Source: a virus. Taken from it: 39,863 nt of DNA. Of this stretch, positions 1 to 39,863 are shown piece by piece. A program made the translations under genes and the position numbers. The DNA is taken from the IMG/VR virus record IMGVR_UViG_3300030012_005034, positions 1 through 39,863 of that record. One strand, 5' to 3'. Below the pieces are notes generated by a model. The model ran no database searches. It was not told the origin of the DNA and saw nothing but the letters and a program-made list of their open reading frames with translations. Within the stretch, counting starts at the first letter, position 1, and each line of letters begins with the position of its first letter.

Positions 1-3000
1 GGGCTAAAAGAGTAGGAGCAGCTGGAGGATATATTCCTAACTTTGTTGCAAAAGGAAAAGGTGGGCTACCATATTCTATTGATGAGATAGTACAACAAAG
101 TAACCCTGATAAACTTAAGAATGCCGCTGCTTTGGCGAAGGGAAATAGTCGTACAGCAGCGACCTTAGCATATACAGACAAAGATCCAAAAATTTTAGCT
201 GCTAAAGAGAGGCTACAGACACTGCAAGGCATGATAAATTTTGATGCTACTGCGAATAAGTTTGTGATGGTTGTTCCTCAAGTTAGTGGACCAGAATCGC
301 GCACAATAAATTTTACAAAACCTAGAGGAAATATTGGAAGTTTTACAGGTCAAATTTTTGGTATAAGCCCTAATCTAAAAGATAACAGAAAATTCAGAGG
401 ATTTCTAAAGTTAGAAGAAAACATAAAAGAAGGTTTAGCTGAGGCGGCTAATAATGTAGCTAATAAATTAGCTAATGACATAATGATACAACCGCGGCCA
501 GTTACTAAAAATAATATCACTGATCTTATAAGAGATGAGGGTGGAGCTGGAGCGCTTGGAGCAATACAAGGAGCTTTTTTTGAGTCAATTGTGAATGCTG
601 TAAGAGATGTTGGACAGGCACCTACAGAGGAACGGGGTACTTTAGATTTTGTTCTTGGTCCAAGCCTTGAAAATAGAAAATTTTTAGAAACAGTTTTTGG
701 TTTACCTCCTAATATTTTCAATGTTGGAGATTATAAAAGCAGCTCAAAAAGTTTTCCCACATACGCAGATCAAGTATTAAAAAATGTTGCTAAGAATCCT
801 GAACTGGGTAAGAAAGATCCTGTCAAACAGAATCAAATCCGAAAACGAAAAGCTTCAGGAGGATACATTCCTAACTTTGTGGGAGCCTTAGAAAATGCAA
901 TAGGCAGAGAAGCTGCCGCTGGTATACCTATCAACCAGATAAGAATAAATCAAAAAGGCACACTAAGAAACTCAGGAAACCCAATGGGTCTTGCTGTTAC
1001 TAATACTAGAGATGAGCCTACTGGAGCCATACCTAACTTTTTTGGAGCAGGTATGACTAGAGATTCAGCTGGAAATGCTAGAATGAATCTAAACACAATT
1101 GCCAATCAAAATATGGCAGCAGAAACTAAAAGGTTAACCAACTCTATGAAAGAGGTGACAGCTGGCAATAGAGATATGCTAGGCACTATTTTTGGAGTAC
1201 AAATGGGTTTAAGTTTATTGACAGGTGCAACTTCAGATGCTGAAGGTAGTGTAGGTAAATTTGCAAACAGTTTATCAAGTGCTGCATCTACTTTAACTAC
1301 AGGTTTATTAGCTGGTCAAGCCTTAGGCCAATTAGGAGAAGGTTTTGTTGGAACAAAAAGAGGAGGCGCATTAGGAAAACTTAGTAAAGGTTTTGGTGGT
1401 TTACTCATGATAACAGGAAAAGTTGGTATAGCCCTTGCCGCTGTGGGCGCTGGTTTCAAATTATTTAATGATATATACAGAGATGCAACGGGAATAACAG
1501 AAGTAAATAATAAAGCACTAGATAGATTTACTGACCAAATAGAAAAGTCTACTTTTGGTTTATCTCAATTTACAAAAGTTCAACAAAGTAGAATCAATGA
1601 ACAGATTGAATCAGTAATTTCTGGGCAAGATCGTGACCCCAACAAAAAAATAAATAGAGGAGGTGTTCTTGGGTTTAATGAAGCTCTTACTGATGAAACA
1701 TTAAGGCAAGCTTTAATATCTGGAGTTTTAAAAGGGTTCGATATTGATTCAGTTGTTAAGGTAATGAGGGATCAACGTGATAGAGGGCTGTTTCTCCCAA
1801 GCGGTGAGCCAAGACCTTTTGAAGAATTTAAAAGAATTAACGAGGAAGATCCAGATTTCTTTGATGATGCATTAACTAATACGGAAGAAATAGAAAGAGC
1901 TTTAAGCGCCGTAGCAAACTTACCAGATTTAGCTGGAAAAGCTATGAAATTGGTAGAGAAGGCTAAGTTTGGAGCGTTCAGTGAAACAGGCTTGAAGGGT
2001 GCGATAAGAAATGCAGAGGCTGAGGCTATGGAGGAGACTTTATTTGTACAGAAATTAATGACGTTAGGTATAGAATCTCAAGAAGTTTTTGATGAAATTA
2101 TGAAAGCTTATAGAGAGCGGAGAGATGCTGCTTTTGAAGCTAATAGAAAACTGGCAGATGCTGACCTAAAATTAATTAATAGAACTGAAGCTTTAGCGCG
2201 TGTCTTTGAAATTTCAAAAGAAGTTAGAGAACAGCAAGCGGGTAGACAAAGAGATCTTGATGCTAGAAGCGCACAAATCTCAGCTGGTTTAACTACATCT
2301 GATCAAAGATTTAATGTAGCTATTGGAAGAGCAACTTTAAATAAAGAAATAGAAGACACTACAAGAATTAGAGCCTTAGCTGAAAGAATAATAAGCGAAA
2401 GTAAGGATCTTAAGTTAAAAGATGCTCCTGAAGGAATTAAGAGGCTTTTAAATTTAGATCCAAACAAACTTACAATAGAAGATTTAAAAGATTTTTCTAG
2501 AAGTATTGCCACAATCGCTGAAAGAACAGAGGGTAAATTTAAAGAGGATATATTAAAATTTAATAAGGAGAATTTTGAAAGCAATCTAAAATTTGGAAAT
2601 GAAATTGCAAAAATTGAAAGCGATCGAAATGCCGCTACTATGACTTTGGCAAAAGCTTCAAAGAAAGCTGCAATCGATGCTATAGATAAATTAAATACTT
2701 TTGATCTACAGTTTCAAAGAGACACGGCAACTGGTTTTGAAAGACGTAGGTTAACTAGAGAGATTGATTTTCTAGGTGAAATGGGTAAACTTAGGGATAA
2801 ACCTGCGGATGAAAGACTTATCGCGCAAGCAGCGCTTATGAGGGCAAAAGAGCTTGGAGACGTTTTAGATGATGCTTCTAAAAATTTTGTTGAATCAATA
2901 AGTGATGGATTAATAGATGCTATTGTTCAAGGGCAGAATTTAGGAGACACTTTAAGGTCAGCTGCTACAGATTTCTTTACCATGCTTTCTAAAGCTTTCA

Positions 3001-4142
3001 TGCAGAGAGGTGTTAATAGTATAGTAGATAGTGTTTCTAATAGTGGCGGTGGTGGAATAGGAAACTTACTTAGTTCTATATTACGTAGACATGACGGGGG
3101 TATGATTACAGGAGGATCTGGAGTGAGAGATGACGTTCCTGCTTTACTAACTGGTGGTGAATTCGTAATGAGAAAAAGCGCTGTGAAAAAATTTGGAACA
3201 GGTTTTATGAATGCTGTGAATCAGGGAGCGGTTCCAAAGTTCGCTAACGGAGGTATGTTTACTCCAGGGACTTTTGGACAAGGTGCAATATCTGGCCAAT
3301 CTAATTTATTAGGGTTTGCAACTCAAACTGGAACTTCTACATCTTTTGATAAGTTAATAGGAGGTTCTGGTTTTGCAGCTGTAGCTTTAGCTCCTGAAAG
3401 TTTGATGATGACAAATTTAGGAAGATCTATGAGTCCAGCTTTTAAAAGAACTCAAGAAGCTAAGTCTCAAGCTTTTGGATTATTTGTTCAATCGTTACAG
3501 GCAGATGAACAACGTAAAGAGCAGCTTAGGCAGCAAGCAGAAGCTAAAAAACAACAAAAAAGAGGATTATTTGCGTCTCTTGGAATGGCCGCTTTAAGTG
3601 GTTTTCTCTTTGGAGGAGGATTAGGCACAATCGATAAACACTTAGGGGGATTATTTGGTGGTAGAAAAAGCAACAGAGCTTTAAATCAGGAAATATTTGC
3701 AATGTTTCCAAACGCTGCCGCTAAAAGACCAATGGGTGGTATGATACCATACATGGCTGGTGGAGGTCGCATGATAGATAGACCAATGGGTGGTATGATA
3801 CCTTATGCTGGAGGTGGAGGAGTGGGTCACGCTGCTGGAGTTGATACAGTTCCAGCTATGTTGTCTGGTGGTGAATTTGTAATGAACGCGGCTGCAACTT
3901 CACGAATAGGGGCATCTAATTTACAAGCTTTAAATTCTGGAGCTTCTTTAGGTAATGGTGCGACATCAGTAACTAAAGGGGACACTAATATAAATATAGT
4001 TGTTAACTCTAATGGATCTGTTAATGAAAGCTCCTCACCTAATACAGAGGCTGCTGATAAAGGTTTAGCCGTAAGGTTAAAAGATGCTGTAAAAGGTGTC
4101 ATAGCTGAAGAAACAAGATTAGGAGGGATGCTGTCAGCTTAA
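1..4142 (+). CDS. Tail tape measure protein (5' partial)
   Basis: The reading frame is open from base 3, so the gene begins before the window and the TTG at 132 is internal; about 1379 residues are visible. Tape measure proteins set tail length and help DNA ejection. Supporting features, seen directly: great length, low complexity, long charged helical stretches (about bases 1900-2900), a Gly/Ala-rich hydrophobic segment (about bases 1180-1470) of the kind that may insert in membrane, and a C-terminus with the VPALLTGGEFVM-type motif typical of lambda-like tape measure proteins. That motif occurs twice (3135-3170 and 3849-3884). The N-terminal half carries GGYIPNF/GAIPNF repeats. The final TAA overlaps the ATG of the next tail gene by one base. 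Identification is strong; the missing N-terminus prevents an estimate of tail length. Confidence 0.9.
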   Translation, partial: AKRVGAAGGYIPNFVAKGKGGLPYSIDEIVQQSNPDKLKNAAALAKGNSRTAATLAYTDKDPKILAAKERLQTLQGMINFDATANKFVMVVPQVSGPESRTINFTKPRGNIGSFTGQIFGISPNLKDNRKFRGFLKLEENIKEGLAEAANNVANKLANDIMIQPRPVTKNNITDLIRDEGGAGALGAIQGAFFESIVNAVRDVGQAPTEERGTLDFVLGPSLENRKFLETVFGLPPNIFNVGDYKSSSKSFPTYADQVLKNVAKNPELGKKDPVKQNQIRKRKASGGYIPNFVGALENAIGREAAAGIPINQIRINQKGTLRNSGNPMGLAVTNTRDEPTGAIPNFFGAGMTRDSAGNARMNLNTIANQNMAAETKRLTNSMKEVTAGNRDMLGTIFGVQMGLSLLTGATSDAEGSVGKFANSLSSAASTLTTGLLAGQALGQLGEGFVGTKRGGALGKLSKGFGGLLMITGKVGIALAAVGAGFKLFNDIYRDATGITEVNNKALDRFTDQIEKSTFGLSQFTKVQQSRINEQIESVISGQDRDPNKKINRGGVLGFNEALTDETLRQALISGVLKGFDIDSVVKVMRDQRDRGLFLPSGEPRPFEEFKRINEEDPDFFDDALTNTEEIERALSAVANLPDLAGKAMKLVEKAKFGAFSETGLKGAIRNAEAEAMEETLFVQKLMTLGIESQEVFDEIMKAYRERRDAAFEANRKLADADLKLINRTEALARVFEISKEVREQQAGRQRDLDARSAQISAGLTTSDQRFNVAIGRATLNKEIEDTTRIRALAERIISESKDLKLKDAPEGIKRLLNLDPNKLTIEDLKDFSRSIATIAERTEGKFKEDILKFNKENFESNLKFGNEIAKIESDRNAATMTLAKASKKAAIDAIDKLNTFDLQFQRDTATGFERRRLTREIDFLGEMGKLRDKPADERLIAQAALMRAKELGDVLDDASKNFVESISDGLIDAIVQGQNLGDTLRSAATDFFTMLSKAFMQRGVNSIVDSVSNSGGGGIGNLLSSILRRHDGGMITGGSGVRDDVPALLTGGEFVMRKSAVKKFGTGFMNAVNQGAVPKFANGGMFTPGTFGQGAISGQSNLLGFATQTGTSTSFDKLIGGSGFAAVALAPESLMMTNLGRSMSPAFKRTQEAKSQAFGLFVQSLQADEQRKEQLRQQAEAKKQQKRGLFASLGMAALSGFLFGGGLGTIDKHLGGLFGGRKSNRALNQEIFAMFPNAAAKRPMGGMIPYMAGGGRMIDRPMGGMIPYAGGGGVGHAAGVDTVPAMLSGGEFVMNAAATSRIGASNLQALNSGASLGNGATSVTKGDTNINIVVNSNGSVNESSSPNTEAADKGLAVRLKDAVKGVIAEETRLGGMLSA
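24..1040 (+). repeat. Dispersed GGYIPNF-type motif inside the tape measure gene
   Basis: Three copies encode GGYIPNF (24-44), GGYIPNF (858-878) and GAIPNF (1023-1040). Each sits in a Gly/Ala-rich linker. Related but weaker variants (GGMIPY) occur at the C-terminal end of the same protein. The copies are irregularly spaced, so this is a protein motif repeat and not a tandem DNA repeat. Confidence 0.75.
3726..3802 (+). repeat. 54-base tandem repeat unit in the tape measure gene
   Basis: The segment beginning agaccaatgggtggtatgat at 3726 recurs at 3780, a period of 54 bases (18 residues), keeping frame. Both copies encode RPMGGMIPY followed by an Ala/Gly run. It lies just ahead of the second GGEFVM motif. 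Confidence 0.8.
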
Positions 4143-4957
4143 TGTTTGGCACTAAATTAAATTACGATTCAAGATTATTTTTAGAGGGTGAAGAAGTCTC
4201 TGGAATTAATACAGTTGATTTTTCGTATTCTAATTCTGTTAACACCATAAATCCTTTGGGGTTTAGTGATGGTGTTACAACTGTCAATGGAGAAACACGA
4301 CAAAATTTTTCTTTTACTAGAGATTTAGTTTATAAATCTGTAGTAGCTTCTGGGGTTGGTGGAAGTAGTTCTTTTACTGGGTCTAATAATTTATCAGGCA
4401 GTATTCATTACAATGGAGAATCTTATGGATTTCAAAGTGGATACCTTAACAATTGGTCAATAAATTGTGCAGTTGGAGCGCCTGTAAAAGAAAATTGTTC
4501 TTTTGTTGTTTATGATGAAATGAGAAGCGGCGCAAGTGCTTCAGGTTCTGTTGCAGCACCAAGCTTAAGCATACCAAGTCAAGGTAGCATCACTGCTTCA
4601 TGTGATAACAGCTCAACTAATAGAGTTATAGGATTTGATTATGCTGTGACTTGTAGTAGAAAACCTTACTATTCAATAGGTAATAAAGAGCCAACAGAGG
4701 TTAAGTTCATACCGCCTTTAAATATTACTGCTGCTGTTCAGATTGAAGTCGATGATGCTTTTTTAGAAAGTGGCAGAAATTTTTTAGAAACAGGTAAAAG
4801 CAGTAGAACAGTTAATTTAAAAGTAGATGGTAGAAATGGTGGTCCAACTCTAGTTGATGCATCAGTGCCTAATGCTTGTTTAGTAAGTGAATCTTTAAGT
4901 GCATCTTCAGATGGAAGTTTGAGATTAACTCTTAATTATATGGGACATACATCATGA
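4142..4957 (+). CDS. Putative tail (tube-like) structural protein
   Basis: A 271-residue protein, Ser/Gly/Asn-rich with predicted beta character and no signal peptide or membrane segment. The start ATG overlaps the tape measure stop (TAATG), indicating coupling. The central stretch, around residues 85-125 (SGYLNNWSINCAVGAPV then SFVVYDEM), resembles a segment in the gene at 5939, and both C-termini share a similar beta pattern. I infer paralogous tail proteins, perhaps tube- or distal-tail-like. No catalytic motif is visible. Position between tape measure and gpM-like genes supports a tail role; the exact part of the tail is not determined. Confidence 0.6.
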   Translation: MFGTKLNYDSRLFLEGEEVSGINTVDFSYSNSVNTINPLGFSDGVTTVNGETRQNFSFTRDLVYKSVVASGVGGSSSFTGSNNLSGSIHYNGESYGFQSGYLNNWSINCAVGAPVKENCSFVVYDEMRSGASASGSVAAPSLSIPSQGSITASCDNSSTNRVIGFDYAVTCSRKPYYSIGNKEPTEVKFIPPLNITAAVQIEVDDAFLESGRNFLETGKSSRTVNLKVDGRNGGPTLVDASVPNACLVSESLSASSDGSLRLTLNYMGHTS

Positions 4958-5937
4958 GTACTTTAACAGGATTAGAATCAGAAAACTTACTTTACAATAG
5001 AGATAGAAATATTTCTGGAGTTACTGCACCAACAGATCTCACTGGTTTGAGTTTGACACCGATCTATGGGTCTACAGCTCAGTTTCAATCTAAGTTTAAT
5101 AGTTTTACAACTGATGATTTTTATTATGATTTAGTTCCCCTATCTTTGAATAGTTTAGTAGCTAATTTTAGTGTTGGTTATTTAACTAATGAGACTAATG
5201 CTAGAAAGCTAGCCAACTTTTTTGAAAGTAAGTCTGGCTTTTTACCAATGGAGTTTAACGCTGATAACTCTGGAATATATAAAAATGTAACTGGGTTTTG
5301 CAATTCTTATCAAGTAACCGTTGAGAACAATCAAAACTTTAATGTATCAGCAGCGGTAACAATTGACACAGCCCCAAATCTATTAAATTGGTCAGGGAAT
5401 AATTACACAAATATAGATTTTCAAAACTGGGTTCCATCAAGATCATATAAAAAATATGATGTTGTTTTTTCAGGTGTTAATACAAACAACTTAAATAATT
5501 TTTTCTATTGCACTGAAGATCATACTTCGTCTTCATCAAATAGTCCAACTGGTGCATCGACTAATTGGACTCAAAAGTTTTTCTTTGAGCCTGATGAAAA
5601 ACAGAGCTTCGAAGTAGGCATAAAATCAGATATTGTTGAATTTAATAATTCTTTTACTCAAAGATTAGGTGGAGATAAAAATACAAAAAATATATCTAAA
5701 TTTGATATATCTTATAGTTTCAGCAACATATCTAATCACCAATTAAAATCTATGCTGCACTTTTTAGAAAATAAAGCTGGTTATAGGAGATTTGAACATC
5801 AAATACCATCAGTCTATAATAGACCAAAAGTTTATTATTGCCCTAATTGGACTCATACTTGGGTCTATGATAATACAAACAACTTAAGTGTAAACTTTGT
5901 CGAAGATCCATTAGGCGTAATCCCAACAGAGGTTTAA
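4954..5937 (+). CDS. Minor tail protein, duplicated gpM-like with inserted CBM-like module
   Basis: A 327-residue protein starting at an ATGA overlap with the previous gene. Residues about 213-320 resemble phage lambda minor tail protein M (Phage_min_tail family): FTQR, then HFLENKAGYRRF, then YYCPNWTHTW and a final NFVED strand. Residues about 35-140 look like a diverged first copy (LANFFESKSGFLPMEF, then a valine-rich beta stretch ending in IDTAP). Between them, residues about 159-206 show W-x-Y-x(3)-DVV...FYC-x(2)-DHTS...P...W, a pattern like CBM5/12 (ChtBD3) sugar-binding modules. In lambda, M acts at the tail tip during assembly; here a tip or distal-tail role is inferred. The glycan-binding role of the middle module is speculative. 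Confidence 0.7.
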   Translation: MSTLTGLESENLLYNRDRNISGVTAPTDLTGLSLTPIYGSTAQFQSKFNSFTTDDFYYDLVPLSLNSLVANFSVGYLTNETNARKLANFFESKSGFLPMEFNADNSGIYKNVTGFCNSYQVTVENNQNFNVSAAVTIDTAPNLLNWSGNNYTNIDFQNWVPSRSYKKYDVVFSGVNTNNLNNFFYCTEDHTSSSSNSPTGASTNWTQKFFFEPDEKQSFEVGIKSDIVEFNNSFTQRLGGDKNTKNISKFDISYSFSNISNHQLKSMLHFLENKAGYRRFEHQIPSVYNRPKVYYCPNWTHTWVYDNTNNLSVNFVEDPLGVIPTEV

Positions 5938-5938
5938 A

Positions 5939-7024
5939 ATGTCAAGAGCTATAATACAGAGTCAAAAAGCAATAGTAGCAGCAAGCAATGATACTGGATC
6001 ATTTAAAACAACTAATATTGATTTAAATTTAATTAATAATGTTCAAAGTGCTAGTTTTTCTATCGCCTTCCCTCATGAAAAATCAAAGCAATTAGGATCT
6101 CAGGACTTTAGTATTGATAATACTTTCATACAGCCTGATGTAGAATTAACTTTATCATACATACCAGAGCCTAAATTACAGAATGAAATAAATAGCAATT
6201 TTATAAGTGGAGGTAATTCTTATACTACTGACGTTCAAGCCCTTGCTGGTTCATTACCTAAAAATACTAATTTCTTAATTATAAATAGCCCTGATGATGG
6301 TAAAGACGCTTTAGATTCAGTTACAGTTGGGGGTTCAGCAGTAGATCTAACTGGTTTTGAAGCTGCCGCTTTTGGAAACTGTTTCTTAACCTCTTACGGG
6401 TTAACTTATGGAATAAATTCGTTACCAATTGTTACCACTACTTACGTAGCATCAAACGCAAAGTTTGAAAAATTAACTGGCACTAGTATGGAATCGCCAG
6501 CTATAAATTTACTTCAAGGAAACAATAATAACGTAGGACTTTTAAATTTTACTTTTGATAACGGCACTAAAGATCCAAAAGTTCCAACACCAAATGATCC
6601 TAATAGTTCTGTATCCTTTGAAAACTTGCAAGTAGGAGGTCAAGTTATCTCTGGTAGTCATTTAGTTCAATCTGTTGACATGTCAGTAGCTTTACAAAGA
6701 GTTTCTAATTATGGTTTTGGCAGTGATTTTTCTTATGACAGAAAAGCTGAAATGCCAGCTGATGGATCGTTTTCTATTTCATCATTAGTATCAGGTTACG
6801 AAAACGGTAACATAACAGGTGTATTAGAAACTGAACAAACTTATAGCTTTGATTTAGTTCTTAGTTCAACAGATTCTAAGAAAATAAAATACTCAATATC
6901 TAATGCTAGACTACAATCCTATAACTCTTCTTTACCAGTCAATGGCATGATGTCTTTTGATGCCGCATTTACTTTTCCTGTGAACGAAAGCGCAGGATTA
7001 AGGTTAAGTGGTACTAGCTACTAA
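5939..7024 (+). CDS. Putative tail structural protein, tube-like
   Basis: A 361-residue, Ser/Asn-rich, predominantly beta protein that begins one base after the previous stop. A stretch around residues 145-165 (FGNCFLTSYGLTYGINSLPIV) parallels a region of the protein at 4142, and the C-terminus (ISNARLQSYNSSLPVNG, then beta strands) parallels that protein's C-terminus. I infer a tail protein, probably a paralog with an extra N-terminal region. Its last four bases overlap the end of the convergent gene on the minus strand, so no dedicated terminator fits between them. No enzymatic motif is seen. Confidence 0.55.
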   Translation: MSRAIIQSQKAIVAASNDTGSFKTTNIDLNLINNVQSASFSIAFPHEKSKQLGSQDFSIDNTFIQPDVELTLSYIPEPKLQNEINSNFISGGNSYTTDVQALAGSLPKNTNFLIINSPDDGKDALDSVTVGGSAVDLTGFEAAAFGNCFLTSYGLTYGINSLPIVTTTYVASNAKFEKLTGTSMESPAINLLQGNNNNVGLLNFTFDNGTKDPKVPTPNDPNSSVSFENLQVGGQVISGSHLVQSVDMSVALQRVSNYGFGSDFSYDRKAEMPADGSFSISSLVSGYENGNITGVLETEQTYSFDLVLSSTDSKKIKYSISNARLQSYNSSLPVNGMMSFDAAFTFPVNESAGLRLSGTSY

Positions 7025-7407
7025 TCGTAATCAATTTTTACGTTTTTGCTTTCGTAACCTTTTTCTTTTATTTGATTGATGTGTTTAGCTCCGTTTCGAG
7101 CTTTTGAATAATCTTTATAATATTTTTCTTTTACAGGATCAACACCACCATTCTTTCGTGCTCGCTTTTCGCTAAGCTCTTTAGAATAATCCATCATATC
7201 TCCCATAGTTCCTTTTTTAGCAGCAGTTGTCTCTACAAACTGTCTACTATTAAATGGGTCAGCATCAGCATCGATAGACGCATTAGGAGCGAGGAAAACT
7301 CGCTCCCATGCTAAACCGTCTTTTTCGTAAGAATGTTCATCATTCATACCTTGAATTACTTCAATATATTCTTCTTTGTCGGGATGTTTGTAAACGTAAA
7401 TAGGCAT
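7021..7407 (-). CDS. FmdB-like N-terminal conserved phage protein
   Basis: A 128-residue protein starting MPIYVYKHPDKEEYIEVIQG, which has the MPxYxYxC-like opening strand pattern of FmdB-family zinc ribbons, but there are no cysteines at all, so it cannot form that zinc site. The rest is charged and includes KKGTMGDMMDYSKELSEKRA and a Lys/Tyr-rich tail. Proteins of this shape recur in marine phage genomes; their function is unknown to me. Its ATG overlaps the Hsp20 stop by one base (TAATG read on the minus strand), so the two are co-translated. It converges with the tail operon, overlapping by four bases. Confidence 0.55.
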   Translation of the reverse strand: MPIYVYKHPDKEEYIEVIQGMNDEHSYEKDGLAWERVFLAPNASIDADADPFNSRQFVETTAAKKGTMGDMMDYSKELSEKRARKNGGVDPVKEKYYKDYSKARNGAKHINQIKEKGYESKNVKIDYD

Positions 7408-7712
7408 TAAGTAATTTTTATTTCTCTACCTTCATTTACACCTTTTTTAGGTAATGTTAATTTCAATAAACCATGAGTATATTCAGCTACTATGTGATCT
7501 ATAGAAACTTGATTAGCTAGTCTGACAGTTCTTTTTTTTGAGTCTTTTTTATTTTTAGCCTCTACTGTTAGTAAAGTATCAGTAGCGGTTATTTTTATTT
7601 GACTCTTTGAAAAACCAGCAAATGAAAGTTCAATCTCATAAGCGTCTTTATTATCTGTCGATTCGACTGGGTATTGTATTTGTTCGTTTAATAAGTTAAA
7701 TAATGTGTTCAT
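7407..7712 (-). CDS. Small heat shock protein, Hsp20/IbpA family
   Basis: A 101-residue alpha-crystallin-type chaperone. The core is seen as YEIELSFAGFSKSQIKITATD, LLTVEAKNK, then GLLKLTLPKKG, matching the beta-sandwich pattern (A-G-doublet and L-T-L-P-K) of bacterial IbpA-like proteins. It is shorter than bacterial members (about 140-150 residues), mostly by loss of the N-terminal arm and C-terminal extension. These holdase chaperones keep unfolding proteins soluble; phage copies are known from cyanophages and other marine phages, where a role in virion protein folding is assumed. It lies in the leftward operon, 35 bases after the glycosyltransferase gene. Confidence 0.85.
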   Translation of the reverse strand: MNTLFNLLNEQIQYPVESTDNKDAYEIELSFAGFSKSQIKITATDTLLTVEAKNKKDSKKRTVRLANQVSIDHIVAEYTHGLLKLTLPKKGVNEGREIKIT

Positions 7713-7747
7713 AATACTTATATATCAACATTAAATGTGCCAAGTAG

Positions 7748-8827
7748 TTAACCCTCAAAAACAAGGGATAAAATGCGATCTACAGTATTTTCGTATGTCA
7801 ACTTGTCACCCATTTTAACACCCTCTGTGTTAACTTGTCCCACCTTAGACTCAGCTAACTCCATTGCAGAAATAGCTTCATCTTCAGTCCAAGTGTAAAA
7901 AGTTCCTTGGTTGAAAGCTTGATTGTCATTGAAAAATACCCCATCACCAACTGCCATTTCGCCAGACGGCTCAATCAAAATTGAGTTATCTTTATTAGCC
8001 CAATCTTTATGTGAAGTACAATTTAAAACAATACTCCATTTTCCAAGACAAGTTGCGTTGAATGATGGCAAATTCCACCCCTCTCCACCAGAGAGTCCAC
8101 CAAGATCAATATCTATTGAATTTAGATATTCATTAACTTCTGAATTAGTAGCTAAATGTGGAAGAAAGTTAATATTGTTATAGTGTTTTCCCTCCAAAGT
8201 TTGATTGATCAAACCTTTCATTTGTTCTGGTTGAAAGAATGCATTGTTTATACAGCAAGTTAGTAAATATTTGTTATTGTTGCCATATTTTTTTAGCCAA
8301 GTTCTAATAATTTTTTGAGTATGTTTTCTATTTTCATACTTACCCATCAAACCAAAATGAACACAATCCTGCATATAAGTTTTGTTAGTAACTTTAAAAC
8401 AGTCATCAAAACCTAAAGGGACAGCCTCACAGTTTTCTAAGCCCTTAGCCTCGAAATGATCTCTTGCATAAGTTGAACTAAAGATTGCCTTTTGTTGATT
8501 ACCAACTATTGCAGACTCTATTTCAGTCGGCTGGTTGCATTCATAGAATGTATATAAAAACTGGTTTTTATTTTTTCTATTATCAGCGCCGTTAATATGC
8601 CAAAGTTTTAGAGATGGTATATCTTCAGATAAAAATTTGAACCTGTGATTTATAGCATCTTCAATATATCTTTTAAGATCGTCATCTAAACAGAAAGCAT
8701 CTACTGTGACATCTCCCATAGGGAAAAGTCCTATTTCAATATTTTTTTTATATAATTGTTTTAGAATGTTTATAGAAACATTACCAAAACTTAAATTATT
8801 TAGAGGCGCTTCTAATAATACCTTCAT
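7748..8827 (-). CDS. Glycosyltransferase, GT-B fold (GT4-like)
   Basis: A 359-residue protein with the two-domain GT-B layout. The N-terminal part has MKVLLEAPLNNLSFGNVSIN, a typical nucleotide-independent acceptor-domain start. The C-terminal part has GGLSGGEGWNLPSFNATCLG (about residues 243-262), the E-G-x(3)-P signature region of family 4-like transferases, and ends TYENTVDRILSLV. It would move a sugar from an activated donor to an unknown acceptor. It is unusual in lying between SSB and Hsp20 on the minus strand, away from the sugar block. The ATG overlaps the SSB stop (TAATG). Donor and acceptor cannot be told from sequence. Confidence 0.75.
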   Translation of the reverse strand: MKVLLEAPLNNLSFGNVSINILKQLYKKNIEIGLFPMGDVTVDAFCLDDDLKRYIEDAINHRFKFLSEDIPSLKLWHINGADNRKNKNQFLYTFYECNQPTEIESAIVGNQQKAIFSSTYARDHFEAKGLENCEAVPLGFDDCFKVTNKTYMQDCVHFGLMGKYENRKHTQKIIRTWLKKYGNNNKYLLTCCINNAFFQPEQMKGLINQTLEGKHYNNINFLPHLATNSEVNEYLNSIDIDLGGLSGGEGWNLPSFNATCLGKWSIVLNCTSHKDWANKDNSILIEPSGEMAVGDGVFFNDNQAFNQGTFYTWTEDEAISAMELAESKVGQVNTEGVKMGDKLTYENTVDRILSLVFEG

Positions 8828-9195
8828 TAAAAAGGAACTTCTTCACCTACTTTTTCTTCTTTTATAGAAGCAGTAGAATTATCAGAGTCTTTTTTCTTAG
8901 ATGAAAGAAACTGTAAATCTTTACCTTTTATAAAATATCTACTAAAATTTTTACCATCTTTTTCCCAAGATGACATTGAAAGTTCTCCTTGAACAATAAA
9001 CTCTCTTCCTTTAGAGAGGTATTTTTCTGCTATCTCAGCTTGTTTGTCCCAATACTGGACATCAACATAACATTTATCTTTTACATTAGATGATGAAATA
9101 CCAACTCTTAAATTTACAACTTTTTTACCAGTTGAAGTTGTTCTAGATTCTGGGTCTTTAACCAGATAAGCAGCAGCAGTTATTGAATTATACAT
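8827..9195 (-). CDS. ssb: Single-stranded DNA-binding protein (SSB)
   Basis: A 122-residue OB-fold SSB. The order of strands matches bacterial SSB: AAYLVKDPESRTTSTGKKVVNLRVG, then DVQYWDKQAEIAEKYLSKGR (seen here as the W-K-Q-A-E-x-A-x-x-Y-L-x-K-G segment), then VQGELSMSSWEKDG. After a short Lys/Ser linker it ends GEEVPF, an acidic tip like the DDDIPF tip that bacterial SSB uses to recruit partners. It binds and protects single-stranded DNA at the replication fork. It overlaps the sigma factor gene by eight bases, so both should be expressed together from the leftward promoter. Confidence 0.9.
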   Translation of the reverse strand: MYNSITAAAYLVKDPESRTTSTGKKVVNLRVGISSSNVKDKCYVDVQYWDKQAEIAEKYLSKGREFIVQGELSMSSWEKDGKNFSRYFIKGKDLQFLSSKKKDSDNSTASIKEEKVGEEVPF

Positions 9196-9796
9196 ATTTA
9201 GTTTGTTTATTAATTTTAGTTAAAAATTTATTATGGATATTTATACAGCCTTGAATACTCATGTCAAGATCCTCAGCTATAATTTTCCAAGGTGTGAGCT
9301 TATGATTATCGACATTATATCTTTTGTCAATTATTTTTTTTACTCTATCGTCAGTTTCTTTTTCTAAGAATTTTGTAAGTATTTTTAAAATTTCGTGTTT
9401 GCTCAAACTTTCTAAAAAAGATTCACAATGAGGTTCAATATAAAAATCATCATCCTGAAAAGAAATTTCTTGGTGTTTTTTTCTTTTATTTAAAACTCCT
9501 AAACATTTCCATTTTGTGTGATTAGCTAAATAAGTTGGAAATTTTGTGTTTTTAGAAGGATCAAAATTTATAGCGCATGAGTATACTTCATGCACTTTAT
9601 CGTCTAAAAGGTTGTCTTTATCTGCGGTATTCCTCGGCCCAGAAAGAAAACTATTTACCATTGAATGATAAATGCCAGAATGACGGTTTATAAGCTCTAA
9701 TAGACTACCCTCGTCGTTACAATCTTTAATTTTATTAATTAAAGAAATATCGCTTTCCAGAGCCAATGGCTCTGTAAATTTTGTACCTTTTTCCAT
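9188..9796 (-). CDS. Sigma-70-family RNA polymerase sigma factor (phage)
   Basis: A 202-residue protein. Residues about 75-105 (AINFDPSKNTKFPTYL, then AN-HTKWKCLGVLNKRKK) match sigma region 2, including the F-D-P-x(4)-K-F-x-T-Y-L core that contacts the promoter -10 element and polymerase. The C-terminus (about 165-198, LTPWKIIAEDLDMSIQGC) looks like a helix-turn-helix, in the place of region 4. The size and context are like T4 gp55-type factors that redirect host RNA polymerase to late promoters; this is inference. It is the first gene of the leftward operon, with a roughly 115-base leader if the predicted promoter is right. No Shine-Dalgarno precedes its ATG. Confidence 0.75.
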   Translation of the reverse strand: MEKGTKFTEPLALESDISLINKIKDCNDEGSLLELINRHSGIYHSMVNSFLSGPRNTADKDNLLDDKVHEVYSCAINFDPSKNTKFPTYLANHTKWKCLGVLNKRKKHQEISFQDDDFYIEPHCESFLESLSKHEILKILTKFLEKETDDRVKKIIDKRYNVDNHKLTPWKIIAEDLDMSIQGCINIHNKFLTKINKQTKYV

Positions 9797-9837
9797 TATT
9801 TTATATATATTTTATATATAATTTATATATAAATTAT

Positions 9838-9882
9838 AAAACGTAATGTATACAGAATAACGTATAGCTTTACTATAACGTA
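9838..9882 (+). repeat. Three AACGTA boxes spaced 18-19 bases
   Basis: AACGTA occurs at 9840-9845, 9859-9864 and 9877-9882. The second and third are extended to ATAACGTA, and the same ATAACG core occurs inverted inside the palindrome at 9908-9913. They fall in the leader of the leftward transcript. The spacing, near two helical turns, suggests a protein-binding array. Confidence 0.5.
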
Positions 9883-9905
9883 ATAGGTATAATTAGCGTC
9901 TTTAA

Positions 9906-9918
9906 ACCGTTATACGGT
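9906..9918. promoter_or_regulatory. Candidate operator palindrome ACCGTTATACGGT
   Basis: Perfect 5-base arms (ACCGT / ACGGT) around TAT. It sits at and just downstream of the leftward -10 hexamer, where a repressor would block the sigma-operon promoter. Binding protein unknown. Confidence 0.4.
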
Positions 9919-9946
9919 ATAATAAAGATTAAAATCAACTTGTCAA
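9919..9946 (-). promoter_or_regulatory. Leftward sigma-70-like promoter for the sigma-ssb operon
   Basis: On the minus strand, TTGACA (9946-9941, perfect -35) is followed after 16 bases by TATTAT (9924-9919, one mismatch from TATAAT). Transcription would start near 9912, about 115 bases before the sigma factor ATG. The match to the host consensus suggests early expression by host polymerase. Confidence 0.6.
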
Positions 9947-9975
9947 CTAAAAAAAATTTTTTTTTCAAATACAGT

Positions 9976-10003
9976 TTGACAGCAAAGCAAAGTATGGTGT
10001 AAA
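9976..10003 (+). promoter_or_regulatory. Rightward promoter for nrdB-nrdA
   Basis: TTGACA (9976-9981), 16 bases, then TGTAAA (9998-10003) preceded by TGG, an extended -10 form. Predicted start near 10010 leaves almost no leader before the ATG at 10014, and no Shine-Dalgarno is present, so the transcript may be near-leaderless. Confidence 0.5.
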
Positions 10004-10013
10004 AACAATAGTC

Positions 10014-10985
10014 ATGATTTTCGAAGAACAAATATCAAGGAAGCCCGACCATTATCCATGGGCACAAGAATTTATTGAGGCAATGCACAACGGTTTTTGG
10101 ACCGATAAAGAATTTAGCTTTAGCAGCGATATACAGGATTTTAATGTTAATTTAAATTCTGAAGAAAAAGAAATTATTATAAGAACTCTTTCAGCTGTTG
10201 GGCAGATTGAGGTAGCTGTAAAAAAGTTTTGGAGTAAATTAGGTGACAACTTACCTCACCCAAGCTTGACCGATTTGGGATATGTTATGGCAAACGTTGA
10301 AGTTATCCATAATAACGCCTATGAAAGATTACTGAAAGTTTTGGGGCTTGAGGATGTATTTGAGAAAAATTTAGAGCTAGATTTCATTCAAGGTAGAGTT
10401 AATTATCTTAGAAAATACAATCATAAATTTTACAAAGATTCAAAAAAACAATATGTTTATTCAATAATACTTTTTACTCTTTTTGTAGAAAATGTTTCTT
10501 TGTTTTCACAGTTCTATATTATCAACTGGTTCAATCGTTATCGAAATATATTAAAGGATACTGGGCAGCAGGTAAAATATACTAGGAACGAAGAGAACAT
10601 ACATGCTCTTGCTGGAATTAAGATAATCAATACCATTAGAAGCGAGCATCCAGAATTATTTGATGATGAATTAGAGAGTAGAATTATACACGAAGCTCAG
10701 GAAGCTTTCAAAGCTGAGAGCAAGATTGTTGATTGGATGATTAATGGATTTAATGAAAAAGGTCTCAATGCTGAGATCCTTAAAGAATTTATAAAAAATA
10801 GAATAAATGACTCTTTAGAAAAAATAGGGTTTTCTTCTGCATTTAATGTTGACACTTCTGTTTTAGAAAATACAATGTGGTTCGAGGAAGAATTGATGGG
10901 CAATAATGCCACTGACTTCTTTCATTCTAGACCTGTTGAGTATTCTAAAAACTCACAGACATTTGACGCAGACGATCTATTTTAA
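10014..10985 (+). CDS. nrdB: Ribonucleotide reductase class I, beta (radical) subunit
   Basis: A 323-residue small subunit that houses the metal centre and radical used by NrdA to reduce ribonucleotides to deoxyribonucleotides. The expected ligands are present: E66 (first carboxylate, by spacing), E96 and H99 in VEVIHNNAY, E159 in FVENVSLF, and E194/H197 in NEENIHALAG. Y103 falls exactly seven residues after E96, the place of the E. coli radical tyrosine (Y122). The C-terminus ends in an acidic and aromatic tail (TFDADDLF), as needed to dock on NrdA. The gene is followed by nrdA with a TAATG junction and preceded by the divergent control region. Length is slightly below the bacterial norm (about 340-375). 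Confidence 0.93.
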   Translation: MIFEEQISRKPDHYPWAQEFIEAMHNGFWTDKEFSFSSDIQDFNVNLNSEEKEIIIRTLSAVGQIEVAVKKFWSKLGDNLPHPSLTDLGYVMANVEVIHNNAYERLLKVLGLEDVFEKNLELDFIQGRVNYLRKYNHKFYKDSKKQYVYSIILFTLFVENVSLFSQFYIINWFNRYRNILKDTGQQVKYTRNEENIHALAGIKIINTIRSEHPELFDDELESRIIHEAQEAFKAESKIVDWMINGFNEKGLNAEILKEFIKNRINDSLEKIGFSSAFNVDTSVLENTMWFEEELMGNNATDFFHSRPVEYSKNSQTFDADDLF

Positions 10986-12631
10986 TGAACAAATACTATT
11001 GGCTAAACAAGGATTCAAAAGCTTTTTTAAAAAGGGGTTATTTACAAACTGGAGAAACAGCAGAACAAAGAATTTTAGATATTGCCAAGAGCGCTGAAAA
11101 GTATTTAAAAGTAAAAGGGTTCGCTTCTAAATTTGAAGATTATATGGCTAGAGGTTTCTACTCTTTAGCCAGTCCAGTTTGGGCTAATTTTGGCAGAGAA
11201 AGAGGTTTACCTATCTCTTGCAACGGTGTTTACATTGAAGATAGGATGGATTCTATCTTAGAAAAACAAGCTGAGGTTGGAATGCAAACTAAGCATGGAT
11301 CAGGTACATCAGCTTACTTTGGCGCTCTTAGAGGTAGAGGAGCAGAAATATCATCTGGTGGCACTTCAAGTGGATCAGTTCACTTCATGGAACTTTTCGA
11401 TAAAGTTTCATCTGTGGTATCTCAAAGTAATGTTCGCAGAGGATCTTTTGCAGGATACCTACCCATTGACCACCCAGATATAAAAGAATTTTTGAGGATA
11501 CGAAGTGAAGGTCATCCAATACAAGATTTATCTTTTGGTGTTTGTATAAGTGATTCTTGGATGAGAGAATTAATATCTGGAGATAAATCAAAGAGATATA
11601 TTTGGGCAGCTCTAATCAAAAAAAGATTTGAGACAGGTTATCCTTATATATTTTTTACTGATACTGTAAACAATTCAGCGCCAAAACCTTATAAAGATAA
11701 AAATCTAAAAGTCCATGCTTCTAACCTTTGTAGTGAAATAGCTCTACATTCATCTGAGGAAGAATCTTTTGTTTGTTGTTTATCATCTTTAAACCTAGTA
11801 AAGTGGGAAGAAATTAAAGAAACTGATGCTGTTGAAACTTTGATATTTTTCTTAGATGCTGTGATGGAGGAATATGTTCAAAAAACAAAGGATATTCCAT
11901 TTATGAAAAGCTCTCATGAATTTGCAAAAAGACAAAGAGCTATAGGATTAGGAGTTTTAGGTTGGCACTCTTATTTACAGGATAAAATGATAGCCTTTGA
12001 GAGTTTAGAGGCTAAATTTTTAAATCAAGAAATACATCAATTAATAAGAGAGCGTTGTGATAAAGCTACAGAAAATCTAGCTGTTTTATTAGGCGAGCCT
12101 GAGTACCTTAAAGGATATGGCAGACGAAACCTAACTACAATGGCAATAGCCCCAACAACCTCAAGCTCATTTATTTTAGGGCAAGTATCTCCTTCTATAG
12201 AACCTTTAAATAGCAACTACTTCACAAAAGACCTTGCAAAAGGTAAATTTACTTATAAAAATCCTTACTTAGAAAAAACACTTACTGAAAAGAAGAAAAA
12301 TAACCAAACTACATGGAAATCAATTTTACTTAAGGGTGGATCTGTACAGCATTTAGATTTTTTATCTGAAGAAGAAAAGGACGTTTTCAAAACATTTGGT
12401 GAAATTTCACAAAAAGAAATAGTATTACAAGCCGCTCAACGACAAAAATACATAGACCAAAGCCAAAGTTTGAACTTAATGATAGCTCCAAAATGTCCTC
12501 CAAAACAAGTAAGTGAGCTTTTAATTTTCGGCTGGGAACAGGGGATAAAAAGCTTTTATTATCAAAGAAGTGCAAATCCTAGTCAAGAGCTTGCAAGATC
12601 AATATTATCTTGTAGTTCTTGTGAGGGTTAA
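10985..12631 (+). CDS. nrdA: Ribonucleotide reductase class I, alpha subunit, short form
   Basis: A 548-residue catalytic subunit. All core residues of E. coli NrdA have counterparts: C79 in PISCNG (C225), N247/C249/E251 in SNLCSEI (N437, C439, E441), C264 in the CCLSSLNL segment (C462), the tyrosine pair Y525-Y526 in SFYYQRSANP (Y730-Y731), and the C-terminal CSSC pair (C754/C759 role). The protein is about 200 residues shorter than bacterial NrdA: it starts directly in the alpha-barrel region, so the N-terminal ATP-cone that shuts the enzyme down with dATP is absent. It overlaps nrdB by one base. It would supply dNTPs for phage replication. Confidence 0.93.
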   Translation: MNKYYWLNKDSKAFLKRGYLQTGETAEQRILDIAKSAEKYLKVKGFASKFEDYMARGFYSLASPVWANFGRERGLPISCNGVYIEDRMDSILEKQAEVGMQTKHGSGTSAYFGALRGRGAEISSGGTSSGSVHFMELFDKVSSVVSQSNVRRGSFAGYLPIDHPDIKEFLRIRSEGHPIQDLSFGVCISDSWMRELISGDKSKRYIWAALIKKRFETGYPYIFFTDTVNNSAPKPYKDKNLKVHASNLCSEIALHSSEEESFVCCLSSLNLVKWEEIKETDAVETLIFFLDAVMEEYVQKTKDIPFMKSSHEFAKRQRAIGLGVLGWHSYLQDKMIAFESLEAKFLNQEIHQLIRERCDKATENLAVLLGEPEYLKGYGRRNLTTMAIAPTTSSSFILGQVSPSIEPLNSNYFTKDLAKGKFTYKNPYLEKTLTEKKKNNQTTWKSILLKGGSVQHLDFLSEEEKDVFKTFGEISQKEIVLQAAQRQKYIDQSQSLNLMIAPKCPPKQVSELLIFGWEQGIKSFYYQRSANPSQELARSILSCSSCEG

Positions 12632-12654
12632 AATTCATTTTAATGTATTTTTTG

Positions 12655-12660
12655 TGTAAA
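12655..12660 (+). promoter_or_regulatory. TGTAAA box ahead of the gene at 12671
   Basis: The hexamer TGTAAA lies 16 bases before the ATG, the same distance as at nrdB. No -35 match is visible upstream. It is one of four such boxes in the window (also 9998, 35636 and 39150). Confidence 0.35.
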
Positions 12661-12670
12661 TCATTGCTAG

Positions 12671-13651
12671 ATGGAGTACGATTTTTCAGATAAAGCAAAA
12701 GAATTTTTGGAAGCACAGGCTGCTAAACGACCTGGGCCAAGAAGTGGCGCACAAACCCCAGCTAAACCATCCGAGCGCAAAAAAGGTTCAAAGAAAAATC
12801 CTAAAGGATCAGCTGGTGGTGGAAAAAAAGCTCCTAAAATTACTTTCTCTGAAAAAGTTGTAACTTCACTAAAAAACAAGGTTAAAGAGCACAATTCTAA
12901 ACACTCAAGAAAAGTTACATTAGGTCAACTTAAAAAAGTTTATAGGAGGGGCGCTGGCGCTTTCTCAAGTACTCATAGACCTGGTAAATCTAGAGGTCAA
13001 TGGGCTATGGCTAGAGTCAATACATTCTTAAGAATGATGAGAGGCGGTAAAGTAAAAAAATCTTATAGAGCTGCTGATTCTGATATAGCAAGAGGTAGTG
13101 AAGAATATTATAACGAGGAAGTGGGTAAAGAGTTTATTGATTTTAGCGAGCTTAATTTTACAATGGCTAAGATTGATTTGTTAAAAGCTGGAGTGACTGA
13201 AGAGGAAATGGACAACGAGGCTGAAGATTTAGATTACACAGAGGCTCAAAAAAAAACTTTAAATAAACCCTTTAGGTTACCTACTGGCTCAAAAAAAAAA
13301 TTCGGAGTCTATGTAAAGAATGAAAAAGGTAACGTTGTTATGGTCAAGTTTGGTGATCCAAACATGGAGATAAAGCGTGACGATCCTGAAAGAAGAAAAA
13401 GCTTTAGAGCTAGACATAAGTGTGACACAAATCCAGGTCCAAAGTATAAAGCTAGATACTGGTCATGTAGATTTTGGAGTAAAAAACCAGTAAGCAAAAT
13501 GACATCAAGTGATGCTGTTGCATGGGATGATGAGGAGATACTAAGTCATTGGGGGTGGGATGATGATAACTTTGTAGAGCAAAGTGAATTAATTGCTCAA
13601 AATCCAGATCTAGAAAAGGTCTCAGTTTTTATTGAAGAGGACGATTTATAA
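12671..13651 (+). CDS. Conserved phage protein, basic N-terminus and acidic C-terminus
   Basis: A 326-residue protein of unknown function. Residues 15-60 form a Lys/Gly/Pro/Ala-rich basic region. Residues about 70-125 (KHSRKVTLGQLKKVYRRGAG, then WAMARVNTFLRMMRGG) resemble small uncharacterised domains found in many marine phages. Residues about 205-265 hold a second conserved block: FGVYVKNEKGNVVMVKFGDP, then RRKSFRARHKCD and ARYWSCRFW, with Cys and His that could bind metal. The C-terminus is strongly acidic (EEDDL end). I recall similar domains beside phage head and protease genes, but no catalytic site is recognisable. It follows nrdA after a 39-base gap that contains a TGTAAA box, so it may have its own promoter. 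Confidence 0.55.
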   Translation: MEYDFSDKAKEFLEAQAAKRPGPRSGAQTPAKPSERKKGSKKNPKGSAGGGKKAPKITFSEKVVTSLKNKVKEHNSKHSRKVTLGQLKKVYRRGAGAFSSTHRPGKSRGQWAMARVNTFLRMMRGGKVKKSYRAADSDIARGSEEYYNEEVGKEFIDFSELNFTMAKIDLLKAGVTEEEMDNEAEDLDYTEAQKKTLNKPFRLPTGSKKKFGVYVKNEKGNVVMVKFGDPNMEIKRDDPERRKSFRARHKCDTNPGPKYKARYWSCRFWSKKPVSKMTSSDAVAWDDEEILSHWGWDDDNFVEQSELIAQNPDLEKVSVFIEEDDL

Positions 13652-13659
13652 GATATAAT
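13632..13659 (+). promoter_or_regulatory. Sigma-70-like promoter for the sugar block
   Basis: TTGAAG (13632-13637), 16 bases, then TATAAT (13654-13659, perfect -10), overlapping the end of the previous gene. Predicted start near 13666, only about five bases before the ATG at 13671. Confidence 0.55.
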
Positions 13660-13670
13660 CATGCTATCGC

Positions 13671-14519
13671 ATGAAAATCTTATTTGTATCTGATTACACA
13701 CTTGCTCAAAGAGAGGGTGGAGCACAAAGAAGTAATCACCTTTTAATCAAAAAAGGTAGAGAATTAGGTCACGAAATCGTAGAACACAGTTATGAGTCTT
13801 CGATAACAGATTTTTTAGTATCTTATGATTTAATTATAAATTCTAATTTAGAGCATATAAATGCTATTAGTCCTGAAAAAATAGACTTTTTAAAAAGACT
13901 GCCTAATTCTGTAAGGTTAGAACATGACTCATGTTTATATTTAGATAACAGAACAAGAGCGCATCTGTTTACAAAATCTCAAAAAAACTTTTTTTTAAGT
14001 GAATTTCATATTTCTTTTTTTAAGGATCTTTATGGCGATTATTTTACAAATACAGAAATAGTTTATGACCCAATCGATACAGAACTTTTTTGTAGAACAG
14101 ATCAGGAAAAAATTTATGATGTAGTATATTGTGGCTATATTCATGAATTGAAAGGTGCTAAAAAAATAATTGATTTTGCTAAAAAAAATCCAGATAAAGA
14201 AATATCAATTTTTGGATGGTCTCATGTAGATCCTAATCAATTTTTTAAAAATCAAAATAATATAAAATTTGGTGGCCTCAAAACTCAAGAAGAGGTTGCT
14301 GATATTTTAAAACAAAGCAAAGCCATATTCCATTCTCCAATAGTTAATGAACCGTTTTGTAGAATGATAGGTGAAGCATTATTATGTGGTGTTGAAGAAG
14401 TAATAGGCGAAGTAAATAAAATCGGAGCTTACTTAGAATTTAGTAAAGTTGGTTATGATGAATTTAAAAATAAATGTCAAAATGCATCTGAAATATTTTG
14501 GCAAAAAATAGAACAATGA
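13671..14519 (+). CDS. Glycosyltransferase, GT-B fold (GT4-like)
   Basis: A 282-residue protein with the start MKILFVSDYTLAQREGGAQR typical of family 4 transferases (Gly-rich loop for the acceptor domain). The second half has VVYCGYIHELKGAKKIIDFA (the G-x(2)-x-x-K-G donor-domain strand) and FHSPIVNEPFCRMIGEALLCG, the E-P-F-x-x-x-x-x-E-A nucleotide-sugar signature. It would add a sugar from an NDP-sugar. It opens the 12.4 kb sugar block and is driven by a good sigma-70-like promoter. A 5-base inverted repeat overlaps its start codon. The downstream gene begins inside its stop codon (ATGA). Confidence 0.8.
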   Translation: MKILFVSDYTLAQREGGAQRSNHLLIKKGRELGHEIVEHSYESSITDFLVSYDLIINSNLEHINAISPEKIDFLKRLPNSVRLEHDSCLYLDNRTRAHLFTKSQKNFFLSEFHISFFKDLYGDYFTNTEIVYDPIDTELFCRTDQEKIYDVVYCGYIHELKGAKKIIDFAKKNPDKEISIFGWSHVDPNQFFKNQNNIKFGGLKTQEEVADILKQSKAIFHSPIVNEPFCRMIGEALLCGVEEVIGEVNKIGAYLEFSKVGYDEFKNKCQNASEIFWQKIEQ

Positions 14520-15349
14520 ATTTTTTAAACGGAACATATTTCAAACATCAATGTAAAGTTCAACTTACGGATTATAAGGATGAACGAACTCCAGTATTCA
14601 AACTAAAAGTAAACGAAGATGTAAAAAATAATTTTGTTTTTTGTATGCCAGAATTTTTACAGTTATTTGAAAAATCTAGAACGATTGGTTCTTCAGAATT
14701 TACTTTAGTGACACATAACTCTGATATAAACTTTACTTATGAATATGTTAAAGCTGTTGTTGAATTTTTTCCTAAAATGCAACATTGGTATACTCAAAAT
14801 TTATTATGCGAACATCCTAAAGTTTCTCCCATACCAATAGGAATAGCTAATCCTAAATGGTCTCATGGCAATCAAGATCGATTTAAAAAAATCATAAATG
14901 AAAATAATGAAAAGGATAATTTGTATTACGCTAACTTTAATGTTTCAACTAATCCTCAAGAGAGAAATTATTGTTATAAATGTTTAGGAATCGAATCTCC
15001 TGTCATTTATCCAGATGCAACATCTATAAAAGATCACGATAATTTTGTTAATGATACTCAAGAAAAATATTTAAGAGACATATCTAAGTCTTATTTTACA
15101 GTTTCACCTGATGGTAATGGTAAAGATTCCCATAAAACATGGGAGGCTTTATATATGAAAAGCATACCTATTGTTACAAAATGGTATGGAGCAGAAAGAT
15201 TTAAACAGTTAGGTATACCTATTCTAATTTTAGATGATTGGTCTGAATTTAAAGATTTAAAATTAAATAAAAATCTATATGATAGTATTTGGGGTGATTT
15301 TAAAGTTGAATCACTGAACTTTGATTTATTTAAAAAACCTAAACTATGA
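14516..15349 (+). CDS. Exostosin-like glycosyltransferase
   Basis: A 277-residue protein when started at the ATG that overlaps the previous stop (ATGA); a TTG 18 bases earlier is less likely. The C-terminal region has SPDGNGKDSHKTWEALYMKS followed by IPIV, the nucleotide-binding signature (P-x-G-x-G-x-D-x-H-x-x-W-E-A-L) of GT47/exostosin-like and related transferases that decorate surface glycans. Residues about 85-105 (CEHPKVSPIPIGIANPKW) fit the same family. No signal peptide or membrane anchor is seen, so it works in the host cytoplasm. Donor and acceptor are unknown. Confidence 0.7.
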   Translation: MNFLNGTYFKHQCKVQLTDYKDERTPVFKLKVNEDVKNNFVFCMPEFLQLFEKSRTIGSSEFTLVTHNSDINFTYEYVKAVVEFFPKMQHWYTQNLLCEHPKVSPIPIGIANPKWSHGNQDRFKKIINENNEKDNLYYANFNVSTNPQERNYCYKCLGIESPVIYPDATSIKDHDNFVNDTQEKYLRDISKSYFTVSPDGNGKDSHKTWEALYMKSIPIVTKWYGAERFKQLGIPILILDDWSEFKDLKLNKNLYDSIWGDFKVESLNFDLFKKPKL

Positions 15350-16275
15350 AGAATATAAAAATAAAATTTGCATGTCATTGGGATACTCCAGCGGGTTTGG
15401 CCGATAGAGTGGTTAGAAATTGGGGTGAACCACCTCAAGGACTAGAAATAACTTCAGAGGGTCAGTTTGATTACTTGATTACTTTTAATAATAGTCAAGA
15501 AATGTTAAATGTTCCTAAAGAAAAAAATATAGTTTTTACTATGGAACCTAGCTGGAGTCATTGTGTTCAAGATGCAGTTCTTGATAACAGTTTTAAGGTA
15601 TTCAGCAGTGTTGATAGATTTTCATCTAGAGATAATGTAGAGATGGCCCCAACTTTAATGTTTAGTGAGGATTCAGGGGGGTCTACGCTACAACATGTAA
15701 AACAAGCTGGCGAGGGTATAAAGACCACCATGGATCAATACTTATCCGATAATAATTTTAATAAAAGCAAAAAATGTTCAATTATATTAGCAGCACATGG
15801 AGCTATAGCTGGTGTTCCCAAGCATCAAGATTCTATATATTTTAACAGAGAAAAACTGTTAGTTAAAATTTTTGAATCTGATTTAGATATAGATGTTTAT
15901 GGTAGAGGTTGGAATATAGATGATCCAAGATATAAAGGATATGCGGAGTATAAAGAGGATGCACTGAGAGATTATGAATTTAGTATAGGTATAGAAAACT
16001 CTAGAGAAGATTATTACATATCAGAAAAAATTACAGACTGTTTTATGAATAATTGTGTGCCCATTTATGATGGCTGCAATTTAGTTCATGAATTTTACAA
16101 CCCTAAATCTTTTGAGAAAATTAACATTGATAGTGAGAACGTAATTGAAGATATTAGAAAAATAATTTCTGGCTCAAATGAAAAATATGTTGATTACGTA
16201 AAAGAATCAAAAATTAAATATTTTACAGATTACAACATATACACCTATTTAGAAAAATGTATATCGTTCAGATAG
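15346..16275 (+). CDS. GT10-family (alpha-1,3-fucosyltransferase-like) glycosyltransferase
   Basis: A 309-residue protein. The C-terminal part contains the GT10 signature: FSIGIENSREDYYISEKITD (E217, N218, Y224, E227, K228), then CFMNNCVPIYDG (PIY at 239-241), matching the motif that binds GDP-fucose in bacterial and eukaryotic alpha-1,3/4-fucosyltransferases. Upstream, IDVYGRGWN matches the family's conserved G-x-G strand. The known donor for the family is GDP-L-fucose; GDP-mannose-modifying enzymes lie later in the same block (23952, 24961), which fits. It starts at an ATGA overlap and is followed by a 46-base gap. Confidence 0.8.
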   Translation: MKNIKIKFACHWDTPAGLADRVVRNWGEPPQGLEITSEGQFDYLITFNNSQEMLNVPKEKNIVFTMEPSWSHCVQDAVLDNSFKVFSSVDRFSSRDNVEMAPTLMFSEDSGGSTLQHVKQAGEGIKTTMDQYLSDNNFNKSKKCSIILAAHGAIAGVPKHQDSIYFNREKLLVKIFESDLDIDVYGRGWNIDDPRYKGYAEYKEDALRDYEFSIGIENSREDYYISEKITDCFMNNCVPIYDGCNLVHEFYNPKSFEKINIDSENVIEDIRKIISGSNEKYVDYVKESKIKYFTDYNIYTYLEKCISFR

Positions 16276-16321
16276 GTTTTTATACAAGCAATAATTAATT
16301 TAGTTAATAAACCATTGGGCA

Positions 16322-17008
16322 ATGAAATTAATTTCAAAAGTTTACATAATCCACTATACTAAACTGTCTGAGAGAAAGGCTCATATGCTTGAGCAGATCA
16401 AACAGTGGCTACCTAATGTTGAGCATAAGTTTGTAGAAGATTTTGATCAGGAGGATTTAACAGATAAAATAATTCACGAAAATTTTGATGTGGAAAGGTT
16501 TAGAGATAGATTTGATAGAGACATGCTTAGATCTGAGATGTCACTTTGCATGAAATATAAAAAAACTATAAATGAAATAGCTGATTTAGAAAATGGCGAA
16601 GAATTTTTCATTTTAGAGGATGATGTAATATTTAAGGAAGATCCTTTAAATTACATTCAGGCAATGCATAAACTTTGTAATAATCATAATATTAACTATG
16701 ATTGCGTATTCTTAGGAGAGGCATGGATTAGAAGGGGTGATAATAGAGATATTTTTGGCAAAAAAGCCCACCCCGCAACAAATGGTTTGTGCACTGTATT
16801 ATATAAAAAAAAGTCTTTACAAAGACTTAATAATTTACTGCAAAAAAACAGAATAAGTCAGCCTATGGATTGGGAGCTAAATGATAAATTCAAGGACTTA
16901 GACTTTCAGGTTTATTGGGGTAAAGCCATAACAAAACATGGCAGTGTTTTAGCTCTAGAAAACGATTCATACAAAAAATTAAAATCTTCTCTTAGAGAAA
17001 AATATTAA
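16322..17008 (+). CDS. GT25-family (LPS-type) glycosyltransferase
   Basis: A 228-residue protein with an N-terminal VYIIHYTKLSERKAHM strand, then SEMSLCMKYKKTINEI and FFILEDDVIF (about residues 94-105). This is the order seen in GT25 transferases of the LgtB/LpsA type: an S-x-x-S/C-x-x-x-H/K helix followed by the L-E-D-D metal and donor site. Bacterial members add galactose or related sugars to lipooligosaccharide. The C-terminus lacks a membrane segment. It begins after the 46-base gap that holds no clear promoter, and its stop overlaps the next start (TAATG). Confidence 0.75.
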   Translation: MKLISKVYIIHYTKLSERKAHMLEQIKQWLPNVEHKFVEDFDQEDLTDKIIHENFDVERFRDRFDRDMLRSEMSLCMKYKKTINEIADLENGEEFFILEDDVIFKEDPLNYIQAMHKLCNNHNINYDCVFLGEAWIRRGDNRDIFGKKAHPATNGLCTVLYKKKSLQRLNNLLQKNRISQPMDWELNDKFKDLDFQVYWGKAITKHGSVLALENDSYKKLKSSLREKY

Positions 17009-17772
17009 TGCCTACAGCTTTAATAAATCAACCAGCAGGATTAGGAGATATACTATTTACTATAAAAATAGGATGTCACTTTCATCAGCAGGGTGTAAGA
17101 GTAATTTGGCCCATTTCTCCTTCTTATAAATGTTTAGAGAATAAAATAAAAACAAATCACATTGAATTTTATTCTTTGGATAATTCTTTTCCTTTTAAAG
17201 AAGAATTCGAAAGTCTTAGTTCTTCTGATATTTCTGAAGTTACATTGTATCAAAAAAAAATATTATATATTCCATTAACTAGAGGTTTTTATTCTAAAGC
17301 CGCCAAATTAATAAATGGATATGAAAAATCTAACATGTTTGGCAAATATGCTATGTGTGGTTTACATCCTTCTAATTGGCAAAATTATTTTTCTTTAAAT
17401 AGAGACAAACAAAAAGAAGATAAACTTTTTTCTGAATTAAAAATTGAAAAACCTTATCATTTAGTTAATGCACGTTTCGGAACACCTCCTCAATGGGAAG
17501 TTTATTTAAACAAGGTCGTCAAAACTCCTAGCGATTTGCAAAGAGTAGAGATAAAATTGAAGGAAAACTATAATGTATTTGACTGGGCGAAAGTAATCGA
17601 AGAGGCTGCTAAAATTGACACCGTGGCTACCTCAATGCCGTTTATTTTTGAAGTTCTTAATCTTAAGTGTAATCCAACCATCCACTCTAGAAATAAAACA
17701 GACGATGAAGCACTAGAAAATTTTAAACTAATGAAAGAAATTTACAAGAAAGATTATAAATATGAAATATGA
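17008..17772 (+). CDS. Possible GT-B glycosyltransferase-like protein
   Basis: A 254-residue protein. The N-terminus, MPTALINQPAGLGDILFTIK, has the N-x-x-x-G-L-G-D-x-L motif of GT9/heptosyltransferase-like and some fucosyltransferase-like GT-B proteins. The middle (PYHLVNARFGTP) and C-terminus (DWAKVIEEAAKIDTVATSMP, then FIFEVLNLKC) fit the order of a donor domain, where a short Ser/Thr-rich turn would contact the nucleotide. The match is structural in feel and weak in residues, so it may be a relative that has lost activity. It is coupled to its neighbours on both sides and belongs to the sugar block. Confidence 0.45.
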   Translation: MPTALINQPAGLGDILFTIKIGCHFHQQGVRVIWPISPSYKCLENKIKTNHIEFYSLDNSFPFKEEFESLSSSDISEVTLYQKKILYIPLTRGFYSKAAKLINGYEKSNMFGKYAMCGLHPSNWQNYFSLNRDKQKEDKLFSELKIEKPYHLVNARFGTPPQWEVYLNKVVKTPSDLQRVEIKLKENYNVFDWAKVIEEAAKIDTVATSMPFIFEVLNLKCNPTIHSRNKTDDEALENFKLMKEIYKKDYKYEI

Positions 17773-18316
17773 TGACAGCAAATATTATGAAAGCTTGTGT
17801 GAGGTTAACCAAAAAGCCTACCTTTTGTTTAAAGAACACAAGAGAGACGCTTCGGTTTTTATTGAATGCGGGTGTCATGAAGGAAACACTTGCGAAAAAG
17901 CAATTTATTTAGGATATAAGGAGATTTATTCTTGCGACATTTTTTCTGATAGAGTTTTAACAACCCAGAAAAAATTAAAAAAATATAACATTCCTCACAC
18001 TATCAAAACTCTTGATTCAGTGAGTTTTTTAAAGGAAACACTGCCCAACATAAATAAAAAATCCACTTTATGGCTTGATGCTCATGGAGAAGGAGGAGGA
18101 GTTCCTCTTTTAGAAGAGTTAAAAGTTATAAAAGATTATAGCGAAATAACGTCCCATTCGATTTTAATAGATGACTTGCAAGTATATTTTAAAAACGACA
18201 TAGATATAATTAAAGATAAAATTAGAGAAATTAATCCTAAATATAAATTTAGTTTTGGTTATATTCACCATAAGCCCGACACTCACCCTGATATTCTAGT
18301 AGCTCACGCATCATGA
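17762..18316 (+). CDS. SAM-dependent methyltransferase-like protein
   Basis: A 184-residue protein with a Rossmann-like opening, VFIECGCHEGNTCEKAIYLG, equivalent to methyltransferase motif I (E/D-x-G-x-x-x-G), then CDIFSDRV as the acidic loop. Later residues TLWLDAHGEGGGVPLLEELK and SILIDDLQVY carry D-A-H-G and I-D-D elements seen in FkbM- and cephalosporin-hydroxylase-like families. It may methylate a sugar or glycan, but no substrate evidence exists. It overlaps the preceding gene by 11 bases and the following one by an ATGA. Confidence 0.5.
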   Translation: MKYDDSKYYESLCEVNQKAYLLFKEHKRDASVFIECGCHEGNTCEKAIYLGYKEIYSCDIFSDRVLTTQKKLKKYNIPHTIKTLDSVSFLKETLPNINKKSTLWLDAHGEGGGVPLLEELKVIKDYSEITSHSILIDDLQVYFKNDIDIIKDKIREINPKYKFSFGYIHHKPDTHPDILVAHAS

Positions 18317-19356
18317 AGGCTGTCATCTTAGAAAACTTAAACTCAAGCTTAGAGATCTGGGACTTAGAACCAGATGCTTTGCAATTTGGTCAGGTCTTAG
18401 TAAAAATGATATCAAGTGGATTGTGTGGAGCACAATTGCAAGAAATAGCAGGACTAAAAGGCAATTCTAAATTTTTACCCCACCTCTTAGGTCATGAAGG
18501 TTGTGGAATAGTTCAAGAAACAGGGCAGGGGGTTCACAAGATAAAGAAGGGGGACAAAGTTATAATTCACTGGAGAAAAGGAGATGGAGCAGAATCTGAT
18601 TTTCCAAAATACATTCACAAATCCTCCAAAATTTCTGGAGGAAAAGCAACAACCTTATCTGAATTTTCTATTGTTTCTGAGAACCGTATAACTGTTGTTC
18701 CTGATGAAACAGATAATGATTTTTGCACCTTATTAGGATGTGGTCTATCTACTGGATTAGGAGTAATTAATCATGACGCTAAGTTAAAAAGAGGGGAAAA
18801 TGTCTTAGTTTTAGGAGGAGGGGGAGTTGGTTTAAGCTGTGTATTGTCAGCACAAATAGCAAAAGCAAACAAAGTCGGGTGTGTGGATATATCCAGAAGC
18901 AAAAAACAATTAGTCCAAAGCTCTCCGTTTAGTGCTGAATTTTTTCATAGTTCGGAATTAGGGAATGTATCTAAATCCTTTAGCAAGCTAGACTGCATAG
19001 TGGACACTACTGGTTCTATGGTTTTGGTTTCACAACTTTTACCTCTTCTATCAGATCGTGGTCGTTGCATATTAATTTCACAACCTAAAGTGAATGATAA
19101 ATTAACCATTAAAGAACCTTTAAAACTTTTCCCCTCCGAAGGACTGACCATTAAGACATCTCAAGGAGGTGGATTTAAACCAGACTTGGATATTCCCCGC
19201 TATATTGAATTATTTAAATCTAATTCATCTCTATTAAAGAAAGGTGTTGACAAATTGGTAACTCACCGCTACAATCTTTTGCAAATCAACGATGCTATAA
19301 GCGAATTGTGTTCTGGCAGAACTACAGGAAGGATACTATTAAGCTGTGAAATCTAG
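18313..19356 (+). CDS. Zinc-type medium-chain dehydrogenase (MDR)
   Basis: A 347-residue alcohol-dehydrogenase-fold enzyme. The catalytic zinc site is visible: C38 in GLCGAQLQEI, H61-E62 in GHEGCG, and a Cys in TLLGCGLSTG near residue 143. The NAD(P) domain has VLVLGGGGVGLSCVL. The four-cysteine structural zinc lobe of classic ADHs is missing; that segment reads HWRKGDGAESDFPKY. It would oxidise or reduce a sugar-like alcohol or carbonyl. It is paired with the ThDP enzyme downstream (11-base overlap), and I recall this subfamily from surface-sugar clusters. GC content here is higher than in flanking genes, suggesting later acquisition. Confidence 0.75.
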   Translation: MKAVILENLNSSLEIWDLEPDALQFGQVLVKMISSGLCGAQLQEIAGLKGNSKFLPHLLGHEGCGIVQETGQGVHKIKKGDKVIIHWRKGDGAESDFPKYIHKSSKISGGKATTLSEFSIVSENRITVVPDETDNDFCTLLGCGLSTGLGVINHDAKLKRGENVLVLGGGGVGLSCVLSAQIAKANKVGCVDISRSKKQLVQSSPFSAEFFHSSELGNVSKSFSKLDCIVDTTGSMVLVSQLLPLLSDRGRCILISQPKVNDKLTIKEPLKLFPSEGLTIKTSQGGGFKPDLDIPRYIELFKSNSSLLKKGVDKLVTHRYNLLQINDAISELCSGRTTGRILLSCEI

Positions 19357-20557
19357 AAAAACTTGGACTAAAAAAGAATTAATAGATTTTGAAAACGAGA
19401 TTGGGGATCTTTATATGGATAACCAGCTTCCTTTTCTTTTTCATCTTTCAGGAGGAAATGAAGATCAACTGATTGAAATATTTCAGGACATAAAAGAAGG
19501 AGATTATGTAATCTCTAATCACCGAAGTCATTACCACGCTTTGCTACACGGGATACCACCCGAAACCGTTAAAGACAGGATATTAAATGGAAGAAGCATG
19601 TTCATCTACGACAGAAAAAGAAATTTCTTTTGTTCTGCTATAATTGGAGGAACCCCAGCGATTGCCGCTGGTATTGCTTTAGCTTTAAAGAAAAAAGGTT
19701 CAGATAAAAAAGTCTGGTGTTTTGTGGGTGATGGAACAGAGGACAACGGACACCTATTTGAAGCAGTTCGCTATGTGGATGGCTGGGATCTTCCTTGCAA
19801 ATTTGTTATAGAAAATAACAATAGATCAGTAGAGGCAACCAATGAGGACAGGTGGGGCAAAGCCGCTGACTACAAGTGGGACTCTCCTTCAGTAATTAAA
19901 TATTATTATGATATAACTTATCCTCATGCAAGAAAAGAAGGAATGATCGACCTATCTAAAACGGTTAAAAAAACTGACGAAGAGTATTTCCCCCCTCTCG
20001 AAACTAAGAAACACCCCGTTTGTGAAAATTTAAATTCTCGCGATATTTCTTACAAAGATGCGGTGTTGGAATCTATGACCAATTTAGGATCTGATAAAGA
20101 TTTTATGTGCATAGGATATAATGTTTTATATGGAGATGCTATGGGGACATTAAAACATGTTGCATCTGATAAAAAAATAGAAACACCCGTTGCGGAAAAT
20201 CTAATGATGGGTTTGGCCATAGGTTGTTCTTTTGAGGGATTTAAACCAATTGTTTATTTCGAAAGGCATGATTTTATGATGGTAGCTATGGATGCAATAG
20301 TTAATCATCTCGATAAAATAGAAAGAATTTCTCATGGAGAATACAAAACTCCTATTATTATTAGAGCCATTACAGCAGATGCGGGTCCATTTTATTCAGG
20401 AATAACTCATTCTCAAGATTTTACAAAAACTCTTGAGGAGGTTGTTGATTTCCCAGTTATTACTCCTACTACTGGACCTGAAGTTTTACAGGCATTTAAA
20501 GGTGCTTTTGAAAGTGGGAAGCCTTCAATAATTATTGAGAGAAAAAGCCTATATTAG
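19346..20557 (+). CDS. ThDP-dependent E1/transketolase-like alpha-beta fusion enzyme
   Basis: A 403-residue protein using a GTG start inside the previous gene. The first half is an E1-alpha-like ThDP domain: NHRSHYHALLHGI, then the ThDP/Mg motif GDG (128-130) with 26 residues before NN (157-158). The second half (about 230-403) is a pyrimidine-binding domain of E1-beta/transketolase type, with the activating glutamate E284 in PVAENLMMGLAIG. One chain thus carries both halves of the active site, but without the C-terminal transketolase domain. It could make or cleave a C-C bond next to a ketone, for example two-carbon transfer to a sugar; the substrate is unknown. Neighbours point to sugar synthesis and not central metabolism. 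Confidence 0.75.
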   Translation: MKSRKTWTKKELIDFENEIGDLYMDNQLPFLFHLSGGNEDQLIEIFQDIKEGDYVISNHRSHYHALLHGIPPETVKDRILNGRSMFIYDRKRNFFCSAIIGGTPAIAAGIALALKKKGSDKKVWCFVGDGTEDNGHLFEAVRYVDGWDLPCKFVIENNNRSVEATNEDRWGKAADYKWDSPSVIKYYYDITYPHARKEGMIDLSKTVKKTDEEYFPPLETKKHPVCENLNSRDISYKDAVLESMTNLGSDKDFMCIGYNVLYGDAMGTLKHVASDKKIETPVAENLMMGLAIGCSFEGFKPIVYFERHDFMMVAMDAIVNHLDKIERISHGEYKTPIIIRAITADAGPFYSGITHSQDFTKTLEEVVDFPVITPTTGPEVLQAFKGAFESGKPSIIIERKSLY

Positions 20558-20558
20558 T

Positions 20559-21293
20559 ATGCCTAAAATATTAGTTATAGGAGAAAGTTGTAAAGATGTC
20601 TTTCTTTATTGCAGTTCTGAAAGGCTTTGTCCAGATATCCCAGTCCCTATTTTAAATATACAAAAAAAAATAGAAAATGAAGGCATGGCTCAAAATGTCT
20701 ACAGAAATATAAAAAATATAATTTCTTCTTGTGATATTGTAACTAATTTTAATTGGCGAGATATTAAAAAAACACGATATGTAGATGAAGCATCTAATCA
20801 CATGTTTATTAGAGTAGATGATGACCATTCACAGATTCCTAAGTTAGATCTTTCTTCTGTGGACTTAAAGTCTTATGATTTGATAGCGATTTCTGATTAT
20901 AATAAGGGCTATCTAAGTATTGAAGATATTTCCTATATTTGCGAAAATCATGACAATGTTTTCTTAGATACTAAAAAAAAGCTTGATAAATGGGCAGACA
21001 AAGCTAGATTTATTAAAATAAATAATTATGAGCTACAGAGATCTTTAGGTACTATTAGTGAAATAGCTTTATCTAAAACAATTTGCACTAAAGGTGGCGA
21101 TGGGTGCGACTATAATGGTGTCAACTACCCCGTAAATTCAACAGAAATAAAAGACTCTTCAGGAGCAGGTGATACTTTTTTCGCCGCGCTAGTGTGCGAG
21201 TTTTTAAAAAGCGGCGACATTTATAAGTCTATAAATTATGCTAATCAATCTGCCAGCAAAGTAGTCGGAGAGAGGGGTGTTACTACATTATGA
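20559..21293 (+). CDS. PfkB-family sugar kinase, HldE N-domain-like
   Basis: A 244-residue protein when started at the ATG two bases after the previous stop; an upstream TTG at 20535 is less likely. It resembles the kinase half of HldE/RfaE (heptose-7-phosphate 1-kinase): MPKILVIGESCKDVFLYC, then RLCPDIPVPIL, EGMAQNVYRNI, KTRYVDEASNHMFIRVDDD, DYNKGYLS and the PfkB signature DSSGAGDTFFAAL with catalytic Asp in GAGD. It is shorter than the bacterial domain (about 310-330), with a condensed N-terminal half. In the heptose pathway it would phosphorylate C1. The matching nucleotidyltransferase half is a separate gene at 22835. Confidence 0.75.
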   Translation: MPKILVIGESCKDVFLYCSSERLCPDIPVPILNIQKKIENEGMAQNVYRNIKNIISSCDIVTNFNWRDIKKTRYVDEASNHMFIRVDDDHSQIPKLDLSSVDLKSYDLIAISDYNKGYLSIEDISYICENHDNVFLDTKKKLDKWADKARFIKINNYELQRSLGTISEIALSKTICTKGGDGCDYNGVNYPVNSTEIKDSSGAGDTFFAALVCEFLKSGDIYKSINYANQSASKVVGERGVTTL

Positions 21294-21997
21294 AAACAAT
21301 AAACCTAGAAAATATAGAGATATATGACGGACATTCCCAAAAGAATCAGCATTGTTATATTTCTAATATTTTTAACACAATAGGCACGACCAATAAGTAT
21401 TATGTAGATATAGGGGCTTACGATGGAATAACAAATTCAAACGTAATTGATCTGAAGCATAATTTTGGTTGGGACGGCTTAATGATAGATAACAATGAGT
21501 CTAATAGTTCTTTGGGGTTATATAAACACTCGGTGACAAAAGAGAATATTTGTGATTTATTTTCTCAATATAAAGTCCCTACAAATTTTGATTTTCTTTC
21601 ATTAGATATAGATGGAATGGACTATTGGGTATTAAAATCTATATTAAAAAATTATAAACCGAGAGTTATTTTGGTAGAATCAAATGTTAGATTCGAACCA
21701 TTAGAAAGCAAAGTCTTAAAGTATAAAGAAGATTATTGTTGGGACGGACTCAACTGGTATGGGGCAAGCCCATATGCATTTAAAAAACTGTCAAATAAAT
21801 TTGAGTATACTCCAATTTATGTTTTACATGACGATATTTTTATTATAGAAAACCAATCTCTTCTAGAAGAAGATATAAACAAACCTTGGGAAAAAATTTA
21901 TCCTTGTCCAAATTTTGAACTTTATAAAAATCATATAAAAGCTCATCATCCATATCCAGTTAAAAATATGCGCGAGGAAGAGTGGATGGAAGTATAA
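21290..21997 (+). CDS. FkbM-like methyltransferase-fold protein
   Basis: A 235-residue protein. Residues about 38-60 (YVDIGAYDGITNSNVIDL, then GWDGLMID) match FkbM-type SAM-binding motif I and the post-I acidic loop, and FDFLSLDIDGMDYWVL plus PRVILVES match the later strands. FkbM-like enzymes methylate sugar hydroxyls or related groups; the actual reaction here is not provable. A Trp/Tyr-rich insertion (WDGLNWYGASPYAFKKL) could form the acceptor pocket. The gene sits between the HldE1-like and HldD-like genes, joined by ATGA at its start, so it is likely part of the same sugar pathway or tailoring step. Confidence 0.6.
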   Translation: MKTINLENIEIYDGHSQKNQHCYISNIFNTIGTTNKYYVDIGAYDGITNSNVIDLKHNFGWDGLMIDNNESNSSLGLYKHSVTKENICDLFSQYKVPTNFDFLSLDIDGMDYWVLKSILKNYKPRVILVESNVRFEPLESKVLKYKEDYCWDGLNWYGASPYAFKKLSNKFEYTPIYVLHDDIFIIENQSLLEEDINKPWEKIYPCPNFELYKNHIKAHHPYPVKNMREEEWMEV

Positions 21998-22002
21998 GAG
22001 TG

Positions 22003-22833
22003 GTGAAAAAAATAACTATAACTGGCGCAAATGGTTTCATAGGAAAAAATTTATCTAACTATTTAACTAACAAAGGTTTTAAGGTTAGTAAGTTCGATAT
22101 TTCTTTAGGGCATTTTGGATTGCCTGATATTTATGGGCAAGATGTTGTAATACATCTTGCCGCTAATCCTGTTACAACTGAAAAAAATTTAAAAAAGATT
22201 TTAAGTCAAAATTTTGAGTATTCTAAAAAACTATATAAACTTTGTAAAAATAACGGAGTAGCTTTTCAATATGCTAGTAGCGCTTCTGTTTATGGTTGTT
22301 CTGATAATTTTAATGAATCTGATTTTTGCAAACCACTAAGTCCGTATTCTTTCAGTAAATACATGTTTGACTGCTGGCTTTTAAATCAAAACTACCCCTA
22401 TCAAGGCTTTAGGTATTTTAATGTATACGGGCTTGGAGAAGAAAAAAAGGGAAATCAGGCTAGCCCTATATCAAAATTTATTAAGCAAGCGCGAGATAAT
22501 AAAGAAATTATCCTTTTTGAGAAAAGCGAAAATTATAAAAGAGATTTTGTTTCTGTAGACGATGTATGTGCTATTCATTATAAAATGTTAAGCTCAGAAG
22601 CTACGGGTATTTATAATGTCGGAACTGGAATAGCTGTTTCTTTTAAAGAAGTGGCTCAAATCATAAAAAATAAATTTAGTTGCAAAATTAAAGAAATTGC
22701 TATGCCGAAAGAATTAAAGGGTCAATATCAAAAGTTTACACAAGCAGATAATACAAAACTTTTAAAGGTTGTGGGGGATTATAAGTGGGAATCTATAAAT
22801 GAATATTTAGTTAAAATATCAAATTATTTATAA
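22003..22833 (+). CDS. NAD-dependent sugar epimerase, HldD/RfaD-like
   Basis: A 276-residue extended short-chain dehydrogenase. The start is taken as the GTG at 22003 (22000 is also GTG), because the frame's earlier GTG at 21982 lies inside the previous gene. Motifs seen: GANGFIGKN (Rossmann), ASSASVYG (catalytic Ser region) and Y-x-x-x-K in SPYSFSK. Beyond the general fold, it shares features with ADP-L-glycero-D-manno-heptose 6-epimerase: FRYFNVYGLGEEKKGNQAS, RDFVSVDDV, and LKGQYQKFTQAD near the C-terminus. It is about 30 residues shorter than bacterial HldD. It would epimerise an NDP-heptose; a different but related hexose or heptose cannot be excluded. Confidence 0.75.
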   Translation: MKKITITGANGFIGKNLSNYLTNKGFKVSKFDISLGHFGLPDIYGQDVVIHLAANPVTTEKNLKKILSQNFEYSKKLYKLCKNNGVAFQYASSASVYGCSDNFNESDFCKPLSPYSFSKYMFDCWLLNQNYPYQGFRYFNVYGLGEEKKGNQASPISKFIKQARDNKEIILFEKSENYKRDFVSVDDVCAIHYKMLSSEATGIYNVGTGIAVSFKEVAQIIKNKFSCKIKEIAMPKELKGQYQKFTQADNTKLLKVVGDYKWESINEYLVKISNYL

Positions 22834-22834
22834 A

Positions 22835-23230
22835 ATGAAATTAATTTGGACAAATGGTTGTTTTGACGTTCTACATAGGGGGCACATTGAACTTTTTAAA
22901 TATGCTAAATCTCTAGGAGATGTTCTTTATGTAGGTATCGACTCAGATTCAAAAGTAAAAAAAGAAAAAGGCGATAAAAGACCCTACAATAATCAAGTTG
23001 ATAGGATTGAACTTTTAAAATCAATTAAATATATAGATAAAATATTTCTTTTTGAAAACTCAAAAGAATTAGATAATATTATTAAATCTATAAGACCAAA
23101 TATCATGGTTATAGGCTCTGATTGGAAAAATAAAATTATAGTAGGAGAATCTCATTCTAAAAAAGTAGTTTTTTTTGATAGGATACCCAACTACTCAACA
23201 ACTAATATACTAAAATGTTATCGCCCATAG
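22835..23230 (+). CDS. Nucleotidyltransferase, HldE C-domain/TagD-like
   Basis: A 131-residue cytidylyltransferase-fold enzyme. The active site H-x-G-H is at residues 14-17 (TNGCFDVLHRGHIELF), followed by LYVGIDSDSKVKKEKGDKRP and a C-terminal YSTTNIL, which equals the I-S-T-T-x-I motif of this fold. These residues match the nucleotidyltransferase half of HldE (RfaE domain II), which joins ADP or another nucleotide to heptose-1-phosphate. It starts one base after the epimerase stop. With the kinase at 20559 it makes a split HldE. The nucleotide used (ATP, CTP or GTP) cannot be decided. Confidence 0.8.
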   Translation: MKLIWTNGCFDVLHRGHIELFKYAKSLGDVLYVGIDSDSKVKKEKGDKRPYNNQVDRIELLKSIKYIDKIFLFENSKELDNIIKSIRPNIMVIGSDWKNKIIVGESHSKKVVFFDRIPNYSTTNILKCYRP

Positions 23231-23586
23231 TTTTTAACACTGAAAAATGCTCAGAATGTATCGTACATAAAAGTTGGGGGCACGAGATTATTTTTGAAAA
23301 TAATGAAAAGTATTGCGGTAAACTTCTTGTTTTTAATAAGGATTCGAACTTTTCAATGCACTATCATTTGATAAAAGATGAGGCTTGGTATGTACAAAGT
23401 GGAGAATTTTTATTTACTTGGATAGATCTTGAAAAAGCAGAAAAAAAAGAAAAAAAAATAGTAAAAGGCGATTGTGTAAGAATTCGCACTGGTCAACCGC
23501 ATCAATTAAAAACTTTAACTGGAGGAACTATTTTTGAAGTTTCTACTAAACATTTTGACGAAGATTCTTATAGAATTTGGCGATGA
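23215..23586 (+). CDS. Cupin-domain protein
   Basis: A 123-residue single-domain cupin. The first cupin motif is visible as FSMHYHLIKDEAWYVQSGEF (two His, Glu), and the second as RIRTGQPHQLKTL (His). Similar small cupins in sugar clusters act as mannose-6-phosphate isomerase-like proteins or as keto-sugar isomerases or epimerases, but substrate residues are not diagnostic. It overlaps the nucleotidyltransferase by 16 bases and the HAD phosphatase by ATGA, so it is part of the pathway operon. If the pathway lacks a GmhA-type isomerase, this cupin is one candidate for an isomerase step; that is speculation. Confidence 0.65.
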   Translation: MLSPIVFNTEKCSECIVHKSWGHEIIFENNEKYCGKLLVFNKDSNFSMHYHLIKDEAWYVQSGEFLFTWIDLEKAEKKEKKIVKGDCVRIRTGQPHQLKTLTGGTIFEVSTKHFDEDSYRIWR

Positions 23587-23876
23587 AAATATACGTGGAT
23601 ATAGATGAAACAATTTGTTTTTATACAGGTAAGCGTAGATATCAACTAGCAAAGCCTAACTACGATAATATAAAAAAAATAAATGATCTTTACGATGATG
23701 GCCACAATATAATTTACTGGACTGCTAGAGGATGTCGATCAAAAACCGATCGCACAGAATTAACATTAAAACAGCTTAAAGATTGGGGCTGTAAGTACCA
23801 TGAGGTTATTTGCAATGAAAAACCAGACTATGATTTATTAATTTGTGATAAAACAAAGAGAATCGAGGAGATATAA
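23583..23876 (+). CDS. Small HAD-family phosphatase
   Basis: A 97-residue protein when started at the ATG overlapping the previous stop (ATGA); a TTG six bases earlier is less likely. It has HAD motif I DIDET (D-x-D nucleophile pair), motif II in IIYWTARG (Thr) and a C-terminal KPDYDLLICDK that can provide the motif III Lys and motif IV Asp. No cap domain is present, which suits small polar sugar phosphates. In a heptose pathway it would fill the place of GmhB (removal of the 7-phosphate). It ends the gene run; a 75-base gap follows. Confidence 0.7.
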   Translation: MKIYVDIDETICFYTGKRRYQLAKPNYDNIKKINDLYDDGHNIIYWTARGCRSKTDRTELTLKQLKDWGCKYHEVICNEKPDYDLLICDKTKRIEEI

Positions 23877-23951
23877 ACAATATAGAAATTAAAAGTTAAC
23901 AATACATAATAATTTGATATTTGCACAGATTATATTTTAAATTAAAAAAAA
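23877..23951 (+). other. AT-rich gap before the GDP-mannose genes
   Basis: 75 non-coding bases. It contains TTGATA (23914-23919) and TATATT (23931-23936), but only 11 bases apart, so they do not form a normal promoter. An A-rich run precedes the ATG at 23952 with no Shine-Dalgarno. It may still hold a phage-specific promoter. Confidence 0.3.
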
Positions 23952-24974
23952 ATGAATAAAACAGCATTAATTTTAGGAGGTGGAGGTTTTATTGGAGGTC
24001 ACCTCGCAAAAAAACTTAAAAGCGAAGGTTACCATGTAAGAGCAGTAGACATTAAACATCATGAATATTTTAATTGGTCAGATATATGTGATGAGTTTAT
24101 AAAAGCTGATTTGACAGATGCAAAAATAGTTCAGGATGTTGTTAGAATTTCTTCAAAACATAATTTTGATGAGGTTTATCAGTTAGCTGCTGATATGGGT
24201 GGAGCAGGATATATATTTACAGGAGAGAATGATGCTAATGTCATGCAAAATTCTGCATTAATTAATTTGCACTTAGCAAAAGAAGCTGTAAAACAAAAAG
24301 TTGGTAAGGTTTTTTACTCATCTTCAGCATGCATCTATCCAGAACACAATCAACTTGATCCTGATAATCCTAATTGCGAGGAATCTTCAGCATATCCTGC
24401 AAATCCAGATTCTGAATATGGATGGGAAAAATTATTTAGTGAAAGGTTATACTTAGCATTTCAAAGAAATTATGGACTTAATGTAAAGATAGCTAGATTT
24501 CATAATATCTTCGGTCCCCAGGGAACTTGGCAAGGTGGAAAAGAAAAAGCTCCAGCTGCCATGTGCCGCAAAGTAGCAGAATGTAATGATGGAGAAGAAA
24601 TTGAAGTATGGGGAGATGGAAAACAAACTAGATCTTTTTTATATATTGATGAGTGTTTGAAAGCTATTGAGAGGTTCATGGCTCAAGATGATTTTTCTGG
24701 CCCAGTTAATATAGGCTCAGAAGAAATGGTAACTATTAATGAATTAGCAGAACTAGCTATTAAATCATCAGGCAAAAATATATCTATAAAAAATCTTTTT
24801 GGTGAAGAGTTTGAAAAAAAATATGGTCATAAATGCCCATTAGGGGTGAAGGGTAGAAACTCAGATAATACTCTTTTTAAAAAACAAATGGGTTGGGATT
24901 CACAAAAACCATTACTAGAAGGAGTAAGCTCAACATATAAATGGATAGAAGAGAAAGTTAATGAAAAAAGATGA
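23952..24974 (+). CDS. GDP-mannose 3,5-epimerase-like enzyme
   Basis: A 340-residue extended SDR very like plant GDP-mannose 3,5-epimerase (GME), which makes GDP-L-galactose. Seen: GGGGFIGGHLAK (NAD site), QLAADMGGAGYI, C127 in SSSACIYPE, Y156/K160 (Y-x-x-x-K), then FHNIFGPQGTWQGGKEKAPA with K199 and WGDGKQTRSFLYIDEC. C127 and K199 are the counterparts of the catalytic Cys and Lys of GME, which GDP-fucose synthases do not share in this context. It would epimerise C3 and C5 of GDP-mannose. It overlaps the dehydratase gene by 14 bases. Length is close to the plant enzyme without its N-terminal extension. Confidence 0.82.
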   Translation: MNKTALILGGGGFIGGHLAKKLKSEGYHVRAVDIKHHEYFNWSDICDEFIKADLTDAKIVQDVVRISSKHNFDEVYQLAADMGGAGYIFTGENDANVMQNSALINLHLAKEAVKQKVGKVFYSSSACIYPEHNQLDPDNPNCEESSAYPANPDSEYGWEKLFSERLYLAFQRNYGLNVKIARFHNIFGPQGTWQGGKEKAPAAMCRKVAECNDGEEIEVWGDGKQTRSFLYIDECLKAIERFMAQDDFSGPVNIGSEEMVTINELAELAIKSSGKNISIKNLFGEEFEKKYGHKCPLGVKGRNSDNTLFKKQMGWDSQKPLLEGVSSTYKWIEEKVNEKR

Positions 24975-26046
24975 TGTTGTAATTATTATTACTGGTGTTA
25001 CTGGCCAAGACGGTAGTCTGATGGCAGACTACTTACTTAAAAATACAAAACATACAATTATCGGTGGAGTTAGACGATTAAGTGTTAAAAACCATGATAA
25101 CATATTACACTTAACTGATAATCCAAGATTTTTTCTTATTGATTTAGATGTTACTGACCCTCAAAATATAGATAAGGTAATATCAGAATACAAGCCTCAT
25201 TACTTTATAAATTTTGCAGCAAATTCTTTTGTTGCAAACAGTTGGACTCAACCAGTAAATCACATGATGACAAACTGCATGGCTGTTTTGCATCAACTTG
25301 AAGCTATTAAGAAGCACTGTCCAAATTGTAGATATTATAACGCTGGATCATCTGAAGAATTTGGAGATGTTGTAGTAGAGCCACAGAATGAAGAGCACCC
25401 ACTTAGACCAAGAAGTCCATATGGGGCTTCAAAATGTTCTGCTAGGCATTTAGTAAAAGTATATAGAGATTCATACGGTTTGTATGCGGTTCAGGGTTGG
25501 TTATTTAATCATGAAGGCACTAGGAGAGGTTCAGAATTTGTTACAAGAAAAATAACTGAAAATGTCGCTCGTATTAATAATGAATATATTAACAAAAAAA
25601 CTTTTGAACCTTTAAGGCTTGGTAATATCGAATCTAAAAGAGATTGGAGTGATGCTGAAGATTTTATGGATGGTGTGTGGAGAATGTTAAATCAAGAAAA
25701 GTATTGGACTAACATCTGGAAAAAAACACCTGATGATTATGTATTATCATCAGATCGAACGCATACGATAAAAGAATTTGTTGAAGAAGCTTTTAATGCA
25801 GCAGGATTTCATAGATCAATGTGTAGGTGGGAGGGTTTAGATGAAAATTGTAAATATTTTCATGGGGATGATTTGTTAATGGAAGTTGATCCAAAATTTT
25901 ACAGACCAGCAGAAGTTGATTTATTATTAGGAGATTCAAGCAGGGCTAGAAATGAGCTTGATTGGAAACCTAAAAGTAGTTTTATAGATTTAGTAAGAAA
26001 GATGGTTGACAATGACATAAAAATCATTAATTCTAAGCGTGTCTAA
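24961..26046 (+). CDS. gmd: GDP-mannose 4,6-dehydratase
   Basis: A 361-residue SDR that removes water from GDP-D-mannose to give GDP-4-keto-6-deoxy-D-mannose, precursor of GDP-L-fucose, GDP-rhamnose and GDP-perosamine. Seen: ITGVTGQDGSLMADYLL (NADP site), AGSSEEFGD (Ser/Glu of the active site), SPYGASK (Y-x-x-x-K), LFNHEGTRRGSEFVTRKIT and LGNIESKRDWSDAEDFMDG, all family signatures, and a C-terminal RPAEVDLLLGDSSRARNEL. No GDP-fucose synthase (Fcl) is seen nearby, so the keto product must be used by a host or unseen enzyme, or by another protein here. It shares 8 bases with the next gene's GTG start. Confidence 0.9.
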   Translation: MKKDDVVIIITGVTGQDGSLMADYLLKNTKHTIIGGVRRLSVKNHDNILHLTDNPRFFLIDLDVTDPQNIDKVISEYKPHYFINFAANSFVANSWTQPVNHMMTNCMAVLHQLEAIKKHCPNCRYYNAGSSEEFGDVVVEPQNEEHPLRPRSPYGASKCSARHLVKVYRDSYGLYAVQGWLFNHEGTRRGSEFVTRKITENVARINNEYINKKTFEPLRLGNIESKRDWSDAEDFMDGVWRMLNQEKYWTNIWKKTPDDYVLSSDRTHTIKEFVEEAFNAAGFHRSMCRWEGLDENCKYFHGDDLLMEVDPKFYRPAEVDLLLGDSSRARNELDWKPKSSFIDLVRKMVDNDIKIINSKRV

Positions 26047-26386
26047 AAAAACAAAACTTAATAAAAGACAAATCTTAGAAAATCTTTTAATTATCCCAGA
26101 AAAAGGTCGTAGACCTTTTTTTTCGCGCGAGATGAAGCTTTTAAATGATTTATGTTCTAAATATTCGCAAGAATTTATGAGCATAGTTTCTTTTCCAAAA
26201 AAATTTGAATCATTAAAATATTTAATTAGCCCTAAATTAACAGACACTTTAGATGAAAAGTTTAGAGCATTTAATTTTAAAGTAGACTTTTCAAAATACC
26301 CAAACTATAATATCGGCGATAAGTTTGGCAAAGATGCCAAAATAAAAACTACTAAAAAAACAATTAGAGATTTTTTAAATGAGTGA
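26039..26386 (+). CDS. Conserved hypothetical protein linked to UvsX
   Basis: A 115-residue basic protein starting at a GTG inside the end of gmd. It contains a compact conserved-looking core, RRPFFSREMKLLNDLCSKYS, and a Lys-rich C-terminus. No known domain is recognised. It overlaps the recombinase gene by eight bases; with that coupling, a mediator or accessory role in recombination is possible, but nothing in the sequence proves it. Confidence 0.5.
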   Translation: MSKKTKLNKRQILENLLIIPEKGRRPFFSREMKLLNDLCSKYSQEFMSIVSFPKKFESLKYLISPKLTDTLDEKFRAFNFKVDFSKYPNYNIGDKFGKDAKIKTTKKTIRDFLNE

Positions 26387-27488
26387 AGGACCAGACCCAA
26401 ACGATATTCTTGGTAATTTTTTGAAATCCAATAAAAGCGATCATTATAACTTTGAAAAAGAGGTAGACTATAAAGTTTCTAGCGGCTCTTTACAGTTTGA
26501 CTTAAACATGAACGGCGGCTTTGGGCCTGGGTTGCATCGTTTCACTGGTCTTACAGAAGGTGGTAAGACCTCTGAAGCTTTAGAGGTTATGAAAAATTTT
26601 TTAAACACTGTAGATAAACCTAGAGGCTTGTATATTAAAGCTGAAGGTAGGCTTGCTCCAGAAGTAAGAAATAGATCAGGTGTAAAGTTTGTGTGGTCGG
26701 CAGATGAGTGGGAAGATGGTACTTGTTTTGTTTTTGAAACAAATATCTATGAAACAGCAATGACTTGCATCAAACAGTTGATAGACGATGTAAAAAATCC
26801 TCAAAAATATTGTTTTATATTAGATTCTGTTGATGGCTTGACAGCAAAAAATGATACTGCTAAAGGTTTTGAAGAGTTTGCTAAAATAGCCTCTGGAGCC
26901 TCTATTGCAGCTAGGTGGTGTGCTCAAACTAGTATTGCTTTGGGTAAGAGAGGTCATATGGCGATATTTATCAGTCAAGTTAGATCACAAATGAAAGATA
27001 AATATTCTAAAGAGCCTGATAATGTAGGTTTGGCTACAGGAGGATATGCTTTACAACATTACGCCAATACGTGCATTCAATTTCAGCCAAGAATTAAAGC
27101 AGACTTGATCCTTCAAAACCCCAGCTTAAAAGTTGTAGATGAGAAAAAAAATCCTATTATTGGGCACTTTGCAAAAGTGTTGATAGCAAAATCTCCAAAT
27201 GAAAAATCAAATGTGAGATTGTCTTATCCTGTAAGATACAATAGATCTGGTGGCACTTCTATTTGGATTGAAAAAGAAATTGTAGATTTGCTATACGCTT
27301 GGGAGTTCGTAGAAAAAAAAGGCTCTTGGATCAAGCCTACAGAAGATTTTAAAGACTTGTTAAAAGAAAATAAACTAGATTTTCCAGAGCAGATACAAGG
27401 AGATAACAATTTATTTAAAACTCTTGATGAAAACAGTAAGCTTTGTGACTTTTTGATAAAGTATTTCAAAAAACAAATTGGAGTATGA
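26379..27488 (+). CDS. uvsX: UvsX/RecA-like recombinase
   Basis: A 369-residue P-loop ATPase. The start, SSGSLQFDLNMNGGFGPGLH, matches the RecA/UvsX region ahead of Walker A; Walker A is GLTEGGKT (57-64) with K63; the Walker B strand is CFILDSVDG near residues 146-155, followed by GHMAIFISQVR, a strand in the place of the RecA Q-loop. The protein is closer to T4 UvsX-type recombinases than to bacterial RecA in its lack of a C-terminal acidic domain. It forms filaments on ssDNA for strand exchange in recombination-dependent replication and repair. It is in an operon with a PD-(D/E)XK nuclease and helicase. Confidence 0.85.
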   Translation: MSEGPDPNDILGNFLKSNKSDHYNFEKEVDYKVSSGSLQFDLNMNGGFGPGLHRFTGLTEGGKTSEALEVMKNFLNTVDKPRGLYIKAEGRLAPEVRNRSGVKFVWSADEWEDGTCFVFETNIYETAMTCIKQLIDDVKNPQKYCFILDSVDGLTAKNDTAKGFEEFAKIASGASIAARWCAQTSIALGKRGHMAIFISQVRSQMKDKYSKEPDNVGLATGGYALQHYANTCIQFQPRIKADLILQNPSLKVVDEKKNPIIGHFAKVLIAKSPNEKSNVRLSYPVRYNRSGGTSIWIEKEIVDLLYAWEFVEKKGSWIKPTEDFKDLLKENKLDFPEQIQGDNNLFKTLDENSKLCDFLIKYFKKQIGV

Positions 27489-27892
27489 AGTTTGTCGATC
27501 AGTACGGTAAACAAAGAAACCTTAAAAATGCAAAAAAATATTTAATCGATTGGGAAAAACCTAGCAGGAGTAAATTCCAAACAAACGTTAAAAAATTTTT
27601 GCGACTATATTGGGAGAATGACATTGTTTTTGAAGAATTTAGGGTTGTTGGAAGTAGACTGACTTTAGATTTTTACAATGCCAGTAAAAAGATAGCTGTA
27701 GAGGTCCAAGGCGCTCAACATACTAAATTCGTTAAACATTTTCATAAAAACCACTTCAAGTATGCTGATCAACTCAAAAGGGATGAAAAGAAGCTTGATT
27801 TCTGCAAAGCAAATGCAATAAAGTTAGCAGAGGTTTACCCTCAAGATGAGATACAAGCATCATTATTTAAAAATCAAGATATATACCTATGA
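27485..27892 (+). CDS. PD-(D/E)XK endonuclease (Vsr-like fold)
   Basis: A 135-residue small nuclease. The catalytic core is seen as TLDFYNASKKIAVEVQGAQH: D62, then E73-x-Q75 and H79, in the order of Vsr-like and phage recombination endonucleases. Residues FHKNHFKYADQLKRDEKKLD follow, matching the helix in which a conserved R-D/K pair lies. It may cut mismatched or branched DNA, or act as a resolvase. Both ends overlap neighbours through ATGA junctions, between the recombinase and a small acidic protein, supporting a recombination or repair function. Confidence 0.7.
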   Translation: MKFVDQYGKQRNLKNAKKYLIDWEKPSRSKFQTNVKKFLRLYWENDIVFEEFRVVGSRLTLDFYNASKKIAVEVQGAQHTKFVKHFHKNHFKYADQLKRDEKKLDFCKANAIKLAEVYPQDEIQASLFKNQDIYL

Positions 27893-28134
27893 ATATTGAA
27901 GATGAAGAAAGTGATTTTCATATACCAAGTGAAATGGTTGATAAAATGTATGAGCTTTCAGGTGGCGCAGATAAATATAAAGGGATCATAATGGCTGTTT
28001 CATCTGAAAATGGTAAGCCATTAATATATAGGAAATTCGATTGTGCTATGACTCAATTAGCTTTAACTAAATGTTTACAAGACTTTTTTGAAAGCTCTGT
28101 GGTAGAAAAAACAAGTGAGGACGATGAAGAATGA
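27889..28134 (+). CDS. Small acidic hypothetical protein
   Basis: An 81-residue acidic protein ending EDDEE. It has no recognised domain. The middle (YKGIIMAVSSENGKPLIYRK) looks like two beta strands, followed by a helix (CAMTQLALTKCLQDFF). Both ends overlap neighbours by ATGA, so it is certainly in the replication operon. A helicase- or nuclease-associated role is only a guess. Confidence 0.5.
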   Translation: MNIEDEESDFHIPSEMVDKMYELSGGADKYKGIIMAVSSENGKPLIYRKFDCAMTQLALTKCLQDFFESSVVEKTSEDDEE

Positions 28135-29651
28135 TATACTCTTATGAGCTAGAAAAACAGCTTTTAGCAGGTTTATTAAAAGAGCCTCAAGCATTGACAG
28201 AAATATGTAATTTCATAAATATCTCTGATTTTTATTCTGAGCAATCATCTCTAAATAGCACGATATTTAGAATTATAGAACAAGCCGTAAATGCTGGAGA
28301 GGATGTTGATGAAATTATCATTGCTCAAAGAGTTAACGATGTGGGGATATCATTTGAAGACAATTTAAACCCTTCAGATTATATAAAGTCTTTATCACTA
28401 AGAAAAGTTCCCTCTGGCAACACAATCAAAACAGCCAAAGAACTTAAGAAATATTCTATTAGGCGAGAGATATTTAAATCATCTAATACCATAGCGAAAA
28501 GGATGAAAGGAATGTCTCCTGAGTCCTCTTATTCAGATATTATTGAAGCTGCTGATAAAATTTATAATTCCAAGATAAATTTATATGAGATTGGCAATGA
28601 TATTCCTGTGAATATATATGATGATATGGAAAGTATCATTGAGGAAAGAGGTAATAACCCTATCACTGAGTTTGGTATGCTTGGGCCTCATGAAAAAGTT
28701 AATCAAATGTATGGCTCTTTATTGAGACCTGGAAATATAACTGTGGTTGTCGCTAGATCAGGAGTTGGTAAAACTCAGTTCTGTATGGATTATTGCACAA
28801 AGGTAAGTTTAAAATATAATGTACCTGTTTTGCATTTTGACAACGGTGAGATGAGTAAGGAAGAACTTATAATGAGGCAATGTTCAGCTTTATCTAATAT
28901 TCCAATGCATTTGTTAGAAAGTGGTAAATGGAGACAGGCTGGTAAGAATGTTGTTGAAAAAGTTAGATCGGTCTGGGCAAAGATAAAAGACTTAAAGTTT
29001 TATTATTATAATGTAGGGGGAATGGATGTAGACTCAATGATAAACACATTGAAAAGATTTTATTATTCTAAAGTAGGCAGAGGCAACAATATGGTTTTTT
29101 CTTTTGACTATATTAAAACAACTTCTGAGTCTACTATGAATAAATCTGAGTGGCAAATTGTTGGAGAGATGGTTGATAAATTTAAAAAATGTGTGCAAAA
29201 AGAAATTTTGCATAACAGTGAGCCTATAATACCCATGATTACTTCTGTTCAATCAAATAGGTATGGCATAACAAATAATAGAAATTCAGATTCAATAGTT
29301 GATGACGAATCAGTTGTGTCTTTATCTGATAGAATAACACAATTTTGTTCTCACATGTTCATATTGAGAAATAAGACTGCTGATGAAATAGAGAGGGAGG
29401 GGGCATCTTTTGGCACTCATAAACTTATAAATGTCAAGTCTAGACATTTAGGTAGCGATATAGCTGGAGCTATAGAGCCTGTTAGAGTTGGAGATACATT
29501 AAGAAAAAATTCAATTAATTTAGATTTTAATAATTTTAATATAACTGAAAGAGGCGACTTAAGAGATATAGCTCGTGTATTAAATGGTGAAATTGAATTA
29601 AACACAGATGGAGAGCAACAAGAAATACCAGACTTTGATCAGCTCGGATGA
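28131..29651 (+). CDS. Replicative DNA helicase, DnaB-like
   Basis: A 506-residue hexameric-type helicase. The N-terminal helical domain (YSYELEKQLLAGLLKEPQAL) and an HTH-linker region precede a RecA-like motor with Walker A ARSGVGKT (208-215). Next comes VPVLHFDNGEMSKEELIMRQ, the counterpart of the DnaB motif with its Ser-Leu-Glu-Met turn, and a Walker B strand NMVFSFDYIK. The C-terminus has FGTHKLINVKSRHLG, in the place of the DnaB arginine-finger region. It unwinds the fork and loads with the primase encoded next, with which it overlaps by 44 bases. No loader (DnaC-type) is recognisable in the window. Confidence 0.88.
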   Translation: MIYSYELEKQLLAGLLKEPQALTEICNFINISDFYSEQSSLNSTIFRIIEQAVNAGEDVDEIIIAQRVNDVGISFEDNLNPSDYIKSLSLRKVPSGNTIKTAKELKKYSIRREIFKSSNTIAKRMKGMSPESSYSDIIEAADKIYNSKINLYEIGNDIPVNIYDDMESIIEERGNNPITEFGMLGPHEKVNQMYGSLLRPGNITVVVARSGVGKTQFCMDYCTKVSLKYNVPVLHFDNGEMSKEELIMRQCSALSNIPMHLLESGKWRQAGKNVVEKVRSVWAKIKDLKFYYYNVGGMDVDSMINTLKRFYYSKVGRGNNMVFSFDYIKTTSESTMNKSEWQIVGEMVDKFKKCVQKEILHNSEPIIPMITSVQSNRYGITNNRNSDSIVDDESVVSLSDRITQFCSHMFILRNKTADEIEREGASFGTHKLINVKSRHLGSDIAGAIEPVRVGDTLRKNSINLDFNNFNITERGDLRDIARVLNGEIELNTDGEQQEIPDFDQLG

Positions 29652-30681
29652 TTTTCAGCAAACTTTAGAATCTTTAGGGTATAATTTAGTAGATTGTGGA
29701 GATCATTGGAGAACTCAAGCTTTATATAGAAATGGCGACAATAAAACTGCCCTTAAAATATATAAAAATACAGGAGTATGGATGGATTTTGTCGAAAACA
29801 AAGGGTCTCAACCCTTTGAATCTCTTGTTAGAGCCACTGCATTATTAAGAAATGAAGATTATACATCAATAATTTCAAAAATTAAGTCTGGTACTGTAGA
29901 ACAATATGTAAAGAAGCAGACTATAGAAATGGAAAAGGTTTACCCTATAAAATCTTTAGATAAATTATTTCCTAATTATAAATTTTATAATGATAGAAAT
30001 ATATCTGAGGAAACTCAAAAACTTTTTGATGTGGGTTTAGCTGGTGTTGGTAAAATGTATAGAAGGATGGTCTTTCCAATATTTAATGAACATCAACAAA
30101 TTATAGGTTTTTCTGGAAGAAAAGTCGATAATAACAATAATTATCCAAAATGGAAACACATTGGAAAAAGAAATAATTGGGTTTACCCAGCTTTTAATGT
30201 AAAAACAGGCGTAAACGAGGCTATTGAACAAGATAAAACAGTAATATTAGTAGAAAGTATAGGAGATGCTCTTGCCCTTTATGAACAAAATTTTAAAAAC
30301 GTGCTTGTCATATTTGGCTTATGCGTTAACAACAATATCATTAATTTTCTTAGCAGTAAGTGCGTTAACCGTATCTATATCTGTACTAATAATGATGGCA
30401 ATAGTTCAGAAAATAGAGGACATATTGCAGCTGTTAAAAACTACTTAAAACTGTCAAAATACTTTGATTTACAAAATTTAAGTATAAAAATGCCTCCAAA
30501 ATCATATAATGACTTTGGTGATGCCCATTTAGATAATTTTGAGCTTAAAGATTGGTACTATGAAAGCATAGACCAGTATCAACAGCTTCAAAAAATTTTA
30601 AAATTTGTCGATAAAAATAATTCATGCTTCACTAAGAAAGAAATAAAGACTTCGTTAGTGTTAAGCAATGAATACTCCTGA
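29608..30681 (+). CDS. DNA primase, Toprim type, lacking a canonical zinc ribbon
   Basis: A 357-residue primase. The ATG lies 44 bases inside the helicase gene; a later ATG at 29648 is in another frame. The N-terminal region (HWRTQALYRNGDNKTALKIY) follows the CHC2-type fold order but has only one Cys (VDCGDH). The Toprim domain is seen in VILVESIGDALALYE (Glu) and IYICTNNDGNSSENRG, where the usual D-x-D reads N-N-D. A middle FPIFNEHQQIIGFSGRKVD segment matches phage primase cores. It makes RNA primers for Pol III. Whether the altered metal site still works needs testing. Confidence 0.75.
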   Translation: MESNKKYQTLISSDDFQQTLESLGYNLVDCGDHWRTQALYRNGDNKTALKIYKNTGVWMDFVENKGSQPFESLVRATALLRNEDYTSIISKIKSGTVEQYVKKQTIEMEKVYPIKSLDKLFPNYKFYNDRNISEETQKLFDVGLAGVGKMYRRMVFPIFNEHQQIIGFSGRKVDNNNNYPKWKHIGKRNNWVYPAFNVKTGVNEAIEQDKTVILVESIGDALALYEQNFKNVLVIFGLCVNNNIINFLSSKCVNRIYICTNNDGNSSENRGHIAAVKNYLKLSKYFDLQNLSIKMPPKSYNDFGDAHLDNFELKDWYYESIDQYQQLQKILKFVDKNNSCFTKKEIKTSLVLSNEYS

Positions 30682-31693
30682 CACGCCTCTATCTGCAAGT
30701 AGAATTAAAACGGCTCAATCCTGTTCTTGGCTTTACTGGTGTAAATATAAATTAAATTTACCAGATAAAAGTAATGATGGCGCAAAAAGGGGTTCTATTT
30801 GTCATTTAATTTTCGAAGTTTTAGGCGTAAAAAAAAGAAAAAAATATTTTAATAAAATTATAAAAACACAAGATGTTTTCTCTGTTAAGTCTATTAAAAG
30901 GCTTATATTGAAACATGCACATAAAGAGGGTGTTGACGATACTGAGAATGTAGAGTTGATGAAGGATATGATATTTAATGGCTTAACTTATGATTTTTTC
31001 GGGCATGAATTAGGAAAACCAACGCAAGAATATTCTGAAAAGGATTTTTTGATTGTAGAGAATAATGGCGAGATAAAATATAAAATTAGAGGATTTATAG
31101 ACAAATTATTTTTATACAAAACAAAAAAGTTTGCCATTATAAGAGATTTTAAAACTAGTAAATCAGTTTTTAAGGGTAAAGATCACACTGACAACCTTCA
31201 AGATTTAATGTACAGCTTAGCTGTTAAAAAAATGTTTCCAGAGTATGCCACTAGGGTCAGTGAATTTTTATTCCTAAAATTTGATTTAGATGAGAATTCT
31301 AATAACAGCGGCTTGGTAAAAATGAAGCCTTTAGATAATGAAGAGCTTTATGGTTTTGAGATGCAATTGTCTGAAATACAGAGATATCTAGATAATTTCT
31401 CTATAAAGGATGCAAAAAGTAGCTATGCAGCTTATAAAGACTTCCCAAAAGATGGATCATTTAGTGGGAAACTTTTATGTGGATTTGCAAAAGAAAAAGG
31501 TGAATTAAAAATAGATGGAAATCCAAAATGGCATTGCCCTATGAAATTTGACTTTTTCTATTACAAAATTTTCAATAAAGAAGGAGATTTTCACTCATCT
31601 TTATTTGAAGATGATTTTGATGAAAAATTATTACCCAAAGGATTTTCTTATGAATTAAAATATTATGAGGGTTGTCCCGCTCATTTAAGTTGA
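30668..31693 (+). CDS. PD-(D/E)XK nuclease, Cas4/RecB-like
   Basis: A 341-residue nuclease. Signature elements in order: LSASRIKTAQSCSWLYW (N-terminal S-x-S-R-I...C), RGSICHLIFE (G-x-x-x-H), RGFIDKLFLY (the G-F-I-D acid) and IIRDFKTSK (the D-x-K pair), matching RecB/Cas4/AddB-type nucleases. Cysteines at 19 and 25 and near the C-terminus (LLCG, WHCP, EGCP) could hold an iron-sulfur cluster as in Cas4, but the spacing is not the classic one. It probably trims DNA ends during recombination or degrades host DNA. It overlaps the primase by 14 bases. Confidence 0.72.
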   Translation: MNTPDTPLSASRIKTAQSCSWLYWCKYKLNLPDKSNDGAKRGSICHLIFEVLGVKKRKKYFNKIIKTQDVFSVKSIKRLILKHAHKEGVDDTENVELMKDMIFNGLTYDFFGHELGKPTQEYSEKDFLIVENNGEIKYKIRGFIDKLFLYKTKKFAIIRDFKTSKSVFKGKDHTDNLQDLMYSLAVKKMFPEYATRVSEFLFLKFDLDENSNNSGLVKMKPLDNEELYGFEMQLSEIQRYLDNFSIKDAKSSYAAYKDFPKDGSFSGKLLCGFAKEKGELKIDGNPKWHCPMKFDFFYYKIFNKEGDFHSSLFEDDFDEKLLPKGFSYELKYYEGCPAHLS

Positions 31694-31696
31694 CAT

Positions 31697-32443
31697 GTGA
31701 AAATTGGTTTATATATTTCTTATATGACCCCAGTTTTTAAGTCAGATTATTCTATAGGCAAAAGCATTTTAACTATAGATAATATTATAAATCTTCACAA
31801 AAAAAGTAATCAAAATTTTTTATTATTAGTTGAAGATTCGATGACTGGTTTTGTTAAAGCTCATAACATAACAAAACAAAATAATATTCATCTTGTTTTT
31901 GGATTGAGAATTTCTTGCTGTAACGATATTCATAAACAGAGTGATAATTCAGATCATAAAATTGTAATTTTGGCAAAAAATGATAAAGGATGTAAGCTAT
32001 TAAATAAAATATATTCTCATGCACATATAGGTAATGAAGGTAATATTGATTTTAATTACTTAAATAAAATATGGGACGACAATAGTTTACAGCTAATAAT
32101 ACCTTTTTATGATTCATTTATATATCAAAATCAGCTGCACTTAAAAAACTGCATACCTAATTTTAATAAAATTAAACCTATTTTTTGGATAGAAAAAAAT
32201 AATCTACCTTTCGATAGTATTGTATCTGAAGCTGTCTTTGATTACTCAAAAGATAAATATGACACAGAACTAGTAAAAAGTATCTTATATGAGAAAAAAA
32301 ATGAAGCAGAAGCTTTACAAACTTATAAAATAATATGTGGCAGAAAGTTTGGTAGGCCATCTACTTTAAGTTGCCCTAATCTAAATCATTTTGGTAGCAA
32401 TGAATTTTGTTTTGATAGTTATAAGGAGTATGTAAATGGATGA
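31697..32443 (+). CDS. Stand-alone PHP-like domain of DNA polymerase III alpha
   Basis: A 248-residue protein starting with GTG three bases after the previous stop. It resembles the N-terminal PHP domain of DnaE, usually fused to the polymerase: SDYSIGKSILTIDNIINLHK, LLVEDSMTGFVKAH (T-D-x-x-x-x-G-A-x-x-F counterpart), and NNIHLVFGLRI (the I-K-x-I-x-G-x-E counterpart). The metal-binding H-x-H near the start of bacterial PHP is replaced (YISYMTPVFKSDYS), so phosphatase or exonuclease activity is probably lost. The C-terminus fits the DnaE segment joining PHP to palm. It overlaps the exonuclease gene by eight bases, and the polymerase proper follows. It likely acts as a structural subunit. Confidence 0.7.
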   Translation: MKIGLYISYMTPVFKSDYSIGKSILTIDNIINLHKKSNQNFLLLVEDSMTGFVKAHNITKQNNIHLVFGLRISCCNDIHKQSDNSDHKIVILAKNDKGCKLLNKIYSHAHIGNEGNIDFNYLNKIWDDNSLQLIIPFYDSFIYQNQLHLKNCIPNFNKIKPIFWIEKNNLPFDSIVSEAVFDYSKDKYDTELVKSILYEKKNEAEALQTYKIICGRKFGRPSTLSCPNLNHFGSNEFCFDSYKEYVNG

Positions 32444-33068
32444 CACTTTATTAAGATTTAATAAAAATCAAAAGTATATTGTTTTTGATACTGAAACTGA
32501 AGGTTTAAATTTAATTAATTCAAGACCTTGGCAAATAGCTTGGCTTGTAGTAAAAGGCGATGAAATACAAGAAAAGCATGATAAATTTATACATTGGCCG
32601 AATATAAATGTATCTGAAGGGGCGGCTAAAGTTACAGGTTTTTCAGAAAAAAAATATTATTCGAAAGCTATACCTCCAAATGAAGTTTGGGATGAGTTTT
32701 GTAAACACCTTTACGATCAAGATACATTAATTGTTGGTCAAAATTTACTTGGGTTTGATGTGTACATGGTTGATGTATGGCGTAGAGCAATGGGTAAAAA
32801 ATTAGATCAAAGTTATGTTAAAAGGATTATAGATACTAAAGCTTTAGCAACTGCCATAGCTAAAAATATACCTTATAATAATCATAAATTTATTAACTGG
32901 CAATATAGACTTTTAAACTATAAGGAAAGAGGTTTAAAAACATCACAGGGTTTTTTATTGAAGCATTATAATATAAAACATGATCCTAAAAAACTTCATG
33001 ATGCACTTTATGATATAGAAATGAATTTCAAAATATTTAAAAAGCAACTTTTTGACTTAGAGATATGA
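32436..33068 (+). CDS. DnaQ-like DEDDh 3'-5' exonuclease (proofreader)
   Basis: A 210-residue exonuclease. Catalytic residues are all seen: D18 and E20 in VFDTETEG, D108 in LIVGQNLLGFDVYMVD, and H188/D193 in LHDALYDIE, giving the DEDDh set of the Pol III epsilon subunit. Residues NVSEGAAKVTGFS match the S-x-x-A-x-x-V-x-G-I segment of the family. It would remove misincorporated bases for the polymerase encoded next. It overlaps the PHP-like gene by eight bases and the polymerase by ATGA, so it sits physically between the two halves of DnaE. The long tail needed by bacterial epsilon to bind alpha is absent. Confidence 0.88.
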   Translation: MDDTLLRFNKNQKYIVFDTETEGLNLINSRPWQIAWLVVKGDEIQEKHDKFIHWPNINVSEGAAKVTGFSEKKYYSKAIPPNEVWDEFCKHLYDQDTLIVGQNLLGFDVYMVDVWRRAMGKKLDQSYVKRIIDTKALATAIAKNIPYNNHKFINWQYRLLNYKERGLKTSQGFLLKHYNIKHDPKKLHDALYDIEMNFKIFKKQLFDLEI

Positions 33069-35635
33069 TATTATCTGATTATAAGACCTATGAAACACCA
33101 TTTCCAGTTGGTGTGAAACTACCAGAAATCAAGATAGAAAAAAAATATTATGACGAGGTTGCTTGTAAAGACTTGGAAGATAACTATCAGTTTTTGAGAA
33201 AGCTTTGTTTCAACAGGTTAAAACAAAAAGGGATACATCAATTACAAAATGCTCAAGTTTACTATGACAGGTTAAAAGAGGAGTTACAAATTTTTGAAGA
33301 TCTTGGGTTTATTGATTATGTTCTTTTAAACTGGGATATAATAAATTTTTGTGTGCAAAATGATATTCCTGTTGGTGCTGGTAGAGGTAGTGCTGCTGGG
33401 TCTTTAGTTCTATATGTAATCGGAGTTACAGATATAGACCCCATAGAGCATGATTTATTTTTTGAAAGATTTGTTTCTAAAAGTAGGGCTAAAAAAATAG
33501 AGCATAAAGGTGAAATATATTTAGATGGCAGTCTATTAGCTGATGTTGATAATGACATTTCTTATGATCGCAGATCTGAGGTTATAGAATACATAGAAAA
33601 AAAATTTAAAGGTAGAACCTCTAAAATTTTAACCTTAAATACGTTAAGCAGTAAACTCTGCATGAAAGAATGTTGCAAAATTGTTGAAGAACTTTCAGAG
33701 GCTGAAGTAAATATAATTAGTGAAAGCATACCTAAAACTTTTGGAAAGGTAGCTAGTTTAGATAAAGCTTGTAAGGAAAGCGAAACATTCAAAAAGCATG
33801 CTGATGATCATCCAAAAGCGTTTTCTATAGCAAAAAAACTAGAGGGTCTAAATAAAAATACAGGAGTTCACCCATCAGGTATTTCAATATCATTTTTCGA
33901 TCTTGAAGATATCATGCCTTTACAATTAACTAATGACGATTCATTAGTATCAGCTTATGATATGAATGACGTAGCTAGCTTAACAGTAAAATTTGATATA
34001 TTAGGTTTAAGAACTTTATCAGTTGTTAATGATGTTTGCAAACAGCTTGATATAAATGTAAAAGATATAAATCCTCATGATCCGTCAATATATGCAGCTT
34101 TATCATGCTTACGCTGCCCTCAAGGATTATTTCAAATTGAAGCAGATACAAACTATAAAGTTTGTCGCACTATATGCCCTAAAAGTTTAGAGGAGTTATC
34201 TGCTGTTGTTGCTATAGCAAGACCTGGAGCTTTAGAGTTCTTAGATTATTATGCAGCATATGCTAAAACAGGTGATTTTTCATCTGTTCATGAGTTTTTT
34301 GACGACATCTTAAGTTACACAGGGGGAATACCACTATACCAAGAGCAGCTTATGAAAATGGCTGTAAAAGTGGGATTTAGTTTAGATGAATCTGAGCAGC
34401 TAAGAAGAATAATTGGTAAGAAAAAAGTTGATCAGATGCCAGCTTGGAAGGCTAAAATAACAGAAAAAATAAAACAAAATAATTTAGACCCTAAAATTGG
34501 TAAAGTTTTATGGAAGGTCGCTGAAGATTCAGCTAATTATTCTTTTAATAAGTCGCATTCAATAAGTTATGCTTACTTAGCTGCAATAACAGTTTATTTA
34601 AAGTTTAATTATCCAAAAGAGTTCTTTTTAAGCCTTTTAAAATATGCAAAATATGAGCCAAACTCTCATGAAGAAATAGCAAAAATCACTCAAGAGCTTT
34701 CATCATTTAACATCAAACTTTTACCACCTGATTTAAATAAGTCTGATATAGATTTTAAAATAGAAGGCTCAAACATAAGATATGGATTAAATTCTATCAA
34801 AGGGGTTTCGGATAAAGTTTTAGAGTCATTATTAAATTTCAGAGAGGAGAGTTTTTCTAATAAGTATGACATTTTTGTCTGTGCTAAACAGGCTGGAATG
34901 AATATAGGAATTTTATCAGCTTTGATACAAGCTGGATTATTAGATTCTTTTGTTTCTTCAAATAGATGCCGCTTAGTTCTTGAAGCTCAAACATTTAATA
35001 TACTAACTGATAGAGAAAAGCGTAATTTTATAGAGCTTGGATCAAAATATGATTTTGATATTTTAAATTCAGTGCATGATCAATATTCTAATAAGTCTGT
35101 TGGCGATGATGGAAGACTTATAATGACTGAGAAAAGATTTCAAACTTTTAAAAAGAAGTATAGCCCATATAAAGATATTTATGAAATGAACAAGAAGTAT
35201 CTTAGATATGCTAATTGGTTTTTCGAAAATAAGCTACTAGGGTATAGTTATTCTCACAAATTAAAAGATATTTTTGATTTATCTCAAGACTTCATATCTG
35301 CTGAAAAAATTAAAATAGAGTCTAATGAAGAATCTCCTGCTTTTACAGACTTAAAATTCATAGGTGTTGTTACAGACTCTGTAAAAAGAACTAGCAGGAA
35401 TGGCAATAAATATGTTAGATTAGATTTACAAGATGAAAGTGCGCTTATAAGCGCTTTATTTATGGATTCTGAAAGAGAGCAAAAATTAACAAATTACTTA
35501 AATTCTGGCAAAAAAATACCTAAAAAAGAGGACATTGTCATAATTAATGGTAGATTAGGAGATGATATTATATTTATTGAAAAAATGCATTCATTAAAGG
35601 ATAAAATCTACATGAAGCTATCTGAGATAAAATAG
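33065..35635 (+). CDS. dnaE: DNA polymerase III alpha subunit, PHP-less
   Basis: An 856-residue polymerase, shorter than bacterial DnaE (about 1160) because the PHP domain is missing and encoded separately at 31697. Seen: GAGRGSAAGSLVLYVIGVTD (palm entry), LLADVDNDISYDRR with D162 and D164 (counterparts of E. coli D401/D403), HPSGISIS, and VKFDILGLRTL with D311 (D555). Then come fingers, GIPLYQEQLMKMA, FNKSHSISYAYLA, an HhH-like part, and a C-terminal OB-fold (FIGVVTDSVKRTSRNGNKYV). A roughly 15-residue insertion lies before the DVDND loop. It is the main replicative polymerase of the phage. No beta clamp or loader gene is visible. Confidence 0.9.
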   Translation: MILSDYKTYETPFPVGVKLPEIKIEKKYYDEVACKDLEDNYQFLRKLCFNRLKQKGIHQLQNAQVYYDRLKEELQIFEDLGFIDYVLLNWDIINFCVQNDIPVGAGRGSAAGSLVLYVIGVTDIDPIEHDLFFERFVSKSRAKKIEHKGEIYLDGSLLADVDNDISYDRRSEVIEYIEKKFKGRTSKILTLNTLSSKLCMKECCKIVEELSEAEVNIISESIPKTFGKVASLDKACKESETFKKHADDHPKAFSIAKKLEGLNKNTGVHPSGISISFFDLEDIMPLQLTNDDSLVSAYDMNDVASLTVKFDILGLRTLSVVNDVCKQLDINVKDINPHDPSIYAALSCLRCPQGLFQIEADTNYKVCRTICPKSLEELSAVVAIARPGALEFLDYYAAYAKTGDFSSVHEFFDDILSYTGGIPLYQEQLMKMAVKVGFSLDESEQLRRIIGKKKVDQMPAWKAKITEKIKQNNLDPKIGKVLWKVAEDSANYSFNKSHSISYAYLAAITVYLKFNYPKEFFLSLLKYAKYEPNSHEEIAKITQELSSFNIKLLPPDLNKSDIDFKIEGSNIRYGLNSIKGVSDKVLESLLNFREESFSNKYDIFVCAKQAGMNIGILSALIQAGLLDSFVSSNRCRLVLEAQTFNILTDREKRNFIELGSKYDFDILNSVHDQYSNKSVGDDGRLIMTEKRFQTFKKKYSPYKDIYEMNKKYLRYANWFFENKLLGYSYSHKLKDIFDLSQDFISAEKIKIESNEESPAFTDLKFIGVVTDSVKRTSRNGNKYVRLDLQDESALISALFMDSEREQKLTNYLNSGKKIPKKEDIVIINGRLGDDIIFIEKMHSLKDKIYMKLSEIK

Positions 35636-35643
35636 TGTAAATA
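35633..35643 (+). promoter_or_regulatory. Candidate phage promoter box TAGTGTAAATA
   Basis: This 11-mer starts in the polymerase stop codon and ends three bases before the ATG at 35647. The identical 11-mer is at 39147-39157, again ahead of an uncoupled gene. TGTAAATA resembles the T4 late promoter TATAAATA. If used as a -10 element, the transcript would begin at or near the ATG. Confidence 0.45.
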
Positions 35644-35646
35644 CTT

Positions 35647-38088
35647 ATGATGGGTTTAACAGATTTCAATTTAACTCCAAAAGCTAAAAAATGTATAAAA
35701 GATTCTAAAGCTTTTGCGCAGTCGAATAACCATAAATTGATAAATATAAGTCATTTAATTTATGGATGTTTAATTAATTTATCTGATAGTTGTTTAGTTA
35801 AATTAAAAAGTTTTGGATTTGATCCAGATATAAAAGAATTTTTAAAGCTATTCAAAGAGTTTTGCAAAGAGAGAAAAGATTTATATGATACTGATGAAGA
35901 AGGTTGGCATGAAGAAGTCAATGAAGTAATCTTTTTCGCCAAAGATTTTTCAGATAACTTTGATAGTTATTTCATAGGGGTCGAGCACATACTTTATGTA
36001 ATTTTTGATATGGATGGAGACTTTGTAAAATTTTTAAAAAGCAAAAACATTGATGTACAATATGGCAAAGAAATAATAGAGGCTCATGTTATTGAGACAG
36101 CAATACCATCTTCAGATCAGGTTAAAAATATTTTTCACATAGAGGGTAAAAAAGTTTTTTCTTTTGAAAAATCTGACACTAAAAAAGCTTTAAAAAGCAT
36201 AGAAATATTAGACAAATACTGTGTCAATCTAAACCATAAATTTATAACAGAAAACTCCTCAACAATTTCTTGTAGAGATTCAGAAATAAATGAATTGATT
36301 GAAATTTTGTTGAAAAAAAATAAATGTAATGCAGTGCTTATTGGCGATGCTGGCGTGGGTAAAACTGCTATAGTAGAGGGATTAGCTCAAAAAATTGTAA
36401 ATCAAAAAGTGCCCTGCCATTTAGCTTTAATGCAGGTATATTCAGTTGATATTACTTCTATGCTGGCTGGTACAAAGTATCGTGGTGAGTTTGAACAAAG
36501 ATTTAAACAATTGATAGATGAAGTTTCTAAAGATGAAAATATCATACTATTTATTGATGAAATACATACTATAATTGGAGCTGGTAGTTCTGAGGGTGGT
36601 GTTGACGCGTCGAATATGTTAAAGCCAGCGTTAGCTCGTGGTAACTTGAAATGTATAGGAGCTACAACTTTTCAGGAATATAAAAAATTCTTTGAGAAAG
36701 ATTCTGCAATCACAAGACGCTTTGATAAAATTGTAGTTAATCAACCCAGCAAAGCTGATACTAAAAAAATAATAGTAAACACTCTAGAATACTATGAAGA
36801 TTTTCATCATGTTAAATATGAAGAAAAGGAAATAGATTTAATTTTAGATTTGTGTGAAACATTTTTAAGTAATAAAAATTTTCCAGATAAAGCGTTTGAT
36901 GTAATCGATCAAGTTGGAGCTAAAACTAAAATAAAATATTTTAAAAATTCAGATAAAGTCACTGATGCTCGTGGAACTTTTACTGATTTGATAAAAAATT
37001 TAGATAACGATTCAGAATTTGACGAGACTAAATTCACTGAAATCATCAAAGATTATATCACTACAATGTCTACATTTATGGATTCAAAGGGTAAAGGTAG
37101 AAAAAGAAAAATTAGGGAAAAAGATATAATAGATGTTGTTAGTGAAAAAAGTGGTATATCGCAAAAAGCCATCATGCAAAAAAAGAATATTTTTTCTAAA
37201 TTTATGGAAAATATAAAATCTGAGGTTTTTGGTCAAGATGATGCATTAGAAAGAATATACAGCAACCTGTCATGCGCTAAAACTGGGTTATCAGATAAAA
37301 ATAAACCCTTATCAAGTTTTTTGTTTATAGGTTCTACTGGAGTTGGTAAAACATTTACAGCTAAAAATATAGCTAAATACTTTTTTGGTAGTGAAAAATC
37401 GTATATACAGCTCAATATGAGCGAATATCAAGACAAAACTAGTATAAATAAACTAATTGGCGCAAGCGCTGGTTATGTTGGTTATGATGATGGAGGTATA
37501 TTATCTGAGCATGTAAGAAACAACCCTAATTGTGTCGTCGTTTTTGATGAAATAGAAAAATGTGAGCCTAAAATATTAGATATTTTATTGCATTTACTAG
37601 ATGAGGGATACATAACAGATAATTTGAATAGAAAAATTGATTTTAGTAATACAATAGTTGTTATGACATCAAATATAGGTCAGAGAGAAAAGCAAAAAAG
37701 AAGTATGGGATTTTTAGATGATTCTGATAGTCCTAAAAAATTAGAAAGCTCCGCTGTAAAAAAATATTTAAGACCAGAGTTGATCTCAAGGATAGATGAG
37801 ATATTGAGCTTCAATGATTTGCAAGATTCTGTTTATTTAAGTATTATTACAAAAGAAATCAAAAAACTTAAAGAAAGATTGCAGCTAAAAGGAGTTCACT
37901 TAAAAATAACTCCTCATGTTAAAAAATTTATTTTTAATGAAATAAAAAATAAAAAAATTCATGCGAGAGATATAAAAAGCTTTGTAAAGAAATTCATTCA
38001 ATTTCCTGTCTCTAAATACATTATGGAGCACAAAGATGTAGATACTGTTGGAGTTAAGGTGAAAAACAAAAGTATATGTTGCTTATAA
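35647..38088 (+). CDS. ClpA-type AAA+ unfoldase
   Basis: An 813-residue double-AAA+ protein. It has an N-terminal Clp-N-like repeat domain (about 1-150), D1 with Walker A GDAGVGKT (233-240), GTKYRGEFEQR (275-285) and Walker B ILFIDEIH, then D2 with Walker A GSTGVGKT (562-569) and Walker B VVFDEIEK. The long M-domain of ClpB is missing. After the sensor strand MTSNIGQR, residues EKQKRSMGFL place MGF (687-689) where E. coli ClpA has its IGL loop for binding ClpP. It would unfold proteins, perhaps feeding host ClpP. Phage use could be head maturation or host-protein turnover. No clpP is in view. The first of two tandem ATGs is used. Confidence 0.85.
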   Translation: MMGLTDFNLTPKAKKCIKDSKAFAQSNNHKLINISHLIYGCLINLSDSCLVKLKSFGFDPDIKEFLKLFKEFCKERKDLYDTDEEGWHEEVNEVIFFAKDFSDNFDSYFIGVEHILYVIFDMDGDFVKFLKSKNIDVQYGKEIIEAHVIETAIPSSDQVKNIFHIEGKKVFSFEKSDTKKALKSIEILDKYCVNLNHKFITENSSTISCRDSEINELIEILLKKNKCNAVLIGDAGVGKTAIVEGLAQKIVNQKVPCHLALMQVYSVDITSMLAGTKYRGEFEQRFKQLIDEVSKDENIILFIDEIHTIIGAGSSEGGVDASNMLKPALARGNLKCIGATTFQEYKKFFEKDSAITRRFDKIVVNQPSKADTKKIIVNTLEYYEDFHHVKYEEKEIDLILDLCETFLSNKNFPDKAFDVIDQVGAKTKIKYFKNSDKVTDARGTFTDLIKNLDNDSEFDETKFTEIIKDYITTMSTFMDSKGKGRKRKIREKDIIDVVSEKSGISQKAIMQKKNIFSKFMENIKSEVFGQDDALERIYSNLSCAKTGLSDKNKPLSSFLFIGSTGVGKTFTAKNIAKYFFGSEKSYIQLNMSEYQDKTSINKLIGASAGYVGYDDGGILSEHVRNNPNCVVVFDEIEKCEPKILDILLHLLDEGYITDNLNRKIDFSNTIVVMTSNIGQREKQKRSMGFLDDSDSPKKLESSAVKKYLRPELISRIDEILSFNDLQDSVYLSIITKEIKKLKERLQLKGVHLKITPHVKKFIFNEIKNKKIHARDIKSFVKKFIQFPVSKYIMEHKDVDTVGVKVKNKSICCL

Positions 38089-38089
38089 A

Positions 38090-39142
38090 ATGAGCTTACA
38101 TTTATACAATAATAAAGCTTATGTTTTAAACGCTCCAAGCTTACAAAAATCGACTGAAGAATACGTTCTCACAATTATAGATAAAATATATAGCGACTTA
38201 AATGTGCAATCTGTAACGTTATTAGATAATGGGATCAACTATGACACTTATTCTTTAAAATCTTTAGATGGTAAATTTTATCTTTTAAAAGTATCTCTTG
38301 ATTCAGAAAACATTCAGCTATCTAGAGAAAGTTTCTTTTTAAAACAATTAAAAAATTTTGCATCTGCTAAGTTTATATGTCTTAAAAAAATAAAAGTGGG
38401 TGATGATATACTATGTTTATTATCTCAATTCCCTAATTGCGTAAACTTAAAAGATGTGGGCAGAGATTTTTTCTTAAAACACGCAGATGTATTTTTTTGG
38501 ACACATAAAGGGTTGATTGAAAAAATTAAACCAAAAAAATTAAAAAGCGGTTATCTTAAACAACTAACTGAAAACCTAGATTTTTCCAAGAATTTTGCAG
38601 ATAAAACAAAAAATTCAATAAAAGATTATACTGATTACGATAGGTTAGAAAAAATTTTATTTAACTTACTTGATGATATTAGGGACTCAGCTCCTAATAT
38701 GAGTAGTTTTACTCCATGTTTATCAAACATTACTATCGATTCTATATTTTTAACTAATTCATTGTTTTTTTTCGATAAGTTAGAGGACTGTTGCAAATAT
38801 GATCCATATCTAGATTTATGTGATATTATATTGAATTTAGGTTTTAAAAATGAAGCTAAAGATCAAATAGTATCTGCATACACAAGTGTTTATAAAAATT
38901 TTAATGACGAAAAATTTAAAAGTTTTTATGATTTTTGCGTTAAAAAGAAATTATTAGAAAGCCTTAACGATTATCTTAGAGAGGTTTATGAATTAAGGTG
39001 TCTAAGAATTAACAAAATTAGTGAAGTTATTTCTATATTTTATTCTAGTTTTAAAAACTTTAAAAAACTGCCTGTTTTTATAGATAATCAAGATTTTTTA
39101 CTTAAAACAATAACCGAGCCAGTTTTAGGTGTAAAAGCGTAA
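38090..39142 (+). CDS. APH-fold kinase-like protein, probable pseudokinase
   Basis: A 350-residue protein that follows the Clp gene by one base. The N-lobe looks like a phosphotransferase: LLDNGINYDTYSLK (Gly-rich strand turn), K67 in KFYLLKVSL, and E80. The C-lobe has TPCLSNITIDSIF where the catalytic HGDL-x(3)-N loop should be, then FFFDKLEDCCKYDPYLDLCD, the counterpart of the I-D-x-E...D-P-x-x-D-L-A segment with D229 and D242 kept. The catalytic Asp appears to be Cys (C210) and the loop Asn is lost, so it may bind a nucleotide without transferring phosphate. Function unknown; coupling to the unfoldase suggests a partner or adaptor role. Confidence 0.5.
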   Translation: MSLHLYNNKAYVLNAPSLQKSTEEYVLTIIDKIYSDLNVQSVTLLDNGINYDTYSLKSLDGKFYLLKVSLDSENIQLSRESFFLKQLKNFASAKFICLKKIKVGDDILCLLSQFPNCVNLKDVGRDFFLKHADVFFWTHKGLIEKIKPKKLKSGYLKQLTENLDFSKNFADKTKNSIKDYTDYDRLEKILFNLLDDIRDSAPNMSSFTPCLSNITIDSIFLTNSLFFFDKLEDCCKYDPYLDLCDIILNLGFKNEAKDQIVSAYTSVYKNFNDEKFKSFYDFCVKKKLLESLNDYLREVYELRCLRINKISEVISIFYSSFKNFKKLPVFIDNQDFLLKTITEPVLGVKA

Positions 39143-39146
39143 TATT

Positions 39147-39157
39147 TAGTGTAAATA
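39147..39157 (+). promoter_or_regulatory. Candidate phage promoter box TAGTGTAAATA (second copy)
   Basis: The box is identical to 35633-35643 and lies five bases after the previous stop and 10 bases before the ATG at 39168. No -35 match is seen. Confidence 0.45.
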
Positions 39158-39167
39158 TTAATGCAAA

Positions 39168-39863
39168 ATGCCTATCCCAACTCCAAATGATAAAGAGAAA
39201 AGATCTGACTTTATGAGCAGATGTGTTGCTGATTTATCTGAAAAAGGAGAATTCGGAGATAACAAACAAAGAGTAGCTGTTTGTATGTCACAATTTGAAA
39301 AAGCCTCAAAAAAAGCATCGGTTGCAGTCGGCAACGAGTTTTTAGACGGCAAAGGTCCATGGGATGATCAAGATTTATTTTTTTTATATAACACACCACA
39401 AACTAAAATGAGCGAAGCCACAGATAAAAAAATGTCCAAAGATAAAAAAATGGACGAACAAGAGAGCAGAATATTTAAATCCTATATGAGCCATTGCGCA
39501 ATGAATGATGCAGAAATGGTTGATACTAAAGATATGAATATGGATAATACTATGAAAGCATGCGCTGTTCAATATGCACAGGATAAACCAATGTTGATGG
39601 AAAACGTAAATGGCGAGCTTACAGAGAAACAAAAAAAACTACCACCTGCTTTACAAAAGGCTATTCTTAAAAAGATGAAAGAAGAAGGTAAAGCTCATCA
39701 TTATGGTAATGATAAAAAGAATAAAGCTCATCATTATGGCAAAGATAAAGAGACTAAAGCTAGTATTGGAAAACCTTATCCTGAATTAGATGAAAGAGTT
39801 AAAAATAGCCTGAAGGCTATGGATATGAAAGATAAGGATGAAAAAATGAAAGCCATGGATATG
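39168..39863 (+). CDS. Phage protein with paired-Cys repeats (3' partial)
   Basis: The frame stays open to the end of the window, giving 232 residues without a stop. The N-terminus, MPIPTPNDKEKRSDFMSRCV, then RVAVCMSQFEKA, is a motif (P-x-P ... F-x-x-R-C ... A-x-C) I associate with marine-phage structural or protease proteins. A second, diverged copy is seen near residue 108 (YMSHCAMND, then MKACAVQYA). The Cys pairs are 19 and 21 residues apart. A HHYG repeat follows, and then a Met/Lys/Asp-rich tail. It could be a scaffold or prohead protein; identification is tentative. A TAGTGTAAATA box lies just upstream. Confidence 0.6.
   Translation, partial: MPIPTPNDKEKRSDFMSRCVADLSEKGEFGDNKQRVAVCMSQFEKASKKASVAVGNEFLDGKGPWDDQDLFFLYNTPQTKMSEATDKKMSKDKKMDEQESRIFKSYMSHCAMNDAEMVDTKDMNMDNTMKACAVQYAQDKPMLMENVNGELTEKQKKLPPALQKAILKKMKEEGKAHHYGNDKKNKAHHYGKDKETKASIGKPYPELDERVKNSLKAMDMKDKDEKMKAMDM
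39690..39739 (+). repeat. 33-base tandem repeat encoding KAHHYG
   Basis: The segment aaagctcatcattatgg occurs at 39690-39706 and 39723-39739, period 33 bases (11 residues), in frame with the surrounding gene. Confidence 0.75.

Follow-up and report, generated by a model that had tools for sequence, protein, structure and literature searches.

To our knowledge, the C-family replicases of bacteria have PHP and polymerase joined in one chain. A PHP domain occurs in these enzymes generally, and a dead PHP may serve as a structural part or mainly as a platform for the proofreader. PolC carries its exonuclease within PHP, and Bacteroidetes DnaE1 has an N-terminally fused exonuclease, giving a single exonuclease-PHP-polymerase chain (PMC3919608). 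Among phages, a two-gene DNA polymerase III alpha has been published for Microbacterium cluster EF (PMC7302621), and group 2.2 jumbo phages possess a minimal split Pol III alpha, with the catalytic core divided between distant genes, alongside PolB (PMC7824862). Neither the named phages examined nor the literature searched yielded separate genes in the order PHP-exonuclease-polymerase. An earlier reading of the present locus, made from the sequence alone, knew of no described phage example of this exact order; its novelty was overstated in one respect, since cluster EF is a precedent for the separation of PHP from polymerase.

Within the window (the whole stretch of viral DNA that was analysed, 39,863 nucleotides), positions 31697-35635 contain three intact, tightly coupled genes for a PHP-fold protein, a DEDDh exonuclease (EXO) and a DnaE-type polymerase (POL). 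The three overlapping reading frames described in the sequence-only reading were confirmed at 31697-32443, 32436-33068 and 33065-35635, and they lie among other replication genes as follows.

28131-29651, + strand: DnaB-like replicative helicase, with which the conserved cassette opens (DnaB_C, 4e-15; phrog_19, 2.5e-39)
29608-30681, + strand: DnaG-like primase (DNAG_N, 1.1e-7; phrog_47, 1.5e-22)
30668-31693, + strand: PD-(D/E)XK (Cas4/RecB-like) exonuclease (PF12705, 5.5e-13; phrog_69, 8e-13)
31697-32443, + strand: PHP-fold protein, predicted to be catalytically degenerate (profile, fold, ligand and dN/dS evidence)
32436-32443, + strand: overlap of the PHP and EXO genes, 8 nt (ORF coordinates)
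32436-33068, + strand: DEDDh 3'-5' exonuclease (EXO), 210 aa (RNase_T match, invariant catalytic residues)
33065-33068, + strand: overlap of the EXO and POL genes, ATGA stop/start, 4 nt (sequence)
33065-35635, + strand: DnaE-type polymerase (POL) without PHP, 856 aa (palm, thumb, fingers, HhH, weak OB)
35647-38088, + strand: Clp-type AAA+ unfoldase after POL, a conserved neighbour (phrog_4871, 1.7e-209)

We propose, with a probability of roughly 0.7, that the three genes encode a split DnaE-type replicase whose parts are made as three proteins forming one core, with the exonuclease gene at the break and the dead PHP protein as a scaffold. POL begins at the PHP/palm boundary and runs from palm to HhH in a single chain, with matches to DNA_pol3_alpha (PF07733, 4e-60), the finger domain (PF17657, 1.6e-29) and HHH_6 (PF14579, 6.5e-18); an OB match at 773-832 (PF01336, E = 0.0016) is C-terminal and under the curated cut-off, and a C-terminal tau-binding domain was not recognisable. 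Against PDB profiles, POL matched DnaE (3e0d) at 8e-104 and PolC (3f2b) at 2e-4, and on these scores it is clearly a DnaE-type C-family polymerase. Its catalytic residues D160 and D162 are present in 167/167 aligned proteins and D311 in 163/163, the other four rows being gapped.

The relation of the first protein to PHP, on which the sequence-only reading had said that it could fail, was borne out. In profile searches it matched PF02811 above the gathering score (E = 2e-6). It also matched the phage DNA polymerase family phrog_405 (4.9e-15) at 50-233, and POL matched that family at 324-1078, so that the break is collinear. The profile search against PDB sequences was weak, yielding only a sub-threshold PolC match, and it was the fold search that settled the relation: the AlphaFold model (pLDDT 81, pTM 0.82, seven strands) found E. 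coli DnaE (2hnh) as its best match, with E = 1.4e-10 and TM 0.75, compared with 2.8e-7 for PolC. The length of 248 aa first assigned to this protein was not upheld. Its ORF opens with GTG at 31697, whereas family members share a start at the ATG at 31724, giving 239 aa; alignment and model confidence both begin at this ATG, and the upstream GTG adds nine low-confidence residues. None of the metal ligands HHDHEH[C/H]DH (0/9) is kept in the aligned family members, in which K15, K22, R71 and K88 dominate and His87 stands one column from a ligand position. Judged from this alignment, the metal site is lost and the protein is catalytically degenerate.

EXO matched RNase_T at 1.8e-15, its catalytic residues D18, E20, D108, H188 and D193 are invariant (167/167), and its active site, like that of POL, is intact. 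Every one of the 167 chains stops 17 residues past D193, and none has the alpha-binding C-terminal tail of an E. coli-type epsilon. In E. coli, this tail binds PHP.

Profile and fold evidence thus agreed with the initial view of three DnaE-type proteins, with the polymerase starting at the palm and PHP and exonuclease encoded separately. The same view had also likened the gene order to PolC and considered a disassembled or convergent replicase. In a disassembled PolC, the PHP, exonuclease and polymerase domains of a PolC-type gene would have become separate genes, and we regard this origin as very improbable. The order does recall PolC, and the top PDB match of the EXO profile was the PolC exonuclease 2p1j (5.8e-8), with polC_Gram_pos of NCBIfam reaching 8.5e-12; however, the epsilon model PRK06310 was matched equally well, and with equal profile scores the origin of EXO may be PolC-like or epsilon-like. 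Moreover, EXO follows a complete seven-strand PHP rather than lying inside it, the PHP model and POL are both nearer to DnaE, and the weak OB match is C-terminal, whereas the OB of PolC is N-terminal to PHP. These comparisons reject a disassembled PolC and fit a DnaE that is split, with the gene for an exonuclease lying at the break.

The same order on one strand was found in all 166 distinct related loci. No fusion of PHP, EXO or POL was present among them, no ORF carried two of these families, and a search of 197 further loci for natural fusions of PHP with EXO or of EXO with POL gave none. The junctions have been invaded by genes of unrelated kinds (SET, IMPDH, cupin, FkbM, LAGLIDADG), with inserts in 37 loci between PHP and EXO and in 25 between EXO and POL. 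The deepest family members (47% identity) also carry the split, and the family polymerases form one clade (100/100); for these two reasons, the split is ancestral to the family. No unsplit close relative was found. The family contigs are all metagenomic and none is certified complete. They represent a lineage of widespread, abundant, uncultivated large aquatic phages, to which none of the phage records searched is closely related.

These loci also bear on whether the separation is itself an artefact, caused by an error in sequencing or by decay to a pseudogene, or masking a single chain made by programmed frameshifting. The short overlaps (8 nt and 4 nt), with a change of frame at each, invite such an explanation. 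Yet the PHP-to-EXO frame offset was +1 in 71 loci, +2 in 76 and 0 in 19 (the offset-0 cases being counted, not individually inspected), and since offsets differ between loci, no single frameshift could join the two genes. A sequencing error that joins the frames into one gene, the other point on which the sequence-only reading could have failed, was likewise contradicted by 166 loci without fusion and by whole genes inserted at both junctions, and error, pseudogene and frameshift fusion are refuted at the sequence level. An AGGAG motif lies upstream of the EXO start, at about 32425, catalytic residues are conserved, and strong purifying selection acts on each of the three genes (dN/dS of 0.04-0.16 for PHP, 0.015-0.10 for EXO and 0.024-0.08 for POL). 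The chance of an artefact is accordingly negligible. At the EXO/POL junction, ATGA was found in 66 of 81 loci, from which we infer translational coupling.

The helicase gene holds the same position in relatives, and the Clp-type AAA+ gene stands behind POL in nearly all relatives reaching that far. Among the 12 largest contigs, of 134-211 kb, one C-family polymerase was found and neither PolA nor PolB was detected. Because it is the sole DNA polymerase found in these contigs and sits in a helicase-primase cassette, the trio polymerase is likely the replicase of these phages.

In the proposed core, POL would synthesise and EXO would proofread, while the dead PHP, bound non-covalently, would serve as a scaffold, lending stability to POL on its palm/thumb side and helping to hold EXO. 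Both of these roles have been reported for the E. coli PHP domain, which provides a precedent for the scaffold (PMC3666897, PMC3919608). The tight gene overlap would keep the subunits at near equal amounts. The absence from EXO of the tail that binds PHP in E. coli speaks against such a core. Most simply, by parsimony, the break would predate the diversification of the lineage and go back to the entry of an exonuclease gene into dnaE at the boundary of the two domains. As the PHP has been cut loose at a domain boundary and nevertheless kept, its role could be tested by adding or omitting one protein instead of mutating a domain, and as a replicase for reconstitution the trio would be compact.

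We consider it rather unlikely that the free PHP has been repurposed as a regulator, a host-interaction protein or a nucleic-acid-binding protein that merely keeps its old operon place while POL works with EXO alone. Such a change of role would agree with the loss of every metal ligand and with the evolutionary rate of the PHP gene, one of the faster in the cassette (mean identity 0.54, versus 0.71 for POL). Co-variation of PHP with POL in a distance-matrix correlation did not exceed that with neighbouring genes (partial r of 0.29, versus 0.28 for PHP and helicase). A docking attempt by AlphaFold read-through of PHP, linker and POL (70 rows), the PHP and POL ORFs sharing one frame in the window, gave a poor model (pLDDT 62, pTM 0.44). 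PHP was not positioned in it as in DnaE (rmsd of about 23 Å over both domains), but owing to its 208-residue nonsense linker the model says little either way. On the other hand, the protein retains the seven-strand fold matching the PHP of DnaE, its gene is under purifying selection, and in 166/166 loci it precedes EXO and POL, also where other genes invade the junctions; PHP is, furthermore, reported in C-family polymerases generally (PMC3666897).

It is also unlikely that EXO is no proofreader and serves in recombination, primer removal or nucleotide recycling, being merely co-transcribed. DEDDh enzymes are functionally diverse (PMC3666897), and the missing epsilon tail would be consistent with another function. 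Against this, the gene lies directly at the polymerase, in phages with a one-chain DnaE (Pbunavirus, Wifcevirus and Vibrio phage RY-3) a DEDDh exonuclease gene likewise precedes alpha, either immediately or at a short distance, and with an inactive PHP another proofreader is expected (PMC12926913).

How the core would gain processivity is a more tentative matter. The 12 largest contigs encode an RFC/gp44-like clamp loader, and no DnaN (the bacterial beta clamp) was found in these possibly incomplete contigs. The T4 gp45 clamp model PF02916 gave no match, its control being silent as well, and PF09116 gave one weak partial match (1.2e-4) under the cut-off. Possibly, though we would not expect it, a three-subunit C-family core of free PHP scaffold, docked EXO and PHP-less POL works with the phage RFC/T4 gp44-type loader and an own, unrecognised clamp in place of the beta clamp. 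If so, the replisome would be a mixed one, in which a polymerase of bacterial type relies on a processivity system of T4 type.

Compared with bacterial DnaE1 (E. coli, Thermus aquaticus) and its epsilon/DnaQ, the trio has the same palm, fingers, HhH, catalytic aspartates, PHP fold and separate DEDDh exonuclease, and proteobacterial DnaE1 likewise combines an inactive PHP with a DEDDh partner. Here, however, PHP is a separate protein, EXO lacks the alpha-binding tail, no tau-binding domain is recognisable and the genes adjoin. PolC shares the similar order of PHP, DEDDh exonuclease and polymerase, but it is one chain, and POL is DnaE in sequence. Bacteroidetes DnaE1 also couples a DnaE to a dedicated DEDDh exonuclease, whereas in our loci PHP comes first and all parts are separate. 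Group 2.2 jumbo phages likewise have Pol III alpha in separate proteins, though other Pol III domains are absent there, while our loci have an undivided polymerase core that no PolB accompanies in the 12 contigs. A phage nd4 match annotated as "DNA polymerase III alpha subunit" proved to be a stand-alone exonuclease. In cluster EF/Krampusvirus (AnnaSerena, Krampus, TinyMiny), PHP and a PHP-less polymerase are also separate neighbouring genes, but the PHP metal ligands are kept, and what lies between them is not an exonuclease gene but a small one whose product weakly matches a zinc ribbon. In the tree, the TinyMiny polymerase, a long branch, groups with Pbunavirus, Wifcevirus and Vibrio RY-3 (100/99), apart from our family, and by this placement the Krampusvirus split is independent of the present one. 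In those last three phages the DEDDh exonuclease gene is close upstream of the phage DnaE, whose alpha keeps an N-terminal PHP-like region in one chain.

The sequence-only reading had proposed a polymerase III alpha chain split in two around an exonuclease gene, and ORF calls together with Pfam matches confirmed three separate genes in the window:

31697-32443, + strand: PHP, a PHP-fold protein (ORF call; Pfam PHP 2e-6, above cut-off)
32436-33068, + strand: EXO, a DEDDh exonuclease (ORF call; Pfam RNase_T 1.8e-15)
33065-35635, + strand: POL, a DnaE-type polymerase (ORF call; Pfam DNA_pol3_alpha 4e-60, plus finger and HhH)

PHP and EXO overlap by 8 nt, with AGGAG upstream of the EXO start, and EXO and POL by 4 nt, the POL ATG overlapping the EXO stop as ATGA, as in 66 of the 81 loci of our first set. 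The family start of PHP is ATG 31724; the nine extra residues from GTG 31697, the start proposed earlier, modelled poorly, and this GTG is probably not used. Within phrog_405, one phage polymerase family, PHP matched 50-233 and POL 324-1078. Together the two proteins correspond to a single DnaE divided where PHP meets the palm. The closest solved structures to POL are likewise DnaE (3e0d, 8e-104). The proposed split of DnaE was thus borne out; a PolC-like nature was not, with PolC matching POL much more weakly (2e-4) and ranking below DnaE among matches of the PHP model.

Scanning with POL returned 240 related stretches, and scanning with a PHP alignment at least 567. After removal of duplicates, the order PHP-EXO-POL on a single strand was found in all 166 loci carrying the three genes, and no ORF combining two of them was seen in 197 further loci. 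Most loci extending far enough showed a cassette helicase-primase-PD(D/E)XK-PHP-EXO-POL-Clp. The longest contigs with relatives reach 211 kb, and the top POL identity among INPHARED phages is ∼30%. Four relatives (L181 to L184) lie in contigs of metagenome-assembled genomes, whose bins (Saprospiraceae, Flavobacteriaceae, Verrucomicrobiales and Proteobacteria) conflict as to host. The window itself, which spans one whole IMG/VR record (39,863 bases), opens with a tape measure gene and carries, at 10014-12631 and 16322-27488, a class I ribonucleotide reductase pair, sugar-nucleotide epimerases, glycosyltransferase-like and alcohol dehydrogenase-like genes, and a UvsX-like recombinase.

An artefactual split was ruled out by varying frame offsets, junction inserts and dN/dS. 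The PHP-to-EXO offset was +1 in 71 of the 166 loci, +2 in 76 and in register in 19 (the last only counted), and no single ORF joined PHP to EXO, in-register loci included. Inserts occupied the PHP/EXO junction in 37 loci and the EXO/POL junction in 25; among their products are a SET-domain protein, IMP dehydrogenase, a mannose-6-phosphate-isomerase cupin, an FkbM methyltransferase and a LAGLIDADG protein. Inserts of these five types in different phages lie at:

L234:4851-5363, L226:4380-5357, L022:5664-6014, L024:5379-5993, L077:5186-5971 (- strand)

The junctions are thus insertion hot spots. Because foreign genes are tolerated at both borders, PHP, EXO and POL are separate genes. Their dN/dS values were 0.04-0.16, 0.015-0.10 and 0.024-0.08, respectively.

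None of the nine metal ligands is kept in PHP among aligned members, so that the protein counts as inactive by a published criterion (PMC12926913). Its standalone model (pLDDT 81, pTM 0.82, seven strands) resembles DnaE PHP domains most closely (2hnh, E = 1.4e-10, TM 0.75). The DEDDh residues are kept in 167/167 EXO sequences, all ending exactly 17 residues past the last catalytic Asp; EXO therefore lacks an E. coli-type epsilon tail. The commonest variants of its C-terminus (window 33038-33065 and relatives) follow K-[QM]-[LI]-[FYW]-[DEN]-[LI]-[ED]-[LIV]-COOH, a pattern hinting that this end docks onto PHP, POL or a clamp. In POL, D160 and D162 are present in 167/167 sequences and D311 in 163/163 ungapped rows. 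A family-wide insertion of ∼14 residues (KIEH.GE.YLDGS region; window 33482-33520, POL residues about 140-152), missing from E. coli and Thermus DnaE, directly precedes the catalytic aspartates. In one relative (L184:5995-8979) POL is interrupted at the NK^SHS motif by an intein-like insert, in which a Cys-starting stretch, stop codons and a Met-starting piece ending ...VTSN precede SHSISY; it looks like a split intein.

Each of the 12 largest contigs (134-211 kb, possibly incomplete) carries one C-family polymerase, and no PolA, PolB, DnaN or T4 gp45-type clamp was found in them. Nearly all encode a ∼315-aa ATPase matching the phage clamp-loader family phrog_168, which the Clp protein also matches weakly (for G011, only a Clp-sized match was listed); this ATPase is of the RFC/T4 gp44-like type (e.g., L301 to L303). 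From this polymerase and clamp gene content and the helicase-primase neighbourhood, we infer that the trio is the phage replicase. In E. coli, epsilon docks on the PHP domain (PMC3919608), which also has a stabilising effect on the polymerase, and metal-site loss accompanies a separate DEDDh proofreader (PMC3666897). By analogy, we favour a core of three subunits in which POL would synthesise DNA, EXO would proofread and PHP would act as a non-covalent scaffold. A docking attempt, in which translation of the PHP frame was continued across EXO as far as POL, yielded a low-quality model with PHP outside its DnaE position; given the 208 residues of nonsense linker, this result weighs neither way. 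PHP-POL distance correlation revealed no special link.

POL forms one long-stemmed clade (100/100), separate from other sampled phage DnaEs. Since even the deepest members (47% identity) are split, the split is ancestral to the family; as PHP and POL keep their collinear order on either side of EXO, the simplest history would be that an exonuclease gene entered where the two domains met. In Microbacterium phage TinyMiny, a 344-aa PHP is followed by a 63-aa protein, weakly matching a zinc ribbon, and by a DnaE of 753 aa that lacks PHP. Its PHP, unlike that of the family, retains metal ligands, and its polymerase clusters with Pbunavirus, Wifcevirus and a Vibrio phage (100/99); the split thus arose at least twice. 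Rossellomorea phage phiT1 (L095:3164-6446) shows another kind of break, two DnaE ORFs separated near the start of the fingers by a 150-nt ORF, and group 2.2 jumbo phages have a different split Pol III (PMC7824862).

Separate epsilon, PolC with its exonuclease inside PHP, Bacteroidetes DnaE1 with an exonuclease fused before PHP, phage exonuclease-alpha gene pairs and the two-gene PHP/polymerase of cluster EF were already known. E. coli, like the phage trio, combines a dead PHP with a live exonuclease, but in the phage PHP is detached. As far as our searches go, with subscription papers and preprints outside them, what is new is an arrangement that is fixed throughout a large uncultivated lineage: DnaE is severed between PHP and palm, a DEDDh exonuclease gene occupies the break, and PHP is both free-standing and dead.
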